Shown: positions 1 through 54,289 of the stretch, piece by piece
Numbering within the stretch: position 1 is the first letter of the stretch
How the letters are laid out: the number at the start of each line of letters is the position of its first letter
DNA from: a virus
Length of the DNA: 54,289 bases
Strand: one strand, 5' to 3'
Virus record (IMG/VR): IMGVR_UViG_3300027917_000056
Span: 1-54,289 of that record
Made by a program: the position numbers and the translations under genes
The notes under the pieces: model-generated
Told to the model about the DNA's origin: nothing
The model's input: only the letters and a program-made list of their open reading frames with translations
Databases searched by the model: none

Positions 1-85
1 TAGTCTGTTTTCGTTTCTCTCTCTTCTGGTGTTTTAGCAAAATCTTTCGAAACTCATAGTCGTATGGAGAGACTTGTCTGTTCAT
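1..85 (-). CDS. Partial small basic protein, cut by the left end
   Basis: An ATG at 85 is preceded by a near-perfect GCAGGAGGTA ribosome site (91-100). It opens a frame reading MNRQVSPYDYEF followed by a run of Lys, Arg and Gln (28 codons visible) that runs off the window edge. It continues the leftward early operon. It is too short and too charged to assign to a family; only its existence and start are well supported. Confidence 0.6.
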   Translation of the reverse strand, partial: MNRQVSPYDYEFRKILLKHQKREKRKQT

Positions 86-264
86 GACTTTACCTCCTGC
101 TTGCAATACTTACATTTTTTGTGAAGATTAAGTCGTATCTAAGAAGCAAATCTTCCAATGCAGTGAATTAAATTATTAGCCTAGTTTCCCTTTCTTTTTC
201 CCCAGCATAGTTTTTTTCCTCCTCTTTCTGTCTCTGCCGTTCTCTCTCTTGGTGCTTCATGGAT
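86..264 (-). other. Gap with a strong ribosome site and a ten-codon reading frame
   Basis: This stretch separates the partial gene at the edge from the zinc-finger gene. On the minus strand a textbook GAGGAGG site precedes an ATG at 208 that opens only ten codons (MLGKKKGKLG, stop at 176-178). The frame may be a short leader peptide or a chance reading frame; nothing else coding is seen. No tRNA or clear terminator hairpin was recognised. Confidence 0.3.
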
Positions 265-1233
265 TTATATCCCCTCCGATTTTCCGCAATACTTTGATTG
301 GAATTCCTGTGTTTTCCTCCAAGTTCCCCTTGCTATCTTCGCCGCTCTTTTCTGTCGGCAATAATAACTACAAACAACAATCATGTTTTTCTGTGTTCTC
401 CGGAGCTGATATTTATCGCCACGAAACAGAGAACCACAGACCCCACAGGTAAACACATATTGTTTTTTTGAGTTTCTTTCGCTGTAATACAGATCTCTAC
501 AGGCAACGGAGCAATATTTTGTCTTTCCATACACGACGAATTGCTGAAATACCTTGCCGCATTGATCACACGTTCTCGTGGGAGGCTCGGATTCCAACAT
601 CTTCAAAGCCCTTGCCTTTTGTCTATGTTCTTTGCCTTCTAAAGATTGGTATTGAGGCATATTGGGTATTTCTTTTCCATCTGAGGGAGGTCTTCCCGGA
701 CCTGGTGTTAAGGTGTCTTCTGTCCAAGGCCTCAGAATAGAGGAAAGAGTTTCCTGAAGAGGCAAGGAGATGATGCCGCTCTTTAGATTGAATCCGGCTA
801 ACTTTTTAAATTCTCTTGCCGAGATTCCGTGCGTCATGTTCATGTGATAACTTAGATTGTGACCACGCCAAGGACAATCCTTGACGAGACAAGGGAGTTC
901 TTCTTGGGTTAGGAATTCATCGTAGTTTTGCGGTAATGCAAGTTCTTGAGGAGAAGCTATCCATCTATCGAATCGTTTTGACATATATTTTCTGTAACAT
1001 CTCCTGCTGCAATATTTCCTTGCCCTGGTTCTGCCGATAGGTTTTTCACACTCTTTGCATCTCTTTTTCTCTCCAAGAGAAAATCCTCTTTTCTTGAGAG
1101 AAGCCTTGAGTCCTTTTTCACACTGCTTCTTAAATGCCGGTGATTTTATATAGCAATCGTACGAGCAATATGTTTTTTTGTGCTTTGACTTGAAATGATT
1201 ACCGCAATTTGGGCACGGTCCATGTATAGCCAT
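265..1233 (-). CDS. Multi-zinc-finger DNA-binding protein with a Ros/MucR-like segment
   Basis: A 322-residue protein built from repeated Cys modules: CPNCGNHF near the start, CKECEKPI followed by YCSRRC, then CDQCGKVF followed by YCSVAC, and CGVCGSLF at the end. Around residues 115-150 is a C(x4)C...H(x4)H segment followed by GISAREFKKLAGF. This resembles the Ros/MucR zinc finger, where an MTHG-type histidine pair precedes a conserved acidic-aromatic tail. A regulator or nuclease accessory protein is likely; no catalytic motif is seen. A TTG nine bases upstream (1242) is also open, but the AAAGGA site is spaced correctly for the ATG at 1233, so I chose that start. Confidence 0.55.
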   Translation of the reverse strand: MAIHGPCPNCGNHFKSKHKKTYCSYDCYIKSPAFKKQCEKGLKASLKKRGFSLGEKKRCKECEKPIGRTRARKYCSRRCYRKYMSKRFDRWIASPQELALPQNYDEFLTQEELPCLVKDCPWRGHNLSYHMNMTHGISAREFKKLAGFNLKSGIISLPLQETLSSILRPWTEDTLTPGPGRPPSDGKEIPNMPQYQSLEGKEHRQKARALKMLESEPPTRTCDQCGKVFQQFVVYGKTKYCSVACRDLYYSERNSKKQYVFTCGVCGSLFRGDKYQLRRTQKNMIVVCSYYCRQKRAAKIARGTWRKTQEFQSKYCGKSEGI

Positions 1234-1265
1234 TTTGCTCAATCCTTTCTAAATGAACCCATCAA

Positions 1266-1697
1266 TTATGTTCCTCTTTGTTTTTCATACTGATGCCCTT
1301 GAACGCTTTTCTTTTCTCCTGTCGAATATTGATAGTGACTATTGGCAAGATGTATTCTCCAGATGTCAAAAAACATCCATGCGTCCATTACTACTACTGT
1401 ATCCATACGGTTTTTCTTAACAAACAGGAGCCACCCTCTCATATCATTTTCCAGATTAGCCTCTGCTCGGCGGATCCAAGCAGGAATGTCCCAAGTCTCT
1501 TGCCATTTGCACTCTGATGAGAACGGGAAGACCTGACGAACACTTCCTACAAGCCTTATATCTGTCCCAGATTGACCCATCTCCCGGGAGGCGATACATT
1601 CGTCTTTGCCCCAAGGGTGCCCGGTCGCCCAGGAAATCATATGGCAAACCCATTGCTGGAGTCTTCTGCCCTTTGCCTTTGCGCTACTGGCCTTCAT
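1266..1697 (-). CDS. Holliday-junction-resolvase-like PD-(D/E)XK endonuclease
   Basis: This 143-residue protein starts KAKGRRLQQWV and carries SGTDIRL (about residues 42-48) and SSECKWQE (about 60-67). These fit the D...ExK catalytic core of a PD-(D/E)XK nuclease, followed by a helical segment and the strand TVVVMDAW. Phage proteins of this layout (KGRR.Q.WV, G.DI, ECK) are commonly annotated as endonuclease or junction resolvase. Its likely role is to resolve branched DNA produced by replication and recombination, which fits the neighbouring RepO-like and recombination genes. The ATG at 1697 has a GAGATAACA spacer with a modest ribosome site. Cleavage specificity cannot be read from sequence. 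Confidence 0.7.
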   Translation of the reverse strand: MKASSAKAKGRRLQQWVCHMISWATGHPWGKDECIASREMGQSGTDIRLVGSVRQVFPFSSECKWQETWDIPAWIRRAEANLENDMRGWLLFVKKNRMDTVVVMDAWMFFDIWRIHLANSHYQYSTGEKKSVQGHQYEKQRGT

Positions 1698-1704
1698 TGT
1701 TATC

Positions 1705-1929
1705 TCATGCCTTATATCGTTTGATGAATGTCATCGTTTCAAACGGATCATTGTTAATTGCCCATGCCAATATCTGCAATACGATTTTGAGAATTTCATT
1801 TATCTGTGCAATATTAACTGATTGCTTTCCTCCTTCGAGTTCCGCTATTTTTAGAGCTAAGATTTTAAAGGTCAGTTTTTCTCCTTGTAAGTGGAAGTTT
1901 GCAGGATTCGAGACATTTCTAATCATCAT
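1705..1929 (-). CDS. Small hypothetical early protein
   Basis: A 74-residue protein reading MMIRNVSNPANF... with a helical, amphipathic middle (ILALKIAELEGG, then INEILKIVLQILAW). It has no cysteine motif and no family I recognise. The frame is open further upstream to a TTG at 1953, but a GAGGAG site six bases before the ATG at 1929 decides the start and removes an overlap with the upstream gene. It lies seven bases before the nuclease gene and is presumably cotranscribed with it. Confidence 0.5.
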   Translation of the reverse strand: MMIRNVSNPANFHLQGEKLTFKILALKIAELEGGKQSVNIAQINEILKIVLQILAWAINNDPFETMTFIKRYKA

Positions 1930-1949
1930 TTTTAGCTCCTCGTTTTTTT

Positions 1950-2585
1950 TCAAAAAGGAATGTCATCATCGTTCTCATCTTTATCCATCGTAGGCAGGCT
2001 GTGCTCTATATGTGAAAAACCATCGGCCTTTGTTCTTTTTGGCCGTGGATAGCTCTTTGTGCGTGGAACGCTTATATCTTCTTCATCCATGAGTTCATGT
2101 TTCTTTGTTACTATTATCCAACCCCTATTTTCTATTTCTTCTTGTTTATATCTTGGCCATGTGGGATTCCTATATTGTGCATTGTTACAATGCCCACATC
2201 TGACAATCGTTAATCGATAGTTATGTTCTTGGTTTATGTATATCTGTTTTTTTAGTTCTTTTTTCACCAATATTAAACCAGGAGTATGAGATTCACAGCA
2301 TGGACAGTATTCCCACTTGATAATCTCTTGTCTGTGCGGATGTGATTTTAGCCATCCTTGAAAATCGTCCAATAGCGTTTGAATGGTGGGGAAATGTCCT
2401 GGCGTGGGTGCATATTGTTTGATTCTTGTTTTACAAATCATCTCGAAAGCATCCGAAGGTACCTGTTTCAATTCCTCCCAATAGAACCGAGGCTCTTTTA
2501 ATCGTTTTCCAAAATGCTCTTCCATCATAGTCATGCAAGTATTGAAAGTTTTATTATCCATTGTCTTTTTGAATACCTTCCTCAC
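1950..2585 (-). CDS. Helicase-loader-like protein with zinc ribbon and SSB-like tail
   Basis: The N-terminal ~75 residues (FYWEELKQVPSDAFEM... then PTPGHFPTIQTLLDDF) resemble the helical fold of phage replicative helicase loader/inhibitor proteins such as G39P. The middle carries YCPCCESH and RCGHCNNA, a likely four-Cys zinc ribbon. The C-terminus is acidic and ends DDDIPF, which is essentially the C-terminal peptide of bacterial single-strand binding proteins. The gene lies just after a RepO-like initiator, its GTG start overlapping that gene's stop, so a role in loading the host replicative helicase is a reasonable inference. An ATG eight codons inside (2561) is an alternative start. Confidence 0.55.
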   Translation of the reverse strand: MRKVFKKTMDNKTFNTCMTMMEEHFGKRLKEPRFYWEELKQVPSDAFEMICKTRIKQYAPTPGHFPTIQTLLDDFQGWLKSHPHRQEIIKWEYCPCCESHTPGLILVKKELKKQIYINQEHNYRLTIVRCGHCNNAQYRNPTWPRYKQEEIENRGWIIVTKKHELMDEEDISVPRTKSYPRPKRTKADGFSHIEHSLPTMDKDENDDDIPF

Positions 2586-3472
2586 ATAAACTCGTCTTTG
2601 TCGTCACTGGAGAGGCTGCTCAGGTAATGATCTTTCGATTCTGATTCCTCTTCATCCAGAAATGCGTATCGATTATCGTGCATGGCTAGATCTTCCCAGT
2701 CTTCATCTTCCCATCTCCTGTCATTCAAATACGTGGCAGGATGAGGAACAAATTGCCTCTCCTTGATCCTCCATCTGGGGAGGTCTTTCTGGATAGCCTC
2801 GATGACCTCATCAGATGGGTCCAGTTTGTACCAGGCTTTCATGGCCCGGTCTTTTGCTACCTTTCTAGGGTACAGTGGCCAGAACCTTTCTCTGAATTTG
2901 ACCAATAGTATTTCTTTCTTCTTTTTGCTTTCCTTTCTATTGTGGGTGCCTGTATAGATGACAGTGGTAGTGCCTATACAGGCACTACCTTTTGGGGGTG
3001 TCCCCTGAATAGGTGACAGTCTCCATTTAGAATAATCCTTTTGAAATTCGTAAGTTAGGGCTTTTCTGTCACCTGTACGGGTGACAACTATCACCTGACG
3101 AGATGACAGAAGCCTCAAAGTGCGGTGTATATGACGGCGATCTATGCCCGTTGCTTTACTGAATTGTGATAGGGAAATGGCATCAGATTTCTTCTGCCAG
3201 CCATAAGTTTGACGAAACAGAAACCAGAGAATACGACTTTCATATGCGGAGAGATTTATCTGACAGAGAGCCTCTGCAATTTCAATGGCTATCGGTATAT
3301 AGCCGTTTTCGAGTTGTGGACTGGTCACATCCTCCCCCAAAGTTAAATTACAAATTTCGGCAGTTCCGAGAACCAAATTCCCAAAATCGAATGACGGCCA
3401 CACCTCATCGGATGCTTGAAGCCCAAGCTGATTAAATCCGGCAGTAATTATAGTTAATCCTTGAATTTCCAT
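2582..3472 (-). CDS. RepO-like replication initiator
   Basis: A 296-residue protein. Residues ~55-130 read ENGYIPIAIEIAEAL...FLFRQTYGWQKKSDAISLSQF...TGIDRRHIHRTLRLL, the winged-helix N-terminal domain of lambda-O-type replication proteins. The C-terminal part has FWPLYPRKVAKDRAMKAW followed by VPHPATYLNDRRWED, a motif shared by many phage and plasmid initiators. It should bind the origin and recruit the helicase loader encoded immediately downstream. The region 150-190 is Thr/Lys-rich and could be a linker. The ATG at 3472 has no ribosome site of its own within the normal distance; see the tiny upstream frame at 3484-3500. Confidence 0.75.
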   Translation of the reverse strand: MEIQGLTIITAGFNQLGLQASDEVWPSFDFGNLVLGTAEICNLTLGEDVTSPQLENGYIPIAIEIAEALCQINLSAYESRILWFLFRQTYGWQKKSDAISLSQFSKATGIDRRHIHRTLRLLSSRQVIVVTRTGDRKALTYEFQKDYSKWRLSPIQGTPPKGSACIGTTTVIYTGTHNRKESKKKKEILLVKFRERFWPLYPRKVAKDRAMKAWYKLDPSDEVIEAIQKDLPRWRIKERQFVPHPATYLNDRRWEDEDWEDLAMHDNRYAFLDEEESESKDHYLSSLSSDDKDEFM

Positions 3473-3483
3473 AGCTTTTTTAG

Positions 3484-3500
3484 CTAGAACATACTCCTCC
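3484..3500 (-). promoter_or_regulatory. Ribosome site with a two-codon frame ahead of the initiator gene
   Basis: On the minus strand GGAGG sits four bases from an ATG (3492) that reads ATG TTC TAG, a complete start-sense-stop frame. Termination at 3484 is only 11 bases before the initiator ATG at 3472, which lacks a site of its own. This would allow reinitiation or coupled control of the replication protein. Whether it is used is inference. Confidence 0.35.
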
Positions 3501-3517
3501 CTACTCTATTTAGAGGG

Positions 3518-3859
3518 CTAATCGCTTGCCTTTTTGAGTTCCAGTTCCTCAACGGCATTTTTGCTGGCATCACTTGTAGTTTTCTCAAATTGCTTGTCCC
3601 AATACTCAATATCTGTGACATCCTTCGAGGCATATGCTTGTCCATACTCCAATAGTTTCAAAATATGCTCTATGACGGCATATATATCGATATTGCCCCA
3701 GTTTTTTCTTAAGTGCATGGTATCTTTGTATTTTTGCAGTAATTCTTTTTGAGTGTATTGCCTGTATTTTTGAGGTCTCCAAAATCCCAGATAAGATAAG
3801 TAATGCAGTTCCATGTTCGTAGCGTTTTTCATGTGTCTATCCATTTCGATAAATTTCAT
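3518..3859 (-). CDS. Hypothetical early protein, 113 residues
   Basis: A soluble, helix-rich small protein (LHYLSYLGFWRPQKYRQYTQ..., then IDIYAVIEHILKLLEYGQAYA) ending in a Lys/Glu tail. No catalytic or metal motif is visible and I do not recognise the family. The ATG at 3859 follows GAGAAGGGTG, an acceptable ribosome site. It lies between the DUF4406-like gene and the initiator, so a role in nucleotide or replication metabolism is possible but not shown. Confidence 0.5.
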   Translation of the reverse strand: MKFIEMDRHMKNATNMELHYLSYLGFWRPQKYRQYTQKELLQKYKDTMHLRKNWGNIDIYAVIEHILKLLEYGQAYASKDVTDIEYWDKQFEKTTSDASKNAVEELELKKASD

Positions 3860-3871
3860 CCGACACCCTTC

Positions 3872-4186
3872 TCATTCATCTTTTTCATAGATAATATCCA
3901 TACCCATATGCAGTGCAGCTCTGTGTTCAGCCTTTGCTCCCTCGGAGGATTCCCAACCTGGAATCATCACGATAAGATCGCATCGTTTAAGTATTTCCAT
4001 GTCCCCATCAAGCCATACTTGCTCTGGGGCCAGGCCTCCGAAAAGAGCAGTGTTCTTGTGTGGACAGATCACGGCAAATCCGTCTAGCCAATACTTGATG
4101 GCGTATTTCTCCGCATGACGAATATTGGCCACTACTGCACTCTCACTCTGACCCCTATACGGTCCACTAATAAATGCGAGCTTCAT
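3872..4186 (-). CDS. DUF4406-like nucleoside deoxyribosyltransferase-fold protein
   Basis: A 104-residue protein beginning MKLAFISGPYRG and continuing with an N..HAEKYA helix, G.AVICPH, then RCDLIVMIPGWESSEGAKAEH. This SGP...P...W...PGW..S.GA..E pattern is that of DUF4406, a compact relative of nucleoside 2-deoxyribosyltransferases. The Glu of AKAEH is in the position of the nucleophile region in that fold. It probably handles a nucleotide or base in the infected cell, but the substrate is unknown. No convincing ribosome site precedes the ATG at 4186. Confidence 0.65.
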   Translation of the reverse strand: MKLAFISGPYRGQSESAVVANIRHAEKYAIKYWLDGFAVICPHKNTALFGGLAPEQVWLDGDMEILKRCDLIVMIPGWESSEGAKAEHRAALHMGMDIIYEKDE

Positions 4187-4200
4187 ATATTTTTTTGAAG

Positions 4201-5154
4201 TTACATTTGATAGATTTTAGGGAGCCAGTATTCCTGTATGTAAGCCTCTTTTGCTGGTACATTTTTTTGCACCCATTTTCCTGTAATCACCCACCTACCC
4301 ACTACCATCTCCTTGCCCTTGATAAAGGTTTTGAGTTCCTTGTCTAAGTGATCGTATTCCTTTTTGGTTTCCAAAAGCGTAGCCCTGCGGTCCAGGAGTT
4401 CCTCTAACTCTGCATCCACAACGACCTTGCCCTCGTATTCATATGGCGGGCAGCAGATATGTTCGAAATCACAATGCTTGCAAAGCTCCTGATTTTCGGT
4501 AAAGTCTGGTAACGTATCCTCTTTCACATGCTGATTGATTATCACGGCTTTCTGTAATAGTGACTCAACATAATCCAGGTGGTCCGAAAGTTTGACCCAG
4601 ATCACCTTGGGTTGCCAGTTTTGTTTAGAAACCAACAAAAAGCAGCCGATTTCCGAATTAGTGCCATACATATAGATCAGCAGTTGAGCAGGATAACGCC
4701 GGACATAATGATAGCGGTGTGTAAACATATCCTCGATTGTGTTTATGTCGCTCCATGTCCATCCACTAAGGCCCTTAACTTCACAGGGAAAAGCCTTGCC
4801 GTTATAGCCGATCTTCATATCGAGATGCCCAGTAATGTTTTCGCCTTTTTCGTTGATTTGAAAGGCCCGCTGTTGTTCCAATACCTGATACCCAGCCTCT
4901 CTAAGCATCTGCTCCGCATAAGCCTCAGTCACCTGGCCTCCGTCAAACACGAATTGCAAGCCGAGGTCCGGTAATTTACGGTCTTTCCATCTTGTACGGT
5001 GATATACCAATTCCCGAACGCACTCAGCACCGATCTGCGATGCCCGGTTCGTGTGACATGGAAAAACCTTTCTCTTGGCTTCCTTTGCCGTAGCAATAGC
5101 TCCAACCACATCCGGCAGAAGGACGGTATCTTCTAATATTTGCTGTGAACTCAT
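4201..5154 (-). CDS. Cas4/RecB-type PD-(D/E)XK nuclease with Fe-S cysteines
   Basis: A 317-residue nuclease. ECVRELVYHRTR near residue 45, GHLDMKI (~110) and PCEVKGL (~123) supply the Cys, Asp and E-x-K of a RecB-like core. The QLLIYMYG segment resembles motif QxxxY. LCKHCDFEHIC (~225-235) gives three more Cys in C-x2-C-x5-C spacing, so with the early Cys it can hold a 4Fe-4S cluster, as in Cas4 and AddB. It is likely the phage recombination exonuclease. Its ATG follows GGAGGACTTGGT and overlaps the upstream gene by four bases, suggesting the pair works as an exonuclease-annealing unit. Confidence 0.7.
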   Translation of the reverse strand: MSSQQILEDTVLLPDVVGAIATAKEAKRKVFPCHTNRASQIGAECVRELVYHRTRWKDRKLPDLGLQFVFDGGQVTEAYAEQMLREAGYQVLEQQRAFQINEKGENITGHLDMKIGYNGKAFPCEVKGLSGWTWSDINTIEDMFTHRYHYVRRYPAQLLIYMYGTNSEIGCFLLVSKQNWQPKVIWVKLSDHLDYVESLLQKAVIINQHVKEDTLPDFTENQELCKHCDFEHICCPPYEYEGKVVVDAELEELLDRRATLLETKKEYDHLDKELKTFIKGKEMVVGRWVITGKWVQKNVPAKEAYIQEYWLPKIYQM

Positions 5155-6017
5155 ACCAAGTCCTCCTGTTCGTTCGTATCGGGTTTTTCTGTATTGTCGT
5201 CATCTTCTGTCTTTTGAGCCGCTCTCCATTTGTCAAACTGTTTTTTTACTTTCCCGTGTGTGATTTGAGCTTGTTTCTCGGACAGGTCCTTTACAGACCT
5301 CTTGCCACGTACCTGCTTTCCATCTCGACCCTTGAACGTGGTGACTGCCTGTAAATAGTTCTGAGCCTCCTCCACGTTGTCATGACACATCTCCAGGATC
5401 ATGTTGCCGAGATCCCGCCGATAATTGTCAGCCTCTTCTGGATTTTCGTCTTGTTTTCTCGTACTGCCATATTCAACTTTCTGGGTCTCCCCTTCCTGGA
5501 GTCCTGCAATCCGGTCGAGCTCTTCCCAGGTCATACTCTTCAAAGCCAGAAGTCCCTTGATGGCGTTCCCTATCCCATTAGTGCCGCATTTCTTGATGAT
5601 ATTAGGCTCATCAATGTCGCTCGTAGGCAGAGTTTCACCATGCCTTCTGGCGAAGAACTTGTCCCTAGAGGAGCATGTTCCAATGGCTTCCGAATAACCT
5701 TTCATTTCATCGGTCCAGGAAGCCGCCGCCACACAAATATAGATGTAATACGGACCTATATCATCACTTTCCCAGTGTTTCTTGGGTATTTGCTTAAACT
5801 CAGTGCGGATCGGCAATAGTTGTGTGATAGCGTCAGCCCCCGACTTAGTGAGGTAGGGTTGTCCACCCATGTTGATCCACCCGCCAGACCTGCGAGTCAT
5901 TCTGATTGCAGCTTCAATGGCCGTGCGTCTATAACCCATACCTTCGAGGATGGAGATTGGTCGTTCGGCAGGGATGGTTTCTTCTGCTTTTATTAGGGCT
6001 CCGTTTTGCTCTTCCAT
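5151..6017 (-). CDS. Probable recombination partner (possible single-strand annealing protein)
   Basis: A 288-residue soluble protein. The N-terminal half has GGWINMGGQPYLTKSGAD and a beta-rich stretch. The centre has SRDKFFARRHGE and NIIKKCGTNGIGNAIKGLL followed by TWEEL. The C-terminus is Lys/Asp/Glu-rich. I do not recognise the family. The case for an annealing protein rests on context: an ATGA overlap with a RecB-like exonuclease next to replication genes, as in Exo/Bet-type modules, and an A.TN.IG.AI.-like helix reminiscent of ERF/Rad52-type proteins. Start chosen from AAGGAGAATTTT before ATG. Confidence 0.4.
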   Translation of the reverse strand: MEEQNGALIKAEETIPAERPISILEGMGYRRTAIEAAIRMTRRSGGWINMGGQPYLTKSGADAITQLLPIRTEFKQIPKKHWESDDIGPYYIYICVAAASWTDEMKGYSEAIGTCSSRDKFFARRHGETLPTSDIDEPNIIKKCGTNGIGNAIKGLLALKSMTWEELDRIAGLQEGETQKVEYGSTRKQDENPEEADNYRRDLGNMILEMCHDNVEEAQNYLQAVTTFKGRDGKQVRGKRSVKDLSEKQAQITHGKVKKQFDKWRAAQKTEDDDNTEKPDTNEQEDLV

Positions 6018-6050
6018 AAAATTCTCCTTGATACTTGTAAGAAATGAAGA

Positions 6051-6347
6051 TTACTTTGTATGTATAGGTTTCATAGTGATAATTGTCTGTCTCTGATGCT
6101 CGTAATTGCATATCGAACATCGTATGCCGTCGTCATCTACCCATCGTAAATGAACCGGCAGAATTCTACCGCAATCAATACAAGCAACCATCGCATCTAT
6201 GGCCCTGCAATTTGTGCAGATGGCATCTGTTGTAGTGTTCACAGGCTGTTCTCCCTCTTTCCAATCTCTGGACTTGCCGCATAACGGGCAAATGATGATG
6301 ACTCTTTCCTCAGCATTTTCTCGTAAAAATACAAATTTAGAACTCAT
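6051..6347 (-). CDS. Zinc-ribbon protein with four CxxC motifs
   Basis: A 98-residue protein containing CPLCGKS, CTNCRA, CIDCGRI and CSICNYE: four CxxC pairs, enough for two zinc ribbons. Such small phage proteins bind nucleic acid or act as adaptor subunits; the specific role is unknown. The frame opens with ATG ATC ATG; the AGGAGG site is only two bases from the first ATG but eight from the second, so 6347 is the better start. Confidence 0.55.
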   Translation of the reverse strand: MSSKFVFLRENAEERVIIICPLCGKSRDWKEGEQPVNTTTDAICTNCRAIDAMVACIDCGRILPVHLRWVDDDGIRCSICNYEHQRQTIITMKPIHTK

Positions 6348-6366
6348 GATCATATCCTCCTCTCTT

Positions 6367-6678
6367 TTAAAATAATCGTTCTTGCATTGGCTTGCTCTTT
6401 TGTTGATACACCCAGGTGTGTACCCGCTTGCCGTATGGACTTATCTTTTGCTTGAGATGACTTTTCACAATTAAATCCTGAGCCGTGAGATTAGCCAAGC
6501 ATCGGTGCATGGATTGATGCAATAGTCCAAGAGCAGCCTCTAGCTCATAAGCGGTGTAGTGTTGTCCTGGTCGTGCTTTGAGATAATCTAGCACTATCCT
6601 CTCTTGTTTTTTGTTTTTCTGGTCTGCTACCAACAGCTCGCTATCGGACTCAAGGCCGGTGGGGTAGTAATGCTTCAT
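6367..6678 (-). CDS. Small winged-helix DNA-binding protein
   Basis: A 103-residue protein with RIVLDYLKARPGQHYTAYELEA, SMHRCLANLTAQDLIVKS and a final strand HTWVYQ. This is the helix-helix-recognition helix-wing order of a winged helix of the kind that controls gene sets or accompanies phage modification genes. It sits directly downstream of the methyltransferase and helicase genes. Target sites cannot be inferred. Confidence 0.55.
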   Translation of the reverse strand: MKHYYPTGLESDSELLVADQKNKKQERIVLDYLKARPGQHYTAYELEAALGLLHQSMHRCLANLTAQDLIVKSHLKQKISPYGKRVHTWVYQQKSKPMQERLF

Positions 6679-6705
6679 GTTTGTATCACCGTTTTGTATT
6701 CATCA

Positions 6706-7665
6706 TCAAAACAAACTATCCTTCTGGCTATCGATATGTTTATGTACCTGTTGCATATTTCTTACTGCTTGATTAAAATAAGATTCTTTTAATTCTATTC
6801 CTATGGCTTTTCGACCATTCAAAACGGCACCATATGTTTCGCTTCCTACTCCCATAAATGGGCTCAAAATAGTTTCTTGTGGATTGCTCCAAAGAATACA
6901 CGCTCGCTCGATTACATCTAATTGTAAAGGATGTACGTGCTTTTCATCGGCTGGATCTTTGCTTGCCTTGTATGGCAATACTCTTTCTATACGAACATCA
7001 TCCCAGAATGCACTTGCATATTGTCTCCAAATCCAATGTGAGTATTTATTTTGAGTTTGTTTGCCATCATAATTCTTGAACTCAAGTAGGTCAGAAGGGA
7101 TTGACCGTTCACCTGCATAATGTATAAGCCCTTTAGGATGAACTACTGGAACAGCATTTGTCCCGGGCTTACGCAACATGATAAGATAATCAGCAGAAGC
7201 CACATCACATAGAGTTGAATCTTCAACAAGCTGCCAATGTGAAAGACCCTTTGCCATTGTGCGGCGTCTTACTCCTAACGGTTCTTTCCATACATGATAA
7301 CGAGCTGTATATGAAAATCCGATTTTTTCATGTAATCGTATTATGTCTCCTGGAAAATCTATCAATCCGCCACCAGCCCTAGCTCCAGTACGTGGTATAT
7401 CAATACAATGAACTGCTGTGATGCGCCCAGGCTTTGTAAGTCTGAATATCTCCTGAACAATAAATTCATAATGTTCGAAGAACTCCTCATAACTGCGACA
7501 ATTACTTAAATCTCTTTCGCTACTAGAATATGTATAAAGTCCTACAAAAGGTGGAGAATAAAGACTCATATCTATACTTTCGTTAGGAAATCCAGGAAGT
7601 ATTTCACAGGCATCTCCATTGTATAGTGCATAGTGGTCAGTAATAATCTGAGTCTTTACAGCCAT
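6706..7665 (-). CDS. Beta-class DNA methyltransferase (amino-methylating)
   Basis: A 319-residue SAM-dependent DNA methyltransferase. The catalytic motif YSPPF (~residue 37) comes first and the SAM-binding motif SPFMGVGSETYG (~270) comes last, followed by GRKAIGIEL. That order defines the beta group; the S-P-P-F form is typical of N4-cytosine enzymes, though N6-adenine is possible. It may protect phage DNA or mark it for the neighbouring helicase. The gene overlaps the helicase by ten bases, with GAGG well placed before its ATG. No restriction nuclease is seen in the window. Confidence 0.8.
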   Translation of the reverse strand: MAVKTQIITDHYALYNGDACEILPGFPNESIDMSLYSPPFVGLYTYSSSERDLSNCRSYEEFFEHYEFIVQEIFRLTKPGRITAVHCIDIPRTGARAGGGLIDFPGDIIRLHEKIGFSYTARYHVWKEPLGVRRRTMAKGLSHWQLVEDSTLCDVASADYLIMLRKPGTNAVPVVHPKGLIHYAGERSIPSDLLEFKNYDGKQTQNKYSHWIWRQYASAFWDDVRIERVLPYKASKDPADEKHVHPLQLDVIERACILWSNPQETILSPFMGVGSETYGAVLNGRKAIGIELKESYFNQAVRNMQQVHKHIDSQKDSLF

Positions 7666-9029
7666 ATAGGCAACCTCACTGTCCTTGTATATTCATTTTT
7701 ACTATCTATTCTCATTCCTTCCATCATTAGCTTAACTAAATATTGAAACATTTTATCTGCGGCCTCTGCTTTGCGTTTGAGATTAGTAATAACCTTGCGC
7801 TGGCCTTCCGTACTAATGAGATCAACGACGACATCCTTCTTCTGTCCGAAACGCCAACATCGGCGCACAGATTGATAATATTGCTCATAGCTATGAGAAG
7901 GGAAAAATGTTTGATGACTACAGTGTTGCAAATTCAATCCGAAACCAGCTATTGTTGGTTTACTTATAAGTACACGTATATCCTTGCGAAGAAATGCCAG
8001 GAAAACGTCCTCTTTATATTCATTGGAATCTTTGCCTTCTACTTCAACACCTCCTGGTATCAACCGCTCTAAAAGATGACCTTCATCATTGAGATGACAC
8101 CATGCTATGGCGGGTGCATCATGTTTCATAATTAACTCAGCTGCTAATTCGCACCGTTCATTTAAAGTCTGCCTAAGTTCCCTTCGTTGGTCATGTAGAT
8201 TTATGGCAGGCAAATGAAAAAGCATATCTTCAGGAATATGGTTGTTGGAGACGAGGTGTTGTTTGATTAATAATGGAGGTAATTTAAATTGATTATCACA
8301 AAAGCCGAGATCGGAGGGTTTTCGTAAAGCCCTTGCCCAAGAACATACCCAATGCCAGAAATGTTTTTTTGCGTGTCCTCTAAATCTATATATCCCTGCT
8401 CTATGTTCATCTTTCCTAGATAATGTTTTTTCGGTTTTTTTAAAGAACATTGAAAGCATATCGGCAAAGCCCATTTCTCCAAGAGCTTCGCTAGATGTGC
8501 CAAGTTCGATATAATCATTTGGGGCTGCTGTTGCAGTACATAAAAGTCTATAAGGCATTTTCTGCATAAATGTAGTTATGGCTTTTCGAGTCTGTCCATC
8601 ATAATTTTTTAATATAGAACTCTCATCACAAATCACACCATTGAAATCATTACGATCAAAATAATGCAGGCGTTCATAATTGGTAATAACCAAATGATCT
8701 TGTGAAGATATTCCTTTTCGTCTTATAACAGCTTCAATACCAAGTTTTTCAGCTTCTTGTAGCGTTTGAAATGATACTGCAAGCGGAGTTAATATGATGA
8801 TTCTTTTGTTTGTTTTTCTGATAATCTGATCCGCCCATGCTAACTGCATAAATGTTTTGCCAAGACCACAATCAGCAAAAATAGCAGACCGACCTTTTTT
8901 TAATGCCCAAATAACCAGAGCTTTCTGAAAATCATATAAAATGTCTGGCAAACATGATTCTGAGACATCAAAGCCAGTATTGTTCGCTCTTTGTTGTTTT
9001 GTTTCTAAAAATATCTTGTATTTTCCCAT
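7656..9029 (-). CDS. SNF2-type DEAD/DEAH helicase-translocase
   Basis: A 457-residue superfamily 2 ATPase. Motifs in order: the Q-like segment YDFQKALVIWAL, Walker A ADCGLGKTF (~52-60), TNYERL, motif II VICDES (~140), motif III CTATAAPND (~175), then PTIAGFGLNL, and motif VI QSVRRCWRFGQ (~395). Phage SNF2-like ATPases of this size frequently sit beside a DNA methyltransferase, as here, and are thought to remodel or scan DNA. Its exact partner is unknown. The ATG at 9029 has only a weak ribosome site. Confidence 0.8.
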   Translation of the reverse strand: MGKYKIFLETKQQRANNTGFDVSESCLPDILYDFQKALVIWALKKGRSAIFADCGLGKTFMQLAWADQIIRKTNKRIIILTPLAVSFQTLQEAEKLGIEAVIRRKGISSQDHLVITNYERLHYFDRNDFNGVICDESSILKNYDGQTRKAITTFMQKMPYRLLCTATAAPNDYIELGTSSEALGEMGFADMLSMFFKKTEKTLSRKDEHRAGIYRFRGHAKKHFWHWVCSWARALRKPSDLGFCDNQFKLPPLLIKQHLVSNNHIPEDMLFHLPAINLHDQRRELRQTLNERCELAAELIMKHDAPAIAWCHLNDEGHLLERLIPGGVEVEGKDSNEYKEDVFLAFLRKDIRVLISKPTIAGFGLNLQHCSHQTFFPSHSYEQYYQSVRRCWRFGQKKDVVVDLISTEGQRKVITNLKRKAEAADKMFQYLVKLMMEGMRIDSKNEYTRTVRLPIWL

Positions 9030-9043
9030 TGCAGGCTCTATCC

Positions 9044-9292
9044 CTAGTCATATTGCAGACAGGCTTTTCGCATATCTGCTAACAAGTCTTCACCGTCCAC
9101 CATCAATCTTTCCATCTCTTCTACTAGCCGTTCCATTTCTGGCAGTTTGGCTATTCTGCTTGCCGAGTAAACACCCAAGGCACATAATCCCTTCAGTTTG
9201 GCAGGGTCATACATAGTGCAACGACCATTGCTGCGATACATACATTCAGACAAGCATTTTTCCTTGGGCCATTCCTTACGTTTGCGCTTCAT
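9044..9292 (-). CDS. Small Cys-containing early protein
   Basis: An 82-residue protein with five cysteines in the first half (KCLSECMY, GRCTMYD, LCALGVY) and an acidic coiled-coil-like second half (ERLVEEMERLMVDGEDLL). It may bind a metal through the Cys cluster. Its ATG overlaps the stop of the upstream gene by four bases, and it has almost no ribosome site of its own, so it is probably translated by coupling. Function unknown. Confidence 0.5.
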   Translation of the reverse strand: MKRKRKEWPKEKCLSECMYRSNGRCTMYDPAKLKGLCALGVYSASRIAKLPEMERLVEEMERLMVDGEDLLADMRKACLQYD

Positions 9293-9483
9293 ATTGGACC
9301 ATCCGTCACAATCGATTCAGTCGCATTCTCCAGCTCTCCGATCAGCTCCTGCGCCTCTTCAACCGTCTCCACTGGGCAGAGCATTCCTCCACCGACGACA
9401 TAGAATCCATCTACCCTGCACTCAACTCGGACGGGACCGTCTAGATTGAACGAGATCCCATCATTGAACTTTAGCCATGCCAT
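9289..9483 (-). CDS. Small hypothetical beta-rich protein
   Basis: A 64-residue protein (MAWLKFNDGISFNL..., VECRVDGFYVVGGG, then an acidic helix). The AAGGAGG ribosome site for its ATG lies inside the coding end of the upstream gene. No family recognised. It belongs to a run of tightly packed, overlapping small early genes between the helicase and the integrase. Confidence 0.5.
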   Translation of the reverse strand: MAWLKFNDGISFNLDGPVRVECRVDGFYVVGGGMLCPVETVEEAQELIGELENATESIVTDGPI

Positions 9484-9637
9484 TGGTTACAACCTCCTTT
9501 TGGTCAGTGTCCTGTTCCCATGCACCAATACAGGTTTCACATATGAGTTCTACTTCTCTTGTTCGATAATTAGGACCCTCTTCAATCGTCCAGCCCCAAA
9601 CTGATTTACAATAAGGACACCAGAACAGTATTTTCAT
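9461..9637 (-). CDS. 58-residue zinc-ribbon protein
   Basis: This ORF reads MKILFWCPYCKSVWGW and later LICETCIGAW, giving two CxxC pairs typical of a single zinc ribbon. It starts at an ATG at 9637 with a weak ribosome site and runs 23 bases into the next gene, to which it supplies the AAGGAGG site. The paired CxxC motifs and the operon fit make it more than a chance frame. Role unknown, possibly nucleic-acid binding. Confidence 0.5.
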   Translation of the reverse strand: MKILFWCPYCKSVWGWTIEEGPNYRTREVELICETCIGAWEQDTDQKEVVTNGMAKVQ

Positions 9638-9640
9638 GAT

Positions 9641-9880
9641 TTATCTTACTAGAGATTTTTGCTTACGCTTGAAACATTGATAACAAAAGTCCAAATAAGG
9701 GCCTCGATATATACGTACTGATATGCGTTTGTTTGATATGTCAATACGCTTCGCACACATGGGACAATACGGATTGTTTAAGAATTCTCCCGGTCCTATG
9801 CCCTGTATTTTAAGTGGCTCCACAGCTCCTCCTCGTTCACCAGTTAGTTGTTTTTCCTTCTTCTTGTGTTTTCTGATCAT
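9641..9880 (-). CDS. Small basic zinc-ribbon protein
   Basis: A 79-residue protein: a very basic start (MIRKHKKKEKQL), then YCPMCAKR and FCYQCFKRK, a CxxC...CxxC pair. The frame is open for 39 more codons upstream, but those codons overlap the previous gene. The ATG at 9880 overlaps that gene's TGA (ATGA), the usual arrangement in this operon, so I place the start there. Probably a nucleic-acid-binding accessory protein. Confidence 0.5.
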   Translation of the reverse strand: MIRKHKKKEKQLTGERGGAVEPLKIQGIGPGEFLNNPYCPMCAKRIDISNKRISVRIYRGPYLDFCYQCFKRKQKSLVR

Positions 9881-10080
9881 CTTGCCGTATCCGTATTGTC
9901 TAGAAGTTTTGAAAGTTTTTTGGCTAGATGACACACATCTGCTCTTCTCCATCGCCAATACCGCAGACTCGTTCCCACCTGTATACCCTTGATCCAACCC
10001 TTGCGCTGATAGATGTACATATCGTCAGGACTGCAATCGATGATGGCTGCGGCCTGTTTTGCATTTAGTAATACAGCCAT
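9877..10080 (-). CDS. MerR/excisionase-type helix-turn-helix protein
   Basis: A 67-residue protein: MAVLLNAKQAAAIIDCSPDD then IYQRKGWIKGI and LRYWRWRRADV. This is the compact winged helix-turn-helix of excisionases and MerR-like proteins, with the recognition helix near residues 9-20. A GTG-like upstream extension to 10119 exists, but GAGGGAG is spaced for the ATG at 10080. It could be a recombination directionality factor or an early regulator; two other excisionase-like genes are also present, so its individual role is uncertain. Confidence 0.55.
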   Translation of the reverse strand: MAVLLNAKQAAAIIDCSPDDMYIYQRKGWIKGIQVGTSLRYWRWRRADVCHLAKKLSKLLDNTDTAR

Positions 10081-10112
10081 TGTCTTCTCCCTCTGTTTTC
10101 TGTATGTGACGA

Positions 10113-10334
10113 TTACCAATTCACCTCGTTTTCGTCAGCAGGCTCATAGGCATCCGGTAAAGGTACGATAGGGTCAAGACCATGTTTCTTGCGGGTTGGA
10201 TTCACACGGTCGACACAAATCTTGCAGATAGGTTCTCGGCTTCCATCTATCCTTATGGAGGGGACCTTGTTTGGATTAAAAGAGAAAAGTTTATTACAAC
10301 AAACACAGTAACCTGTAACCATTACATAGCCCAT
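10113..10334 (-). CDS. Small zinc-finger protein
   Basis: A 73-residue protein with YCVCCNKLF and ICKICVDRVN, a CxxC...CxxC zinc finger, then an acidic tail ending NEVNW. Small phage proteins of this pattern are frequent near early regions but uncharacterised. The ATG is preceded by GGAGGACAAATC. It overlaps the upstream gene's end by 13 bases. Confidence 0.5.
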   Translation of the reverse strand: MGYVMVTGYCVCCNKLFSFNPNKVPSIRIDGSREPICKICVDRVNPTRKKHGLDPIVPLPDAYEPADENEVNW

Positions 10335-10570
10335 GATTTGTCCTCCTCTTTTGTTTTACGTACAATCTGCGTACACATTTCTGCCCAAAAGCCCCAAAAC
10401 CGTACAATGAGATGCAAAGGTTTAGTAGACAGTGAGTAGTTTTTGTTGTATATTTTGGGGAACTTTTGTATATGGTTGGAGTTTAAATATGAGGCTGCGT
10501 CAAGTATCATATAATCGGGATAAGCAAAAAACATCATGTTTTCAAGCCATTTAGAAAGCCAATCCTTCAT
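10322..10570 (-). CDS. Small hypothetical aromatic-rich protein
   Basis: An 82-residue protein rich in Trp, Tyr and Phe (WLSKWLENMMFFAYPDYMIL, then LIVRFWGFWAEM). The hydrophobic stretches could associate with membrane, but no clean transmembrane helix is present. GGAGCACAC before ATG 10570 is a good ribosome site. No known family. Confidence 0.45.
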   Translation of the reverse strand: MKDWLSKWLENMMFFAYPDYMILDAASYLNSNHIQKFPKIYNKNYSLSTKPLHLIVRFWGFWAEMCTQIVRKTKEEDKSWAM

Positions 10571-10593
10571 GTGTGCTCCGAATTGCGTACAAT

Positions 10594-10803
10594 CTACGTA
10601 TGATCCGACAATTTATTCCTCTTTTTGGCCTTATCTTTTTGCTGGATAAGATATGCAAGTTGATCTCTTTTTCTAATTCCAGCATTTAGAATAGATACTT
10701 CTGTTCCATATCCAATGTTGTAATAACCAAGAAATCCATGAGTAGTAAAACCATGTCTTTTACACGCTTCATCGAATTGCTTTTTGCTTATGTCTCTTCC
10801 CAT
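10594..10803 (-). CDS. Small hypothetical basic protein
   Basis: A 69-residue protein (MGRDISKKQFDEACKRHGF..., ending KAKKRNKLSDHT). The ATG at 10803 lies inside the end of the integrase gene and has AAAGGGAGGGAAAATC before it. Likely translationally coupled to the integrase. A DNA-binding or regulatory role is possible from its basic tail, but no motif supports a name. Confidence 0.45.
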   Translation of the reverse strand: MGRDISKKQFDEACKRHGFTTHGFLGYYNIGYGTEVSILNAGIRKRDQLAYLIQQKDKAKKRNKLSDHT

Positions 10804-11840
10804 GATTTTCCCTCCCTTTTGATTTTCAATGGTTCCTCCAGAAACCTAGCCGTCTCCAAGTCCGGACCACGTAATTGTCTCATGTATCGGTCTGTCGTAG
10901 TGGACCGCTCATGACCCAACTGCCGACGTACTTGTTCCAAGGACGCCCCACGAGAGAGCATCAGGTGACTAGCAAAATGTCTCAACGCGTGCCAGTTGAA
11001 TCGCTTGATACCAGCCTTGTCGCAAAGATAGGGCAGGGTCATTCCCATCTTCACGTACCTTTTGCCGTGCTCGTCGGTCCAAAGCCAAGTATTTCGCTTT
11101 CGTGACTTTAGAAACTGGAAATTGGTCATCAAGTCGTCGGTAATGGCCAGAGGCCTCGGAACTAGATGTCCGCCCTTGGCTTTACGATGATATACGGTGA
11201 ATATCCTTCGAGAAAGATCCACGTCCTTCCACTGCATATTGAGCATTTCACCCTTTCTGATACCTGTTTTCGTAACCATATCAATCATCTGCGTAACTGT
11301 TGGACTGGCCAACATACGAATCTTGAGCACATCTTCAGCAGGCGGGACGTATGGGATGGATTTTTCCTCGGGTAGACCCTTGACCTTACGGATAGGATTA
11401 AAGGGTATGAGTTCCTCGGATTCTGCGAAATTGAGTACGATCTTCCAAAATTCCAAGTTCCGATTGACAGTCTTGCGGGAAGCTTGCAGATCCCACTCTC
11501 TAAGCTGTTTTCGGGCAAAAGCGGGGGTCATCTCTGTGACGTTCTTTTTGTGCAGACCTTGAAAATATCGCCTACCACGAGACAGTACCCAAGACAGGTG
11601 TGCATCACTTGTGGCTCGCTTGCAGTGGTCTGTGTAGGCGTTAAGGACAGTCAAGAAATCCGTGGCGATTTGGGTCTTCTGAGTTAGACCTGCAAGTTCC
11701 CGCCTTTTTAATACCTCGGCCTCCTGTGCGTCTTCCCGGGTGTCGTATCCGTGGCCCTGATAAAGCTGACCGGCCCTCGTAAACCTGTAAAACCACTGCC
11801 TTTTCTTCTTCCTCTTGTCCTTGTATTGGGCTGCTACCAT
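10788..11840 (-). CDS. int: Tyrosine-recombinase integrase
   Basis: A 350-residue integrase. An N-terminal arm/core-binding region is followed by the catalytic domain: TKTGIRKGEMLNMQW carries the first Arg, a Lys sits in the beta hairpin (HRKAKGGHLV), HALRHFASHL gives His and the second Arg, GHERSTTTDRY gives the last His and the tyrosine nucleophile. It inserts and excises the phage genome at att sites with help from an excisionase. The frame extends to 11882, but GGAGG lies correctly before the ATG at 11840. It overlaps the helix-turn-helix gene upstream by 200 bases. An attP core was not recognisable by eye. Confidence 0.9.
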   Translation of the reverse strand: MVAAQYKDKRKKKRQWFYRFTRAGQLYQGHGYDTREDAQEAEVLKRRELAGLTQKTQIATDFLTVLNAYTDHCKRATSDAHLSWVLSRGRRYFQGLHKKNVTEMTPAFARKQLREWDLQASRKTVNRNLEFWKIVLNFAESEELIPFNPIRKVKGLPEEKSIPYVPPAEDVLKIRMLASPTVTQMIDMVTKTGIRKGEMLNMQWKDVDLSRRIFTVYHRKAKGGHLVPRPLAITDDLMTNFQFLKSRKRNTWLWTDEHGKRYVKMGMTLPYLCDKAGIKRFNWHALRHFASHLMLSRGASLEQVRRQLGHERSTTTDRYMRQLRGPDLETARFLEEPLKIKREGKSWEET

Positions 11841-12039
11841 CAATGCCTCCCTCCAGCATTTGATGGACTCTGAGCATATCAATACGTAGGTCTCCTAATG
11901 CTTTCGTACCGATTTTCCACTTCCGCCAGTTCCGATAAAGCCGATCTTTCGGGCAGTTAAGCACTCTCGCGGCTTCCGTAACTGTCAAAAACCGATCTTT
12001 AAAAGAGGCGTTTTTTTGATCAATCTTTTCTGGACCCAT
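11641..12039 (-). CDS. Excisionase-like helix-turn-helix protein overlapping the integrase gene
   Basis: The first ~70 residues (FLTVTEAARVLNCPKDRLYR, then WKIGTKALGDLRID) form an excisionase/MerR-type DNA-binding domain. The remaining frame is Glu/Arg/Gly-rich, overlaps the first 200 bases of the integrase in another frame and looks like poor coding sequence. Either the protein really carries this tail, or its natural stop has been lost by mutation or sequencing error. The ATG at 12039 is preceded by AAAGGTACT; a TTG six bases upstream is less likely. Confidence 0.5.
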   Translation of the reverse strand: MGPEKIDQKNASFKDRFLTVTEAARVLNCPKDRLYRNWRKWKIGTKALGDLRIDMLRVHQMLEGGIDGSSPIQGQEEEEKAVVLQVYEGRSALSGPRIRHPGRRTGGRGIKKAGTCRSNSEDPNRHGFLDCP

Positions 12040-12080
12040 ATCCAAGTACCTTTATTCTCTTAATTGTTCAAAAAACCGTG

Positions 12081-12305
12081 CTACGACCCTGTTTTTGAAA
12101 AATTAGAGGGTATTTTAGAGCCATGTCGCCCGGGATCTGTGCCAGCCCTGAATGGATAAAGGGCACAGTCCGTAATTTTGCACATTTTCACTTCTGCCAG
12201 TTTCCAGCAACAGCAATTCAGGCACTTCTGCCGTATCGCCTGGAGTGGGGTCAATCGCCTTGTAATCAGTCCGTTTTTAGAAATGTACGTGTGCTCTACG
12301 GCCAC
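12081..12305 (-). CDS. Conserved small Cys-rich phage protein
   Basis: A 74-residue protein with LTPLQAIRQKCLNCCCW, VKMCKITDCALYPFRAGTD. The AIR.KCL.CC...V..C...DC.LYPFR.G pattern recurs in small phage proteins of unknown function and probably binds a metal through its six cysteines. A GTG at 12305 with GGGGACCTGA ahead is the start. It lies in the lysogeny/early region beside helix-turn-helix genes. Confidence 0.6.
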   Translation of the reverse strand: MAVEHTYISKNGLITRRLTPLQAIRQKCLNCCCWKLAEVKMCKITDCALYPFRAGTDPGRHGSKIPSNFSKTGS

Positions 12306-12329
12306 TCAGGTCCCCAGAATTTCAAATAA

Positions 12330-12536
12330 TTACTCAGATTTCCCTTGGAGATGGCTAAAAAATTTTTTATCCTGTAAATGAGATCGCCTGACTATCTTCA
12401 TTTTGAGCCCATCGAGCAGTAGTTGATACGCAACCTCTTGAATTTCCTGACAGTTTTCGTCCGCTAGTTCCCATAAAGCACTCTTGATGTGATCGTGGAT
12501 TCTCAGTCTCAGCACCGATGTACGGTTCTCCGCCAT
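12330..12536 (-). CDS. Small ribbon-helix-helix-like protein
   Basis: A 68-residue protein whose start (TSVLRLRIHDHIKSALWELA, then a second helix QEIQEVAYQLLLDGL) fits a ribbon-helix-helix or Arc-like repressor: one beta strand, two helices, small size. This is inference from pattern only. GAGGTGGC precedes the ATG. It would be an early transcription regulator next to the immunity switch. Confidence 0.45.
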   Translation of the reverse strand: MAENRTSVLRLRIHDHIKSALWELADENCQEIQEVAYQLLLDGLKMKIVRRSHLQDKKFFSHLQGKSE

Positions 12537-12542
12537 GCCACC

Positions 12543-12821
12543 TCAGTCGTCAGCCTTCTCTTGACCAATATCAAAATCAAACTCTGCTTTCTCGCCATTT
12601 TCCAAGGGTTTAAGATAAGAGTTGAGCCTCAACATGAAATCTAACCCATTTCGGTGAATCCGATAATGGTTTCCAGGAGTGCGCTTTACGAACTTTGCAG
12701 GTAGATGTTTGGTCCACAGTCGCACCGAGGCACTACATGTACCCGTCATCCTAGCTACCTTACCCGTACTGAGCCAATCTGGTTTTGAATTTTGCTTTTC
12801 TTTGCTCCTAGCATGTGTCAT
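12543..12821 (-). CDS. MerR/excisionase-type regulator, first leftward early gene
   Basis: A 92-residue protein with WLSTGKVARMTGTCSASVRL and RTPGNHYRIHRNGLDFML, a winged helix-turn-helix with a characteristic R-I-H wing as in MerR and excisionases. It is the first gene of the leftward transcript and faces the repressor-like gene across a 64-base gap, the position of a Cro- or Xis-like switch protein. The acidic C-terminus is unassigned. Confidence 0.55.
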   Translation of the reverse strand: MTHARSKEKQNSKPDWLSTGKVARMTGTCSASVRLWTKHLPAKFVKRTPGNHYRIHRNGLDFMLRLNSYLKPLENGEKAEFDFDIGQEKADD

Positions 12822-12882
12822 ACTGTTTTCCCCATTTTGTCTACTTTTATCCCTTTTTTACACAGTATCGGAAATTTCGGAT
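12820..12882. promoter_or_regulatory. Divergent control region with inverted repeats
   Basis: Between the leftward regulator and the rightward repressor-like gene are an exact 7-base inverted pair ATACTGT (12820-12826) and ACAGTAT (12862-12868), and a 16-base near-palindrome ATCGGAAATTTCGGAT (12867-12882, one mismatched pair). The latter ends three bases before the repressor ATG. These are the natural operator candidates for autoregulation and for switching the early operon. Promoter boxes are not clear enough to place. Confidence 0.45.
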
Positions 12883-12885
12883 GGT

Positions 12886-13272
12886 ATGTCAAGAAAAAAA
12901 TCGAAAATAGCCAAAATATTTTTTAACTACCCTGAATTACAGGGATTTCGAGAACGATTAATCGCATTGGTAAACAGCAAATATGGGGGTAAATGGAGGG
13001 CCTTTTCCAAAGTTACTGGAATTCCAGCAGATTCTTTGAGCAAACTGAAGACCGGACAAGGGGCTCTGTCTCTTCAATATGTTTTGAAGCTCCTCTACTG
13101 GGACTTGGAAAAGGCTATATGGCTTCTTACCGGGCAAAAGGTCGAAATACGTTCGATTCTTTCAGGAGAATTAGATTTTGATGAATTGCCAGAAATTGCT
13201 GACCTGCTCTCCGAAATCAGAGAACTCAAAAAAAGGGTAGGGGACCTGGAAAAGGGAAATCTTGGGTCCTAA
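12886..13272 (+). CDS. cI-like phage repressor (small, coiled-coil type)
   Basis: This is the only rightward gene: 128 residues. WRAFSKVTGIPADSLSKLKT (~33-52) is an XRE-type helix-turn-helix, followed by SLQYVLKLL and LEKAIWLLTG. The C-terminus (DLLSEIRELKKRVGDLEKG) is a short coiled coil likely to dimerise the protein. It lacks the LexA-like cleavage domain of lambda CI, so control by RecA-stimulated cleavage is unlikely. Position and orientation mark it as the lysogeny repressor. The frame opens 69 codons earlier, but those codons overlap the opposing gene; ATG 12886 is the sensible start, with a weak ribosome site. Confidence 0.65.
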   Translation: MSRKKSKIAKIFFNYPELQGFRERLIALVNSKYGGKWRAFSKVTGIPADSLSKLKTGQGALSLQYVLKLLYWDLEKAIWLLTGQKVEIRSILSGELDFDELPEIADLLSEIRELKKRVGDLEKGNLGS

Positions 13273-13335
13273 ATATTTCCATTAAATATTCATCCCCCTC
13301 TCTCTAGCGCTATACCCCCTCCCTGACGGAAAATC

Positions 13336-13383
13336 ATGTAAACACCGCTATTATGTGATTTTATGATGTTGTGGTGTTTACAT
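13336..13383. repeat. Perfect 11-base inverted repeat around ATGTAAACACC
   Basis: ATGTAAACACC at 13336-13346 and its exact reverse complement GGTGTTTACAT at 13373-13383 flank a 26-base A/T-rich spacer. It sits in the 219-base gap (13273-13491) between the convergent ends of the repressor and the giant repeat gene. The rest of that gap holds pyrimidine-rich sequence and, at ~13425-13490, a short Ser/Asp-codon-rich run on the plus strand. The pair may be a terminator stem, a protein-binding site or part of an attachment region; there is no U-run. Confidence 0.5.
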
Positions 13384-13491
13384 TTCATCCCCTCCAGTCC
13401 CTCCCAAGTTTTGTTCCTAATCCTCCCAGTCCTCTCAGTCTTCGGAATCATCTAACGAGGGGGACGATGATAGAAACGACGATTATCTGAA

Positions 13492-16400
13492 TCAGTTCTC
13501 TGGATCTATAACCATTTCCTCATGTATGTCTGGATCTATGGCCATCTCCGAATGTATATCCACCTCAATATCCACCCTTTGAGCCATCCAGCTAATTGAA
13601 CTCGTGCAGCTAGAGCTTGACTTCGAGCACTCGCTAGAACTCGACCAACTGGACTCGCATGACAGACTCGAAAAACTGGACCAAGAACTTGCACAGGACA
13701 GGCATGAGGAGGATGGGCTAGAGATGGACGACAGGCTGCTCAGAGAACTGGTACAGGAGAGGCTTGAAAAACTGGATGCGGAGCACATGGACTCCGAAGA
13801 CCAGGACGAGAGGGACGAGAGCGAGGAGAGGGACGAGGCACAGGAGAGGCTCGACCAGCTAGACTCAGAGCACACCGACTCCGAGGACTGGGAACTTTCG
13901 CAAGAGAGGCTCGAAAGGCTTGACTCGGAGCATACGCTCTCCGATGACCGGGAACTTTCGCAGGATAGACTGGAAAGGCTAGAGTGGGACGACTCGGAGC
14001 AGATACTTTCCGAGGACTGGGAACTCAGGCTGCTATGGGAGGAAAGGCTGGAGTGGCTTGACTCGGAGCAAACCGACTCAGAAGAGAGGCTGGAGGCACA
14101 ACTCAGGGACGACAGGCTTGACTCAGAACACACGGATTCTGAGGACCAGGAGGACAGACAACTGAACGATGAAAGGCTGGAAGGTGAAGATTTGCTCTCC
14201 TGGCTAGATGAACTAAAACTCGACTCACAAGACCAGCTCGACTCAGAGCATACACTCTCGGATGAGAGGGAAGAACGGGAACTGGCGCAGCTATGGCTTG
14301 ACAGTGAAGATTCAGAGCAGATTGATTCTGAAGATAGTGAACTCTGGCAACTCAGCGAGCTATAACTCGACTCCGAGCATACCGACTCGGATGAAAGGCT
14401 GGACAGGCTGGACGTACAGGATAGACTGGACAGGCTCGACTCGGAACATACGGACTCTGAGGACCAGGAGCTCGCACAACTCAGAGATGAGAGGCTGGAA
14501 AATGAGGATTCCGAGCAAATTGATTCGGACGATATTGAGCTGGGGCTACTCAGGGACGAGGGGCTGGAGAAGGACGAGGTACAGCTCTGCGAGGACAAAC
14601 TTGATAGCGAGGACTCCGAGCATACCGATTCTGAAGACCAGGAACTCAGGCACGAGAGACTTGAAAGCGAAGATTCCGAGCATATCGACTCCGATGACCA
14701 GGAAGAAATGCAGCTCAGGCTCGACAAGCTGGAAGGTGAAGATTTGCTCTCCTGACTGGAGGAGCTAAAACTCGACTCACAAGATAGACTAGACTCGGAA
14801 CATATACTCTCCGAAGAGAAGGACGAGACACAGGATAGACTTGACCAACTGGACTCGGAGCACACCGACTCCGAGGACCAAGAACTCAGGCAACTTGTGG
14901 ATGAGAGACTCGACAAACTGGATTCGGAGCATACCGATTCCGAGGACAGCGAAGAATGGGAGGATAGACTTGAAAAACTCGATGTAGAGCACACCGACTC
15001 TGAGGACAGCGAAGAACGGGAGCTGATGCAGCTATAGCTTGATAACGAAGATTCCGAGCAGACAGACTCCGAACTCCAAGAACTTGCACATGAGAGGCTT
15101 GACAGTGATGACTCAGAGCAAATCGATTCGGAAGAATACGAAGATAGCGATGAAATGCAGCTAAAACTTGACAACGAAGATTCCGAGCAGACAGACTCTG
15201 AAGATTCAGAAGAAGTGCATGACAGGGACGAATAACTGGACGCCGAGCAGACCGACTCCGAGGACTGCGAGCTGGTACAACTTAACGAGGACAGACTGGA
15301 CGTGGAGGAGGCTGACTCAACAGATTCCGAAGACCAAGAGGAAATGCAAGAGGCACTGGAGGTGCTGGATTCGGATGAGGTTGAAGATTCCGAAGAGTAG
15401 GAAGAGGTGGAACTTACCGAGGAGGTTGAGCTGTAGGATTCCCAATCGCAAACATCTACCAGAACATTGTCGAAGTACGCCGTATAGCCTTTGGTATCAC
15501 CAAACCAGTCGTGGGAACCAAGGTCTATAGCCTTAAAATTCTCACTGTGTGTACCGCCAAGGGTTCCTTCTGAAGTAATTGGGTATTCAGTGTCTACATT
15601 GTTTATTTGATCGACATTGTTTATTCGCCATGCCCACTCATTTGTTGAAGATAACCACTTCACTTGAATTACATAACGCTTATCCTCAACAACTGTTACA
15701 TTTGTATCCCTGTTATCCCTGACGGTCTTACTCTGGGAGTAGTCCCATACCCTGAAGATGACCTTGCTTCCATCATGCCAAATGACAAGACCCCAGAGAT
15801 ACCCCCCAGCATTGTCCGTTATAAGGCCGACGGTTGCTTGATCCCCACTGATAAATTCTGACAGATCAGTAAAAATCACCTCAAAACTATAATAGAAATC
15901 GGCTAAGTCAAATTGCCCAGTATTAAAAGCATTGGTTAATTCATTATCAGGAGCAATTATCTTTAGACATTCACTACCCCACCCAGGCGGACTGCCCACA
16001 TCTGCTGGATCAGCATTCTCGTCAATCGTTCCTGTTGTTAGGTTTTCCAACCAACCCGATTCATCGTACCCAGGAGTGCTTGTGTATTCGAATCGTTCTG
16101 TGAAAGTATCACACTGCAAGGAGCTGGAAGACTCGGACGACTGGCAGGAGACCGATGACTCGGAAGAATAGGACGAGGTACAGGAGGTCGAGGAGGTCGA
16201 GGAATAGGAGGAGACACAAGAGTAAGAGGAGGTCGAGCAGACAGACTCCGAAGAAGCCGATGAGGTACAACTCAACGAGGAGTAACTTGACTCCGAGCAT
16301 ACACTCTCCGAGGAACGGGAGGAAACGCAAGACAAGGACGAGAGGCTGGAAAGTGAAGAAGCCGAGCACAGGCTTTCGGAAGACCAGGACGAGAGACAAC

Positions 16401-18435
16401 TCAAACTCGATGGACTGGATTCGGAACAAACTGACTCGGATGACAGTGACGAGAATGACGAGGCACTACTATGAGATGACAGGCTAGAGGTTGAACAAAC
16501 TGACTCGGACGATAGTGACGAGAGACTGGAGAAACACGACCCTGAACTTTCTGAGCTTAGGCTACTCCAACTGGATTCCGAGCAGATAGATTCTGACGAC
16601 TCAGATGAGATGCACGAAAAACTGGAAAGACTGGACTGGCTGGATACACTGAGAATTGATTCGGGCCACCATACAATACTCTCCCGGTCCCTCCAAATGA
16701 TGCTCTCCCGATCTCTCCATACAATGCTCTCAGCAATGGCACCACTATACGATGAATAACTTGACAAGCTGGAAGTTGAGCATACACTCTCCGAGGACAT
16801 GGAACTTTGACACGAGGGGCTGGAGAGACTCGATTCCGAACAGACACTCTCCGAGGATGCGGAGGATAGGCTACTTAAGGATGATGGGCTAGATTCAGAG
16901 CACACACTCTCAGAAGAATATGAGGATAGGGAACTGAGACTGGACAGGCTAGACCAGCTCGACTCAGAACACACGCTCTCGGATGACTCGGAAGAATGGG
17001 ACGAGGTACAGCTCAGAGATGATAGGCTAGATTCTGAGCAGATCGATTCTGATGAGAGTGAGCTCTCGCAACTCAGGGATGACAGGCTGGAAACCGAGCA
17101 CACAGACTCTGAAGATTGGCTCGAACCTGAGGAAATCGACGATGTGCATGACATACTGGACGCTGACGAATACGAAGAGAACTCCACCGTAACGTCATCA
17201 ATAACCGTGGTTTCATTCCCCAGAGCCAGTGCAATCCACTTGCGCTCCGTTGCGCTTGCGGTTGTATAGTTGAGTGTCCATCCATCAGAATCCATGCTGA
17301 CAAAATCAGCGGCATGTATAAGAGTGCCATCGTTCTCATGCAAATATACGGCTCTATTTTCACAGCCAGATTGTGTATCACTAGTGTCCTGATCGTCTTC
17401 GTCTGCAATAGCGTGGCAATATTCACCTCCGTAATGGTCAAAGACGGATATACCAAAAACTCCAGAATATACACCAGTGGCTAAATAGTCGTATGCAGTT
17501 AGAGACGCAAGACCCTGCATCACGAAGATAGGCTTAAAACCAACACCAGTTTGTGAGTCGTCACCAGTGGAAGTTGGCGGCTGTGTTTGTAAGACCTTCT
17601 TATAATCAGAGCCAATGTCTAAGGCAAGATAGAACACATACTGAGATGCAGAATCACCTCCCCTTGTGTATATATCGAATCCATTTGAATTAAAGTTATC
17701 GAGTTCTGCGGTATACGGAGAAGCATCATTAAAAGTCTGATCGTAAATTCTGCCAGGACTGGTTGTGGCTCTTGTGTTGTTTATCGTGGTGTCTTCTGCG
17801 TCCTTTGCGCTGTGCTGCAAGACCATTTGTGAATCAGAGCCGTCATCCACTGCAAAGGCAAGGCCTAGAGTGGCATTAGCTATATATCCGGGTGTATCCA
17901 CTGCCGGATATAGTATGTTACCACAGATAACGACATCTGGTCTGAACCCAACATTAACAGATACATAGCTGTCTTGTGTAGCATGTATAGCTATGTTACC
18001 GACTGCTACGTTATTCAAACCACTAAAGAATACAGCAGTTACCAACGTACCAGCTACATAAGTAGCGTGGGTCGCATCCCAACTAATTCTCACGCCGTCG
18101 GTAATACCGGAATCATAACTCGCAGCGGCCTTCCATTGCCCAGTGCCATCACTGATGGATATACAAGAACTATCTATCGATTGCCGGTAAGTATCACTTG
18201 TACCTTGACCATGCTCTGCATCGATAGTCAAAGACCACTCATTGCTGCCCATGTCCGTGACGCCATAGCCTATGCTGGCATGATCTACCGTACCGTCAGC
18301 GGTAAGCGTATCCTTACCCCAAATAAACAAGACAGCATCAGGAGTGCCAAAACCAGAGATCGTGACATCCTGGGTTCCAGTGGCACCCCCACCCTTATTT
18401 GTAGCAAACCGGGTTATTTTGACATCAATGGCCAT
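13492..18435 (-). CDS. Giant Ser/Cys-repeat tail or fibre protein
   Basis: A 1647-residue protein. Residues ~1-420 are a beta-rich, Gly/Asp/Thr-rich domain of phage-structural type (MAIDVKITRFATNKGGGATG, later FKPIFVMQGLAS). About 420-565, 600-775 and 1000-1613 are blocks of SSxSS units with a regular ESVCSESSLSSLSC pattern. About 565-592 is a run of three ESIVW/RD repeats. About 778-998 is a concanavalin/laminin-G-like sandwich. The tail reads VDIEVDIHSEMAIDPDI. The frame stays open for 4.9 kb, so the repeats are under selection. It probably projects from the virion as a host-contact fibre; Ser and Cys density would allow heavy glycosylation and disulphide links. No signal peptide is seen. 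Confidence 0.6.
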   Translation of the reverse strand: MAIDVKITRFATNKGGGATGTQDVTISGFGTPDAVLFIWGKDTLTADGTVDHASIGYGVTDMGSNEWSLTIDAEHGQGTSDTYRQSIDSSCISISDGTGQWKAAASYDSGITDGVRISWDATHATYVAGTLVTAVFFSGLNNVAVGNIAIHATQDSYVSVNVGFRPDVVICGNILYPAVDTPGYIANATLGLAFAVDDGSDSQMVLQHSAKDAEDTTINNTRATTSPGRIYDQTFNDASPYTAELDNFNSNGFDIYTRGGDSASQYVFYLALDIGSDYKKVLQTQPPTSTGDDSQTGVGFKPIFVMQGLASLTAYDYLATGVYSGVFGISVFDHYGGEYCHAIADEDDQDTSDTQSGCENRAVYLHENDGTLIHAADFVSMDSDGWTLNYTTASATERKWIALALGNETTVIDDVTVEFSSYSSASSMSCTSSISSGSSQSSESVCSVSSLSSLSCESSLSSESICSESSLSSLSCTSSHSSESSESVCSESSWSSLSSLSSLSSYSSESVCSESSPSSLSSLSSASSESVCSESSLSSPSCQSSMSSESVCSTSSLSSYSSYSGAIAESIVWRDRESIIWRDRESIVWWPESILSVSSQSSLSSFSCISSESSESICSESSWSSLSSESSGSCFSSLSSLSSESVCSTSSLSSHSSASSFSSLSSESVCSESSPSSLSCLSSWSSESLCSASSLSSLSSLSCVSSRSSESVCSESSYSSLSCTSSASSESVCSTSSYSCVSSYSSTSSTSCTSSYSSESSVSCQSSESSSSLQCDTFTERFEYTSTPGYDESGWLENLTTGTIDENADPADVGSPPGWGSECLKIIAPDNELTNAFNTGQFDLADFYYSFEVIFTDLSEFISGDQATVGLITDNAGGYLWGLVIWHDGSKVIFRVWDYSQSKTVRDNRDTNVTVVEDKRYVIQVKWLSSTNEWAWRINNVDQINNVDTEYPITSEGTLGGTHSENFKAIDLGSHDWFGDTKGYTAYFDNVLVDVCDWESYSSTSSVSSTSSYSSESSTSSESSTSSASCISSWSSESVESASSTSSLSSLSCTSSQSSESVCSASSYSSLSCTSSESSESVCSESSLSSFSCISSLSSYSSESICSESSLSSLSCASSWSSESVCSESSLSSYSCISSRSSLSSESVCSTSSFSSLSSHSSLSSESVCSESSLSSLSSTSCLSSWSSESVCSESSWSSLSCVSSFSSESICSESSLSCESSFSSSSQESKSSPSSLSSLSCISSWSSESICSESSLSSLSCLSSWSSESVCSESSLSSLSSQSCTSSFSSPSSLSSPSSISSESICSESSFSSLSSLSCASSWSSESVCSESSLSSLSCTSSLSSLSSESVCSESSYSSLSCQSSLSSESICSESSLSSHSCASSRSSLSSESVCSESSWSCESSFSSSSQESKSSPSSLSSFSCLSSWSSESVCSESSLSSLSCASSLSSESVCSESSHSSLSSHSSLSSQSSESICSESSHSSLSSLSCESSRSSESVCSESSLSSLSCESSQSSESVCSESSWSSLSCASSLSSLSSLSSWSSESMCSASSFSSLSCTSSLSSLSSISSPSSSCLSCASSWSSFSSLSCESSWSSSSECSKSSSSCTSSISWMAQRVDIEVDIHSEMAIDPDIHEEMVIDPEN
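13595..17170 (-). repeat. Tandem Ser/Cys-coding repeats (three blocks)
   Basis: The blocks at about 13595-15440, 16105-16650 and 16750-17170 encode SS-x-SS modules of variable order, with ESVCSES recurring every 15-18 residues. On the plus strand they read as GACTCGGAGCA-like units. Codons vary between copies (TCC, AGC, TCG, AGT), so this is not a recent exact tandem duplication. The arrays are the natural place for length change by recombination, including with similar arrays at 19095-19415 and 41225-42080. Confidence 0.75.
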
Positions 18436-18740
18436 TAAATCCCCAGCCTTGTTTTGAATGCAGTTTTAGTTGTATATTTGGCTCCATGTGCAGCCATGAG
18501 CATTACGGCATCGAACTCCAAGGCAAACTGTATCTTGTCGGCCTTCGTTCCCAATGCGTCAATGGCATCACAAAGCGCATTAAGATCAGCCTGTGCCTCC
18601 GTATCCAAAGACCAATAGGCTATGATCTGAGCCCGTGTGGTCTGTCCGGCCATGTAGTCTATAATGGCGGCGGCGAACGCATGAACAGCAATATTGGGCT
18701 CCATATCCTCTGGGAAAAGCCTGTCGAACAAGTCAGCCAT
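18435..18740 (-). CDS. Small conserved helical protein of the tail region
   Basis: A 101-residue helical protein (MADLFDRLFPEDMEPNIAVH..., GQTTRAQIIAYWSLDTEAQ, then ALGTKADKIQF). Small proteins with an I..HAF.AAI.DY..G.TT..QI pattern occur beside phage tail-fibre genes; the function is not known. Its stop overlaps the giant protein's start by one base, implying coupling with that gene. It could be a fibre chaperone or a stoichiometric partner; that is only inference from position. Confidence 0.45.
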   Translation of the reverse strand: MADLFDRLFPEDMEPNIAVHAFAAAIIDYMAGQTTRAQIIAYWSLDTEAQADLNALCDAIDALGTKADKIQFALEFDAVMLMAAHGAKYTTKTAFKTRLGI

Positions 18741-18757
18741 AACTCAATCCCTCCTTC

Positions 18758-19885
18758 TTACTTGACCAGACGTATCTTTATAAATCCGGTACTTGTGAAC
18801 TTTGTTCCGTACTCATGCCAAGTGTCAGCCTCACAGTTTGCTGCCGTAGTGCCAGTTTTGTAGTAGATCGTCGGAGTTGGACCACTTCCACCACCACCAT
18901 ATTTATCAAGGCTGACTACTACCACACCAGAGCCCAAATACCATGTCTCAGATATTCCCTCATCTGAAACTACCAACAGAGAAAGAGTCTCTCCGTCCCC
19001 AGAGCCACTAACCACTCCGTCACCCGTCCAATGATCTGAAAAGGTTCTCTTGTGGTCCTCTGCTACTGCCGTACTATGACCCCAGCAGACTGTACCGATT
19101 ATCTGAGAAGAATATGAGGACCAAGACGAAAGGCAACTCAGACTAGACAGGCTGGACTCCGAACACACGGACTCCGAAGATTGGGAGGAAAGGCTAGAGG
19201 TACTGCTCAGGGACGATAGGCTCGACTCGGAGCAGACGGACTCGGAAGATTGGGATGAGGTACTGCTCAGGGACGATAGGCTAGATTCTGAGCATACGCT
19301 CTCGGAAGAGAGGGACGAATATGAAGACGTACTCGAAAAACTTGACTCGGACGACAGAGAGGATAGGGAGGACAGGGACGACAGGGACGATAAGGACGAC
19401 AGCGAGGACTCGGAACTCTCCTCCAAAGTACCGACTGTGCGAACGTCCCATATGCGAATATCTACAGGATCGGCAGGACCGATTAGGTCAAAAGTAATTC
19501 TTACTTGTAGTTGGGAAAGATCCTGACTTGCTGAGAGGGTTTCTGTTACGGTTTCTGCGGTTGTGGCACGGTTGGCGGAATCGTTTGAGTAATTTCCTTG
19601 CGGAGTGTTAGTAATTTTGTTCCATGCACCACCGCCATTTGTAGAAAACTCAATACACCACTTGTCGTTACCAGTTCCAACATCCGTGGACCACTTGACA
19701 TACAAGGTAAGGGCTGAGTATGAGGCGGAGGCCGCAGCCCAGTTGTAAAAGCGTATAGCAGGAGTATAGTCGTTATCAATATTGTCATAGCCATAATCCG
19801 CGTCATTAGCATTGTAACACTGCGTCGGATTGGTCCACCCGCTACTGTCCGCATGACTCTGTGGTCTTCTGATTTCGTCGGCCAA
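18758..19885 (-). CDS. Second Ser/Cys-repeat fibre-like protein
   Basis: A 375-residue protein in three parts: ~1-155 a beta-rich domain (TPAIRFYNWAAASASYSALT...), ~157-263 a Ser/Cys repeat block with the same ESVCSESSLSSLSS units as the giant protein, and ~264-375 a beta domain with a Gly-rich turn and FTSTGFIKIRLVK at the end. It starts at a TTG at 19885, with GAGGGAG nine bases ahead. It looks like a shorter relative using the same linker type, with different end domains, and may form a second fibre or a bridge to the giant protein. Confidence 0.6.
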   Translation of the reverse strand: MADEIRRPQSHADSSGWTNPTQCYNANDADYGYDNIDNDYTPAIRFYNWAAASASYSALTLYVKWSTDVGTGNDKWCIEFSTNGGGAWNKITNTPQGNYSNDSANRATTAETVTETLSASQDLSQLQVRITFDLIGPADPVDIRIWDVRTVGTLEESSESSLSSLSSLSSLSSLSSLSSESSFSSTSSYSSLSSESVCSESSLSSLSSTSSQSSESVCSESSLSSLSSTSSLSSQSSESVCSESSLSSLSCLSSWSSYSSQIIGTVCWGHSTAVAEDHKRTFSDHWTGDGVVSGSGDGETLSLLVVSDEGISETWYLGSGVVVVSLDKYGGGGSGPTPTIYYKTGTTAANCEADTWHEYGTKFTSTGFIKIRLVK

Positions 19886-20033
19886 GGTCTAAACTCCCTC
19901 AGACATTCGGTACGGACACCCCGCACAAGGCCCCTCCTCTTTTATGGTACTGTGCGTGTGACTTCGCTAATTCTATCTAAATACTACAACTGACCTCCTA
20001 TTTCATTGCGCTGCTGGACACCGATCAGCCAAA

Positions 20034-21506
20034 TCACTGTATCGTACCTCCAGATACAGAAGTGCCAAAAATATTTGTCAGCCCTTCATATTCATATGCG
20101 CCGATGTCCCAATCAGAACCCTGGGGTCTAGTAACAAGATCTGGAACAGGCCAAGTAGCATTCATACCAATACCAATAGTAAAATACGAACTCAATGATG
20201 TCCCGGCATTTATAGTTGGTGCCGTTGATTGAGGAAAAAGAATTGAGCAGGGAGTATGTAATTGAGGATCTGTGCCTGTCACGGTATAGGTACCGGTTGA
20301 ATAATCGGACCCGCTGATGATATTGCCAGATTCTCCACTGCCAGCATTATAGAAATAATTGTAATCGTCCGTAACATTAGCCATGTCTTCGCTAGAACAA
20401 TCCTCGTACACACAATACACATAACCATTAGCGTCCGTATCTTCGACTCGAATGATATTATTTTTGATCTCTACATAACCAGTCGAATATGATCCAGTAA
20501 CAAATCCCAACCCGGCTTTCATCAACTCACTACTTGTATCGGAACCTTTCATACAGATCGTATTATTGTAAATTCTAACTGGAGTTCCGCTGGATGCACC
20601 AGGCTGATGAATTCGAATCACAAGCCGCCAATCGGCTTTGCTGGCAGATGTGTTTTTTGTTGTAGTGAAAATATTATTGTACACTTGTAGATCTTCAACA
20701 TTATATACGCCTTCCGAACCCTCAATATCTATGCCAGATACATAATTAGCCCCTGCAAAAAAGTTATTATATACTCTCACTCCAGATAAATCGCTATTGG
20801 AAGATCCTCTAACAATAACATCTGACTTCTCTGCATTTGCTTCCAAATAATTGCCATATATTTCACTATTATCAGCACCCTCTTGAACAAAAATACAATT
20901 CGATGCGTCATTCATATTGGCAATATAGTTATATCGTATTATCGTGGATGCCGCATCCGTCCAGACTCCATGTTCACCATATCCACCTATTGCGTTAGTA
21001 ATGGTATTACTATCTATAACACTACCACTACCACCGCCCACATATATACCTGGACCATCATAATTGTTTATAGTACAATTAGAAATTGTAGACGCTATCT
21101 CTATTTGTATAATCGGGTCAGATGTAGTCCTTGCACCAGAACTTGTAAAAGCCAATGAATCTATTAGCATACCTCCACTATCGATACGGAAACCATCACC
21201 AGACCCAGAGGCAGTTATGGTGCAACTATTCCCAGACCATAATTGTAGCGTAACATTCTTCGAAATATCCCAATAGAAAGTTCCGGATATGGTTTCTGAG
21301 CCCTTGATATTGATAATATCACCACTTGCGTTACATCCAGAATCACATCCTGTTTTCATGTTTGATAGAGTATTCCATGGATCACCCATGCTTCCATCCC
21401 CATTGGAAACCGCATCAAGATCACAATACCAAGTCGATGCACATACATTTGATATGAAAATCCAATATAAAAGTAAAAAGGAATATCTAATCAAACATTT
21501 ACTCAT
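20034..21506 (-). CDS. Secreted right-handed beta-helix protein
   Basis: A 490-residue protein with an N-terminal Sec-type signal (MSKCLIRYSFLLLYWIFISN, likely cut after VCAS). It has a long series of N/G-rich coils: SNCTINNYDGPGIYV, SVIDSNTITNAIGG, STIIRYNYIANM, SEIYGNYLEAN, VRVYNNFFAG and LQVYNNIF. This is the parallel beta-helix of pectate-lyase-like and adhesin proteins, used by phages for sugar-binding or sugar-cutting spikes. A cleavable signal on a phage spike is unusual and suggests export to the host surface. Catalytic acids cannot be picked by eye. GAGGTGAAAT precedes the ATG. Confidence 0.65.
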   Translation of the reverse strand: MSKCLIRYSFLLLYWIFISNVCASTWYCDLDAVSNGDGSMGDPWNTLSNMKTGCDSGCNASGDIINIKGSETISGTFYWDISKNVTLQLWSGNSCTITASGSGDGFRIDSGGMLIDSLAFTSSGARTTSDPIIQIEIASTISNCTINNYDGPGIYVGGGSGSVIDSNTITNAIGGYGEHGVWTDAASTIIRYNYIANMNDASNCIFVQEGADNSEIYGNYLEANAEKSDVIVRGSSNSDLSGVRVYNNFFAGANYVSGIDIEGSEGVYNVEDLQVYNNIFTTTKNTSASKADWRLVIRIHQPGASSGTPVRIYNNTICMKGSDTSSELMKAGLGFVTGSYSTGYVEIKNNIIRVEDTDANGYVYCVYEDCSSEDMANVTDDYNYFYNAGSGESGNIISGSDYSTGTYTVTGTDPQLHTPCSILFPQSTAPTINAGTSLSSYFTIGIGMNATWPVPDLVTRPQGSDWDIGAYEYEGLTNIFGTSVSGGTIQ

Positions 21507-21509
21507 ATT

Positions 21510-22253
21510 TCACCTCGGGTCAGAATCATCGAATATGAAATCATCTAAATCGATAAGCAAACTTGTATCACTTACGGTAGCCGTTGTAGTAACACCAAAC
21601 TCTATTTCATCAACACCATTATAACTAGAAGTATTCAAGGAGTTAGAATTGCCAGTGCCTGATTGCCAAGATCCATCGTAAACAAACAACTGAACAGCGC
21701 CATCCGAAACTCCTATCTTGTAATGGACTGCAATCGGATATTCTGTTGCAGTAGAAATGTCAGCAGGATAATAATATGGATTCGTCCCTTGTGCTGAGAC
21801 CATGCGAAAACCCCGCCAGTTTTGACTGGCATTTGAAATCGCACGAACACTATATTGCAGAACATCAGAATTATCAAAAGTCTCTACATGATAGATATAT
21901 TTATCAGCTCCTAATGAACCTTCTCGATTAGCCTCCCAAGTAAAATATATCCAACTATCTGTTTGATCACCCCCCAAATCCTCTTCAATCCAAGCTCCAG
22001 ATGTACTGTTATAAGTAATACGCATCTGATTGTTCAATATACTAATAGTTGATGTTCCCTCCTCTGTCTCGGAATCCCAAGGCCCTCCAACAGTTGCACT
22101 ATTACTACGGTTGAAATCATCCGAAAAAACATAAGCAGGTGCCTCCATAGCTCCACCTACAATCACTGGATTGATCCACGCCTCGGACTCCGTACAACCT
22201 GAAACCAACGGTATGCAAAGGAAAGCCAAGATAAATATGTATGTTGATTTCAT
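21510..22253 (-). CDS. Lipoprotein with a concanavalin-like domain
   Basis: A 247-residue protein beginning MKSTYIFILAFLCIPLVSGC; V-S-G-C is a lipobox with the lipidated Cys at residue 20 and Thr at +2, which in Gram-negative hosts favours the outer membrane. After a short linker a sandwich domain begins with YVFSDDFNRSN and includes LNNQMRITYNS. The frame runs 41 codons further upstream without need; AGGAGG eight bases before ATG 22253 fixes the start. A phage-encoded surface lipoprotein would alter the host envelope, for example as receptor masking or superinfection exclusion; that is inference. Confidence 0.65.
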   Translation of the reverse strand: MKSTYIFILAFLCIPLVSGCTESEAWINPVIVGGAMEAPAYVFSDDFNRSNSATVGGPWDSETEEGTSTISILNNQMRITYNSTSGAWIEEDLGGDQTDSWIYFTWEANREGSLGADKYIYHVETFDNSDVLQYSVRAISNASQNWRGFRMVSAQGTNPYYYPADISTATEYPIAVHYKIGVSDGAVQLFVYDGSWQSGTGNSNSLNTSSYNGVDEIEFGVTTTATVSDTSLLIDLDDFIFDDSDPR

Positions 22254-22273
22254 GTGTCCATCCTCCTCATTTT

Positions 22274-23440
22274 CTAATCTCCCACCGTGGTTGTATATTC
22301 CATCTTCATACCCAAGAAGTGCAAAGTAGCTACTGCCGTGGTTGTACCGCCTGCATCTAACTGCACTCTCCACCACAGACTATCCCCAGCCGCACAGGTA
22401 CCTGCACAAGTTACGACATCGGAGGTTGTATGATCCACTCCATTTGAACCTGTTACGTTCGTATCGTCTATAGCCACCTCCGATCCCCATGTGGAACTTG
22501 GCACTTCTGTAGCCCCTCGACATTGACAACAAACATCAGAATGCAGAGCTGCCGTATCCGCAGCAGTTTGCAAATATTCCAATTCAAAAGTCACAGTACC
22601 AGCATTCCACGAATCAGGCATGATAATGTGTCCATACATGGATGAGCCGTCATTATCAGCACATTTTATCGTGTACTGTACAGGTCCAGAGTTTATGGTC
22701 ACTTTTGCAGGATTAGCGCACTGTGTACCATCGGCCACAATACCGGCTCCAGACCAAAAGGCAGATGTAACGATATTGTCCAATACACAGGCATCCTCCC
22801 CCGAACACGTAAAATCTCCAAAATCTTCACTCTGCAAATCTTCGTCACCGACAAGTCCTGTAGCCGTAAAAGCACTTGAAACGGTAGCTCCGGCAGTGGC
22901 ATTAAAAGGCTTTATGCTATCAACTGTCTCGGAAACACCGTCAAGCTCCACATAAGTCTGATTTTCTCCCCCACTATCCTCCACACCTAAATACATAATA
23001 ATGTCGTTCGTACCACCCGAACTATTCGCATAGACTTTTCCGGTGCCCGCATCATTGTCTGAATCCCTGAGTGTAACTGTAGGATCTGCACTTGGTAAGG
23101 AACTCAAATCGTCCCCATTGACATTAAGTAATACCCAACGGCAATTTGCTCCACAAGTACCGTCCGTATCAACATCTATTATCTGTGGACATGGCGATTC
23201 GCTGGTTTCACTGGCTCCGGAGTCTGCGTCCAAGACATATACACAGAAATCCCCGTCAGTGGTTACGACAAATCCACCGTCCCCATCTGCCAAGTTGTTT
23301 CCACTTATGCCGTCCAGGGAAGTGCTTGTGCCGCCAGTCAACGAATCCGCAGGCCAAAAACTGATCGTAGCCATAGCCGGAACAGCCAATAAGATACAAG
23401 CAAAAATGGCAATTATCTTACTCATCCATAGTTTTTTCAT
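22274..23440 (-). CDS. Secreted Cys-containing beta protein
   Basis: A 388-residue protein starting MKKLWMSKIIAIFACILLAV and ending its signal at PAMA-TIS. The mature part is Asp/Gly/Ser/Thr-rich with scattered Cys pairs (CVYVLDADSG, TCGANCRWVL, VCCQCRGA), which suit disulphides outside the cytoplasm. No family recognised. It starts within the end of the small membrane-protein gene and lies just before the lipoprotein, so three exported proteins are made in a row. The upstream extension to 23566 is rejected because it overlaps that small gene. Confidence 0.6.
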   Translation of the reverse strand: MKKLWMSKIIAIFACILLAVPAMATISFWPADSLTGGTSTSLDGISGNNLADGDGGFVVTTDGDFCVYVLDADSGASETSESPCPQIIDVDTDGTCGANCRWVLLNVNGDDLSSLPSADPTVTLRDSDNDAGTGKVYANSSGGTNDIIMYLGVEDSGGENQTYVELDGVSETVDSIKPFNATAGATVSSAFTATGLVGDEDLQSEDFGDFTCSGEDACVLDNIVTSAFWSGAGIVADGTQCANPAKVTINSGPVQYTIKCADNDGSSMYGHIIMPDSWNAGTVTFELEYLQTAADTAALHSDVCCQCRGATEVPSSTWGSEVAIDDTNVTGSNGVDHTTSDVVTCAGTCAAGDSLWWRVQLDAGGTTTAVATLHFLGMKMEYTTTVGD

Positions 23441-23594
23441 TGCTCTCAAATCTCCATTTGATGTTTGGATTGTCTTGCCATACTGCCGGCTGATCGTCAT
23501 ACATGATTTTCTCTGATATGCTGCATATGCCCAAAAAAGCAATGATCCCGGCAATGACTCCACCAAAGATAACTAATACGATCTTATTGATCAT
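23418..23594 (-). CDS. 58-residue single-span membrane protein
   Basis: The frame reads MINKIVLVIFGGVIAGIIAF and continues LGICS, one transmembrane helix at the N-terminus, then a short polar tail (YDDQPAVWQDNPNIKW). GGGAGGG stands 11 bases before the ATG, which also overlaps the stop of the upstream glycosyltransferase (ATGA); the end overlaps the next gene by 23 bases. Tight packing supports a real gene. It may anchor or assist the exported proteins; function unknown. Confidence 0.55.
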   Translation of the reverse strand: MINKIVLVIFGGVIAGIIAFLGICSISEKIMYDDQPAVWQDNPNIKWRFESNEKTMDE

Positions 23595-24430
23595 ATACTT
23601 GCACCCTCCCTGTTGTCTGATATAGGGTGATTCTCCGGCTTGTACCCGCCCTTTGTAGCCCGTCCCTCCTGGATAGCTTGCTCAAGTTCACGCATCTTTT
23701 TTGGGTTTCGTGGCAACTTGTGGAACAGCCTTTTTTTGTCTTCCTTCGCATGGGGAAAGGCATACATCAGTGGACCTACCCGATGCCGTTCTATTGGCTT
23801 TGAATCTCCACGGTCGATCTGCTCCCTTCTTAGATTTCCATAACGCATATGAAAATCCGAGTCTCCACCGTATTGCCCGTAATATTTAGTCTGATACCCG
23901 CCGAGTTCCAAGTAGATCCACCGACGAATGAGATAGATGTCTTGCACTCCGAAATACTTCTCCTCTTCTCCTGGATAGGCTCCATATTCGTATAGGATCT
24001 CGGGCTCCCTCCTGAGTTGGCCCTCCGCATCCAACACGGCGTACTTACGTGGGAAGTGCATCTTGTCTCCGTCATAAACCACAGCAGCTTCGAATACCTC
24101 TTTAGGCATGATATGATCGATAGCAGTCATGAGCACATATTCTGATTCTGCTCTTTCAACTCCTAAATTCATGGCTAATTGCTGTGTCCAACAGATATTT
24201 GATCCTGTAGGAATGACCCGAAAATTAAAATGTATCTTATCTTTCATGGCCCAGAACAGCTTATGTAATGGAGGCATGGAGTTGTCATCTACCACATGAA
24301 TCATAACTTGTTCCCGTAGTTTATCATCTAACTCAAATATAGAAGACCAAAACAAAATCTGTCTTCTTAAAACTTCATGAGAATCCAGTGTTGGTACTAT
24401 CATCGTGACTTTAGGCTGCGGCACGTCCAT
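23591..24430 (-). CDS. GT2-like glycosyltransferase (paralogue 1)
   Basis: A 279-residue GT-A-fold enzyme: VTMIVPTLDSHEVLRRQILF, MIHVVDDNS, then LGVERAESEYVLMTAIDH and RRWIYLELGGYQTKYYG. These match family 2-type enzymes, where the Asp pair after the central strand binds the nucleotide-sugar and metal. It is closely similar in order and wording to the next gene (DSHEVLRRQILFWS shared), so the two are tandem duplicates that have diverged. The substrate is unknown. Confidence 0.7.
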   Translation of the reverse strand: MDVPQPKVTMIVPTLDSHEVLRRQILFWSSIFELDDKLREQVMIHVVDDNSMPPLHKLFWAMKDKIHFNFRVIPTGSNICWTQQLAMNLGVERAESEYVLMTAIDHIMPKEVFEAAVVYDGDKMHFPRKYAVLDAEGQLRREPEILYEYGAYPGEEEKYFGVQDIYLIRRWIYLELGGYQTKYYGQYGGDSDFHMRYGNLRREQIDRGDSKPIERHRVGPLMYAFPHAKEDKKRLFHKLPRNPKKMRELEQAIQEGRATKGGYKPENHPISDNREGASI

Positions 24431-25304
24431 ATCCTCCTTTTCTGGCCTTTCCTGCTCGTATTTGTTCAGTCAATTCTTTGATATGTCCACCTTTTCTGGG
24501 CATTTTGTGAAACAGCCCGAGCGGATTCGACATACTCCCAGCGAAACAATGGGTCATCGGTCCCCTCTTGTGCCTACCTATCTTCTCCAGCATTCGTCTC
24601 CTGAAATACGCATACTCCCAGTGGAACTCCACATCCCCAAAGTAATGTCCAAAGTGCCTCGGGTTGTATCCACCTATCTCTAGATATATCCACCTTTTCA
24701 TAGCGTACTGGTCTTGTGCGTCTGGGAGTTTCACTCTATCCGATGGTTTCCATCCATACTGAACCAAAGTGTCGTGGTCTATGAGAATGTCCCCTTGCTC
24801 GTCCAGGACTCCCCAAGCCCTACGAAATTGCATCTTGTCCCCTTGGAAATCGGCCACAGCACGAAAAGCTTCCTTGGACACCATATGATCAATGGCCGTG
24901 TGCAGAACGTATCGGCCTTCGGCTCTCTCTGCGCCCATATTGGCCCCAAGCATCTGTGTCCATGGGATCTCGCTCTCCGTGCGAAACACCACATAGTCGA
25001 AATTGACTGCCCTACGATTCTCCTCAAACACGCTCTCCAGGGGAGGGTCGGACATATCGTCCGCCACTACGATCTGACACCGACCCTTTAGGTCCTGATC
25101 GTCCGAGAATACGTGCTTGGACCAAAACAAAATCTGCCTCCTCAGGACCTCATGCGAGTCCAGCACGGACATGACCAGGGAAACATCATACCGATACTCA
25201 CGACTCCTTTCTCTATCCAGCCTCTCCTCCGCCTCCTTCTCGGTGAATCGGGGCAGATGCGGTTGTTTCATGTACGGCAATAGTTTATCCAGATTGTACA
25301 GCAA
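24411..25304 (-). CDS. GT2-like glycosyltransferase (paralogue 2)
   Basis: A 297-residue enzyme with VMSVLDSHEVLRRQILFWS, IVVADDMSDPP, MGAERAEGRYVLHTAIDH and KRWIYLEIGGYNPRHFGHYF, the same landmarks as its neighbour. It begins at a TTG at 25304 with GAGG nine bases ahead; an ATG at 25271 has no site. It overlaps the previous gene by 20 bases. Duplicated GT2 enzymes in one operon often add successive sugars of one chain. Confidence 0.7.
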   Translation of the reverse strand: MLYNLDKLLPYMKQPHLPRFTEKEAEERLDRERSREYRYDVSLVMSVLDSHEVLRRQILFWSKHVFSDDQDLKGRCQIVVADDMSDPPLESVFEENRRAVNFDYVVFRTESEIPWTQMLGANMGAERAEGRYVLHTAIDHMVSKEAFRAVADFQGDKMQFRRAWGVLDEQGDILIDHDTLVQYGWKPSDRVKLPDAQDQYAMKRWIYLEIGGYNPRHFGHYFGDVEFHWEYAYFRRRMLEKIGRHKRGPMTHCFAGSMSNPLGLFHKMPRKGGHIKELTEQIRAGKARKGGYGRAAA

Positions 25305-26022
25305 CTTTCTTTACCTCTTCTCTTCTAACATATCCGAGCTTGCCCCTACGGGCAGACTCAAAATCCCAGAAGTGGACCTTGTGCCCAGCATCCAGCCCGT
25401 ACTTTCTGGCATGACGGACATGAACTCCTTGAAAATGGTAGATACCGCAGTTGTAATGCCGAAGTCCCAGCGGAACCTTTCCCTGATTGTGGCTCCCGTC
25501 GTTCAACGGATCGTACCAGAACCCGGTGTGCGGACCCATGCCCTTAAGAACATTGCCTGTATTGTGCTTATCCTCTTGGTCCTTGGAATGTTCGCACTCG
25601 CACACATAGTCCAGCATGTAATCCAGAAACTTTTTCGAACAGTAGATTCCCCGCCCGTGCATCCTTCCATTGGCCTCCTCCTCTTTTACGTCCCGAAACA
25701 CGTATGCCTGATCGCAAGCCAGGTCCGCAATACCGTCGAACGTGGTCGGGTCCTTCATTATGATGTCGTCGTGCATGAAGAACACAGGGGACTCTCGGTC
25801 CCAGAAGTTCTTTAAATAATAGTCGTACCCACCGAACTCCAACCCTGCTACCGGGATGATTTCATGCCTCAGACCGTGAGATTTGACCAACCCGATTCCT
25901 TCTAAAGCCTGGGCAACCCGACCTGCATAGGTAACGAAACACACAGGATACCTCCGACTGGCTTTGGCTAATACTGGAATAAGCTCCGGGAAAAAATACC
26001 AACCACTCACGCAAATCTTCAT
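25285..26022 (-). CDS. Probable glycosyltransferase-like protein
   Basis: A 245-residue protein starting MKICVSGWYFFPEL. The middle has SPVFFMHDDIIMKDPTTFDG, a DD-type metal/nucleotide-sugar motif following a hydrophobic strand, and later YCSKKFLDYML and HTGFWYDPLNDG. The fold looks GT-A-like, but I cannot name the family. The ATG at 26022 follows AAGGAG by eight bases and overlaps the radical SAM stop by one base (TGATG), so the two are tightly coupled. Confidence 0.5.
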   Translation of the reverse strand: MKICVSGWYFFPELIPVLAKASRRYPVCFVTYAGRVAQALEGIGLVKSHGLRHEIIPVAGLEFGGYDYYLKNFWDRESPVFFMHDDIIMKDPTTFDGIADLACDQAYVFRDVKEEEANGRMHGRGIYCSKKFLDYMLDYVCECEHSKDQEDKHNTGNVLKGMGPHTGFWYDPLNDGSHNQGKVPLGLRHYNCGIYHFQGVHVRHARKYGLDAGHKVHFWDFESARRGKLGYVRREEVKKVAVQSG

Positions 26023-27083
26023 CACAGAAACTCCTTGTGGTGTTTTGGCTGCTTTACTTGCCACAAGATTTCATTGAAGTTATCAGCCCTACAAAGCAAG
26101 GGACATTTGCTCAAGTCTATGTTCTCCGTCACCTCTTTCCTTCTGCGACTATTCCATATCACCGCCAGAGGGTCCTTGTGAATGTTACCGAGGGAACACT
26201 CCATCAATCCCCGAGTGTGACAACAAATGGTCAGGTCTCCAGTAGCTTGAATCGCAGTAGCAAACTGATGCCCATAGCATTTGTCATAAGTCCGTATAAT
26301 CTCCCCATCCTCGTTTCTTGGCCTGGAGTTGATTACCTTGTACTTATGAGTAGAATTCACTATACGGGTTCTCTCGTTTCCCATAGTCTCCAACTCTGAA
26401 AAATCTACAGGAGAGAACTCGTGCAGGTCTGCTTTGGCATAAGTATCTGTTCCTAAAAAAGGTCGGAACTGTGCATAATCCGCTCCAGCCCATACGGATT
26501 CCCGGACGAATTGTTTCATATCTTCAAGGTCATAAGTTCCTTTTCCAGTCAAATATCCCGTGCCGATGGTTACGTCCGAATTAGTCCTATCCTTTTCATC
26601 GACCAATAATCTCAACCCTTCCACTACTCTGAAGAAATCATCAACTCCATGTGTTCTGCGATGTTGTTCTGGAGAACCAGCATCCATGGATACCCGTATC
26701 CACTGGCAAGAGCCGACAAGAACTTTAGCTACATTTCCGTCAATCAATGACCCGTTCGTGATAAATCCAACTGGGATTTGTAGAGCATGACGTATAAAGT
26801 GTACCGTTCCCAGAGTATCTTGGTTACATAATGGCTCACCACCTCCAGTAAAGATAATTCCCCGAACTCCAAGTACGGCAGCTTGACATACAATTCTACG
26901 CATCGTGTATCCATCCAGACTTGCATCATTTGGTACTGCAAATCCGCAACAGCCCGGACATTTGTGATTGCATATGTTCGTGGGGTCTAGTTCCATAGTC
27001 ACAGCAAACGGGTTTTTGCCTTCTAGCCATTCCACCACCCGATCTAGATGATTGTATATCTTATCTGTCTGAAATGGGTTCAT
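26022..27083 (-). CDS. Radical SAM enzyme with a SPASM-like Cys tail
   Basis: A 353-residue protein. The cluster motif CNHKCPGC (Cys 38, 42, 45, C-x3-C-x2-C) binds the 4Fe-4S centre that cleaves SAM; GGGEP at 80-84 is the SAM-binding strand; VGFITNGSLID follows. The C-terminal part has KCYGHQF, LTICCHTRG, MECSLGNI and KCPLLCRADN, a set of Cys like the auxiliary-cluster SPASM/Twitch region. Relatives modify peptides (Cys or Ser oxidation, thioether cross-links) or sugars. Its partner could be a sugar made by the adjacent GTs or the Ser/Cys repeat proteins. Confidence 0.75.
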   Translation of the reverse strand: MNPFQTDKIYNHLDRVVEWLEGKNPFAVTMELDPTNICNHKCPGCCGFAVPNDASLDGYTMRRIVCQAAVLGVRGIIFTGGGEPLCNQDTLGTVHFIRHALQIPVGFITNGSLIDGNVAKVLVGSCQWIRVSMDAGSPEQHRRTHGVDDFFRVVEGLRLLVDEKDRTNSDVTIGTGYLTGKGTYDLEDMKQFVRESVWAGADYAQFRPFLGTDTYAKADLHEFSPVDFSELETMGNERTRIVNSTHKYKVINSRPRNEDGEIIRTYDKCYGHQFATAIQATGDLTICCHTRGLMECSLGNIHKDPLAVIWNSRRRKEVTENIDLSKCPLLCRADNFNEILWQVKQPKHHKEFL

Positions 27084-27949
27084 TGAACCCTCTCTCCCGT
27101 TTTTAGCAGATGCTCATTGTATCGATCTATACGGGCCTGTACCCGCGGAAAATGTTTACAGGGCAATATGTAACCATTGCTTGCATCTACGTGATAGTGG
27201 TAATGCAGGATGATAGGATCACATTCTTTTAAATACGGATTCGGAGTTCGTCCCTGCTTTGATCTAGCAGCAATATGCAAGGGATAGTTCATATTCGCTC
27301 CGAGTTCGTTATACGGCACGGGCGATGTACAGTAGGACAGGGTTAGGCTGGCCTGATCATAGAACTTATGTCTGGAATTGATGATACTAGGTTCTCCGGT
27401 TATCATAAGACCATATTCTCGCCACCTAGAGACGATAGGCTCAAGAACGTCATGGGAGAAAATAAGCACACCCGAGTTGGGATACCAAATCGTAGCGGCT
27501 CTGTTACACGTACAGTTGTATTTTCTTTCAGGAAGTTCCAAACCAAGCCGACTGAACAGGCTCACGAAGGCGTCATGCGATACGGTTGGCATATCAGCGA
27601 TTTTGGCCTGGAGTCCTTCGCGGAAGACATATTCTGACGGATCATCCACGATCAGGGTATCGCAGTCCAACAGAACGATCCGGTCATAGAGGGAACCGTC
27701 AAAGTTTTTAAAGAACTGAATCTTGTTCGTATATGGAAACTTATGGCTAAAACGATCCACAATATGGAGAGAAGCTCCAAGTCGAGTCAATTTTTCTCCG
27801 ACAGATGACTCTATATTCTCTACAAAACATACCCGAACTTCGGCATCTGCCAGCTTTCCACCAAACCACCGAAGAGATTGTACAAGTCTAGGAACCTGAG
27901 ACAAATACTTCGGGTTATTATCAGCCACACATCCAAACAAAACATTCAT
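27080..27949 (-). CDS. GT8-like glycosyltransferase
   Basis: A 289-residue GT-A enzyme: MNVLFGCVADNN, KIQFFKNFDGSLYDRIVLLD-CDTLIVD (DxD motif), IWYPNSGVLIFSHD and LHYHYHVD near the end. These are the landmarks of family 8 (glycogenin/galactosyltransferase-like) retaining enzymes. The upstream extension to 28018 is rejected because GAGGAGG stands before ATG 27949. It overlaps the radical SAM gene by four bases. Donor and acceptor are unknown. Confidence 0.65.
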   Translation of the reverse strand: MNVLFGCVADNNPKYLSQVPRLVQSLRWFGGKLADAEVRVCFVENIESSVGEKLTRLGASLHIVDRFSHKFPYTNKIQFFKNFDGSLYDRIVLLDCDTLIVDDPSEYVFREGLQAKIADMPTVSHDAFVSLFSRLGLELPERKYNCTCNRAATIWYPNSGVLIFSHDVLEPIVSRWREYGLMITGEPSIINSRHKFYDQASLTLSYCTSPVPYNELGANMNYPLHIAARSKQGRTPNPYLKECDPIILHYHYHVDASNGYILPCKHFPRVQARIDRYNEHLLKTGERVQ

Positions 27950-28596
27950 ATTAAATCCTCCTCTTTTTTCAGAACCATACCAACCACACGGATTTTCCTC
28001 TCGTTTCTCCACGGACACTGTTCGTACCGTTGCAAGACGAATCCAATCCCTCGAAGTTCCCTCAACATCAGGGAAAGATCCCCATGCACGAAATCTGGTT
28101 CGACACGTACACTACGGCAGGCATTCCACAAGCAAAACCCATCTTCTTTGAGATCGACCGTAAGTATGAGACTGCCTTCAGACTTAAGAATCCTATGAAA
28201 CTCTCTCCACGCATCCATTCTCATGGAAGCCTTTATATGCTCGATCACACTCAGACAGATCACGGTATCAAACTGTCCGTCCTTTGCCCAAGACAACTTA
28301 GTAAAATCCATGTTGTGACTGACAATTCCAGAAGCAACCGTACCGTAATCGAAAAACCCCCACTGCTTGGACTTATCTCCACGACTGCCGTGATCTACCG
28401 TAATGACACTAGCTCCGTTTTCTGCCAAGAAAAGAGGAAGGGGCGATTTTCCAGCCCCAGCATCCAATACAGACAACCCAGACGGAGGACCAAGAGCATC
28501 GGCTACCCACGTATTTTCCCAAGGTCGATAGAAATTGACCTCCGGAAATCCAAAACAACGTTCATAAAGTTCACTAAAACGAGAGTTCTCTTTCAT
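27946..28596 (-). CDS. Class I SAM-dependent methyltransferase
   Basis: A 216-residue enzyme with VLDAGAGKSPLPLFLAENGA and SVITVDHG (SAM pocket), FDTVICLSVIEHI and HRILKSEGSLILTVD. This is the typical small-molecule or sugar methyltransferase order. It fits a role in tailoring the glycan built by surrounding transferases. The ATG overlaps the stop of the next upstream gene (28593-28596) and its own stop overlaps the GT8-like start, as ATGA. Confidence 0.7.
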   Translation of the reverse strand: MKENSRFSELYERCFGFPEVNFYRPWENTWVADALGPPSGLSVLDAGAGKSPLPLFLAENGASVITVDHGSRGDKSKQWGFFDYGTVASGIVSHNMDFTKLSWAKDGQFDTVICLSVIEHIKASMRMDAWREFHRILKSEGSLILTVDLKEDGFCLWNACRSVRVEPDFVHGDLSLMLRELRGIGFVLQRYEQCPWRNERKIRVVGMVLKKEEDLI

Positions 28597-29324
28597 GCCG
28601 TCACTTTGTCTTTTTGTCTGAACAGGTCTGGAGGATTCTTAAGTAAAATTTCCGGACTCTCTCCCACCCTTTCCCTTATTACGTTCAAATATTTTTGCTT
28701 CGTGTCCTCACTGTCTATGGCAACGAACCACGATCCGCCAAGTTTATGAACCAGACGAAGATCAGAGCCGAAAATCATGTCCACAGCCTCAATAAGTCCG
28801 GAAAACCGTCTCACGTAATCGTGTCCGGAGATGAATCCGCCAGGTATGATCTTAGGCAGCCAAGCCCATACATCACAGACGAGATTTGGAAAGTCATGTA
28901 TTGAGTCTATGTACACGCCGTTCACCGAACAGTCTGACACCTTCCTAGAAGCCTCCATTGAGGTCATCCGGTAGACCGTTACCTCTGGGTTTTTATCTGC
29001 CCATGCCTTCACTTTTTGATATACCCTCTCCCACCAACTAGCAGACAATTCCCAATCCTTCCATGGTCTGTCCGACCATTCTGGGTATGGAATCCATGGG
29101 TCTACACAGATATAGTCAAGAAGGCTTCCTTTGAATTGCATAACCATTCTTTTGGATAGGGTGCCTTGAGCCACACCCACCTCCACAACATGCTGGGCTT
29201 TGTACCTTTCAATCAAGGTCGGAAACAGTGATTCGTTGGTTGTGACATCAGCAATCTCGTGCCTCAAGACCTCTTTCTGCTGTCTCACACCTACGCACCA
29301 TCTTGGAAGCGAGTTTCCTCCCAT
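28593..29324 (-). CDS. Class I SAM-dependent methyltransferase (type 24-like)
   Basis: A 243-residue protein: HVVEVGVAQGTLSKRMVMQF, YICVDPW, DCSVNGVYIDSIHDFPNLVC and IIPGGFISGHDYVR. VEVGV..G..S and D..H.....D...W....GG...GHDY mark a family 24-type enzyme, often acting on sugars or lipids in glycan loci. GGGGGAAGAGAT precedes the ATG; the gene overlaps the upstream sulfotransferase-like gene by 34 bases. Confidence 0.65.
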   Translation of the reverse strand: MGGNSLPRWCVGVRQQKEVLRHEIADVTTNESLFPTLIERYKAQHVVEVGVAQGTLSKRMVMQFKGSLLDYICVDPWIPYPEWSDRPWKDWELSASWWERVYQKVKAWADKNPEVTVYRMTSMEASRKVSDCSVNGVYIDSIHDFPNLVCDVWAWLPKIIPGGFISGHDYVRRFSGLIEAVDMIFGSDLRLVHKLGGSWFVAIDSEDTKQKYLNVIRERVGESPEILLKNPPDLFRQKDKVTA

Positions 29325-30010
29325 ATCTCTTCCCCCTTCTGTTCGAAAAATCTTTTCAGTCCAGGGTCCACGAAAGTTTCCGCCTTGCTGATCATGTTCT
29401 CATTCGTCATACGAGCCACGATCATATCCGGCAGGCCAAAGAGGCTAAAATCTGCTATCCTGCGGATCTCCTTTCGTCTGTCTGCAAGAAGGTCGTCATA
29501 AGATACCCTCAGCATCGGTCTACAGTCCTCCTGCTCATTCCACAATAGGAAGGCTTCCATTTTTCTTTTTATAAGGGAGACTTTCTCCCGGTAGTCGTCT
29601 ATCGTGAGGTTGGGTCTTGGATATTTCATCATTTTACTTTGTGCAATCTCCTCTAAAGACCTTTCCACGAGAATGTATCGAACATCGACATCAGGAACTA
29701 CCTTTCGAACTTCATCCATAGTCATCTTACTAACATCAATAAAATGAGGAGCTTTTAACCCAAGAATAAGGGGAGGAACGTCTCCTACTCTTTTCAAAAA
29801 CCATTGATAGATAGCTTCCCTTCTAGAGATTCCGAGTTGATCGTGATGATGGATGGCCTCGAAATATTCCAAATCCTCAAAATATCCTTTTGGATTCACT
29901 ACACTAGCCGGTTTAACACGAATTCCCATATTGACTCCCAGGTAGAAGAGAATTCCACCCACTGCACTACTTCCGCATGTACCTATGCCAGTGACAACAA
30001 TAAATATCAT
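29291..30010 (-). CDS. Sulfotransferase-like P-loop protein
   Basis: A 239-residue protein with IFIVVTGIGTCGSSAVGGIL at the start: a strand and a G-x-G-T-C-G-S-S loop for the PAPS phosphate, as in sulfotransferases. Later ILVERSLEEIAQS gives the R...S pair that binds the 3'-phosphate, and DDLLADRRKEI is a typical helix. It could sulfate a sugar. A GTG nine bases upstream is too near GGAGGGA, so ATG 30010 is preferred. A second such protein is at 53523-54074. Confidence 0.55.
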   Translation of the reverse strand: MIFIVVTGIGTCGSSAVGGILFYLGVNMGIRVKPASVVNPKGYFEDLEYFEAIHHHDQLGISRREAIYQWFLKRVGDVPPLILGLKAPHFIDVSKMTMDEVRKVVPDVDVRYILVERSLEEIAQSKMMKYPRPNLTIDDYREKVSLIKRKMEAFLLWNEQEDCRPMLRVSYDDLLADRRKEIRRIADFSLFGLPDMIVARMTNENMISKAETFVDPGLKRFFEQKGEEIWEETRFQDGA

Positions 30011-30609
30011 ATCAACCACTCTCCCTCCGGCACATCTGCCACAATTCTGGCCGGTGAGCCCATCACCACTTTCCTCGGTGGGACATTTCGAGTCACAACC
30101 GACCCAGCAGCCACAACTGAATTCTCTCCCACAATTACCCCAGGCAAAATAATTGCACCGGAGCCTATACGGACTGCACTTTCAATTTTGCACGGATCTT
30201 CTTGGTAATTCATCACCTCTCGACGAAGATGACATATCCGACGGTCATTGGAAGTCATTACACCTTGAGCCATAAAAACCTTGTCTCCGAGATGAACTCC
30301 TCTAGTGACATGACATTGACTCTGAATTACACAATCACTACCGATAGAAGAATCCCCTTCAAAAACCACAGAATGCCCTATCTTTGTTCTATCTCCGATC
30401 TTCGTCCTCGGTCTCATCACCGTACCATTTCCTACAAGCACATCGTCTCCTAAAACACAGCCGTCCTCAATCACCACAAAACTCCCCAACTGCACGTTCC
30501 TCCCGAACATGACGGTCGGGTATATGGTCCAGTTCGACCATGTGAGGTTCACATGGTGCAGGTGCAACTTCAGGTAGTCGTGCATCGACATTCTCGGCTC
30601 GTTCGACAT
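30007..30609 (-). CDS. Hexapeptide-repeat acyl/acetyltransferase
   Basis: A 200-residue protein made of left-handed beta-helix hexads: YPTVMFGRNVQLGSFVVIED, VLVGNGTVM, IGDRTKIGHSVVFEGD, then IGSGAIILPGVIVGENSVVA and VVMGSPARIV. The final GSPA and N-V-P-x-R/K pattern is that of WbbJ-like sugar acetyltransferases (acetyl-CoA donor). It probably O- or N-acetylates a sugar in this locus. The strong GAGGAGGGAG site fixes ATG 30609; the gene starts inside the end of the upstream fusion glycosyltransferase. Confidence 0.75.
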   Translation of the reverse strand: MSNEPRMSMHDYLKLHLHHVNLTWSNWTIYPTVMFGRNVQLGSFVVIEDGCVLGDDVLVGNGTVMRPRTKIGDRTKIGHSVVFEGDSSIGSDCVIQSQCHVTRGVHLGDKVFMAQGVMTSNDRRICHLRREVMNYQEDPCKIESAVRIGSGAIILPGVIVGENSVVAAGSVVTRNVPPRKVVMGSPARIVADVPEGEWLI

Positions 30610-33070
30610 CCCTTTCTCCCTCCTCTTTAAAAAATAATTCATTCAATACATTTACCCAATTCCTCGGGTCCAGATACTCTTTGGCCCACTCCCTGGCCGA
30701 TTGACCCATCTCATATCTGTATGCTTCTTTTCTTTTAAGAAGCTTCAATCCATACAAGAACCCATCATAATCTATGCAGTGGAATCCGGTATCTCCATGC
30801 TCCACTCGGTCCTTGGTTCCGTCTCTTGGCTCGGTAAGAACGGGCAAACCTGCTGCCAGAGCTTCTCCAACAACCCGAGGGAAGTTGTCCCGCCACATAT
30901 TCGACGTTCTGTAGAGGTAGACATGACCCCTGGACAAGAATTCCGGTACGGGCATAGAGTTCCATTCATGAAACACCATCCTTGGTTCATTTTTGAAAGC
31001 TTCCTTCAGTTCAGGGTGAGCTTCCATGAACTCGAACCGTACCCCCTTCATGTCTGACAAGAACCGCTTATAAAACTCTGTGTCCGGCTCTTTTATGATG
31101 TTCCGCTGCCACGCATGAATTTTATCTCCTCCTCTTGCACTGCGTTCTGTTACATATTTCCGGTAATCCCCAACACAATGTTTAAGCACTACAAGATCTT
31201 CGTCTCGTCCTCGTTTTCGTATCTTTAAAGAACTGAATATCTCCAACTCAATAGCTCCAGGTTGAATCTCAAGATCAAACGGTTCTGGGAACTTGATCAT
31301 ATCCCTGACGAACTCTCCCTGTTTCTCCTCACACTGAAAAATAACAGCCCGCAGTTTGCCTGTATCTGCTAAATGCTGCGCCTTGGGTAGTTGCCCGTTC
31401 ATCCAGTTGATGGCTATAGCCACCGAGGAACTTTTCTCAAATAGTTCCAACGTCTCTGGATTCTTCACAAAGTCGAAGATTTGATCATTAGCGTAAAAGA
31501 GAAGCGGAAGTCCTGGTTTCATGCTTTTCATCATTCGACCGTTTTTATATGTATCGATGGAATGAAGGAACTCACCAGGCACATATTGGTACTGCTCATG
31601 TACTTTGTCCCACGGATAAAAATTAACCTTACAGTCAGCTTCTATGAGCACCTGAGCAATTTTCAGGGCAGACTGTTCCCCTCCTCCTTTAGAGTTAAGA
31701 GAAGCCAACAGATTCAATTCCCTTCCAGTAAGATAGACCACGGTTCTCTCCTCTGGCTGCTTACGAACATAGACCACTGTTTTTTCCTCCCCTGTGATGT
31801 TTTTGAAAAATCGGTTGGCAACTTTCTCTCCGTATTTCAATCTCGGATAAGGTCTGGAATAGTAAAACTCGATTGCTTCCACAACTCGTTCTGGCGGCAG
31901 AATCTCCACACATGGAGGTGTCTTTCCATCCTCTCCATGTAAAACTGGATTCATACCGCTGTTTTCCTGTCTTTCTAGACAACTCTCCAAGGAGGTTTTC
32001 CAACATCCTACTTGAAAATAAGAGTCTTTCTCCTTCTCGTGATTTACAGAACATGGAAGCAGTCCGAGTGTATCCAAATATCTATGTCCTATGTACTGCG
32101 TAAACCATGCCGGTTCCCTAGCTCCGGCTACTACTACACATGCATTATCGAAGGCTGCGCTCATGTGCATGTGCATGGATACCAGACCTACGGAACCCTG
32201 CGAATTGTAAAACACGTTGACAAGATCCCTGATTCCGGTCTCTGGATCTTCGGTCTTTCCTACTAAGTCCACAACATTTTTAAGTTTTGGCAACGGATCG
32301 CCTTTGAGTTGCAACTGTACGAACTGAATTTTGTCCTTGAGTTGGTCCACCACATATTGCCATCGGTCCATCGGGTACATCTTTGCAGGCCATCCCGGCT
32401 CCCCACCTGTGGTAATAATCCAATAGGGCCCGTCTACTATAGGCTCTCGTTCGATCTCCTCCCGACTCATCCACACGTCCGGGCGAGTAAATCCAGGCTC
32501 TATTCTCACACCCAATTCCATTTCCATACTAAGCCTGAACGAGTTGACCATGTGCCAGTTGACTTGATTAGATTTGTTTGTAAGCCATTTTAATCCAATA
32601 TTTACGAAGGCCGATTCTTCCTGAAATCCAGGATCTACATATGGGTTATTGTCCCAGATATGTGCCGAACCTGTTTTCACACCGAGCCGCACATTTGGAA
32701 ACATCAATGCGAAGTCCCTCACACCAGCAGTCATAGCCAATATGTCCCCAAGTCTTTGCTTATCGTTCAGAAATACCACAGCTTCCCGATCCAGAGTTTC
32801 TTTCATTGGTCTATCAGCTTTCGTGTCTAAAAGCTGTGCTGGTGGAGATACTAACCCGTATTCTACTTGTGCCATTTCAATAAGTCGCGGTGCCGAGTTC
32901 TTGTTGCCGTGTACATGGTATCTACCTTCTGCATCCGTAACTACTAGATGCGAGTCTGGCAATCGTTCCCACAATGGCTTTCGATCTTCCGGTCTACAAA
33001 AAGGACAGGACATCGCTTTGTTTTGCTGACGTCTCTGTTTGGCTGCACTTTTTTTCTTAGAGCTGCTCAT
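30467..33070 (-). CDS. Fused glycosyltransferase: GT9-like plus GT4-like
   Basis: An 867-residue protein. After a basic start (SSSKKKSAAKQRRQQNK) with CPFC, residues ~90-360 look like a GT9/heptosyltransferase GT-B domain (KQRLGDILAMTAGVRDF, YWIITTGGEPGWPAKMYP). Residues ~440-810 look like a GT4 enzyme (LNLLASLNSKGGGEQSALKI, NFPRVVGEALAAGLPVLTEP with the E-x7-E type nucleotide-sugar motif). Two sugar-transfer activities in one chain suggest sequential additions. The last ~47 codons overlap the acyltransferase gene by 143 bases, an unusually long overlap. Confidence 0.65.
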   Translation of the reverse strand: MSSSKKKSAAKQRRQQNKAMSCPFCRPEDRKPLWERLPDSHLVVTDAEGRYHVHGNKNSAPRLIEMAQVEYGLVSPPAQLLDTKADRPMKETLDREAVVFLNDKQRLGDILAMTAGVRDFALMFPNVRLGVKTGSAHIWDNNPYVDPGFQEESAFVNIGLKWLTNKSNQVNWHMVNSFRLSMEMELGVRIEPGFTRPDVWMSREEIEREPIVDGPYWIITTGGEPGWPAKMYPMDRWQYVVDQLKDKIQFVQLQLKGDPLPKLKNVVDLVGKTEDPETGIRDLVNVFYNSQGSVGLVSMHMHMSAAFDNACVVVAGAREPAWFTQYIGHRYLDTLGLLPCSVNHEKEKDSYFQVGCWKTSLESCLERQENSGMNPVLHGEDGKTPPCVEILPPERVVEAIEFYYSRPYPRLKYGEKVANRFFKNITGEEKTVVYVRKQPEERTVVYLTGRELNLLASLNSKGGGEQSALKIAQVLIEADCKVNFYPWDKVHEQYQYVPGEFLHSIDTYKNGRMMKSMKPGLPLLFYANDQIFDFVKNPETLELFEKSSSVAIAINWMNGQLPKAQHLADTGKLRAVIFQCEEKQGEFVRDMIKFPEPFDLEIQPGAIELEIFSSLKIRKRGRDEDLVVLKHCVGDYRKYVTERSARGGDKIHAWQRNIIKEPDTEFYKRFLSDMKGVRFEFMEAHPELKEAFKNEPRMVFHEWNSMPVPEFLSRGHVYLYRTSNMWRDNFPRVVGEALAAGLPVLTEPRDGTKDRVEHGDTGFHCIDYDGFLYGLKLLKRKEAYRYEMGQSAREWAKEYLDPRNWVNVLNELFFKEEGERDVERAENVDARLPEVAPAPCEPHMVELDHIPDRHVREERAVGEFCGD

Positions 33071-33623
33071 TTCCCTTTTCTCCCTCCTCTTTTTTAATTC
33101 CCCAAAAATACAAATCCTGTGGAGTTGCGCTTGTAGAAAATTCGTATTTAGAGAAAACGTCCTCCACTTCTATGACTTGTCGAATGTCTTCTTCCGCAAG
33201 GTTCCTGTAATATTTCCCCCATTCCGGTAGTCCGTACTTATACAGTTTCCCTTCTTTTCTCTTCTTCCTGTGAATGGGCCTCCCTGTCGTAGCACAAGTG
33301 AAAAGAAACAAACCTCCGGGTTTAAGAAGCTCCACAATCCTCTGTAGACTTTCTTTCCAATAAAAATCGTGCTCAAAAACCTCGGTACAGATAATGGTAT
33401 CAAAGGGACCATCTTGCGGTTCATATTCATGAATGGGAGACACCACATCTACATTCCACCCATCCTGTATATCCACCCCGATATACTCTCCCTCCTCAAA
33501 TAACCACCGATTGTTCCCATTGAGATCCAAAGAACCAGCATCTAATACCCTTTTTCGAGAAAAGAACTCTGGAAGCCGCTTCTTAACCCTACTGCAAAAA
33601 ATCTTCTGTGCTTTATGCGCCAT
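33057..33623 (-). CDS. Class I SAM-dependent methyltransferase (type 11-like)
   Basis: A 188-residue enzyme with KRVLDAGSLDLNGNNRWLF, YIGVDIQDG, FDTIICTEVFEHDFYW and LLKPGGLFLFTCAT, the standard methyltransferase 11 order ending in a Glu/Lys-rich tail. It is the furthest-upstream gene of the glycan locus and overlaps the fusion glycosyltransferase start by 14 bases. Likely methylates a sugar or a related metabolite; no substrate clue is in the sequence. Confidence 0.65.
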   Translation of the reverse strand: MAHKAQKIFCSRVKKRLPEFFSRKRVLDAGSLDLNGNNRWLFEEGEYIGVDIQDGWNVDVVSPIHEYEPQDGPFDTIICTEVFEHDFYWKESLQRIVELLKPGGLFLFTCATTGRPIHRKKRKEGKLYKYGLPEWGKYYRNLAEEDIRQVIEVEDVFSKYEFSTSATPQDLYFWGIKKEEGEKGNEQL

Positions 33624-33639
33624 TTACTTTTTCGTGTCT

Positions 33640-33843
33640 TTACTTGTCGTTTTTTGCAATTCCCAGACGCATGAAAATAACGATCAGTCCCATAAGAATT
33701 GTCTCGATGGCTTTTTGAATGTCTGGGTCCAGATTTACGATCCCGAACAGTTTGAGTGCTTCTACGATGACCAAAGTAATCGTGGTGGCTACTGTCTTTT
33801 TCCCAGCTAGCATGAGCCGGATCTTTGATACTAATAGAGCCAT
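33640..33843 (-). CDS. Probable holin
   Basis: A 67-residue protein with two hydrophobic helices: VATTITLVIVEALKLFGIV and AIETILMGLIVIFMRLGIA, a short polar turn between them and a charged C-terminus (KNDK). That size and two-span layout next to an endolysin gene is characteristic of small holins, which open the inner membrane at lysis. AGGAGTAAAGAA precedes ATG 33843; the longer upstream frame overlaps the endolysin and is rejected. Confidence 0.6.
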   Translation of the reverse strand: MALLVSKIRLMLAGKKTVATTITLVIVEALKLFGIVNLDPDIQKAIETILMGLIVIFMRLGIAKNDK

Positions 33844-33847
33844 TTCT

Positions 33848-34192
33848 TTACTCCTCCCTTCGTTCAAAATGTCCGCCATCATAAAACGTTGACCAATTTC
33901 CTCCCCAACGATTAAGTGAATTGAGACTTTCCCAATAGTCCCCAAAAATCTGCAAGTCCTCTCTTTCTGTAATCTGTTCGCCATTGGGTCTAAAGAACTG
34001 AAGATCCACAGCCATACGGTTAAGATGACATGAATTCATTGTTTTCGTTTTTCCCCAAGCATAGTAAATACCCTGTTGCTCTCTGGTACGGTACAGTTCC
34101 CCTCCCGTAACCAAGCATCCGTTACGCCACACTCTGGCTAAGAGAATACATACATCTTTAAGAAACGCATCCTGTTGAGAAACCATTCCCAT
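33848..34192 (-). CDS. Endolysin, M15 peptidase (L-alanyl-D-glutamate type)
   Basis: A 114-residue protein. SCHLNRMAVDLQFF (~53-66) matches the SxHxxGxAxD zinc motif of M15 peptidases except for the Gly, and GGHFE near the end supplies the last His and a Glu. NRWGGNW precedes it as in T5-type endopeptidases. It cleaves the peptide stem of peptidoglycan. It immediately precedes the holin-like gene. Small size and lack of a wall-binding domain are typical of Gram-negative endolysins. Confidence 0.8.
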   Translation of the reverse strand: MGMVSQQDAFLKDVCILLARVWRNGCLVTGGELYRTREQQGIYYAWGKTKTMNSCHLNRMAVDLQFFRPNGEQITEREDLQIFGDYWESLNSLNRWGGNWSTFYDGGHFERREE

Positions 34193-34214
34193 GCTATCTA
34201 AAATCCTTCCCTTA

Positions 34215-34673
34215 TCACTTTTTACCCAATCCAGTTGTAGCTATTTTCTTCATACTTTTGAGCTCTTGTTTCATATCAATAATAGTTTCATTATGACTTC
34301 TCATCATTGATTTAATCTCTACAATTTCCATAATAAGTGCTCTTTGCCCAATCTCTAACTCCTTGATTTGTTTCTGTCGTTCCTGTCGGGCTTCCTCCAC
34401 CCGATCCATAGACGACATATTCAGACCTATAGATACTGAGAACAACAGCGTATAAAGAGCTGCGATTATTCCATGTATGGTCAAGATAGTTTTACTCGGC
34501 ATGAATGCTCCAATAGTATCCCATAATTCCTTTTTCTCATCTTCCAGTCGTTCAAGTCGATTATCTAAAAATGGGTGTTTCATACATCTTTCGTGCATCA
34601 GTCTATTACTAGAATTGTCGCCATGCGGATTCGTAGATGGATTCGTACTCTTGTTGTCGTCATCTTTCTTCAT
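34215..34673 (-). CDS. Membrane protein with coiled coils, lysis-accessory candidate
   Basis: A 152-residue protein: a polar Asn/Ser/Asp start, a helical charged segment, one transmembrane stretch (LTIHGIIAALYTLLFSVSIG, ~64-85), then a long Glu/Lys coiled coil (EEARQERQKQIKELEIGQRA). Its position beside endolysin and holin suggests a lysis accessory (spanin- or XhlA-like), but no spanin lipobox is present. A basic C-terminal tail follows. Confidence 0.45.
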   Translation of the reverse strand: MKKDDDNKSTNPSTNPHGDNSSNRLMHERCMKHPFLDNRLERLEDEKKELWDTIGAFMPSKTILTIHGIIAALYTLLFSVSIGLNMSSMDRVEEARQERQKQIKELEIGQRALIMEIVEIKSMMRSHNETIIDMKQELKSMKKIATTGLGKK

Positions 34674-34676
34674 AAA

Positions 34677-34997
34677 TCAGTTAATCCCCTTTACTTTAAT
34701 ACCGAACAATAGTTTCTTGGTCGTACCTCCTCCAAATACAATGGTAAATATACCGTCATAGATTCCCTCCGTAGAGAAAGTACACAGGACTTTTAAAATG
34801 CCAACACCCCCCTGTCCTTTATCGAAACTTGCGTCTGTTTTCGTAAAATGGTTCGCTACGTCCGCCTGTCTTACCAGCAAAGTGCAAGTATTCCCCGTAG
34901 CGACATTCACCGGGGTGCCGTCTTCCTTGTACGTGACCGTAAACTTGAGCACTTGCGTCTCTCCAGCCACGAACGTCAAAAAGCCTTTACTGGTCAT
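34677..34997 (-). CDS. Small Ig-like beta-domain protein
   Basis: A 106-residue beta-sandwich candidate: FVAGETQVLKFTVTYKEDGT, CTLLVRQADV, ILKVLCTFSTEGIYDGIFT. The order (short beta strands with T-V-T and a final Y-D-G-I-F strand) is like small baseplate/tail Ig-fold proteins. GGGGGAATAAGAT precedes the ATG. It may cap or decorate the tail tip complex; exact role unknown. Confidence 0.45.
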   Translation of the reverse strand: MTSKGFLTFVAGETQVLKFTVTYKEDGTPVNVATGNTCTLLVRQADVANHFTKTDASFDKGQGGVGILKVLCTFSTEGIYDGIFTIVFGGGTTKKLLFGIKVKGIN

Positions 34998-35000
34998 ATC

Positions 35001-35273
35001 TTATTCCCCCAATTTCTCCTCTAAGCCTTTGATTTCCGAATCCATACCATCAATTATCTTCTCCAGGTTTCGAAGTCTCAGAAGGACTGCTTCTCTTTGT
35101 GCAATAAACCCGTCTCGTCTTGTTTTTCGCATTCGTAGCTCCCTGCCCAAATGTGCCCGTTCTCTTGGGTCCGTCACTACTTTAGTGATTTTTATGAACG
35201 GTTTTTTACGCTTTTTTCTTCCTTCCTTTACTGGCTTTATTGTCTCTACGGATACGATCAACTCTTCATTCAT
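35001..35273 (-). CDS. Small basic coiled-coil protein
   Basis: A 90-residue protein with a basic stretch (KEGRKKRKKPFIKITK) and a C-terminal coiled coil (LLRLRNLEKIIDGMDSEIKG). No family recognised. GGAGGGAAATAGTA before ATG 35273 fixes the start; the longer frame overlaps the tip gene. It lies between the tip protein and lysis genes. Confidence 0.45.
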   Translation of the reverse strand: MNEELIVSVETIKPVKEGRKKRKKPFIKITKVVTDPRERAHLGRELRMRKTRRDGFIAQREAVLLRLRNLEKIIDGMDSEIKGLEEKLGE

Positions 35274-35293
35274 TACTATTTCCCTCCTCTTCT

Positions 35294-38200
35294 CTATATA
35301 GGAGTTGCTCCACTTGCCCAATCTGCATGATAGAAAGCACTGTCATCATAGTTATATGCCACTATTTTTACCTTCTGTTCATCCGTAATAGTTATTTCAT
35401 CTACTGTGTAAAGTACCTCATCCTCCGCAGAACGATATATAGCAAACGGATCATCAGTAGCTCCATAAGGATATTCCGAAGTATCAAACTCATCCGTCAA
35501 TGTATCGAAAGGCCCTGTAATTGTGTATTTAACTACGTCGTCATCTGCCTGTCTGATGTATATGTAACAGTCTCCAGAATACAGAGAGGAATCTAAAGTG
35601 ATTTCCCGGTCTATAGTAATGGTTTTAGAACTTGTGTTCAGATCTACAATTCTACCACCAAAGGTGTATTTGTTTGACTCGTGCTGAAATGCAATCGTAT
35701 CCCCAGGCTGTATTACAAGCCCTTCGACGTCAGTTTCGAACTCTATCTTCCGTTCCATCGATCTAGCTAACTGCAATCTCAAAGTAGCTTCTCGTTTGGC
35801 TTGATCTGCATTTGTTATGCCAGGTACGAATATGGTGTCTGTGTTTGGAGTGGTGGTAAGTTCGTCAAAATCAGAACGTTCTGCGGCGCGGTCGTCTTTT
35901 GCGTATTTGTTTTCTTCGTTAAGAAATTCAATTACTATCTTGTCCGGCTTGTCTACAGGATCTATCCAAGTAAGTCTGGTGTTATATGTATTTCCAGCAG
36001 AGAACACATAAATGGGAGTGTTCGCAGGACTGGTAGGTTGATCTATGGATACATAGTATTTGTTCCCTATTAAATTCAATCGCCCTCGACCCACTACGGC
36101 AGCTATATCCAAGCAGTCCCATACCCGTTTACCCTTTACATCAAACACCCCGCCAAACTTTGCCCGCTTCACTCCATCTACTGTTGTATTGCAATAGGTA
36201 GCCCATGCACTGAAGCTGGTATAGTCCAGATATTTTGGATGCACACCACGCCCCCATCCTTTTCCGTATCGAGTCCCTGAGTCGTAAAAACCATCTGTCA
36301 AAATTTCCCAAACAACCCAAGCTGGGTTAGTGCATTTATTAGTTCCGCTTATGGTAGTCAGTGCAGATCCGGTCCATCTATATAAAGTCTCGTCATTACG
36401 GGCACCAATAACATTTACACGTGGTATTTTGGTCAGACCTCCTTGTGCTGAAATCTTTAAAAACAGTTTTGCCAATCTTGGATAAATAAGAGTAAACCTT
36501 CTGCATTCTGTTACAGAATGAAACTGAGCAAGATTTGTCCAGTACGAATTGCTCCAAGTCATTGATCTGCGATCCGACCATAGTGTGTCGTAACTGGTTC
36601 TTCTAATTACTGCGCCTCCAGCTTTTACTGTCGCTGTAGCTCCAGAAGTGTGTCCGGTGACTGTCTCCCCTGCCGAGAAATCCCCCTCGGATACTCCTCG
36701 CAGATACATATATTGTTCTGAAGCACTTATCTCAGTCACCCCGGTTAGTTCTCCCATATCTCCGCTGTTACCACCTTCTATGGTTTCTCCAAATTGAAAT
36801 CTTCCCGATTGATGATCCACGGTAATATAATCAAACGGAATCCGATATGTTTTAGTAAGAGGACCTGTGGCCTGTCCGTATACCACCCGGACTTTTTTCT
36901 CTTCCCAAAATGCGTATGTATCCATGTTGTGATTATACAGATACATACTATCTCCAGCACCACCACTCATTACAAACCACTCTCTGTACAAAGACCACAG
37001 GCGATCTGGGCCTGAAGGCTTGTTCCAGTAACATCCTTGCGGAAACCGATATGAAAAATATACCTGATCAGCCGTTCCACGGGCGTCATGCCACACTCTA
37101 CCGAGATCGTCCAAGTCAGACAGCTCAGAGCTAGTGGGAGGAGTGAAGTTCTTATAAGAAACATTTCCACTTACATCTAGTCTCACTTCATCCAACCAGC
37201 ATGGCAATCCAATGATCCCTGATCCAACAACAAAATGCTGAGTACCGAAATCACCGCCATTGGAAATCGTACAAATTTCATTCTGATCTTTCATGACGAA
37301 TTTCTCTGTACTGCGGTCTGTTATATCAACCCCGTCCTTGAACCATGCAATATAGTCCCCATCTCGGCAGAATTTTATGTGATGAAAAGCACCAGCATAA
37401 TCCGATATGTCTTGTACCGAACTTCTTATGTCCAGTGTGTATGTATAATATGGATCATTCTCGTATGCCCTAAGAAGAACAATGAACCTCCACTCGAAAG
37501 TAGTAGAAGTATACTTTTTGACTCGCACTTGCCACATTTTGTCGTTTATACGACCCCCTTCCGTATTTACCCAAAAGAGGTTATAATGATGTGATGTGCT
37601 CAGTGCAGTGAACTCAGAAGAATCCAACCATATCCACCAAGACAGAGCAAATGGATCACTACGCGGTTGATGTAAATAATGAGCCCGATGATACATATTG
37701 TAACAATGAGTGCCAGGACCTAGCCGGAACGATGCAGAACCGAATTTGTGCCTTGCAGTCGTTATGGCTGCACTGGAGTTTTTGGCCGTACCCATATCCA
37801 ATACCCAGTCATCCACTCTGTATCCATCTACATAGTTGTGATAGTTGTATGCTTTGTTGTCTTTGGAACTGTTTTCAAAATCCAAAAAAATGCCAGTAGA
37901 CTTTATCTGTGGCAAATCCAGAAACCATTGCTGATATAATTCGTCCATATCACTGAATGCGGTATCTGCTGCTGCACCTAACTTAACTGCATACTCATAA
38001 TCAGTAAATTGAGACAGAGGAGTATCATCTAAGAAAATATCCTCTGCACCATCAGTAGCCAATGAATCCAATTCCCCTTCTGCCACACCCAAAATAAGTT
38101 TCAGTGTCTCTGTGTTCCCACCTTCCTCTGATCCATGAATATGCTGATTGATTACAGTACCTCCAAGTTTTGTTTCTCCAAACAACACGGCAATCGATTC

Positions 38201-38614
38201 GCCGTCATATCTGTAATTCTCCTTTACATCAAATCCATACGCCTGACTCAAACTCTCCGGAGCTAAATCTCTTCTCTGGTCCTTCAATTTGTTCATCTGT
38301 GCCTTCATCTGTATGTACTGATATACAGAGTAGCCAATAGTAGCTATAGCTAAGACCGCACCCACTATGGCAAGGATCGTAAGTGGTGCCCCTGGCATCG
38401 TAATGACCGAGACATGATCTCCTGGCAATAGTAAGGTCTTCGGAGACGGATCTTTGACTTTATTCACTCGTACTGTATATCTGCTCCAAGTGCCTTTTCC
38501 ACACAGTTCATCTAGAAATGAATCCAAACGCACAAGAGCCTGATAAGTTCCAGTCTTTACAGACGTAGGGTCCAAAAGGTTTTGTACAATCATGTATGAA
38601 ATCAAGTTCTGCAT
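35294..38614 (-). CDS. Tail tip / host-specificity protein (gpJ-like)
   Basis: A 1106-residue tail-tip protein. A hydrophobic segment near residue 80 (APLTILAIVGAVLAIATIGY) precedes a beta-rich body with LKLILGVAEGELDSL, as in lambda J and its relatives. A sandwich domain is inserted at ~245-490 (GIFLDFENSSKD...FGSASFRLG). Two GET..G.TSG/NSG modules lie at ~630-675. A J-type core follows (VVGRGRLNLIGNKYYVSID; DQAKREATLRLQLARSMERK, then PGDTIAFQHE). It should sit at the tip and recognise or open the host surface. It overlaps the gpK-like gene by 13 bases. Confidence 0.75.
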   Translation of the reverse strand: MQNLISYMIVQNLLDPTSVKTGTYQALVRLDSFLDELCGKGTWSRYTVRVNKVKDPSPKTLLLPGDHVSVITMPGAPLTILAIVGAVLAIATIGYSVYQYIQMKAQMNKLKDQRRDLAPESLSQAYGFDVKENYRYDGESIAVLFGETKLGGTVINQHIHGSEEGGNTETLKLILGVAEGELDSLATDGAEDIFLDDTPLSQFTDYEYAVKLGAAADTAFSDMDELYQQWFLDLPQIKSTGIFLDFENSSKDNKAYNYHNYVDGYRVDDWVLDMGTAKNSSAAITTARHKFGSASFRLGPGTHCYNMYHRAHYLHQPRSDPFALSWWIWLDSSEFTALSTSHHYNLFWVNTEGGRINDKMWQVRVKKYTSTTFEWRFIVLLRAYENDPYYTYTLDIRSSVQDISDYAGAFHHIKFCRDGDYIAWFKDGVDITDRSTEKFVMKDQNEICTISNGGDFGTQHFVVGSGIIGLPCWLDEVRLDVSGNVSYKNFTPPTSSELSDLDDLGRVWHDARGTADQVYFSYRFPQGCYWNKPSGPDRLWSLYREWFVMSGGAGDSMYLYNHNMDTYAFWEEKKVRVVYGQATGPLTKTYRIPFDYITVDHQSGRFQFGETIEGGNSGDMGELTGVTEISASEQYMYLRGVSEGDFSAGETVTGHTSGATATVKAGGAVIRRTSYDTLWSDRRSMTWSNSYWTNLAQFHSVTECRRFTLIYPRLAKLFLKISAQGGLTKIPRVNVIGARNDETLYRWTGSALTTISGTNKCTNPAWVVWEILTDGFYDSGTRYGKGWGRGVHPKYLDYTSFSAWATYCNTTVDGVKRAKFGGVFDVKGKRVWDCLDIAAVVGRGRLNLIGNKYYVSIDQPTSPANTPIYVFSAGNTYNTRLTWIDPVDKPDKIVIEFLNEENKYAKDDRAAERSDFDELTTTPNTDTIFVPGITNADQAKREATLRLQLARSMERKIEFETDVEGLVIQPGDTIAFQHESNKYTFGGRIVDLNTSSKTITIDREITLDSSLYSGDCYIYIRQADDDVVKYTITGPFDTLTDEFDTSEYPYGATDDPFAIYRSAEDEVLYTVDEITITDEQKVKIVAYNYDDSAFYHADWASGATPI

Positions 38615-39012
38615 CTGTAGTAACCCTTTATTCTGCGTCGGTATGGCACTGAACTTACAGGCGTAATTTCCGGACCTTTACGGTTCATCTGCACAAATCT
38701 GCTATTATCAATCATCATACCTATGTGATCGACGTAGCCGTTGTTCATTCTGCTGATAGCTACCACATCTCCCGGCTCAGGATCGTCTACCGGACGAAAA
38801 TTAGCATTGTATAGCACTTCTACAATCTTTCTGGTGTCTGTAGTGACATCTCCGCAACGTTCTTCTATTTCCCTCAAGTCTGGTATATCTATATGAAACA
38901 CCTCCGTAGCCACCGCTTTTACAAATGCACCGCAATCATATTGATCTGGACCCGTAGCTCCTTCACAGTATTTGGTTCTCATGAGTTGTCGTAACGTTCT
39001 TTTAGAAATCAA
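38602..39012 (-). CDS. NlpC/P60 tail-assembly peptidase (gpK-like)
   Basis: A 136-residue protein: QYDCGAFVKAV holds the catalytic Cys and DHIGMMID the catalytic His of an NlpC/P60 papain-like peptidase, as in lambda gpK, which sits next to gpL and J. PGDVVAI is a usual family strand. It probably cuts peptidoglycan during DNA injection or acts in tip assembly. I take the TTG at 39012, spaced five bases from GGGGAG, overlapping gpL by 11 bases; the ATG at 38982 is an alternative. Confidence 0.7.
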   Translation of the reverse strand: MISKRTLRQLMRTKYCEGATGPDQYDCGAFVKAVATEVFHIDIPDLREIEERCGDVTTDTRKIVEVLYNANFRPVDDPEPGDVVAISRMNNGYVDHIGMMIDNSRFVQMNRKGPEITPVSSVPYRRRIKGYYRCRT

Positions 39013-39841
39013 AAGCACTCCCCGGTATTGCTGGAAAAGCACCAAATCTACTCTCGTTGGCTCTGGCTATGCAATCCGTCATGGTCTTATCACACTCCGT
39101 CTCTCCACCTGAGTAACCGCAATCCGAATCCTTGAACTTCCACCGGCATATCTTGCGGCTGTATACGAAACTTGGAAATGGATCTACCAGTGGATTCCTG
39201 AGTCCGAGAGTGAATACTATCGCTTCGTCTGTTATTTCAGCACTCTTGACCTGAAACAGCTCATCAATTATTGGGTCAGCGGTCAGATCTCCGGCATACA
39301 CGATGAGAATACGCACTTGATCATTGATAAACCCTGCTCCTTTATTGACGTATCCTTCCATCATTCTGTCTGCATTGGATATGGCTAGTGCAAGACTCGG
39401 CACCTGATTGGTAGTGTCCACAAGAGTTTCAAATTCAAAGCTGAATCTCTCCCATAGTACAGTCTCGTAAGTGATGGATTCATTGTTTCGTGCATATCTA
39501 AACACAGCCTCTCCCGTTGGAAGTGGAGTAGTTACGGACCCTGAACCAGGGGAAACCGAATGGTCTCCATCCAAATCTTCTGAGTCCTGGAACGGTCCAC
39601 TTGTAATGTCTCCCGTGACCAGGTATCCTGTAGTGGCAGTTAGTTCCACTACAAAATGTACAGTAGCCGAGGCCCCGGAAGTACCGCCTGTGACAGTCTC
39701 TCCTTCATGAAAATTATCGGTCAGAGAATCATAGTTCACAATTTCCCAATCCTCATGGGTCAGTTGCAACAGCACAAGCCACGGATCGTCTGAGTCCAGT
39801 TTGTTTTTTGCAGTTATCAGTGCTACATCTGGGCTTCTCAT
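39002..39841 (-). CDS. Minor tail protein (gpL-like) with a Cys-rich end
   Basis: A 279-residue protein. The C-terminal region ICRWKFKDSDCGYSGGETEC, then KTMTDCIARAN and RFGAFP is the hallmark of lambda gpL-like tip proteins, in which the four Cys bind an iron-sulphur cluster. Residues ~43-62 carry FHEGETVTGGTSGASATV, also found in the tip protein. The middle is beta-rich (AVFRYARNNESITYETV). It links the tube end to the J-like tip. It overlaps the Ser-rich tube paralogue by four bases (ATGA). Confidence 0.75.
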   Translation of the reverse strand: MRSPDVALITAKNKLDSDDPWLVLLQLTHEDWEIVNYDSLTDNFHEGETVTGGTSGASATVHFVVELTATTGYLVTGDITSGPFQDSEDLDGDHSVSPGSGSVTTPLPTGEAVFRYARNNESITYETVLWERFSFEFETLVDTTNQVPSLALAISNADRMMEGYVNKGAGFINDQVRILIVYAGDLTADPIIDELFQVKSAEITDEAIVFTLGLRNPLVDPFPSFVYSRKICRWKFKDSDCGYSGGETECDKTMTDCIARANESRFGAFPAIPGSAFDF

Positions 39842-42618
39842 ATCTCTACACTCTCACTTGACTCACTACTTGTTGACGAAAGAGAAGCATTAAGACAACC
39901 ATCAGTAACTACAAAATTATCAGCCAACCATCTAGAAGTAGGAACCAGTCCATCATTGTGTGCGTATAGCCTCACTTTCACAGATCCAGTATTACCCAAA
40001 TCCTGAGTGCTTCCAATTTGATCCCATGCTCCAGACTTCCATCCATAAGCAGACACATTTGATCCAGACCGCTTGATACGCAATTTACCATCTATGGCTC
40101 CTGCGGTCTGTTCGTCATGATAACTCCATCCAGACACACAACTAGACCGATACAAATAGGTATAGCTATATTCTGTTGACCAATATCCCCATCTGCACAC
40201 CGCCATATCGCATCCGGCTGTCTGGAAATAAATCCGTAAATCATACCCAAACTGATTCTGCTCTGAGTAGGAAACTCTCTGGAAATCAATCTGCACATCA
40301 AAATCACCGTAGAAAATAGCACGAGTGATAACCCCATCTCCAGCTCCACCACCAACCTTGCTAAGACGTAGTTTGTTGTTTTGTATGTAAGGAGAGCCAG
40401 AGTATATGTTCCACAAATCAGGATCGGGAGCATCACTGGTCGTACCCGTAAAATCATCGTTAAGATAACACTGTGACCAAGAGCTGGATTCTGAAGAGTA
40501 GGACGATTCGCTAGATTTCGAGCAGTCAGAAGCCGACGATTCACTTGATGCACTACTCCAACTGTAACTGTATTCAGAAGTGTCCTCACATCCGATAGTG
40601 ATTTTGAAATTGTCCGCATCCCACGAACAATACGGCCATCCACCACTCGGCCATGAAGCTCCATTGACCGCTCGAAGTTGAATAGCGATATTTCCACTGG
40701 TGCAAGTATGCTCACTTCCGATCTGTTCCCAAGCACTGCCGGTCCAGATGTACGCAGTCCAATCATAATGATCAACGTTCCAGACCCGTTTGAGTCTAAG
40801 TTTACCGTTATTTTGACGAGTGAATCCTCTGTCCTCCTCGTCATAGCTCCAATCCCCACAATCCGTTCTGTACAAGAATCGGGATTTGTATTTCTGAGAA
40901 AATCCAATAAACCCAAATCCGTATCGGATATGTGCGACTGTGCAGCCAAGGCCAACGTCCTGAGCACCCATATCCCAATACCATGTGGAGCCTGCTGGTT
41001 GACTAACTCCGGTCCAATCCACTTGAACATCGAATTCGTCCGTAAGAACAAATCTTGTCTCCACCAAATCATAAGGACCAGTGGCAGTGCTGCCCTGAAT
41101 AAGATGTAACTTATCTCCGCTGGTAATGTATGGAGTACCCGCTGCGTAACTTTCCACAATCCTCCATGTACCGGGATCGGGAGTCTCACTGACACTAGCA
41201 GCCGAGAAATAGTCGTTACGCCAGCACATCGATTCTGAACTGGATACGGAGGAGAAGGATGATTCGCTAGATTTCGAGCAATCACAAGGCGACGACTCGC
41301 TCGACTCGCAAGACTGGGAGGACATGGAGCTGGTACTCGACGGACTGGACAAAAGTGACTCGGAACTGGTACTCGACAAACTCGATGCCGAACATACGGA
41401 CTCGGAACTTTGAGAGCTGTATGACGACGGACTTGAAGACATGCTGGAGTAACTTGAGGTCGAACACCAGGAGCTGAGGCTAGACTCACAGGACAGAGAC
41501 GAGGTACTGGAAAAACTGGACATGGACGACATTGAGCTGTATGAACTGAAACTGGACATGGACGACTTGGAACTGTACGAGTGAGACGAAGACGAGGAAT
41601 GTGGTCCCCACGGTGATACGGAAATTTGGGACTCACTTGATGAGTACGATCCAGGTTCGGAGGACCAGTCAAGTGGCCATGGAGATACTGACATACTGGA
41701 GGAACAGGAATAGGAAGACCAAGAACTGGAACATGAACAGCATGAGCAGGAGCACTCAGAACTGGAAGACTTTGACTGTAAAGATTCGGAACTGGGACTT
41801 GACTTGGAACATTGGCTGATGGATACCGAGATGCTACTTGAGGAGTAACTTGAAGACGAACAGCTAGAGGACGACGACGAGGAGGAGGAACGCGGCCCCC
41901 ACGGAGAGGCGGAAAACAGGGACGAAGAGGATTTTGAACAATCGCTGGCTGATGAAGAACTGCACGAACAGCAGCTCTTGGAACTCTCACATGAGGACTC
42001 TGAAGACCACGAGGAGGCGCAGGAGAGACTCGAATAGGAAGAAAAACTAGAGGCACAGGAAAAGGACGAAGAGGACGAGTAGCTATCGTCCCGGAACTCC
42101 ACTTGCACCACGGCTTGTCGGGTGTGAGCATAGATGTCCGTATGAGCGATCTGAGCCTGAGCTTGATGTATTTGAGCCTGATCAACCCTGTATTCAACCT
42201 GAGCGATGGCTTGGTATATCCGTACAATAGGTTGTACCAAAGTCCCCCGAGTGAATTTAAGTATAAGCTCCAGAACTCCATCAGGTCCCTCATGAACTAC
42301 TGTAACATTTGTCAGGGTAGCATCCACATCGAGCCGGTCCCCCACCCCTACATCCAAAGACAAGGCTGCTATATACCCATCTTCCGCAGAACTGATAATC
42401 TCGTCTATAATAGCCCGTTGTGTGGCGTCCCCCATGTCGATATAACCATGTACCTCGACATCGAACTCCTTCAGTATGGCCTTGTAGCGTCTCCAATCTG
42501 AACCAACTTTCGTATCCTCTGACACGTCCCGCCGGGTAGCTATGGTCCAGTGGCTTACTTGAGCCACATGAACGGCATCCAGTTTGACTTCCCCAGCATA
42601 TCCCTTGAATACAGTCAT
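39838..42618 (-). CDS. Tail-tube domain fused to Ser/Cys repeats and two lectin-like domains
   Basis: A 926-residue protein. Residues ~1-140 align by eye with the major tail protein at 48679-49095: EVHGYIDMGDATQRAIIDEI here versus INGFVDMGDTNGQRGLIDEV there. Residues ~180-464 are Ser/Cys repeats broken by PWGPHSSS-type insertions; ~465-676 and ~714-913 are two similar sandwich domains (DFDVQIDF, KLRLKR; DADNFKITIGC, LADNFVVTDGC). It therefore looks like a tube subunit that displays a decorated arm, perhaps at a minor ratio. A 733-residue alternative frame on the same strand is a shadow of the repeats. Confidence 0.65.
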   Translation of the reverse strand: MTVFKGYAGEVKLDAVHVAQVSHWTIATRRDVSEDTKVGSDWRRYKAILKEFDVEVHGYIDMGDATQRAIIDEIISSAEDGYIAALSLDVGVGDRLDVDATLTNVTVVHEGPDGVLELILKFTRGTLVQPIVRIYQAIAQVEYRVDQAQIHQAQAQIAHTDIYAHTRQAVVQVEFRDDSYSSSSSFSCASSFSSYSSLSCASSWSSESSCESSKSCCSCSSSSASDCSKSSSSLFSASPWGPRSSSSSSSSSCSSSSYSSSSISVSISQCSKSSPSSESLQSKSSSSECSCSCCSCSSSWSSYSCSSSMSVSPWPLDWSSEPGSYSSSESQISVSPWGPHSSSSSHSYSSKSSMSSFSSYSSMSSMSSFSSTSSLSCESSLSSWCSTSSYSSMSSSPSSYSSQSSESVCSASSLSSTSSESLLSSPSSTSSMSSQSCESSESSPCDCSKSSESSFSSVSSSESMCWRNDYFSAASVSETPDPGTWRIVESYAAGTPYITSGDKLHLIQGSTATGPYDLVETRFVLTDEFDVQVDWTGVSQPAGSTWYWDMGAQDVGLGCTVAHIRYGFGFIGFSQKYKSRFLYRTDCGDWSYDEEDRGFTRQNNGKLRLKRVWNVDHYDWTAYIWTGSAWEQIGSEHTCTSGNIAIQLRAVNGASWPSGGWPYCSWDADNFKITIGCEDTSEYSYSWSSASSESSASDCSKSSESSYSSESSSWSQCYLNDDFTGTTSDAPDPDLWNIYSGSPYIQNNKLRLSKVGGGAGDGVITRAIFYGDFDVQIDFQRVSYSEQNQFGYDLRIYFQTAGCDMAVCRWGYWSTEYSYTYLYRSSCVSGWSYHDEQTAGAIDGKLRIKRSGSNVSAYGWKSGAWDQIGSTQDLGNTGSVKVRLYAHNDGLVPTSRWLADNFVVTDGCLNASLSSTSSESSESVEI
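41225..42080 (-). repeat. Ser/Cys-coding repeat block of the tube-fused protein
   Basis: About 285 codons of SSxSS units with Cys at intervals and occasional SVSPWGPHSSS-type inserts. It resembles the blocks at 13595-17170 and 19095-19415, but is looser and richer in plain SSSS runs. The shared codon composition suggests common origin or recombination between the genes. Confidence 0.6.
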
Positions 42619-42624
42619 CCACCG

Positions 42625-43722
42625 TCAAGCCTTTGCCTTAACTCCTATCTGCAAATCAGCCAAATGTGATTTTAGCCAATCAATACTTAATCCAGGGTTT
42701 TGCGCCCAACAATAACAAAGAGTCTTATTGGCATCTGCCGACAGTTGGGAATCTACACCACAAAGCTGATTCGGAGTTCCCCATCCGTTGTCCCTCAGCA
42801 TATGCTCAAGATTTTGGACATTCGGCACTCCTGACTTACGTGAATCCAAGCATACCTGTACGGCATTAATTAATGTCATAGGGTCAGATGGTGCTGGCTC
42901 TAAATGTACTGAGTGAAGATTACCTACCGTGTTTGTGTGCCAATAATCGACATTATCCGTCGGTCTCTCATCCACTGCTTCCCAGCTCTCTGTATCACTA
43001 CCCTTGTTTACCCAATCCCAATCTGATTCGTCTCCTTCGGCATTAGGAACCATAGCTATAATCCGACTATCGCTACACCACTCAGAATCATCTATAGCAA
43101 AATCATCATACAACACATCGTTACTTCCGGTGACTGTAAAAACAGATGCGTTATGTAATCGAACAGATCCTATGTTTCCAATAGTCTGTTGCATAGTATC
43201 TGCACTTCCAGAAACATCAGTAACACCATTTATTCTAAGTTCATATGCACCGGCATCAGCTATCTTTGCGTAGAACTCTATTAAATACCACGTATGTGGA
43301 GACAATACGGTACTACCCAAGGCAAGTTCGGTGCCAAGAGGACTTACTGCTACATCACTACCACGGACAATCTCTATAGTTTTCGTAGAAGTACGGAAAC
43401 GTAAATATAAGTTCAGATACCCTGATGTATTCCAAATGGAGAACATGAATTTATCCGTGTCCCCATACTGAAACGTGTCGTAGGCATATCTAAATTTGAA
43501 ATATAATTCATTCGTTGGACTGACTAGATACTTGCTAACGTTCAAACTTAGATAACAATTAGATCTAAGAACAACAGCAAAATCTCCACGGATCGGAGCA
43601 CCACATCCTACATAATCCCCAATGTCATTTTTGTGTACTACATATACCCTATCTGCATGGCTTCTACCGTCCCAGCATCGTACATGGCCACACTCAAATC
43701 CATCAATAAATACCCTACCCAT
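42625..43722 (-). CDS. Tail protein with a laminin-G-like domain
   Basis: A 365-residue protein. Residues ~5-215 form a sandwich (GRVFIDGFECGHVRCWDGRS, LYFKFRYAYDTF, FSIWNTSGYLNLYLRFRTS, ELRINGVTDVSG). The C-terminal part includes DWDWVNKGSDTESWEAVDE and a helical segment. Proteins with this layout are common in siphovirus tail modules, between gpM and the tip genes. It may bind carbohydrate or simply decorate the tail. GGAGGTGTAGTCAAG precedes the ATG. Confidence 0.6.
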   Translation of the reverse strand: MGRVFIDGFECGHVRCWDGRSHADRVYVVHKNDIGDYVGCGAPIRGDFAVVLRSNCYLSLNVSKYLVSPTNELYFKFRYAYDTFQYGDTDKFMFSIWNTSGYLNLYLRFRTSTKTIEIVRGSDVAVSPLGTELALGSTVLSPHTWYLIEFYAKIADAGAYELRINGVTDVSGSADTMQQTIGNIGSVRLHNASVFTVTGSNDVLYDDFAIDDSEWCSDSRIIAMVPNAEGDESDWDWVNKGSDTESWEAVDERPTDNVDYWHTNTVGNLHSVHLEPAPSDPMTLINAVQVCLDSRKSGVPNVQNLEHMLRDNGWGTPNQLCGVDSQLSADANKTLCYCWAQNPGLSIDWLKSHLADLQIGVKAKA

Positions 43723-43727
43723 CTTGA

Positions 43728-44072
43728 CTACACCTCCATGAACGTAAGGTTGACCGAGTACACGTCATTGGCTAGGTATTTGAACTCAGCTTCGTCGTCC
43801 ATTAGCTTTACCACATATGTAGCAGCATCGGCAGGGTTTATGTAATTAAACTCCGACCCACCCCATCCCAAAGCATCAAAAAAAGCTATGATTTCTTCTA
43901 ATGCTGTACGATCAATTCCCTTGAACGATAACTTGAACTCTCTTTTTGTAGCAGTCCATCTGGGACGAGAAACCAAATACCCGGCATCACTACGAGAACG
44001 GATAGAGGGTCTGTGAATGGTCTCTACATAATCCGCTCCCGCTTTAGGAAGATCACTTGGCCAGTCTGCCAT
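43728..44072 (-). CDS. Minor tail protein (gpM-like)
   Basis: A 114-residue beta-rich protein (MADWPSDLPKAGADYVETI, VSRPRWTATKREFKLSFKG, then WGGSEFNYINPADAA). Size, position immediately after the tape measure and before gpL-type genes, and the F.LSF.GI..T..E.I..FF pattern agree with a lambda gpM-like tip subunit. GAGGTAAAGAGAG stands before the ATG. Confidence 0.6.
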   Translation of the reverse strand: MADWPSDLPKAGADYVETIHRPSIRSRSDAGYLVSRPRWTATKREFKLSFKGIDRTALEEIIAFFDALGWGGSEFNYINPADAATYVVKLMDDEAEFKYLANDVYSVNLTFMEV

Positions 44073-44078
44073 CTCTCT

Positions 44079-47000
44079 TTACCTCACTCCCAGCCCTTTA
44101 CGGGCACTTTGCCTGAATTCCGGATTGGTGAATAAAGATTCCAAAATCACATCCTGAATCTGCTTTTTTCCATCGTAACGGGTCTCTCCGGCTCTAGCGC
44201 GGAATTGAGTTCCAGTCTGATTGATCAAGTTCACCGTAACCTGTGCCGGTTCTCCAGCGTCTTCTTTTCTTCGTTCCCCACCAATGGGCCCCTGTTGTGC
44301 GGCCATCATTGCTCCCAAGGAAGCCATCGACACATTTCCCATACCACCAAAAGCCCCACCAATTTCGGGTTGTAGGAGACGAGAAATCTTGCCAACCTTG
44401 GCCTCCTGTTCCGCTCCCTCATGCTTGTATCCAGTGGACAGATCAAATGCACTACTGCCAGACATAGCATCTACTGGTCTGTAATCTTCTTTTATTGTTG
44501 GCGCAGCTACAACCCGCACCAGTTCGTCCGCAGCTCGTCCTTTTTCAAATATGTCTCTAGTCATGCTGCCATATCCAGCTTGTGCTTGACTTCTAACTGT
44601 ACGAATTTCGGCTACTGCGTCCCTTGCGTCTCTAATTTTCTTCCATGGATTAATCAAATAATTCACCAAGTCCCGATTTCTACGGGCGGACTCTCTTGGA
44701 ATTACCGCCTCTCCTTTTTGCAGAATGGCAGGAACCTCATCCGGCATTACCCGCACAGCTCCTGAGACCATAGCTCCTTGATGAAAATGCTGGACAGGAG
44801 TGACGGGACCACCTTCGACGATTCCTCCCTCATGAAAATAAGGACCTCCACCACCTATGCTAGGCAATGGAATAGGAGTCTTACCAAGATTCAACGTACC
44901 CGTGCCCCCGATGGTAGGAATTCCTTGTCCCATGCCCATAACATCACCACCACCGCTTCCACCAAATGCACCGAGTAGAGAACCCACACCCTTGATCATT
45001 TGAATAATCATCCACTCGACCAAGAGTTGGGCAATGATGTCCAAAATAGTGCGAATAACTGCCTCACCCATACGTGCAAATGCTTCATTCACTCCTTCCG
45101 TACCCATGATAATATTAGAGAAGGCTTGACTCATGGAATTACTAATTGAATTGGCTAAATGCTGAGATACCTCTGCTCCCCTACGGCCCCAATGAGACCA
45201 TTCCCACTCCACTTTTTTGAACCCTAGCCGCATTCCTTCGAAAAAGTTCTCATTGTTGTCTATCATCCAGTCAATGCGGGCTTCTTCCAGTTCCCGTATT
45301 GAAGCTCCCTGTATGGCTAATTGTTCAAGATGCCACTCCAAATATTCCAAGGTGTGTCGTTGCTTGAGCAAATTGGCTTCCCGTTCCGTGTCTGCAATCT
45401 CAAACAGCAAAGCCTTCCGAAGTTCCGCACTTGCCTTCTCCTGAGCACCCAGCTCTCGCAATTTCTCAACAGCATCGTCATACCGTTTCTGATTCTGTGC
45501 AATGAGTTCAGCAGTAACTTCCTCATTCGACCATATTACACTGTCTAGATAACCGAGCGATTCCTGCTTGATAGCTTCCTGTGCTTCCCGCTCTTTCTCT
45601 ATCCATCCTAACCGTTCTTCGTATGCCTTTTCTGCGGCCCATCGTTGATACTCGAACTGATCCATTACAATACGGTTGATTTCTTGTTGATATTCCCGTT
45701 GCTTGCCCTGAATGGTGTCGGACAATCGCTCCTGAAATCGTGCCATCTCTGCCAAGGAAGCCTGGAAACTTTGTTTCTGTACCTGTCCTTCGGAAGCTAC
45801 AATCCGAGTGCGTTGTTCCAAGCCTTTAAAAGAAGCAGCCAGTTTTTTGTCTTCAGACTCTATGTACTTCTCTGCAATTTCGGAGTACACGGACTTAGCT
45901 GAATCCAGTTCTGTTTGAAGGACTGTCTTACGCTCTTCCGTGGCTCCTTCCATCTCCCGGGTTATGCGTTCGATGGTTTCTATGGCTACTACAAACCGCT
46001 CCGCTTCCCGGCCTGCTCCTCCCCCATAAGCCGAGGTGATGATTTTACGAATTTCTTCGGATTCTTCTTTTGCCTTACGAACCCATTCCTCCAGGTCCCG
46101 TTCCCGTTCTTCAGATCTGCGCTGTATTTCGTTAAGTTCGAACTGGGTCTCGCTCTGTGTAAGCCGTTTCAAGTCCTCCGTTACACCAGCCCGGAAGTCC
46201 ATGAACTGCTCGTAACTAACTTTTTGGTCCTTGAGAGCTTTGTCTAGCAGTTCGGCTTTTTCTTCCTGCACATAAACGGACAGAGTAACCGCTTCCTGTT
46301 CAGCTAAACCGTGTCTCTGAAGAATGGCGAGTTTGTCTTGCTCGTACTTAGTCCAGTAGGCCAGTTGTTCTATGACGGTTTTGCCAGTGAGTTCATCCAT
46401 GTCCTTGCGGAGTTTTTCCATCTCCTCAAGAATGGCTTTTCGCTCCGCAGCCTTTATTTCAGCTATTTCTTTGGCTTGTGCCTCTTCGAAAAGTTCCCGT
46501 GGAGGACCTACTGGTTCCTCTGGGGGACCGCCACGAGCCATGCGATAAGGACCCTCTGCGCGTTCTCTAGCCCGTAATTCACGGAGGAACCGAGCATGGT
46601 TGATTGCCTTCAATTCCTGTTTCTTTAGCTCTTCTGTTACACCAGTAGCACTACGAATGAATGTAGAGAAGGCATCGTCTGAGGTTAGAATCACTTCTCT
46701 AGACCAATCCCCAAAAGCCTGAATCCAAGCAGGAACATTGTCAACCAGCTTACCTGTCACACTCTCGGTTGCTCTGATAGCATTAGCTAAAAGATCCCAA
46801 GTTACAGCAGTCTTCTCTACAGTCATAGCCCTAACAAGTTCAGGAAAAGCCTCCTTTATCCTTTGGATAAATTTCGAAGTTTCGCTCTCAGCTTCCTCCG
46901 TGACTCTACCCGTGGCTCTTCTGGTCCTTTCTGGGATATTTTCTACAAGCGTGATCAGGTCTGCTAAAGCCTCTCCAACACCAAATACTGACCTGACTAC

Positions 47001-47930
47001 TTTCATAATACTGAGAGCAGCTTCATCCGCAGTCCGGATTGTTAATGTCATCGCCGAACCAATCAGATCAGCCCATTTCTGAGCAGATCCAGTTTCAAAA
47101 CTCTTCTCCATAGCTTCTGCATGTCTGCCAAGTATTCTCTCCGTCTCCTCCAGCACCCCTCCCTGAGTGCCAATCTGACGGACAAACTCTTTCGTATAGT
47201 TTTTTATAGTTTCTGTAAGTCCACCGTAAGTGCTTTGTATTTTTTGTGAGAACCCACCGTATCTTTCTTTCAATCCTTCCAGTACGGCAGCTATGACTTT
47301 TTGGGCATCCAGATGGAGTTTACCTACATCCGCTAATTGAGCAGCAGTAAGACCCATTTTCTCCTGTAAAATTTCAAATACTGGGACACCTGCCATTCGG
47401 AGTTGATCCATCTCTTGAGCCATCAATCGTCCCTTGGCCTGTATTTGTCCCAATGCCCTAGCAACCCTATCCATTCCATCAGCCTGTAGCCCGAGGGCTA
47501 GTACGGTATCGACCAGAGTGGTCATATCATCAATGGTGGGCTTCAAGCCCATGGCCCGGAGCATCTTGAAGGAATCAATGGCTTGTTCCGTATTGATTGG
47601 CATTTTCAGGGCCCATTTATTCAACTCTTCAAACCAATTCGTACCTTCACCCTTCGTCAGCATGTCTAAGGAATCCCGCATTCGCTCGAATCGGTCTGCG
47701 GTCTCTACCACACTCTTGCCGAGAGCAACAATAGAACCAACTCCCACGGCAGCAGCTAGGCCCATAAGTTGAGTTCGCACTCCCATGATCCCACCCTGCC
47801 ACCGAAGCATACTCCGATGATTGTCTTCTACCTGACCCCGGAGATTATTGAAATTTCTCTCCACACGACCCAGAGCAGCCGAGCTTTGATCTCGAACTAT
47901 GATAGGTATGTTCAATCTTCTTTCAGCCAT
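44079..47930 (-). CDS. Tape measure protein
   Basis: A 1283-residue tape measure. The start (LNIPIIVRDQSSAALGRVER) is followed by a hydrophobic helix (LMGLAAAVGVGSIVALGKSV) and a helical domain (LRMAGVPVFEILQEKM). Long Glu/Lys/Arg coiled coils run ~480-900, then a membrane-active stretch (MIIQMIKGVGSLLGAFGGSG) and the family end motif GGGGPYFHEGGIV...GEAVIPRE. At about 0.15 nm per residue it predicts a tail near 190 nm. It follows the chaperone genes, as in lambda. Confidence 0.9.
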   Translation of the reverse strand: MAERRLNIPIIVRDQSSAALGRVERNFNNLRGQVEDNHRSMLRWQGGIMGVRTQLMGLAAAVGVGSIVALGKSVVETADRFERMRDSLDMLTKGEGTNWFEELNKWALKMPINTEQAIDSFKMLRAMGLKPTIDDMTTLVDTVLALGLQADGMDRVARALGQIQAKGRLMAQEMDQLRMAGVPVFEILQEKMGLTAAQLADVGKLHLDAQKVIAAVLEGLKERYGGFSQKIQSTYGGLTETIKNYTKEFVRQIGTQGGVLEETERILGRHAEAMEKSFETGSAQKWADLIGSAMTLTIRTADEAALSIMKVVRSVFGVGEALADLITLVENIPERTRRATGRVTEEAESETSKFIQRIKEAFPELVRAMTVEKTAVTWDLLANAIRATESVTGKLVDNVPAWIQAFGDWSREVILTSDDAFSTFIRSATGVTEELKKQELKAINHARFLRELRARERAEGPYRMARGGPPEEPVGPPRELFEEAQAKEIAEIKAAERKAILEEMEKLRKDMDELTGKTVIEQLAYWTKYEQDKLAILQRHGLAEQEAVTLSVYVQEEKAELLDKALKDQKVSYEQFMDFRAGVTEDLKRLTQSETQFELNEIQRRSEERERDLEEWVRKAKEESEEIRKIITSAYGGGAGREAERFVVAIETIERITREMEGATEERKTVLQTELDSAKSVYSEIAEKYIESEDKKLAASFKGLEQRTRIVASEGQVQKQSFQASLAEMARFQERLSDTIQGKQREYQQEINRIVMDQFEYQRWAAEKAYEERLGWIEKEREAQEAIKQESLGYLDSVIWSNEEVTAELIAQNQKRYDDAVEKLRELGAQEKASAELRKALLFEIADTEREANLLKQRHTLEYLEWHLEQLAIQGASIRELEEARIDWMIDNNENFFEGMRLGFKKVEWEWSHWGRRGAEVSQHLANSISNSMSQAFSNIIMGTEGVNEAFARMGEAVIRTILDIIAQLLVEWMIIQMIKGVGSLLGAFGGSGGGDVMGMGQGIPTIGGTGTLNLGKTPIPLPSIGGGGPYFHEGGIVEGGPVTPVQHFHQGAMVSGAVRVMPDEVPAILQKGEAVIPRESARRNRDLVNYLINPWKKIRDARDAVAEIRTVRSQAQAGYGSMTRDIFEKGRAADELVRVVAAPTIKEDYRPVDAMSGSSAFDLSTGYKHEGAEQEAKVGKISRLLQPEIGGAFGGMGNVSMASLGAMMAAQQGPIGGERRKEDAGEPAQVTVNLINQTGTQFRARAGETRYDGKKQIQDVILESLFTNPEFRQSARKGLGVR

Positions 47931-47936
47931 GTACGG

Positions 47937-48320
47937 CTACCTCTTTGCTAAAACTTTCGCTTGTGGATTCACCGTTCTGGTAATTCCTTTTTGTCCGGGC
48001 TGCTTGTTGAACTGACTCGTTCGATAGGACAGAAGATAATAAAACACCCCTGTAAACAAACGCTCGTAATCTTCTTCCTCAACACCCGAGGCCCGGATTG
48101 TAAGATCAATGGCATTAAAGTCTATTTGTCCGGTCATTCCGTTTATAGCTCCCGGTAGGGCTTTTCTAGCCAATCCATATGTCAAAAGATTTTCCCCCAT
48201 TACACGAGGTCGCTTGCACTTGTCACAGGGGGGTTCTTTGCCTTTCCTCGTGTAGATTTGGTCGCAGTTGGAGCACTGGAGCTTTGTGCGGTCTCCTTCC
48301 CATTCTGCGACCTCAACAAG
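47937..48320 (-). CDS. -1 frameshift extension of the tail chaperone (T-part) with zinc ribbon
   Basis: Read from a -1 slip at 48320-48326, this frame starts LVEVAEWEGDRTKL and gives QCSNCDQIYTRKG, PPCDKCKRPRVM, then LTYGLARKALPGA... to stop at 47937 (127 residues). CxxC...CxxC spacing makes a zinc ribbon, far more protein-like than the in-frame reading of the same bases. The ATG at 48200 within it has no ribosome site, which argues that this is made as a fusion (103 + 127 = 230 residues). It is the equivalent of lambda gpGT and binds the tape measure during assembly. Confidence 0.7.
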   Translation of the reverse strand, partial: LVEVAEWEGDRTKLQCSNCDQIYTRKGKEPPCDKCKRPRVMGENLLTYGLARKALPGAINGMTGQIDFNAIDLTIRASGVEEEDYERLFTGVFYYLLSYRTSQFNKQPGQKGITRTVNPQAKVLAKR

Positions 48321-48628
48321 TTTTTTACCTGTTCCAGTTTGGAAGCCATCAACTCATTTATCTGTATGATTAGTTCCTGCCGGAGTGCATACTCGTACCG
48401 AAAAAGGTAGAGCTTGTTTTCTTCATTGCACTCAAACACTTCCCCGGTATCCAGATCCTCAATCCCTTCCCAACTCTCCACACAGTACATAAACATGGTC
48501 TTCTCTACATCGATAGGGTTCACGGCTCCTCGGTCATATTTAATTTCATCATATGGAAAAGGTCTTAAGTGGAACTTTGCGTCCCCAATTTCGATCTCCT
48601 TGCCTACTAGCTTTTTGCTGATCTTCAT
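48200..48628 (-). CDS. Tail assembly chaperone (gpG-like)
   Basis: A 142-residue protein, beginning MKISKKLVGKEIEI with a strong GAGGAGGGAG site. An N-terminal beta region is followed by a helical body (LYLFRYEYALRQELIIQINE). After residue 103 the sequence becomes low-complexity (AQSSSAPTATKSTRGKAKNP), where the -1 frame overlaps. It sits between tail tube and tape measure, the place of lambda gpG. The unshifted form should be the abundant product. Confidence 0.7.
   Translation of the reverse strand: MKISKKLVGKEIEIGDAKFHLRPFPYDEIKYDRGAVNPIDVEKTMFMYCVESWEGIEDLDTGEVFECNEENKLYLFRYEYALRQELIIQINELMASKLEQVKNLLRSQNGKETAQSSSAPTATKSTRGKAKNPPVTSASDLV
48320..48326 (-). promoter_or_regulatory. Programmed -1 frameshift site, A AAA AAC
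   Basis: On the minus strand codons 101-103 of the chaperone read GTA AAA AAC, so A AAA AAC is in the exact X-XXY-YYZ phase for a -1 slip. The -1 frame has an upstream stop at the TGA inside AATGAGTTG and is then open to 47937; the zero frame stops at 48200. A second in-phase C CCC CCT lies nearer the zero-frame stop but would miss the first CxxC. A downstream pseudoknot was not established. Confidence 0.65.
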
Positions 48629-48650
48629 TGTCTTCTCCCTCCTCTAAGAA

Positions 48651-48670
48651 GGGGGACCCAAAGGTCCCCC
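48651..48670 (-). terminator. Terminator-like hairpin after the major tail gene
   Basis: GGGGGACC and GGTCCCCC pair as a perfect 8-base stem around a four-base loop, 8 bases after the major tail protein stop on the minus strand. Only a short T-rich stretch (TTCTT) follows, so it is likely a partial terminator or mRNA-stabilising hairpin that keeps tube expression above that of the chaperone and tape measure. Confidence 0.55.
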
Positions 48671-48678
48671 CCAAAGTT

Positions 48679-49095
48679 TTAGCTTGACTCGACGTAGTAC
48701 ATCTGGTCATGTCCAACCATTGTCATAGAAACCCGCACTACGTCATCATTGCCTGGGTTGTTAAGAGAAACGGCTGTAATAACGGCACTTCCGTAGAAGT
48801 AGCCATCGGTCGTTCCCTCATCAACCTCAAAACGCACGTCAGCGACAACACCATCCGTACCATCTGCAAAAACTTCGTCGATCAATCCCCTCTGTCCGTT
48901 CGTGTCTCCCATATCGACGAATCCATTGATAGTACCATTCCAACCCCTGGACCCCTGAACAGTCTGCTTCCACTCGTTACCAATGCAAGTAACGTCGATT
49001 GCAGTGCCCTCAAGATTCAAGGTATAGTCCGTGAGATTGATGACAGTGTTCGCACCGACAGCGCACACGCCCAACTTACCACGAAAGAACGCCAT
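48679..49095 (-). CDS. Major tail (tube) protein
   Basis: A 138-residue beta-rich protein, beginning MAFFRGKLGVCAVGANTV, with DYTLNLEGTAIDVTCIGNEW, INGFVDMGDTNGQRGLIDEV and DVRFEVDEG. Size, position between tail-completion and chaperone genes, and the terminator-like hairpin after it fit a tube subunit. It resembles the N-terminus of the Ser-rich protein at 39838-42618. It should be the most abundant tail protein. Confidence 0.7.
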   Translation of the reverse strand: MAFFRGKLGVCAVGANTVINLTDYTLNLEGTAIDVTCIGNEWKQTVQGSRGWNGTINGFVDMGDTNGQRGLIDEVFADGTDGVVADVRFEVDEGTTDGYFYGSAVITAVSLNNPGNDDVVRVSMTMVGHDQMYYVESS

Positions 49096-49122
49096 CGTGA
49101 GAACCTCCCTTATATCCGATTA

Positions 49123-49572
49123 TCAAGTCAGCGTAATCGGATATTTGCCGGTGAAAGTAAGTAAACACCCGCCAAACTCGTCTTGGCTCACTGCCTCGCA
49201 TGGCCTCAACTGAAAAGCGATTACCCCTTCTCCGAGAGAGGAATCCGCCCGAATTGCCCTCTCTATGTCGCTCCCTAATTCCATGGCTCTTTTCAGGGCG
49301 TCATCTTCACTCTTGACGTAACCGTGGATCTCGATTTCGAACTCCACCATATAGTTAGCGTCAACAGTGACCTGCTCGACATCCCAAGAGACTGTAGGAA
49401 CGCAAACGAACGGGTACACGCTTTGCTCGTTGATAGCACGAGCTCCCAAGACGATCTGATTGTGTTTGAGCCGATTGTTGTAGCCCGTTGAACCGTCAAT
49501 ACGGTTCCGGAGTTGATCAATCAGCGCATCCACAACATCTTTCATTCTGTTATAAGTGGTAGTGTCTGCCAT
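49123..49572 (-). CDS. Tail completion protein (gpU-like)
   Basis: A 149-residue protein: helical start (MKDVVDALIDQLRNRIDGST), then beta strands (VEFEIEIHGYVKSEDDALKR) and CEAVSQDEFGGCLLTFTGKY. The helix-plus-sheet layout and position between connector genes and major tail protein are those of tail terminator/completion proteins that end tube growth. Family inferred mainly from order. Confidence 0.55.
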   Translation of the reverse strand: MADTTTYNRMKDVVDALIDQLRNRIDGSTGYNNRLKHNQIVLGARAINEQSVYPFVCVPTVSWDVEQVTVDANYMVEFEIEIHGYVKSEDDALKRAMELGSDIERAIRADSSLGEGVIAFQLRPCEAVSQDEFGGCLLTFTGKYPITLT

Positions 49573-49603
49573 GTGTTTTCGTCCTGTGTTTATGGGGCAA
49601 ACA

Positions 49604-49651
49604 AAAAGGGCAGACTATGCGAAGGTGCGGCTCCGCACTGCCTGCCCTTTT
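49604..49651 (-). terminator. Strong stem-loop with U-tract in the gap before the completion gene
   Basis: AAAAGGGCAG (49604-49613) and CTGCCCTTTT (49642-49651) are perfect 10-base arms, with an inner GTGCGG/CCGCAC stem between them. On the minus strand the hairpin is followed by TTTTTGTTTG, a good intrinsic terminator. It lies in the 137-base gap (49573-49709) that is otherwise empty apart from a short AAGGGGAACCCCTT palindrome. It should partly separate connector and tail transcription. Confidence 0.65.
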
Positions 49652-49709
49652 CTGTTTCTTGCGTCCCCTTCAAGATTGGCCGATCTCTAAAGGGGAACCC
49701 CTTATGTAA

Positions 49710-50339
49710 TTATCTCTTTAAGTCATCCACAATCTTACCCCCATAATACTCGATTATCTTTTCCATTTTTGGTCTCATCTTCTCAAAAGACGGAGTAAGC
49801 CACGGCTTGGGGCTCATCTTTACTTTCCGGGCAAAAATCACATGACCTGTAGCTTCCCCGTGCTTTACAGCCCGCCTAAGTCGGTATCCACCAGTACCGA
49901 GTATATCCACACCTCGACGTGTCTTCTGGAATTTCCACCGGGACCGAAACACGAGGAATTTCCTCGGTGGTTTCGGATATACCATATGACCTGGAGTTTG
50001 AGCACCCCACTCCAACACCCGCCCATAGAACCCAGGACCTTTTCTTGTTTGTGCCTCAATAAGACCTCGAACCCCAACGACCCCAAACTCTGCTTTGTAT
50101 ACCTTGTCTTCTCCCGTACCCTCCACCCTCACCTCTGAAGCCCGTACTGAACTAGCTAACTTACCCGTACCTCTAAAAAGCGGATTTCCACCCGTAAGAT
50201 GTTTTTGAGTCTCTGTATCTAAAATCATCATTGCCTCTTTCATTCCTCGTACTACGTCCTTGATTCGACCCTTACGGGTTTTTCGCACGTCCATTATGAA
50301 CGCATCCACTTCTCGCCATTTTATTTCCACTTCGGCCAT
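49710..50339 (-). CDS. HK97 gp10-like neck/minor tail protein
   Basis: A 209-residue basic protein. MKEAMMILDTETQKHLTGGN then GTGKLASSVRASEV and EFGVVGVRGLIE, later VLEWGAQTPGHMV and KPWLTPSFEKM match the HK97 gp10/minor tail Z-like proteins (LR.S..., ... G.VY....E.G....PRP...P.). These connect head and tail. A long internal Arg/Lys part is usual. ATG 50339 has a weak site. Confidence 0.6.
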   Translation of the reverse strand: MAEVEIKWREVDAFIMDVRKTRKGRIKDVVRGMKEAMMILDTETQKHLTGGNPLFRGTGKLASSVRASEVRVEGTGEDKVYKAEFGVVGVRGLIEAQTRKGPGFYGRVLEWGAQTPGHMVYPKPPRKFLVFRSRWKFQKTRRGVDILGTGGYRLRRAVKHGEATGHVIFARKVKMSPKPWLTPSFEKMRPKMEKIIEYYGGKIVDDLKR

Positions 50340-50340
50340 A

Positions 50341-50925
50341 CTAACGGGAGTCCCTTTCTATGAGCATAGCAAAATCTGGTAATAGGTTATCTTTCAAGTT
50401 CTTGTATGAAATAGTGCCCATCCCTTGAGGTTGTGCCACAGAGGCTTTATCCCATTTGTGATCCTTGGCCTGTTCGAACCAGTGAGCCGCTTGCCTTACC
50501 ATTATTTGCTTAGACCCCGAAGGAATAGCACTGGCCCCTGTCTCTGTGTACCCAGCCGTATAGGACACCTTTATGGACTGATTGCCGACATGAAAATAGG
50601 AGTTGTAATATATAACTCCGTGTACATAATCCACCCGGTAGTCCTCTGCCGGAACTAGGTGATCACTGGTCCACTGCCAGTCCGGATCGTCCCACATCTG
50701 TACTGCTGGAGTGGTGGCTACAGGATAACCCCTAAGAATTACCACGCTCTGGTCCTCATAAGCGTTGTAATATTCCGTAAGTGCCGCCTGCTCTACTACG
50801 GTCTTGCCAGTAAGTTCCTTGTACAACCCTTCTACCCCAACAGTAACAGCCTCAATCAGATCGTTGTTCTCAGCGTCCTTTATGCCGAGTTCCAGTTTTA
50901 CGTCCTCTTTAGTGATCAGGGCCAC
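50341..50925 (-). CDS. Head-tail connector (gp6-like)
   Basis: A 194-residue protein starting at GTG 50925 after AGGAGGAAAGGTT. ALITKEDVKLELGIKDAEND-type start, ELTGKTVVEQ, EDYRVDYVHGVIYYNSYF, SIKVSYTAGY and helical IMVRQAAHWFEQAK match connector proteins of the HK97 gp6 type (L...K..L.I......D..I). It joins the portal to the tail. Upstream head genes lie beyond the two glycosyltransferases and the window end. Confidence 0.7.
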   Translation of the reverse strand: MALITKEDVKLELGIKDAENNDLIEAVTVGVEGLYKELTGKTVVEQAALTEYYNAYEDQSVVILRGYPVATTPAVQMWDDPDWQWTSDHLVPAEDYRVDYVHGVIYYNSYFHVGNQSIKVSYTAGYTETGASAIPSGSKQIMVRQAAHWFEQAKDHKWDKASVAQPQGMGTISYKNLKDNLLPDFAMLIERDSR

Positions 50926-51949
50926 AACCTTTCCTCCTGTCTATTTCATATTTCATTAAATCGACAAGCCTCTGAGCCGACTCTTCCCAAGTAAAATACT
51001 TAGCAATTCTCTCATGGGCCTTCCGTCCCCGAGCTAGGGCTTCGTCATAATGTTTAGGAACATAATCCACCCACCCGGCTAGGTCCCCAACCTCGGGCAT
51101 TCCAAGCCTGGACCACGCCCGAACGTGCCGACCATCAGACCGGGGAAAAGTGAACTCAGCATTTCCAATAAAATAACCCAATGGGTAGCCAACCTCCTCA
51201 TCAAAATAATCGAGCATCCCCCCATAGTGAGTAGCCACACATGGCAATCCTGTTCTCATAGCCTCGGCTAGGGTGAGTCCAAAACCTTCCCCCCGGCTAG
51301 GGAACAGAAAACAATGGGCAGAATGATAAATCTCCACCATGTCCTCAGTGGGCACGTCCCGAGAGTCCACTATAAGATTTTTGCCAAACGTTACCTTGTG
51401 GTCGTACTGAAGACCACGGGCTCCGGCAGTTTTCAGATACAACTCCACGTCACTCCGGTCTCTCATCTTCATCCGATCCCACACCCACATAATCTCCTCA
51501 TACCCCTTCCGCTTGTTAGGAGCCCCAACCCACAGGAAACGGAATCGCTCCCCCGAGGGCGGGAGGCACCGAAGTTTGTAGGAGAATACTGGGTCCACAC
51601 CATGATGCACTACGTGCAAAGGTTTATATGGCAGCTTCTTCTTAAACACCCCTCCAGCCCATGTAGAAGGGGTGAGGAGATAGTCGGCCTTCTCGGCCTT
51701 CCACCGATAGATGTCCGGCAAATCCAGCCCCTCGAACATGGTAAAGAGCCAGTTGAATTTATCTGGCACAGGATCGAACCTCTCCGCACTCACAATAGTC
51801 AAGGCATCCTCTGCGTCTGGGTCCAGAGTGGCAATCTTGGCCACCTCAGCCCGAAGATTCTCGTTATGGGTATAGTACCCATACACGTTAGGTCCGTACA
51901 TCATATTCTTCGGCTTCTCGGACTTGGTTGCCCAGTGAATCCGAGTCAT
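50909..51949 (-). CDS. GT4-type glycosyltransferase (paralogue 1)
   Basis: A 346-residue GT-B enzyme: LHVVHHGVDPVF, FRFLWVGAPNKRKGYEEI, and SAHCFLFPSRGEGFGLTLAE-AMRTGLPCVATHYGG, the family 4 nucleotide-sugar region (EGFGLTLAEA). It is closely related to the next gene. Phage genes of this type can add sugars to DNA, virion or host surface; here it interrupts the usual head-connector order. GAGGAGGGAAAGCC precedes the ATG; the end overlaps the connector gene by 17 bases. Confidence 0.75.
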   Translation of the reverse strand: MTRIHWATKSEKPKNMMYGPNVYGYYTHNENLRAEVAKIATLDPDAEDALTIVSAERFDPVPDKFNWLFTMFEGLDLPDIYRWKAEKADYLLTPSTWAGGVFKKKLPYKPLHVVHHGVDPVFSYKLRCLPPSGERFRFLWVGAPNKRKGYEEIMWVWDRMKMRDRSDVELYLKTAGARGLQYDHKVTFGKNLIVDSRDVPTEDMVEIYHSAHCFLFPSRGEGFGLTLAEAMRTGLPCVATHYGGMLDYFDEEVGYPLGYFIGNAEFTFPRSDGRHVRAWSRLGMPEVGDLAGWVDYVPKHYDEALARGRKAHERIAKYFTWEESAQRLVDLMKYEIDRRKGCGPDH

Positions 51950-52946
51950 GGCTTTCCCTCCTCTTCAGCCATTGGGTTTTAAGTGTACTGACCAGCGATT
52001 CTGCCGACCTCTCCCAAGTAAATTCATCTCGAATTCTTTGATGTGCCTTCCGGCCTTTCTCCAGAGCTTCATCATAATGAACAACTACATAAGACATCCA
52101 CTTAGCCATCACTCCAGGGTCGGGAAAGCTAATGTCGGTATCCCACCACCCGAGATCGTCCCGTCCGATAAACCGCACTCTGGATTTCTTTATTTCATGA
52201 GGAATTACATAGCCAACCTCCTCATCGAAGAAGTCGGCCACTCCGGTATAGCTAGGAGATATGCAGGGCAGACCCGTCCTCATGGCCTCGGCGAGAGTCA
52301 ACCCAAATCCTTCCCCCCGGGTAGGAAACAAAAAGGCGTGGCTTCGGTGATATAGGTTTAGAAGGGCTGCCCTGCTTATATTAGATCCGTTTACTATCAC
52401 ATTACCCATTTGTTTTACACCTGGATGCCGAGTGGTTTTGATATACAACCTAGCGTTCCTGAGTGTTTCGAATCCCGCATGTTTCCATGCTGCTATTACT
52501 TCCTGAAATCCCTTTCTTGGGTTGGGAGCACCCACCCACAAGAACTGAAACTTGCCCTTAGGCATCTTTCTTTTCTTGTAAGTAAAAAACGGCTCCACAC
52601 CATGAGGCACCACGAATATCTTCTCCTCATCGAAATACTTAGCGAACAACTTCTTCACCCACGTAGAAGGAGCCAGAAGGAAATCTGCCTTTTCCATGTT
52701 CTCCAGGTAGAACTCAGGAACCTCTTCACCCTCAAACATAGTAAAGAGCCAGTTGACCTTCTCTGGCACTGGCCGAAAATTCTCCGCTGGTATAATGTGG
52801 ATAGCATCTTCATACTCATCCCCTATTGGGCAAATCTGCTTTGTGTACTTTACTAGGGTGTTGTTGTGTACCATGTATCCATAAGCATTTCCAATGCCGT
52901 CCTGATACATTGCCGTGGCCCAACACAGTCCGAACTCCTCTATCAT
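51888..52946 (-). CDS. GT4-type glycosyltransferase (paralogue 2)
   Basis: A 352-residue enzyme with FVVPHGVEPFF, FQFLWVGAPNPRKGFQEVIA and SHAFLFPTRGEGFGLTLAEA-MRTGLPCIS, matching its neighbour motif for motif; the two are tandem paralogues. GAGGAAATC before ATG 52946 sets the start, with an overlap of four bases to the upstream gene. The last 62 bases overlap the start of the paralogue. Confidence 0.75.
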   Translation of the reverse strand: MIEEFGLCWATAMYQDGIGNAYGYMVHNNTLVKYTKQICPIGDEYEDAIHIIPAENFRPVPEKVNWLFTMFEGEEVPEFYLENMEKADFLLAPSTWVKKLFAKYFDEEKIFVVPHGVEPFFTYKKRKMPKGKFQFLWVGAPNPRKGFQEVIAAWKHAGFETLRNARLYIKTTRHPGVKQMGNVIVNGSNISRAALLNLYHRSHAFLFPTRGEGFGLTLAEAMRTGLPCISPSYTGVADFFDEEVGYVIPHEIKKSRVRFIGRDDLGWWDTDISFPDPGVMAKWMSYVVVHYDEALEKGRKAHQRIRDEFTWERSAESLVSTLKTQWLKRRESHDSDSLGNQVREAEEYDVRT

Positions 52947-53569
52947 GATTTCCTCAGTATAAATTGGTGTGTGTCTATCTCTCCCCCAGACCATCCCTGC
53001 TTATCCACTAGGTACTCGTCCACTGCTTGTTTGGCTCCACGACATTGCGGAAATCCATAATCATCACAAATAATCACTCCTCCTGAACTCATTCTCGGGA
53101 AGAAAAAAGAGAAGCAATCAAGAGTAGACTGATAAATGTCTACGTCCACATGAACAAAGCAATAATTCTGATAAGGTAGTCTATCTGCACAATATGGAAA
53201 CATCCCCTTGATTAAAGCCACGTTCGGTCGATTTTCCTGAAACCATTTCTTTATATCCTCAAATTGAGCAACATCCGAAAAGTCTCCTTCCTCGTGTTCG
53301 TCCAGACCTTTTATCGGTTGTGGCATTCCATCAAAGGTGTCAATCCCAAACACAGGCCGATCATCGAAAATGGCAGAAATATGATTCAGGGAACCACCAA
53401 AGTACACACCTATTTCCACTACACCACCTGGAACTATATAACCACGAACTCTTTTGGCTTCCCGTTTGATAACGTCCAAACGCACATGATCAATAGCCGT
53501 ATAAATGCCCGGGAGCTTAGTCTCAAGCTGCGACTGCTTGTTTTGGGTAGTGTTTGGCATCTGCATCAT
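52943..53569 (-). CDS. TylF-like O-methyltransferase (macrocin family)
   Basis: A 208-residue enzyme with GGVVEIGVYFGGSLNHISAI, FGIDTFDGMP, FSDVAQFEDIKKWF, VHVDVDIYQSTLDCFSFFFP, GGVIICDDYGFPQCRGAKQA. The DVDIY.ST and ICDDYG.P..RGAK.A motifs are the metal-binding signature of TylF/MycF sugar O-methyltransferases. It most likely methylates a sugar added by the adjacent GT4 enzymes. AAGGAG precedes the ATG. Confidence 0.8.
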   Translation of the reverse strand: MMQMPNTTQNKQSQLETKLPGIYTAIDHVRLDVIKREAKRVRGYIVPGGVVEIGVYFGGSLNHISAIFDDRPVFGIDTFDGMPQPIKGLDEHEEGDFSDVAQFEDIKKWFQENRPNVALIKGMFPYCADRLPYQNYCFVHVDVDIYQSTLDCFSFFFPRMSSGGVIICDDYGFPQCRGAKQAVDEYLVDKQGWSGGEIDTHQFILRKS

Positions 53570-54074
53570 TTATAATCTCCTTACGGAAATTAAAGCCCGT
53601 GACTGCCTCTAACTGTTTCAAGGCCCTTTCAGGAGCTATAAACATGAGACTCGAATCGATGATTATAAAGTCTGGTCTGTGTTCTACTAAAAACCTAAAT
53701 ATATGTGTGAGTTGTGGCACTACCCGACATTCCGCATCTTCCCTTTTATTCTGATGTCCCTGATGCACCTTGGAACGTGCCATAGCTGCCCATTCTCTAA
53801 ACATGACAATCCAAAATGTTTGGCATCCACATTCCCGAAATCTAGTATCTATCCTTGATAGATCAGGCATATGTCCTGCATGAGGCACACTACGGCGGAA
53901 CACAAATCTGGATTCCTCACTATGCTTACTCAAGTCTGCCTTTCCCTTTAGTACCTGATCCAACGGCTGATTATGACTTGCCTGTCCAATACATCCGGCT
54001 TCTATCAACAAACGAGTCATTAATCTTGTGCCGGAAGATTCTGGTCCAACTACCAGATACGCTTTTTTCGTCAT
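53523..54074 (-). CDS. Sulfotransferase-like P-loop protein
   Basis: A 183-residue protein beginning KKAYLVVGPESSGTRLMTRL, an S-S-G-T-R phosphosulfate-binding loop, with FVFRRSVPHAGHMPD and VMFREWAAMARSKVHQG (R...S pair). It is short for a sulfotransferase (usually 250-300), so a minimal or divergent member. It overlaps the methyltransferase gene by 47 bases. Confidence 0.55.
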   Translation of the reverse strand: MTKKAYLVVGPESSGTRLMTRLLIEAGCIGQASHNQPLDQVLKGKADLSKHSEESRFVFRRSVPHAGHMPDLSRIDTRFRECGCQTFWIVMFREWAAMARSKVHQGHQNKREDAECRVVPQLTHIFRFLVEHRPDFIIIDSSLMFIAPERALKQLEAVTGFNFRKEIINDADAKHYPKQAVAA

Positions 54075-54289
54075 CTTCTGCGTACCTTCTCTTTCAATTT
54101 TCGAAACACCACCTCGAACGAGTACACAGCCACCGGACTCTCAGAATGAATGCAAAGTAATCCGTCCAAATGTTTGTCGATAAAAGCGCAGAAGTTGTCT
54201 AGGGACAGGTCTGGATTCTTATGTTCTACGTTATAAGCCTGTCCTGTATCCGCACAGTACTGACGGTAGATCTGCTCATCTGGCAGAAG
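54071..54289 (-). CDS. Partial protein cut by the right end
   Basis: The last 72 codons of a gene entering from the right: LLPDEQIYRQYCADTGQAYN, CAFIDKHLDGLLCIHSESP, VVFRKLKEKVRRR, stop at 54071. It overlaps the next gene by ATGA. The end is basic and no domain is recognisable; with the neighbours it likely belongs to the second sugar-modification block. Confidence 0.5.
   Translation of the reverse strand, partial: LLPDEQIYRQYCADTGQAYNVEHKNPDLSLDNFCAFIDKHLDGLLCIHSESPVAVYSFEVVFRKLKEKVRRR

Follow-up and report, generated by a model that had tools for sequence, protein, structure and literature searches.

In phage lambda, the tail assembly chaperones G and GT bind the tape measure protein, T binds the tube protein, and G and GT occur at a ratio of about 30:1 (PMC5009743). 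The heptamer A AAA AAC serves as a shift site in the haloarchaeal virus HCTV-2, and in E. coli, which may not be the host of the virus studied here, it supports shifting far less readily than A AAA AAG (PMC5009743). In phage Loki, AAAAAAC has been reported beside the chaperone stop (PMC5313236). T parts that carry DUF1799 (PF08809)/phrog_680 occupy the same T position in phi80-like, T1-like, Dhillonvirus, Vibrio Marilyn-like and Synechococcus phages. Their DUF1799 domain is C-terminal, and several of them follow an A AAA AAC slip. When we inspected phi80-like, T1-like, Vibrio and Pseudomonas phages, DUF1799/phrog_680 lay at the T position, where the preceding slip was in most cases A AAA AAC or G GGA AAC. 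In the records of isolated phages these T parts are usually annotated as hypothetical or as 'tape measure'; PHROG 680 and 17368 are themselves labelled 'tail length tape measure protein', and the members that we checked are frameshifted chaperone T parts.

The window analysed here covers the record of an uncultivated virus and is 54,289 bases long. Between its major tail protein and tape measure genes lies what is very probably a G/GT-type chaperone locus of a siphovirus-type phage, with programmed -1 frameshifting and a T variant that carries a four-cysteine (Cys4) module. All features of the locus are on the minus strand. PHROGs and Pfam matches give the gene order tail terminator (49123-49572), major tail protein, chaperone locus, tape measure. 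The upstream neighbour, the major tail (tube) protein gene (48679..49095), matches phrog_1407 (1.2e-12), and the downstream tape measure protein gene (44079..47930) matches both PF20155 TMP_3 (60.7 bits, above the cut-off) and phrog_12798 (3e-23). When the layouts are compared, the locus shares with lambda G/GT the arrangement of tube, G, slip, T and tape measure with a -1 slip near the G end, as well as a short product plus a fused long product, here predicted from the reading frames. Unlike in lambda, the window slip is A AAA AAC and the window T holds the Cys4 module. The tail tube protein, used as query, retrieved no close relatives.

Some other genes of the window also caught our attention. 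A Ser/Cys-rich ORF of 926 residues at 39838-42618 (-) has a start (VHGYIDMGDATQRAIIDEI...) that by eye resembles that of the tube protein (INGFVDMGDTNGQRGLIDEV...; 48679-49095), so it could encode a second tube-like protein, a decorated one. Putative virion proteins at 13492-18435, 18758-19885 and 39838-42618 (-) contain very long repeats of the SSLSSESVCSESS type that are rich in Ser and Cys. Judged by eye, 23591-33623 and 50909-54074 (-) hold glycosyltransferase, methyltransferase, radical-SAM and acyltransferase-like repeat protein ORFs, and one group of these adjoins the connector/tail genes, just upstream.

The G part (48320..48628; residues 1-103) forms a tail assembly chaperone domain common to both products. 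The zero-frame product falls in phrog_313 'Tail assembly chaperone' (E 2e-4), as do the G parts of the five relatives described below; the T part lies outside this family. Foldseek searches with a model of G (pLDDT 79) returned annotated pre-tape-measure/tail assembly chaperones as the best matches, with probabilities of 0.99-1.00 and E-values above 0.001. PDB sequence and fold searches gave no match. One cysteine of G, Cys67 (48428-48430), belongs to a motif resembling I-E-C-[TN]-x-E-N-K and is kept in 6/6 aligned G parts; a simple pattern recovers this motif in 42/60 of the viral clusters introduced below, among the matches listed, and the classical G parts compared have other residues at this position.

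The zero-frame ORF (48628..48200) comprises 142 codons and ends at a stop at 48200-48202. The original prediction placed AAAAAAC at codons 101-103 in a -1-competent phase, and this is exact in the sequence (48320..48326, read from 48326 to 48320). The reading GT(A AAA AAC) specifies Val-Lys-Asn; codons 102 and 103 of the zero frame are AAA and AAC. As had also been stated, the -1 frame is open from just upstream: its upstream stop lies 11 codons before the first T codon, and it then remains open to 47937. A ribosome that slipped by -1 would continue with CTT GTT GAG... until the stop at 47937. The T part (47937..48320) thus contains 127 residues plus the stop, and translation confirms to the residue the 230-residue slip product (GT) originally proposed. 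Its predicted junction peptide spans LEQVKN-LVEVAE; the longer junction peptide is LEQVKNLVEVAEWEGDR. The zero-frame tail of the short product (48203..48319) overlaps the T reading frame, and its 39 residues are rich in S/T/A/K/P, in agreement with the low-complexity character first ascribed to it.

Relatives were gathered by protein similarity, without using the heptamer, and represent five lineages (L002/L003, L014, L016, L017 and L020) whose T parts are 21-27% identical to that of the window. A AAA AAC is present in the same phase at the G end in all five (...RLKN, ...LEKN, ...EVKN, ...QLKN and ...LAKN), and the spacing CX2C-X12-CX2C is identical in the six lineages, window included. The relatives have a tail-tube-like ORF upstream and, where the locus is long enough, a tape-measure-like frame downstream. 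Five independent relatives therefore retain the heptamer, its phase and all four cysteines. No bacterial (prophage) relative was detected when genome contigs were scanned with the T alignments, a search of plasmids was empty, and tblastn of the fused GT protein against isolated phages returned chance matches only.

Folding of the RNA downstream of 48320 revealed a predicted stimulatory hairpin (48260..48312) that starts 7 nt past the heptamer, with an 8-bp GC-rich base (GGUCGCAG/CUGCGACC) enclosing 37 nt. Equal stability was reached in 0/300 shuffles. The same test gave 0/300 as stable for L014 and 3/300 for L020, and detected no hairpin in L002, L016 and L017. Position, family, fold, heptamer conservation and this hairpin together back the reading of the locus as a G/GT chaperone with a slip.

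The Cys4 module (48216..48275) places cysteines at T residues 16, 19, 32 and 35, which are GT residues 119, 122, 135 and 138. As predicted, the -1 frame encodes CSNC (GT 119-122) and CDKC (GT 135-138); the Cys-containing peptide is LQCSNCDQIYTR. It is followed by a DUF1799-like C-terminal domain (48045..48215; about T residues 36-92). The window T is divergent, and Pfam and PHROG searches with it on its own gave no significant match (12.4 bits for Pfam DUF1799, cut-off 26). The first link to DUF1799 came from weak matches of the L002 T part (E 0.04-9), which, where inspected, fell exactly at the T position of known phages. Against DUF1799 itself, the T parts of L002 and L014 score 31.1 and 25.6 bits (cut-off 26), and against phrog_680 they reach 7e-7 and 9e-8. 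Among the matches listed, 28/58 Cys-containing T parts match DUF1799 and 26/58 match phrog_680. A profile-profile comparison of six Cys-containing T parts with five classical ones aligned the two groups from the last cysteine on (95%, E 3.6e-8). In addition, tblastn of the L102 Cys-containing T part hit 947 phage records, almost always with the stretch after the cysteines among the matches listed; tblastn against isolated phages with either the L020 T part or a consensus T found nothing, or a non-tail gene. Given the profile alignment and the matches of the relatives, T consists, as far as homology can tell, of a Cys4 module and, after it, a DUF1799-like domain, and in the window this domain is recognisable only via relatives.

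Classical T parts differ from that of the window in having a short, often acidic segment without CX2C pairs ahead of DUF1799, and we saw no Cys pairs among the T parts of isolated phages that were examined. A further family, PHROG 23549 (function unknown), combines the two regions: its profile aligns from position 8 on with the stretch that holds Cys4 in the new relatives, and positions 44-101 correspond to DUF1799 in classical T parts. It bears no tail chaperone or frameshift annotation, and the window T does not match it even at E 5.

To see how far this arrangement extends, we scanned IMG/VR with a pattern consisting of the heptamer, 35-50 nt, and CX2C-X12-CX2C in which Pro stands two residues ahead of the third Cys; the scan recovered at least 120 stretches. 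Together with the six lineages, the scan loci form at least 60 clusters at about 60% identity. Since the pattern imposes both heptamer and cysteines, the independent evidence from the scan is limited to phase, upstream G frame and hairpin. Among the matches listed, 69 of 80 loci have the heptamer in -1 phase and 11 do not, whereas one third would be expected (p about 1e-22), and 67 of the 80 have both a G frame of at least 70 codons upstream and a T of at least 60. A predicted hairpin that starts 5-9 nt past the heptamer and beats at least 95% of dinucleotide shuffles is significant in 27/60 clusters, compared with 4/60 at a control position 90 nt further on (among the matches listed). The Cys-containing T part is thus not rare, as it lies behind A AAA AAC in at least about 60 divergent viral clusters; with PHROG 23549 also covering it, the description of this T part as unusual does not hold. 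We additionally observed Cys4 T parts in L045, L074, L080 and L088 that have AAAAAAC in the T frame itself, so the joining of G to T in these loci must rely on another slip site or phase.

These results bear on the possibility that both the heptamer and the open -1 frame arose by chance. Several other ORFs of the window, mostly spurious, do contain heptamers that resemble slip sites and precede long open -1 frames. Nevertheless, conservation, the phase excess and the hairpin excess among the matches listed argue against coincidence here, as does the homology of the -1 frame, through the relatives, to DUF1799/phrog_680 T parts. We consider a chance open frame exceedingly improbable and rejected it as refuted by the relatives.

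T could alternatively be a separate gene, translated from the ATG at 48200 by stop-start coupling into an 87-residue, DUF1799-like and Cys-free protein with no need for a frameshift. The G stop and this ATG do overlap as TAATG, with the 87-residue ORF coming next, and in many isolated-phage records T is annotated as its own ORF. The Cys4 module, however, lies upstream of ATG 48200, and its conservation across divergent lineages indicates that it is translated; the window T residues upstream of 48200 can be aligned with the T parts of the relatives. Given that ATG, GTG and TTG are all absent from the window T frame ahead of residue 41, which follows the last Cys, the module is beyond the reach of a standard start. 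The same frame lacks these codons at or before the first Cys in 48/60 clusters, window included, among the matches listed. Moreover, in 30/60 of the clusters listed the zero frame meets a stop codon right behind the slip, far from any TAATG-type overlap, and the long zero-frame tail of the window is the exception. Translation of T as a separate gene only was rejected on account of the conserved Cys4 module upstream of ATG 48200, and it seems to us very unlikely.

Returning to the frameshifted T, we considered what its cysteines might do. Paired CX2C motifs with constant spacing are the usual zinc signature. Since CX2C-X12-CX2C has identical spacing in the six lineages first collected, the four-cysteine module plausibly holds one zinc ion. 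The zinc ribbon originally proposed for it did not find support: AlphaFold2 modelled T with low confidence (pLDDT 63) and placed helices at both CX2C pairs, and Pfam zinc-ribbon models score far below cut-off. Because the model is both weak and helical at the pairs, we do not claim a ribbon. This helical character would also suit a real frameshift with cysteines that do not bind zinc, serving instead as a disulfide switch or holding an Fe-S cluster that regulates tail assembly, and the conservation of a further cysteine in G points the same way. On the other hand, the constant CX2C spacing favors zinc, a disulfide is unlikely in the cytoplasm, and such weak Pfam matches as T has are to zinc families. 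We consider non-zinc cysteines fairly unlikely. Searching the open-licence literature on zinc in tail chaperones yielded no relevant paper.

For the preferred G/GT reading, we infer slippage in vivo, its rate, zinc binding and binding of T to the tube protein. Most ribosomes would complete the 142-residue G product, and a minority would stall at the hairpin 7 nt downstream, slip by -1 at A AAA AAC and produce the 230-residue GT. By analogy with lambda, G would coat the tape measure protein and the T end would recruit tail tube subunits, with the tube polymerising to tape length. CX2C-X12-CX2C at the T start would most likely bind one zinc and stabilise a small T domain, and the Cys4 module would replace the short acidic segment that precedes the DUF1799 domain in ordinary T parts.

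The mechanism itself is known, and the Cys4 T part is widespread and seems to be undescribed in the open-licence literature; being widespread, it is not a curiosity of the window phage alone. What had been an overlooked open frame becomes a defined part of the tail-assembly machinery. AAAAAAC together with CX2C-X12-CX2C between tail tube and tape measure provides an annotation rule for G/GT pairs of uncultivated phages. A bolder and rather doubtful proposal is that these loci represent a large undescribed class of tail chaperones with a zinc-binding T, in which zinc availability could gate tube recruitment and tail assembly; if true, the metal would be carried only by the frameshifted minority product. 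The putative built-in metal module offers a handle on the role of the T domain, which is structurally poorly known, and cysteine mutants could uncouple T folding from frameshifting.
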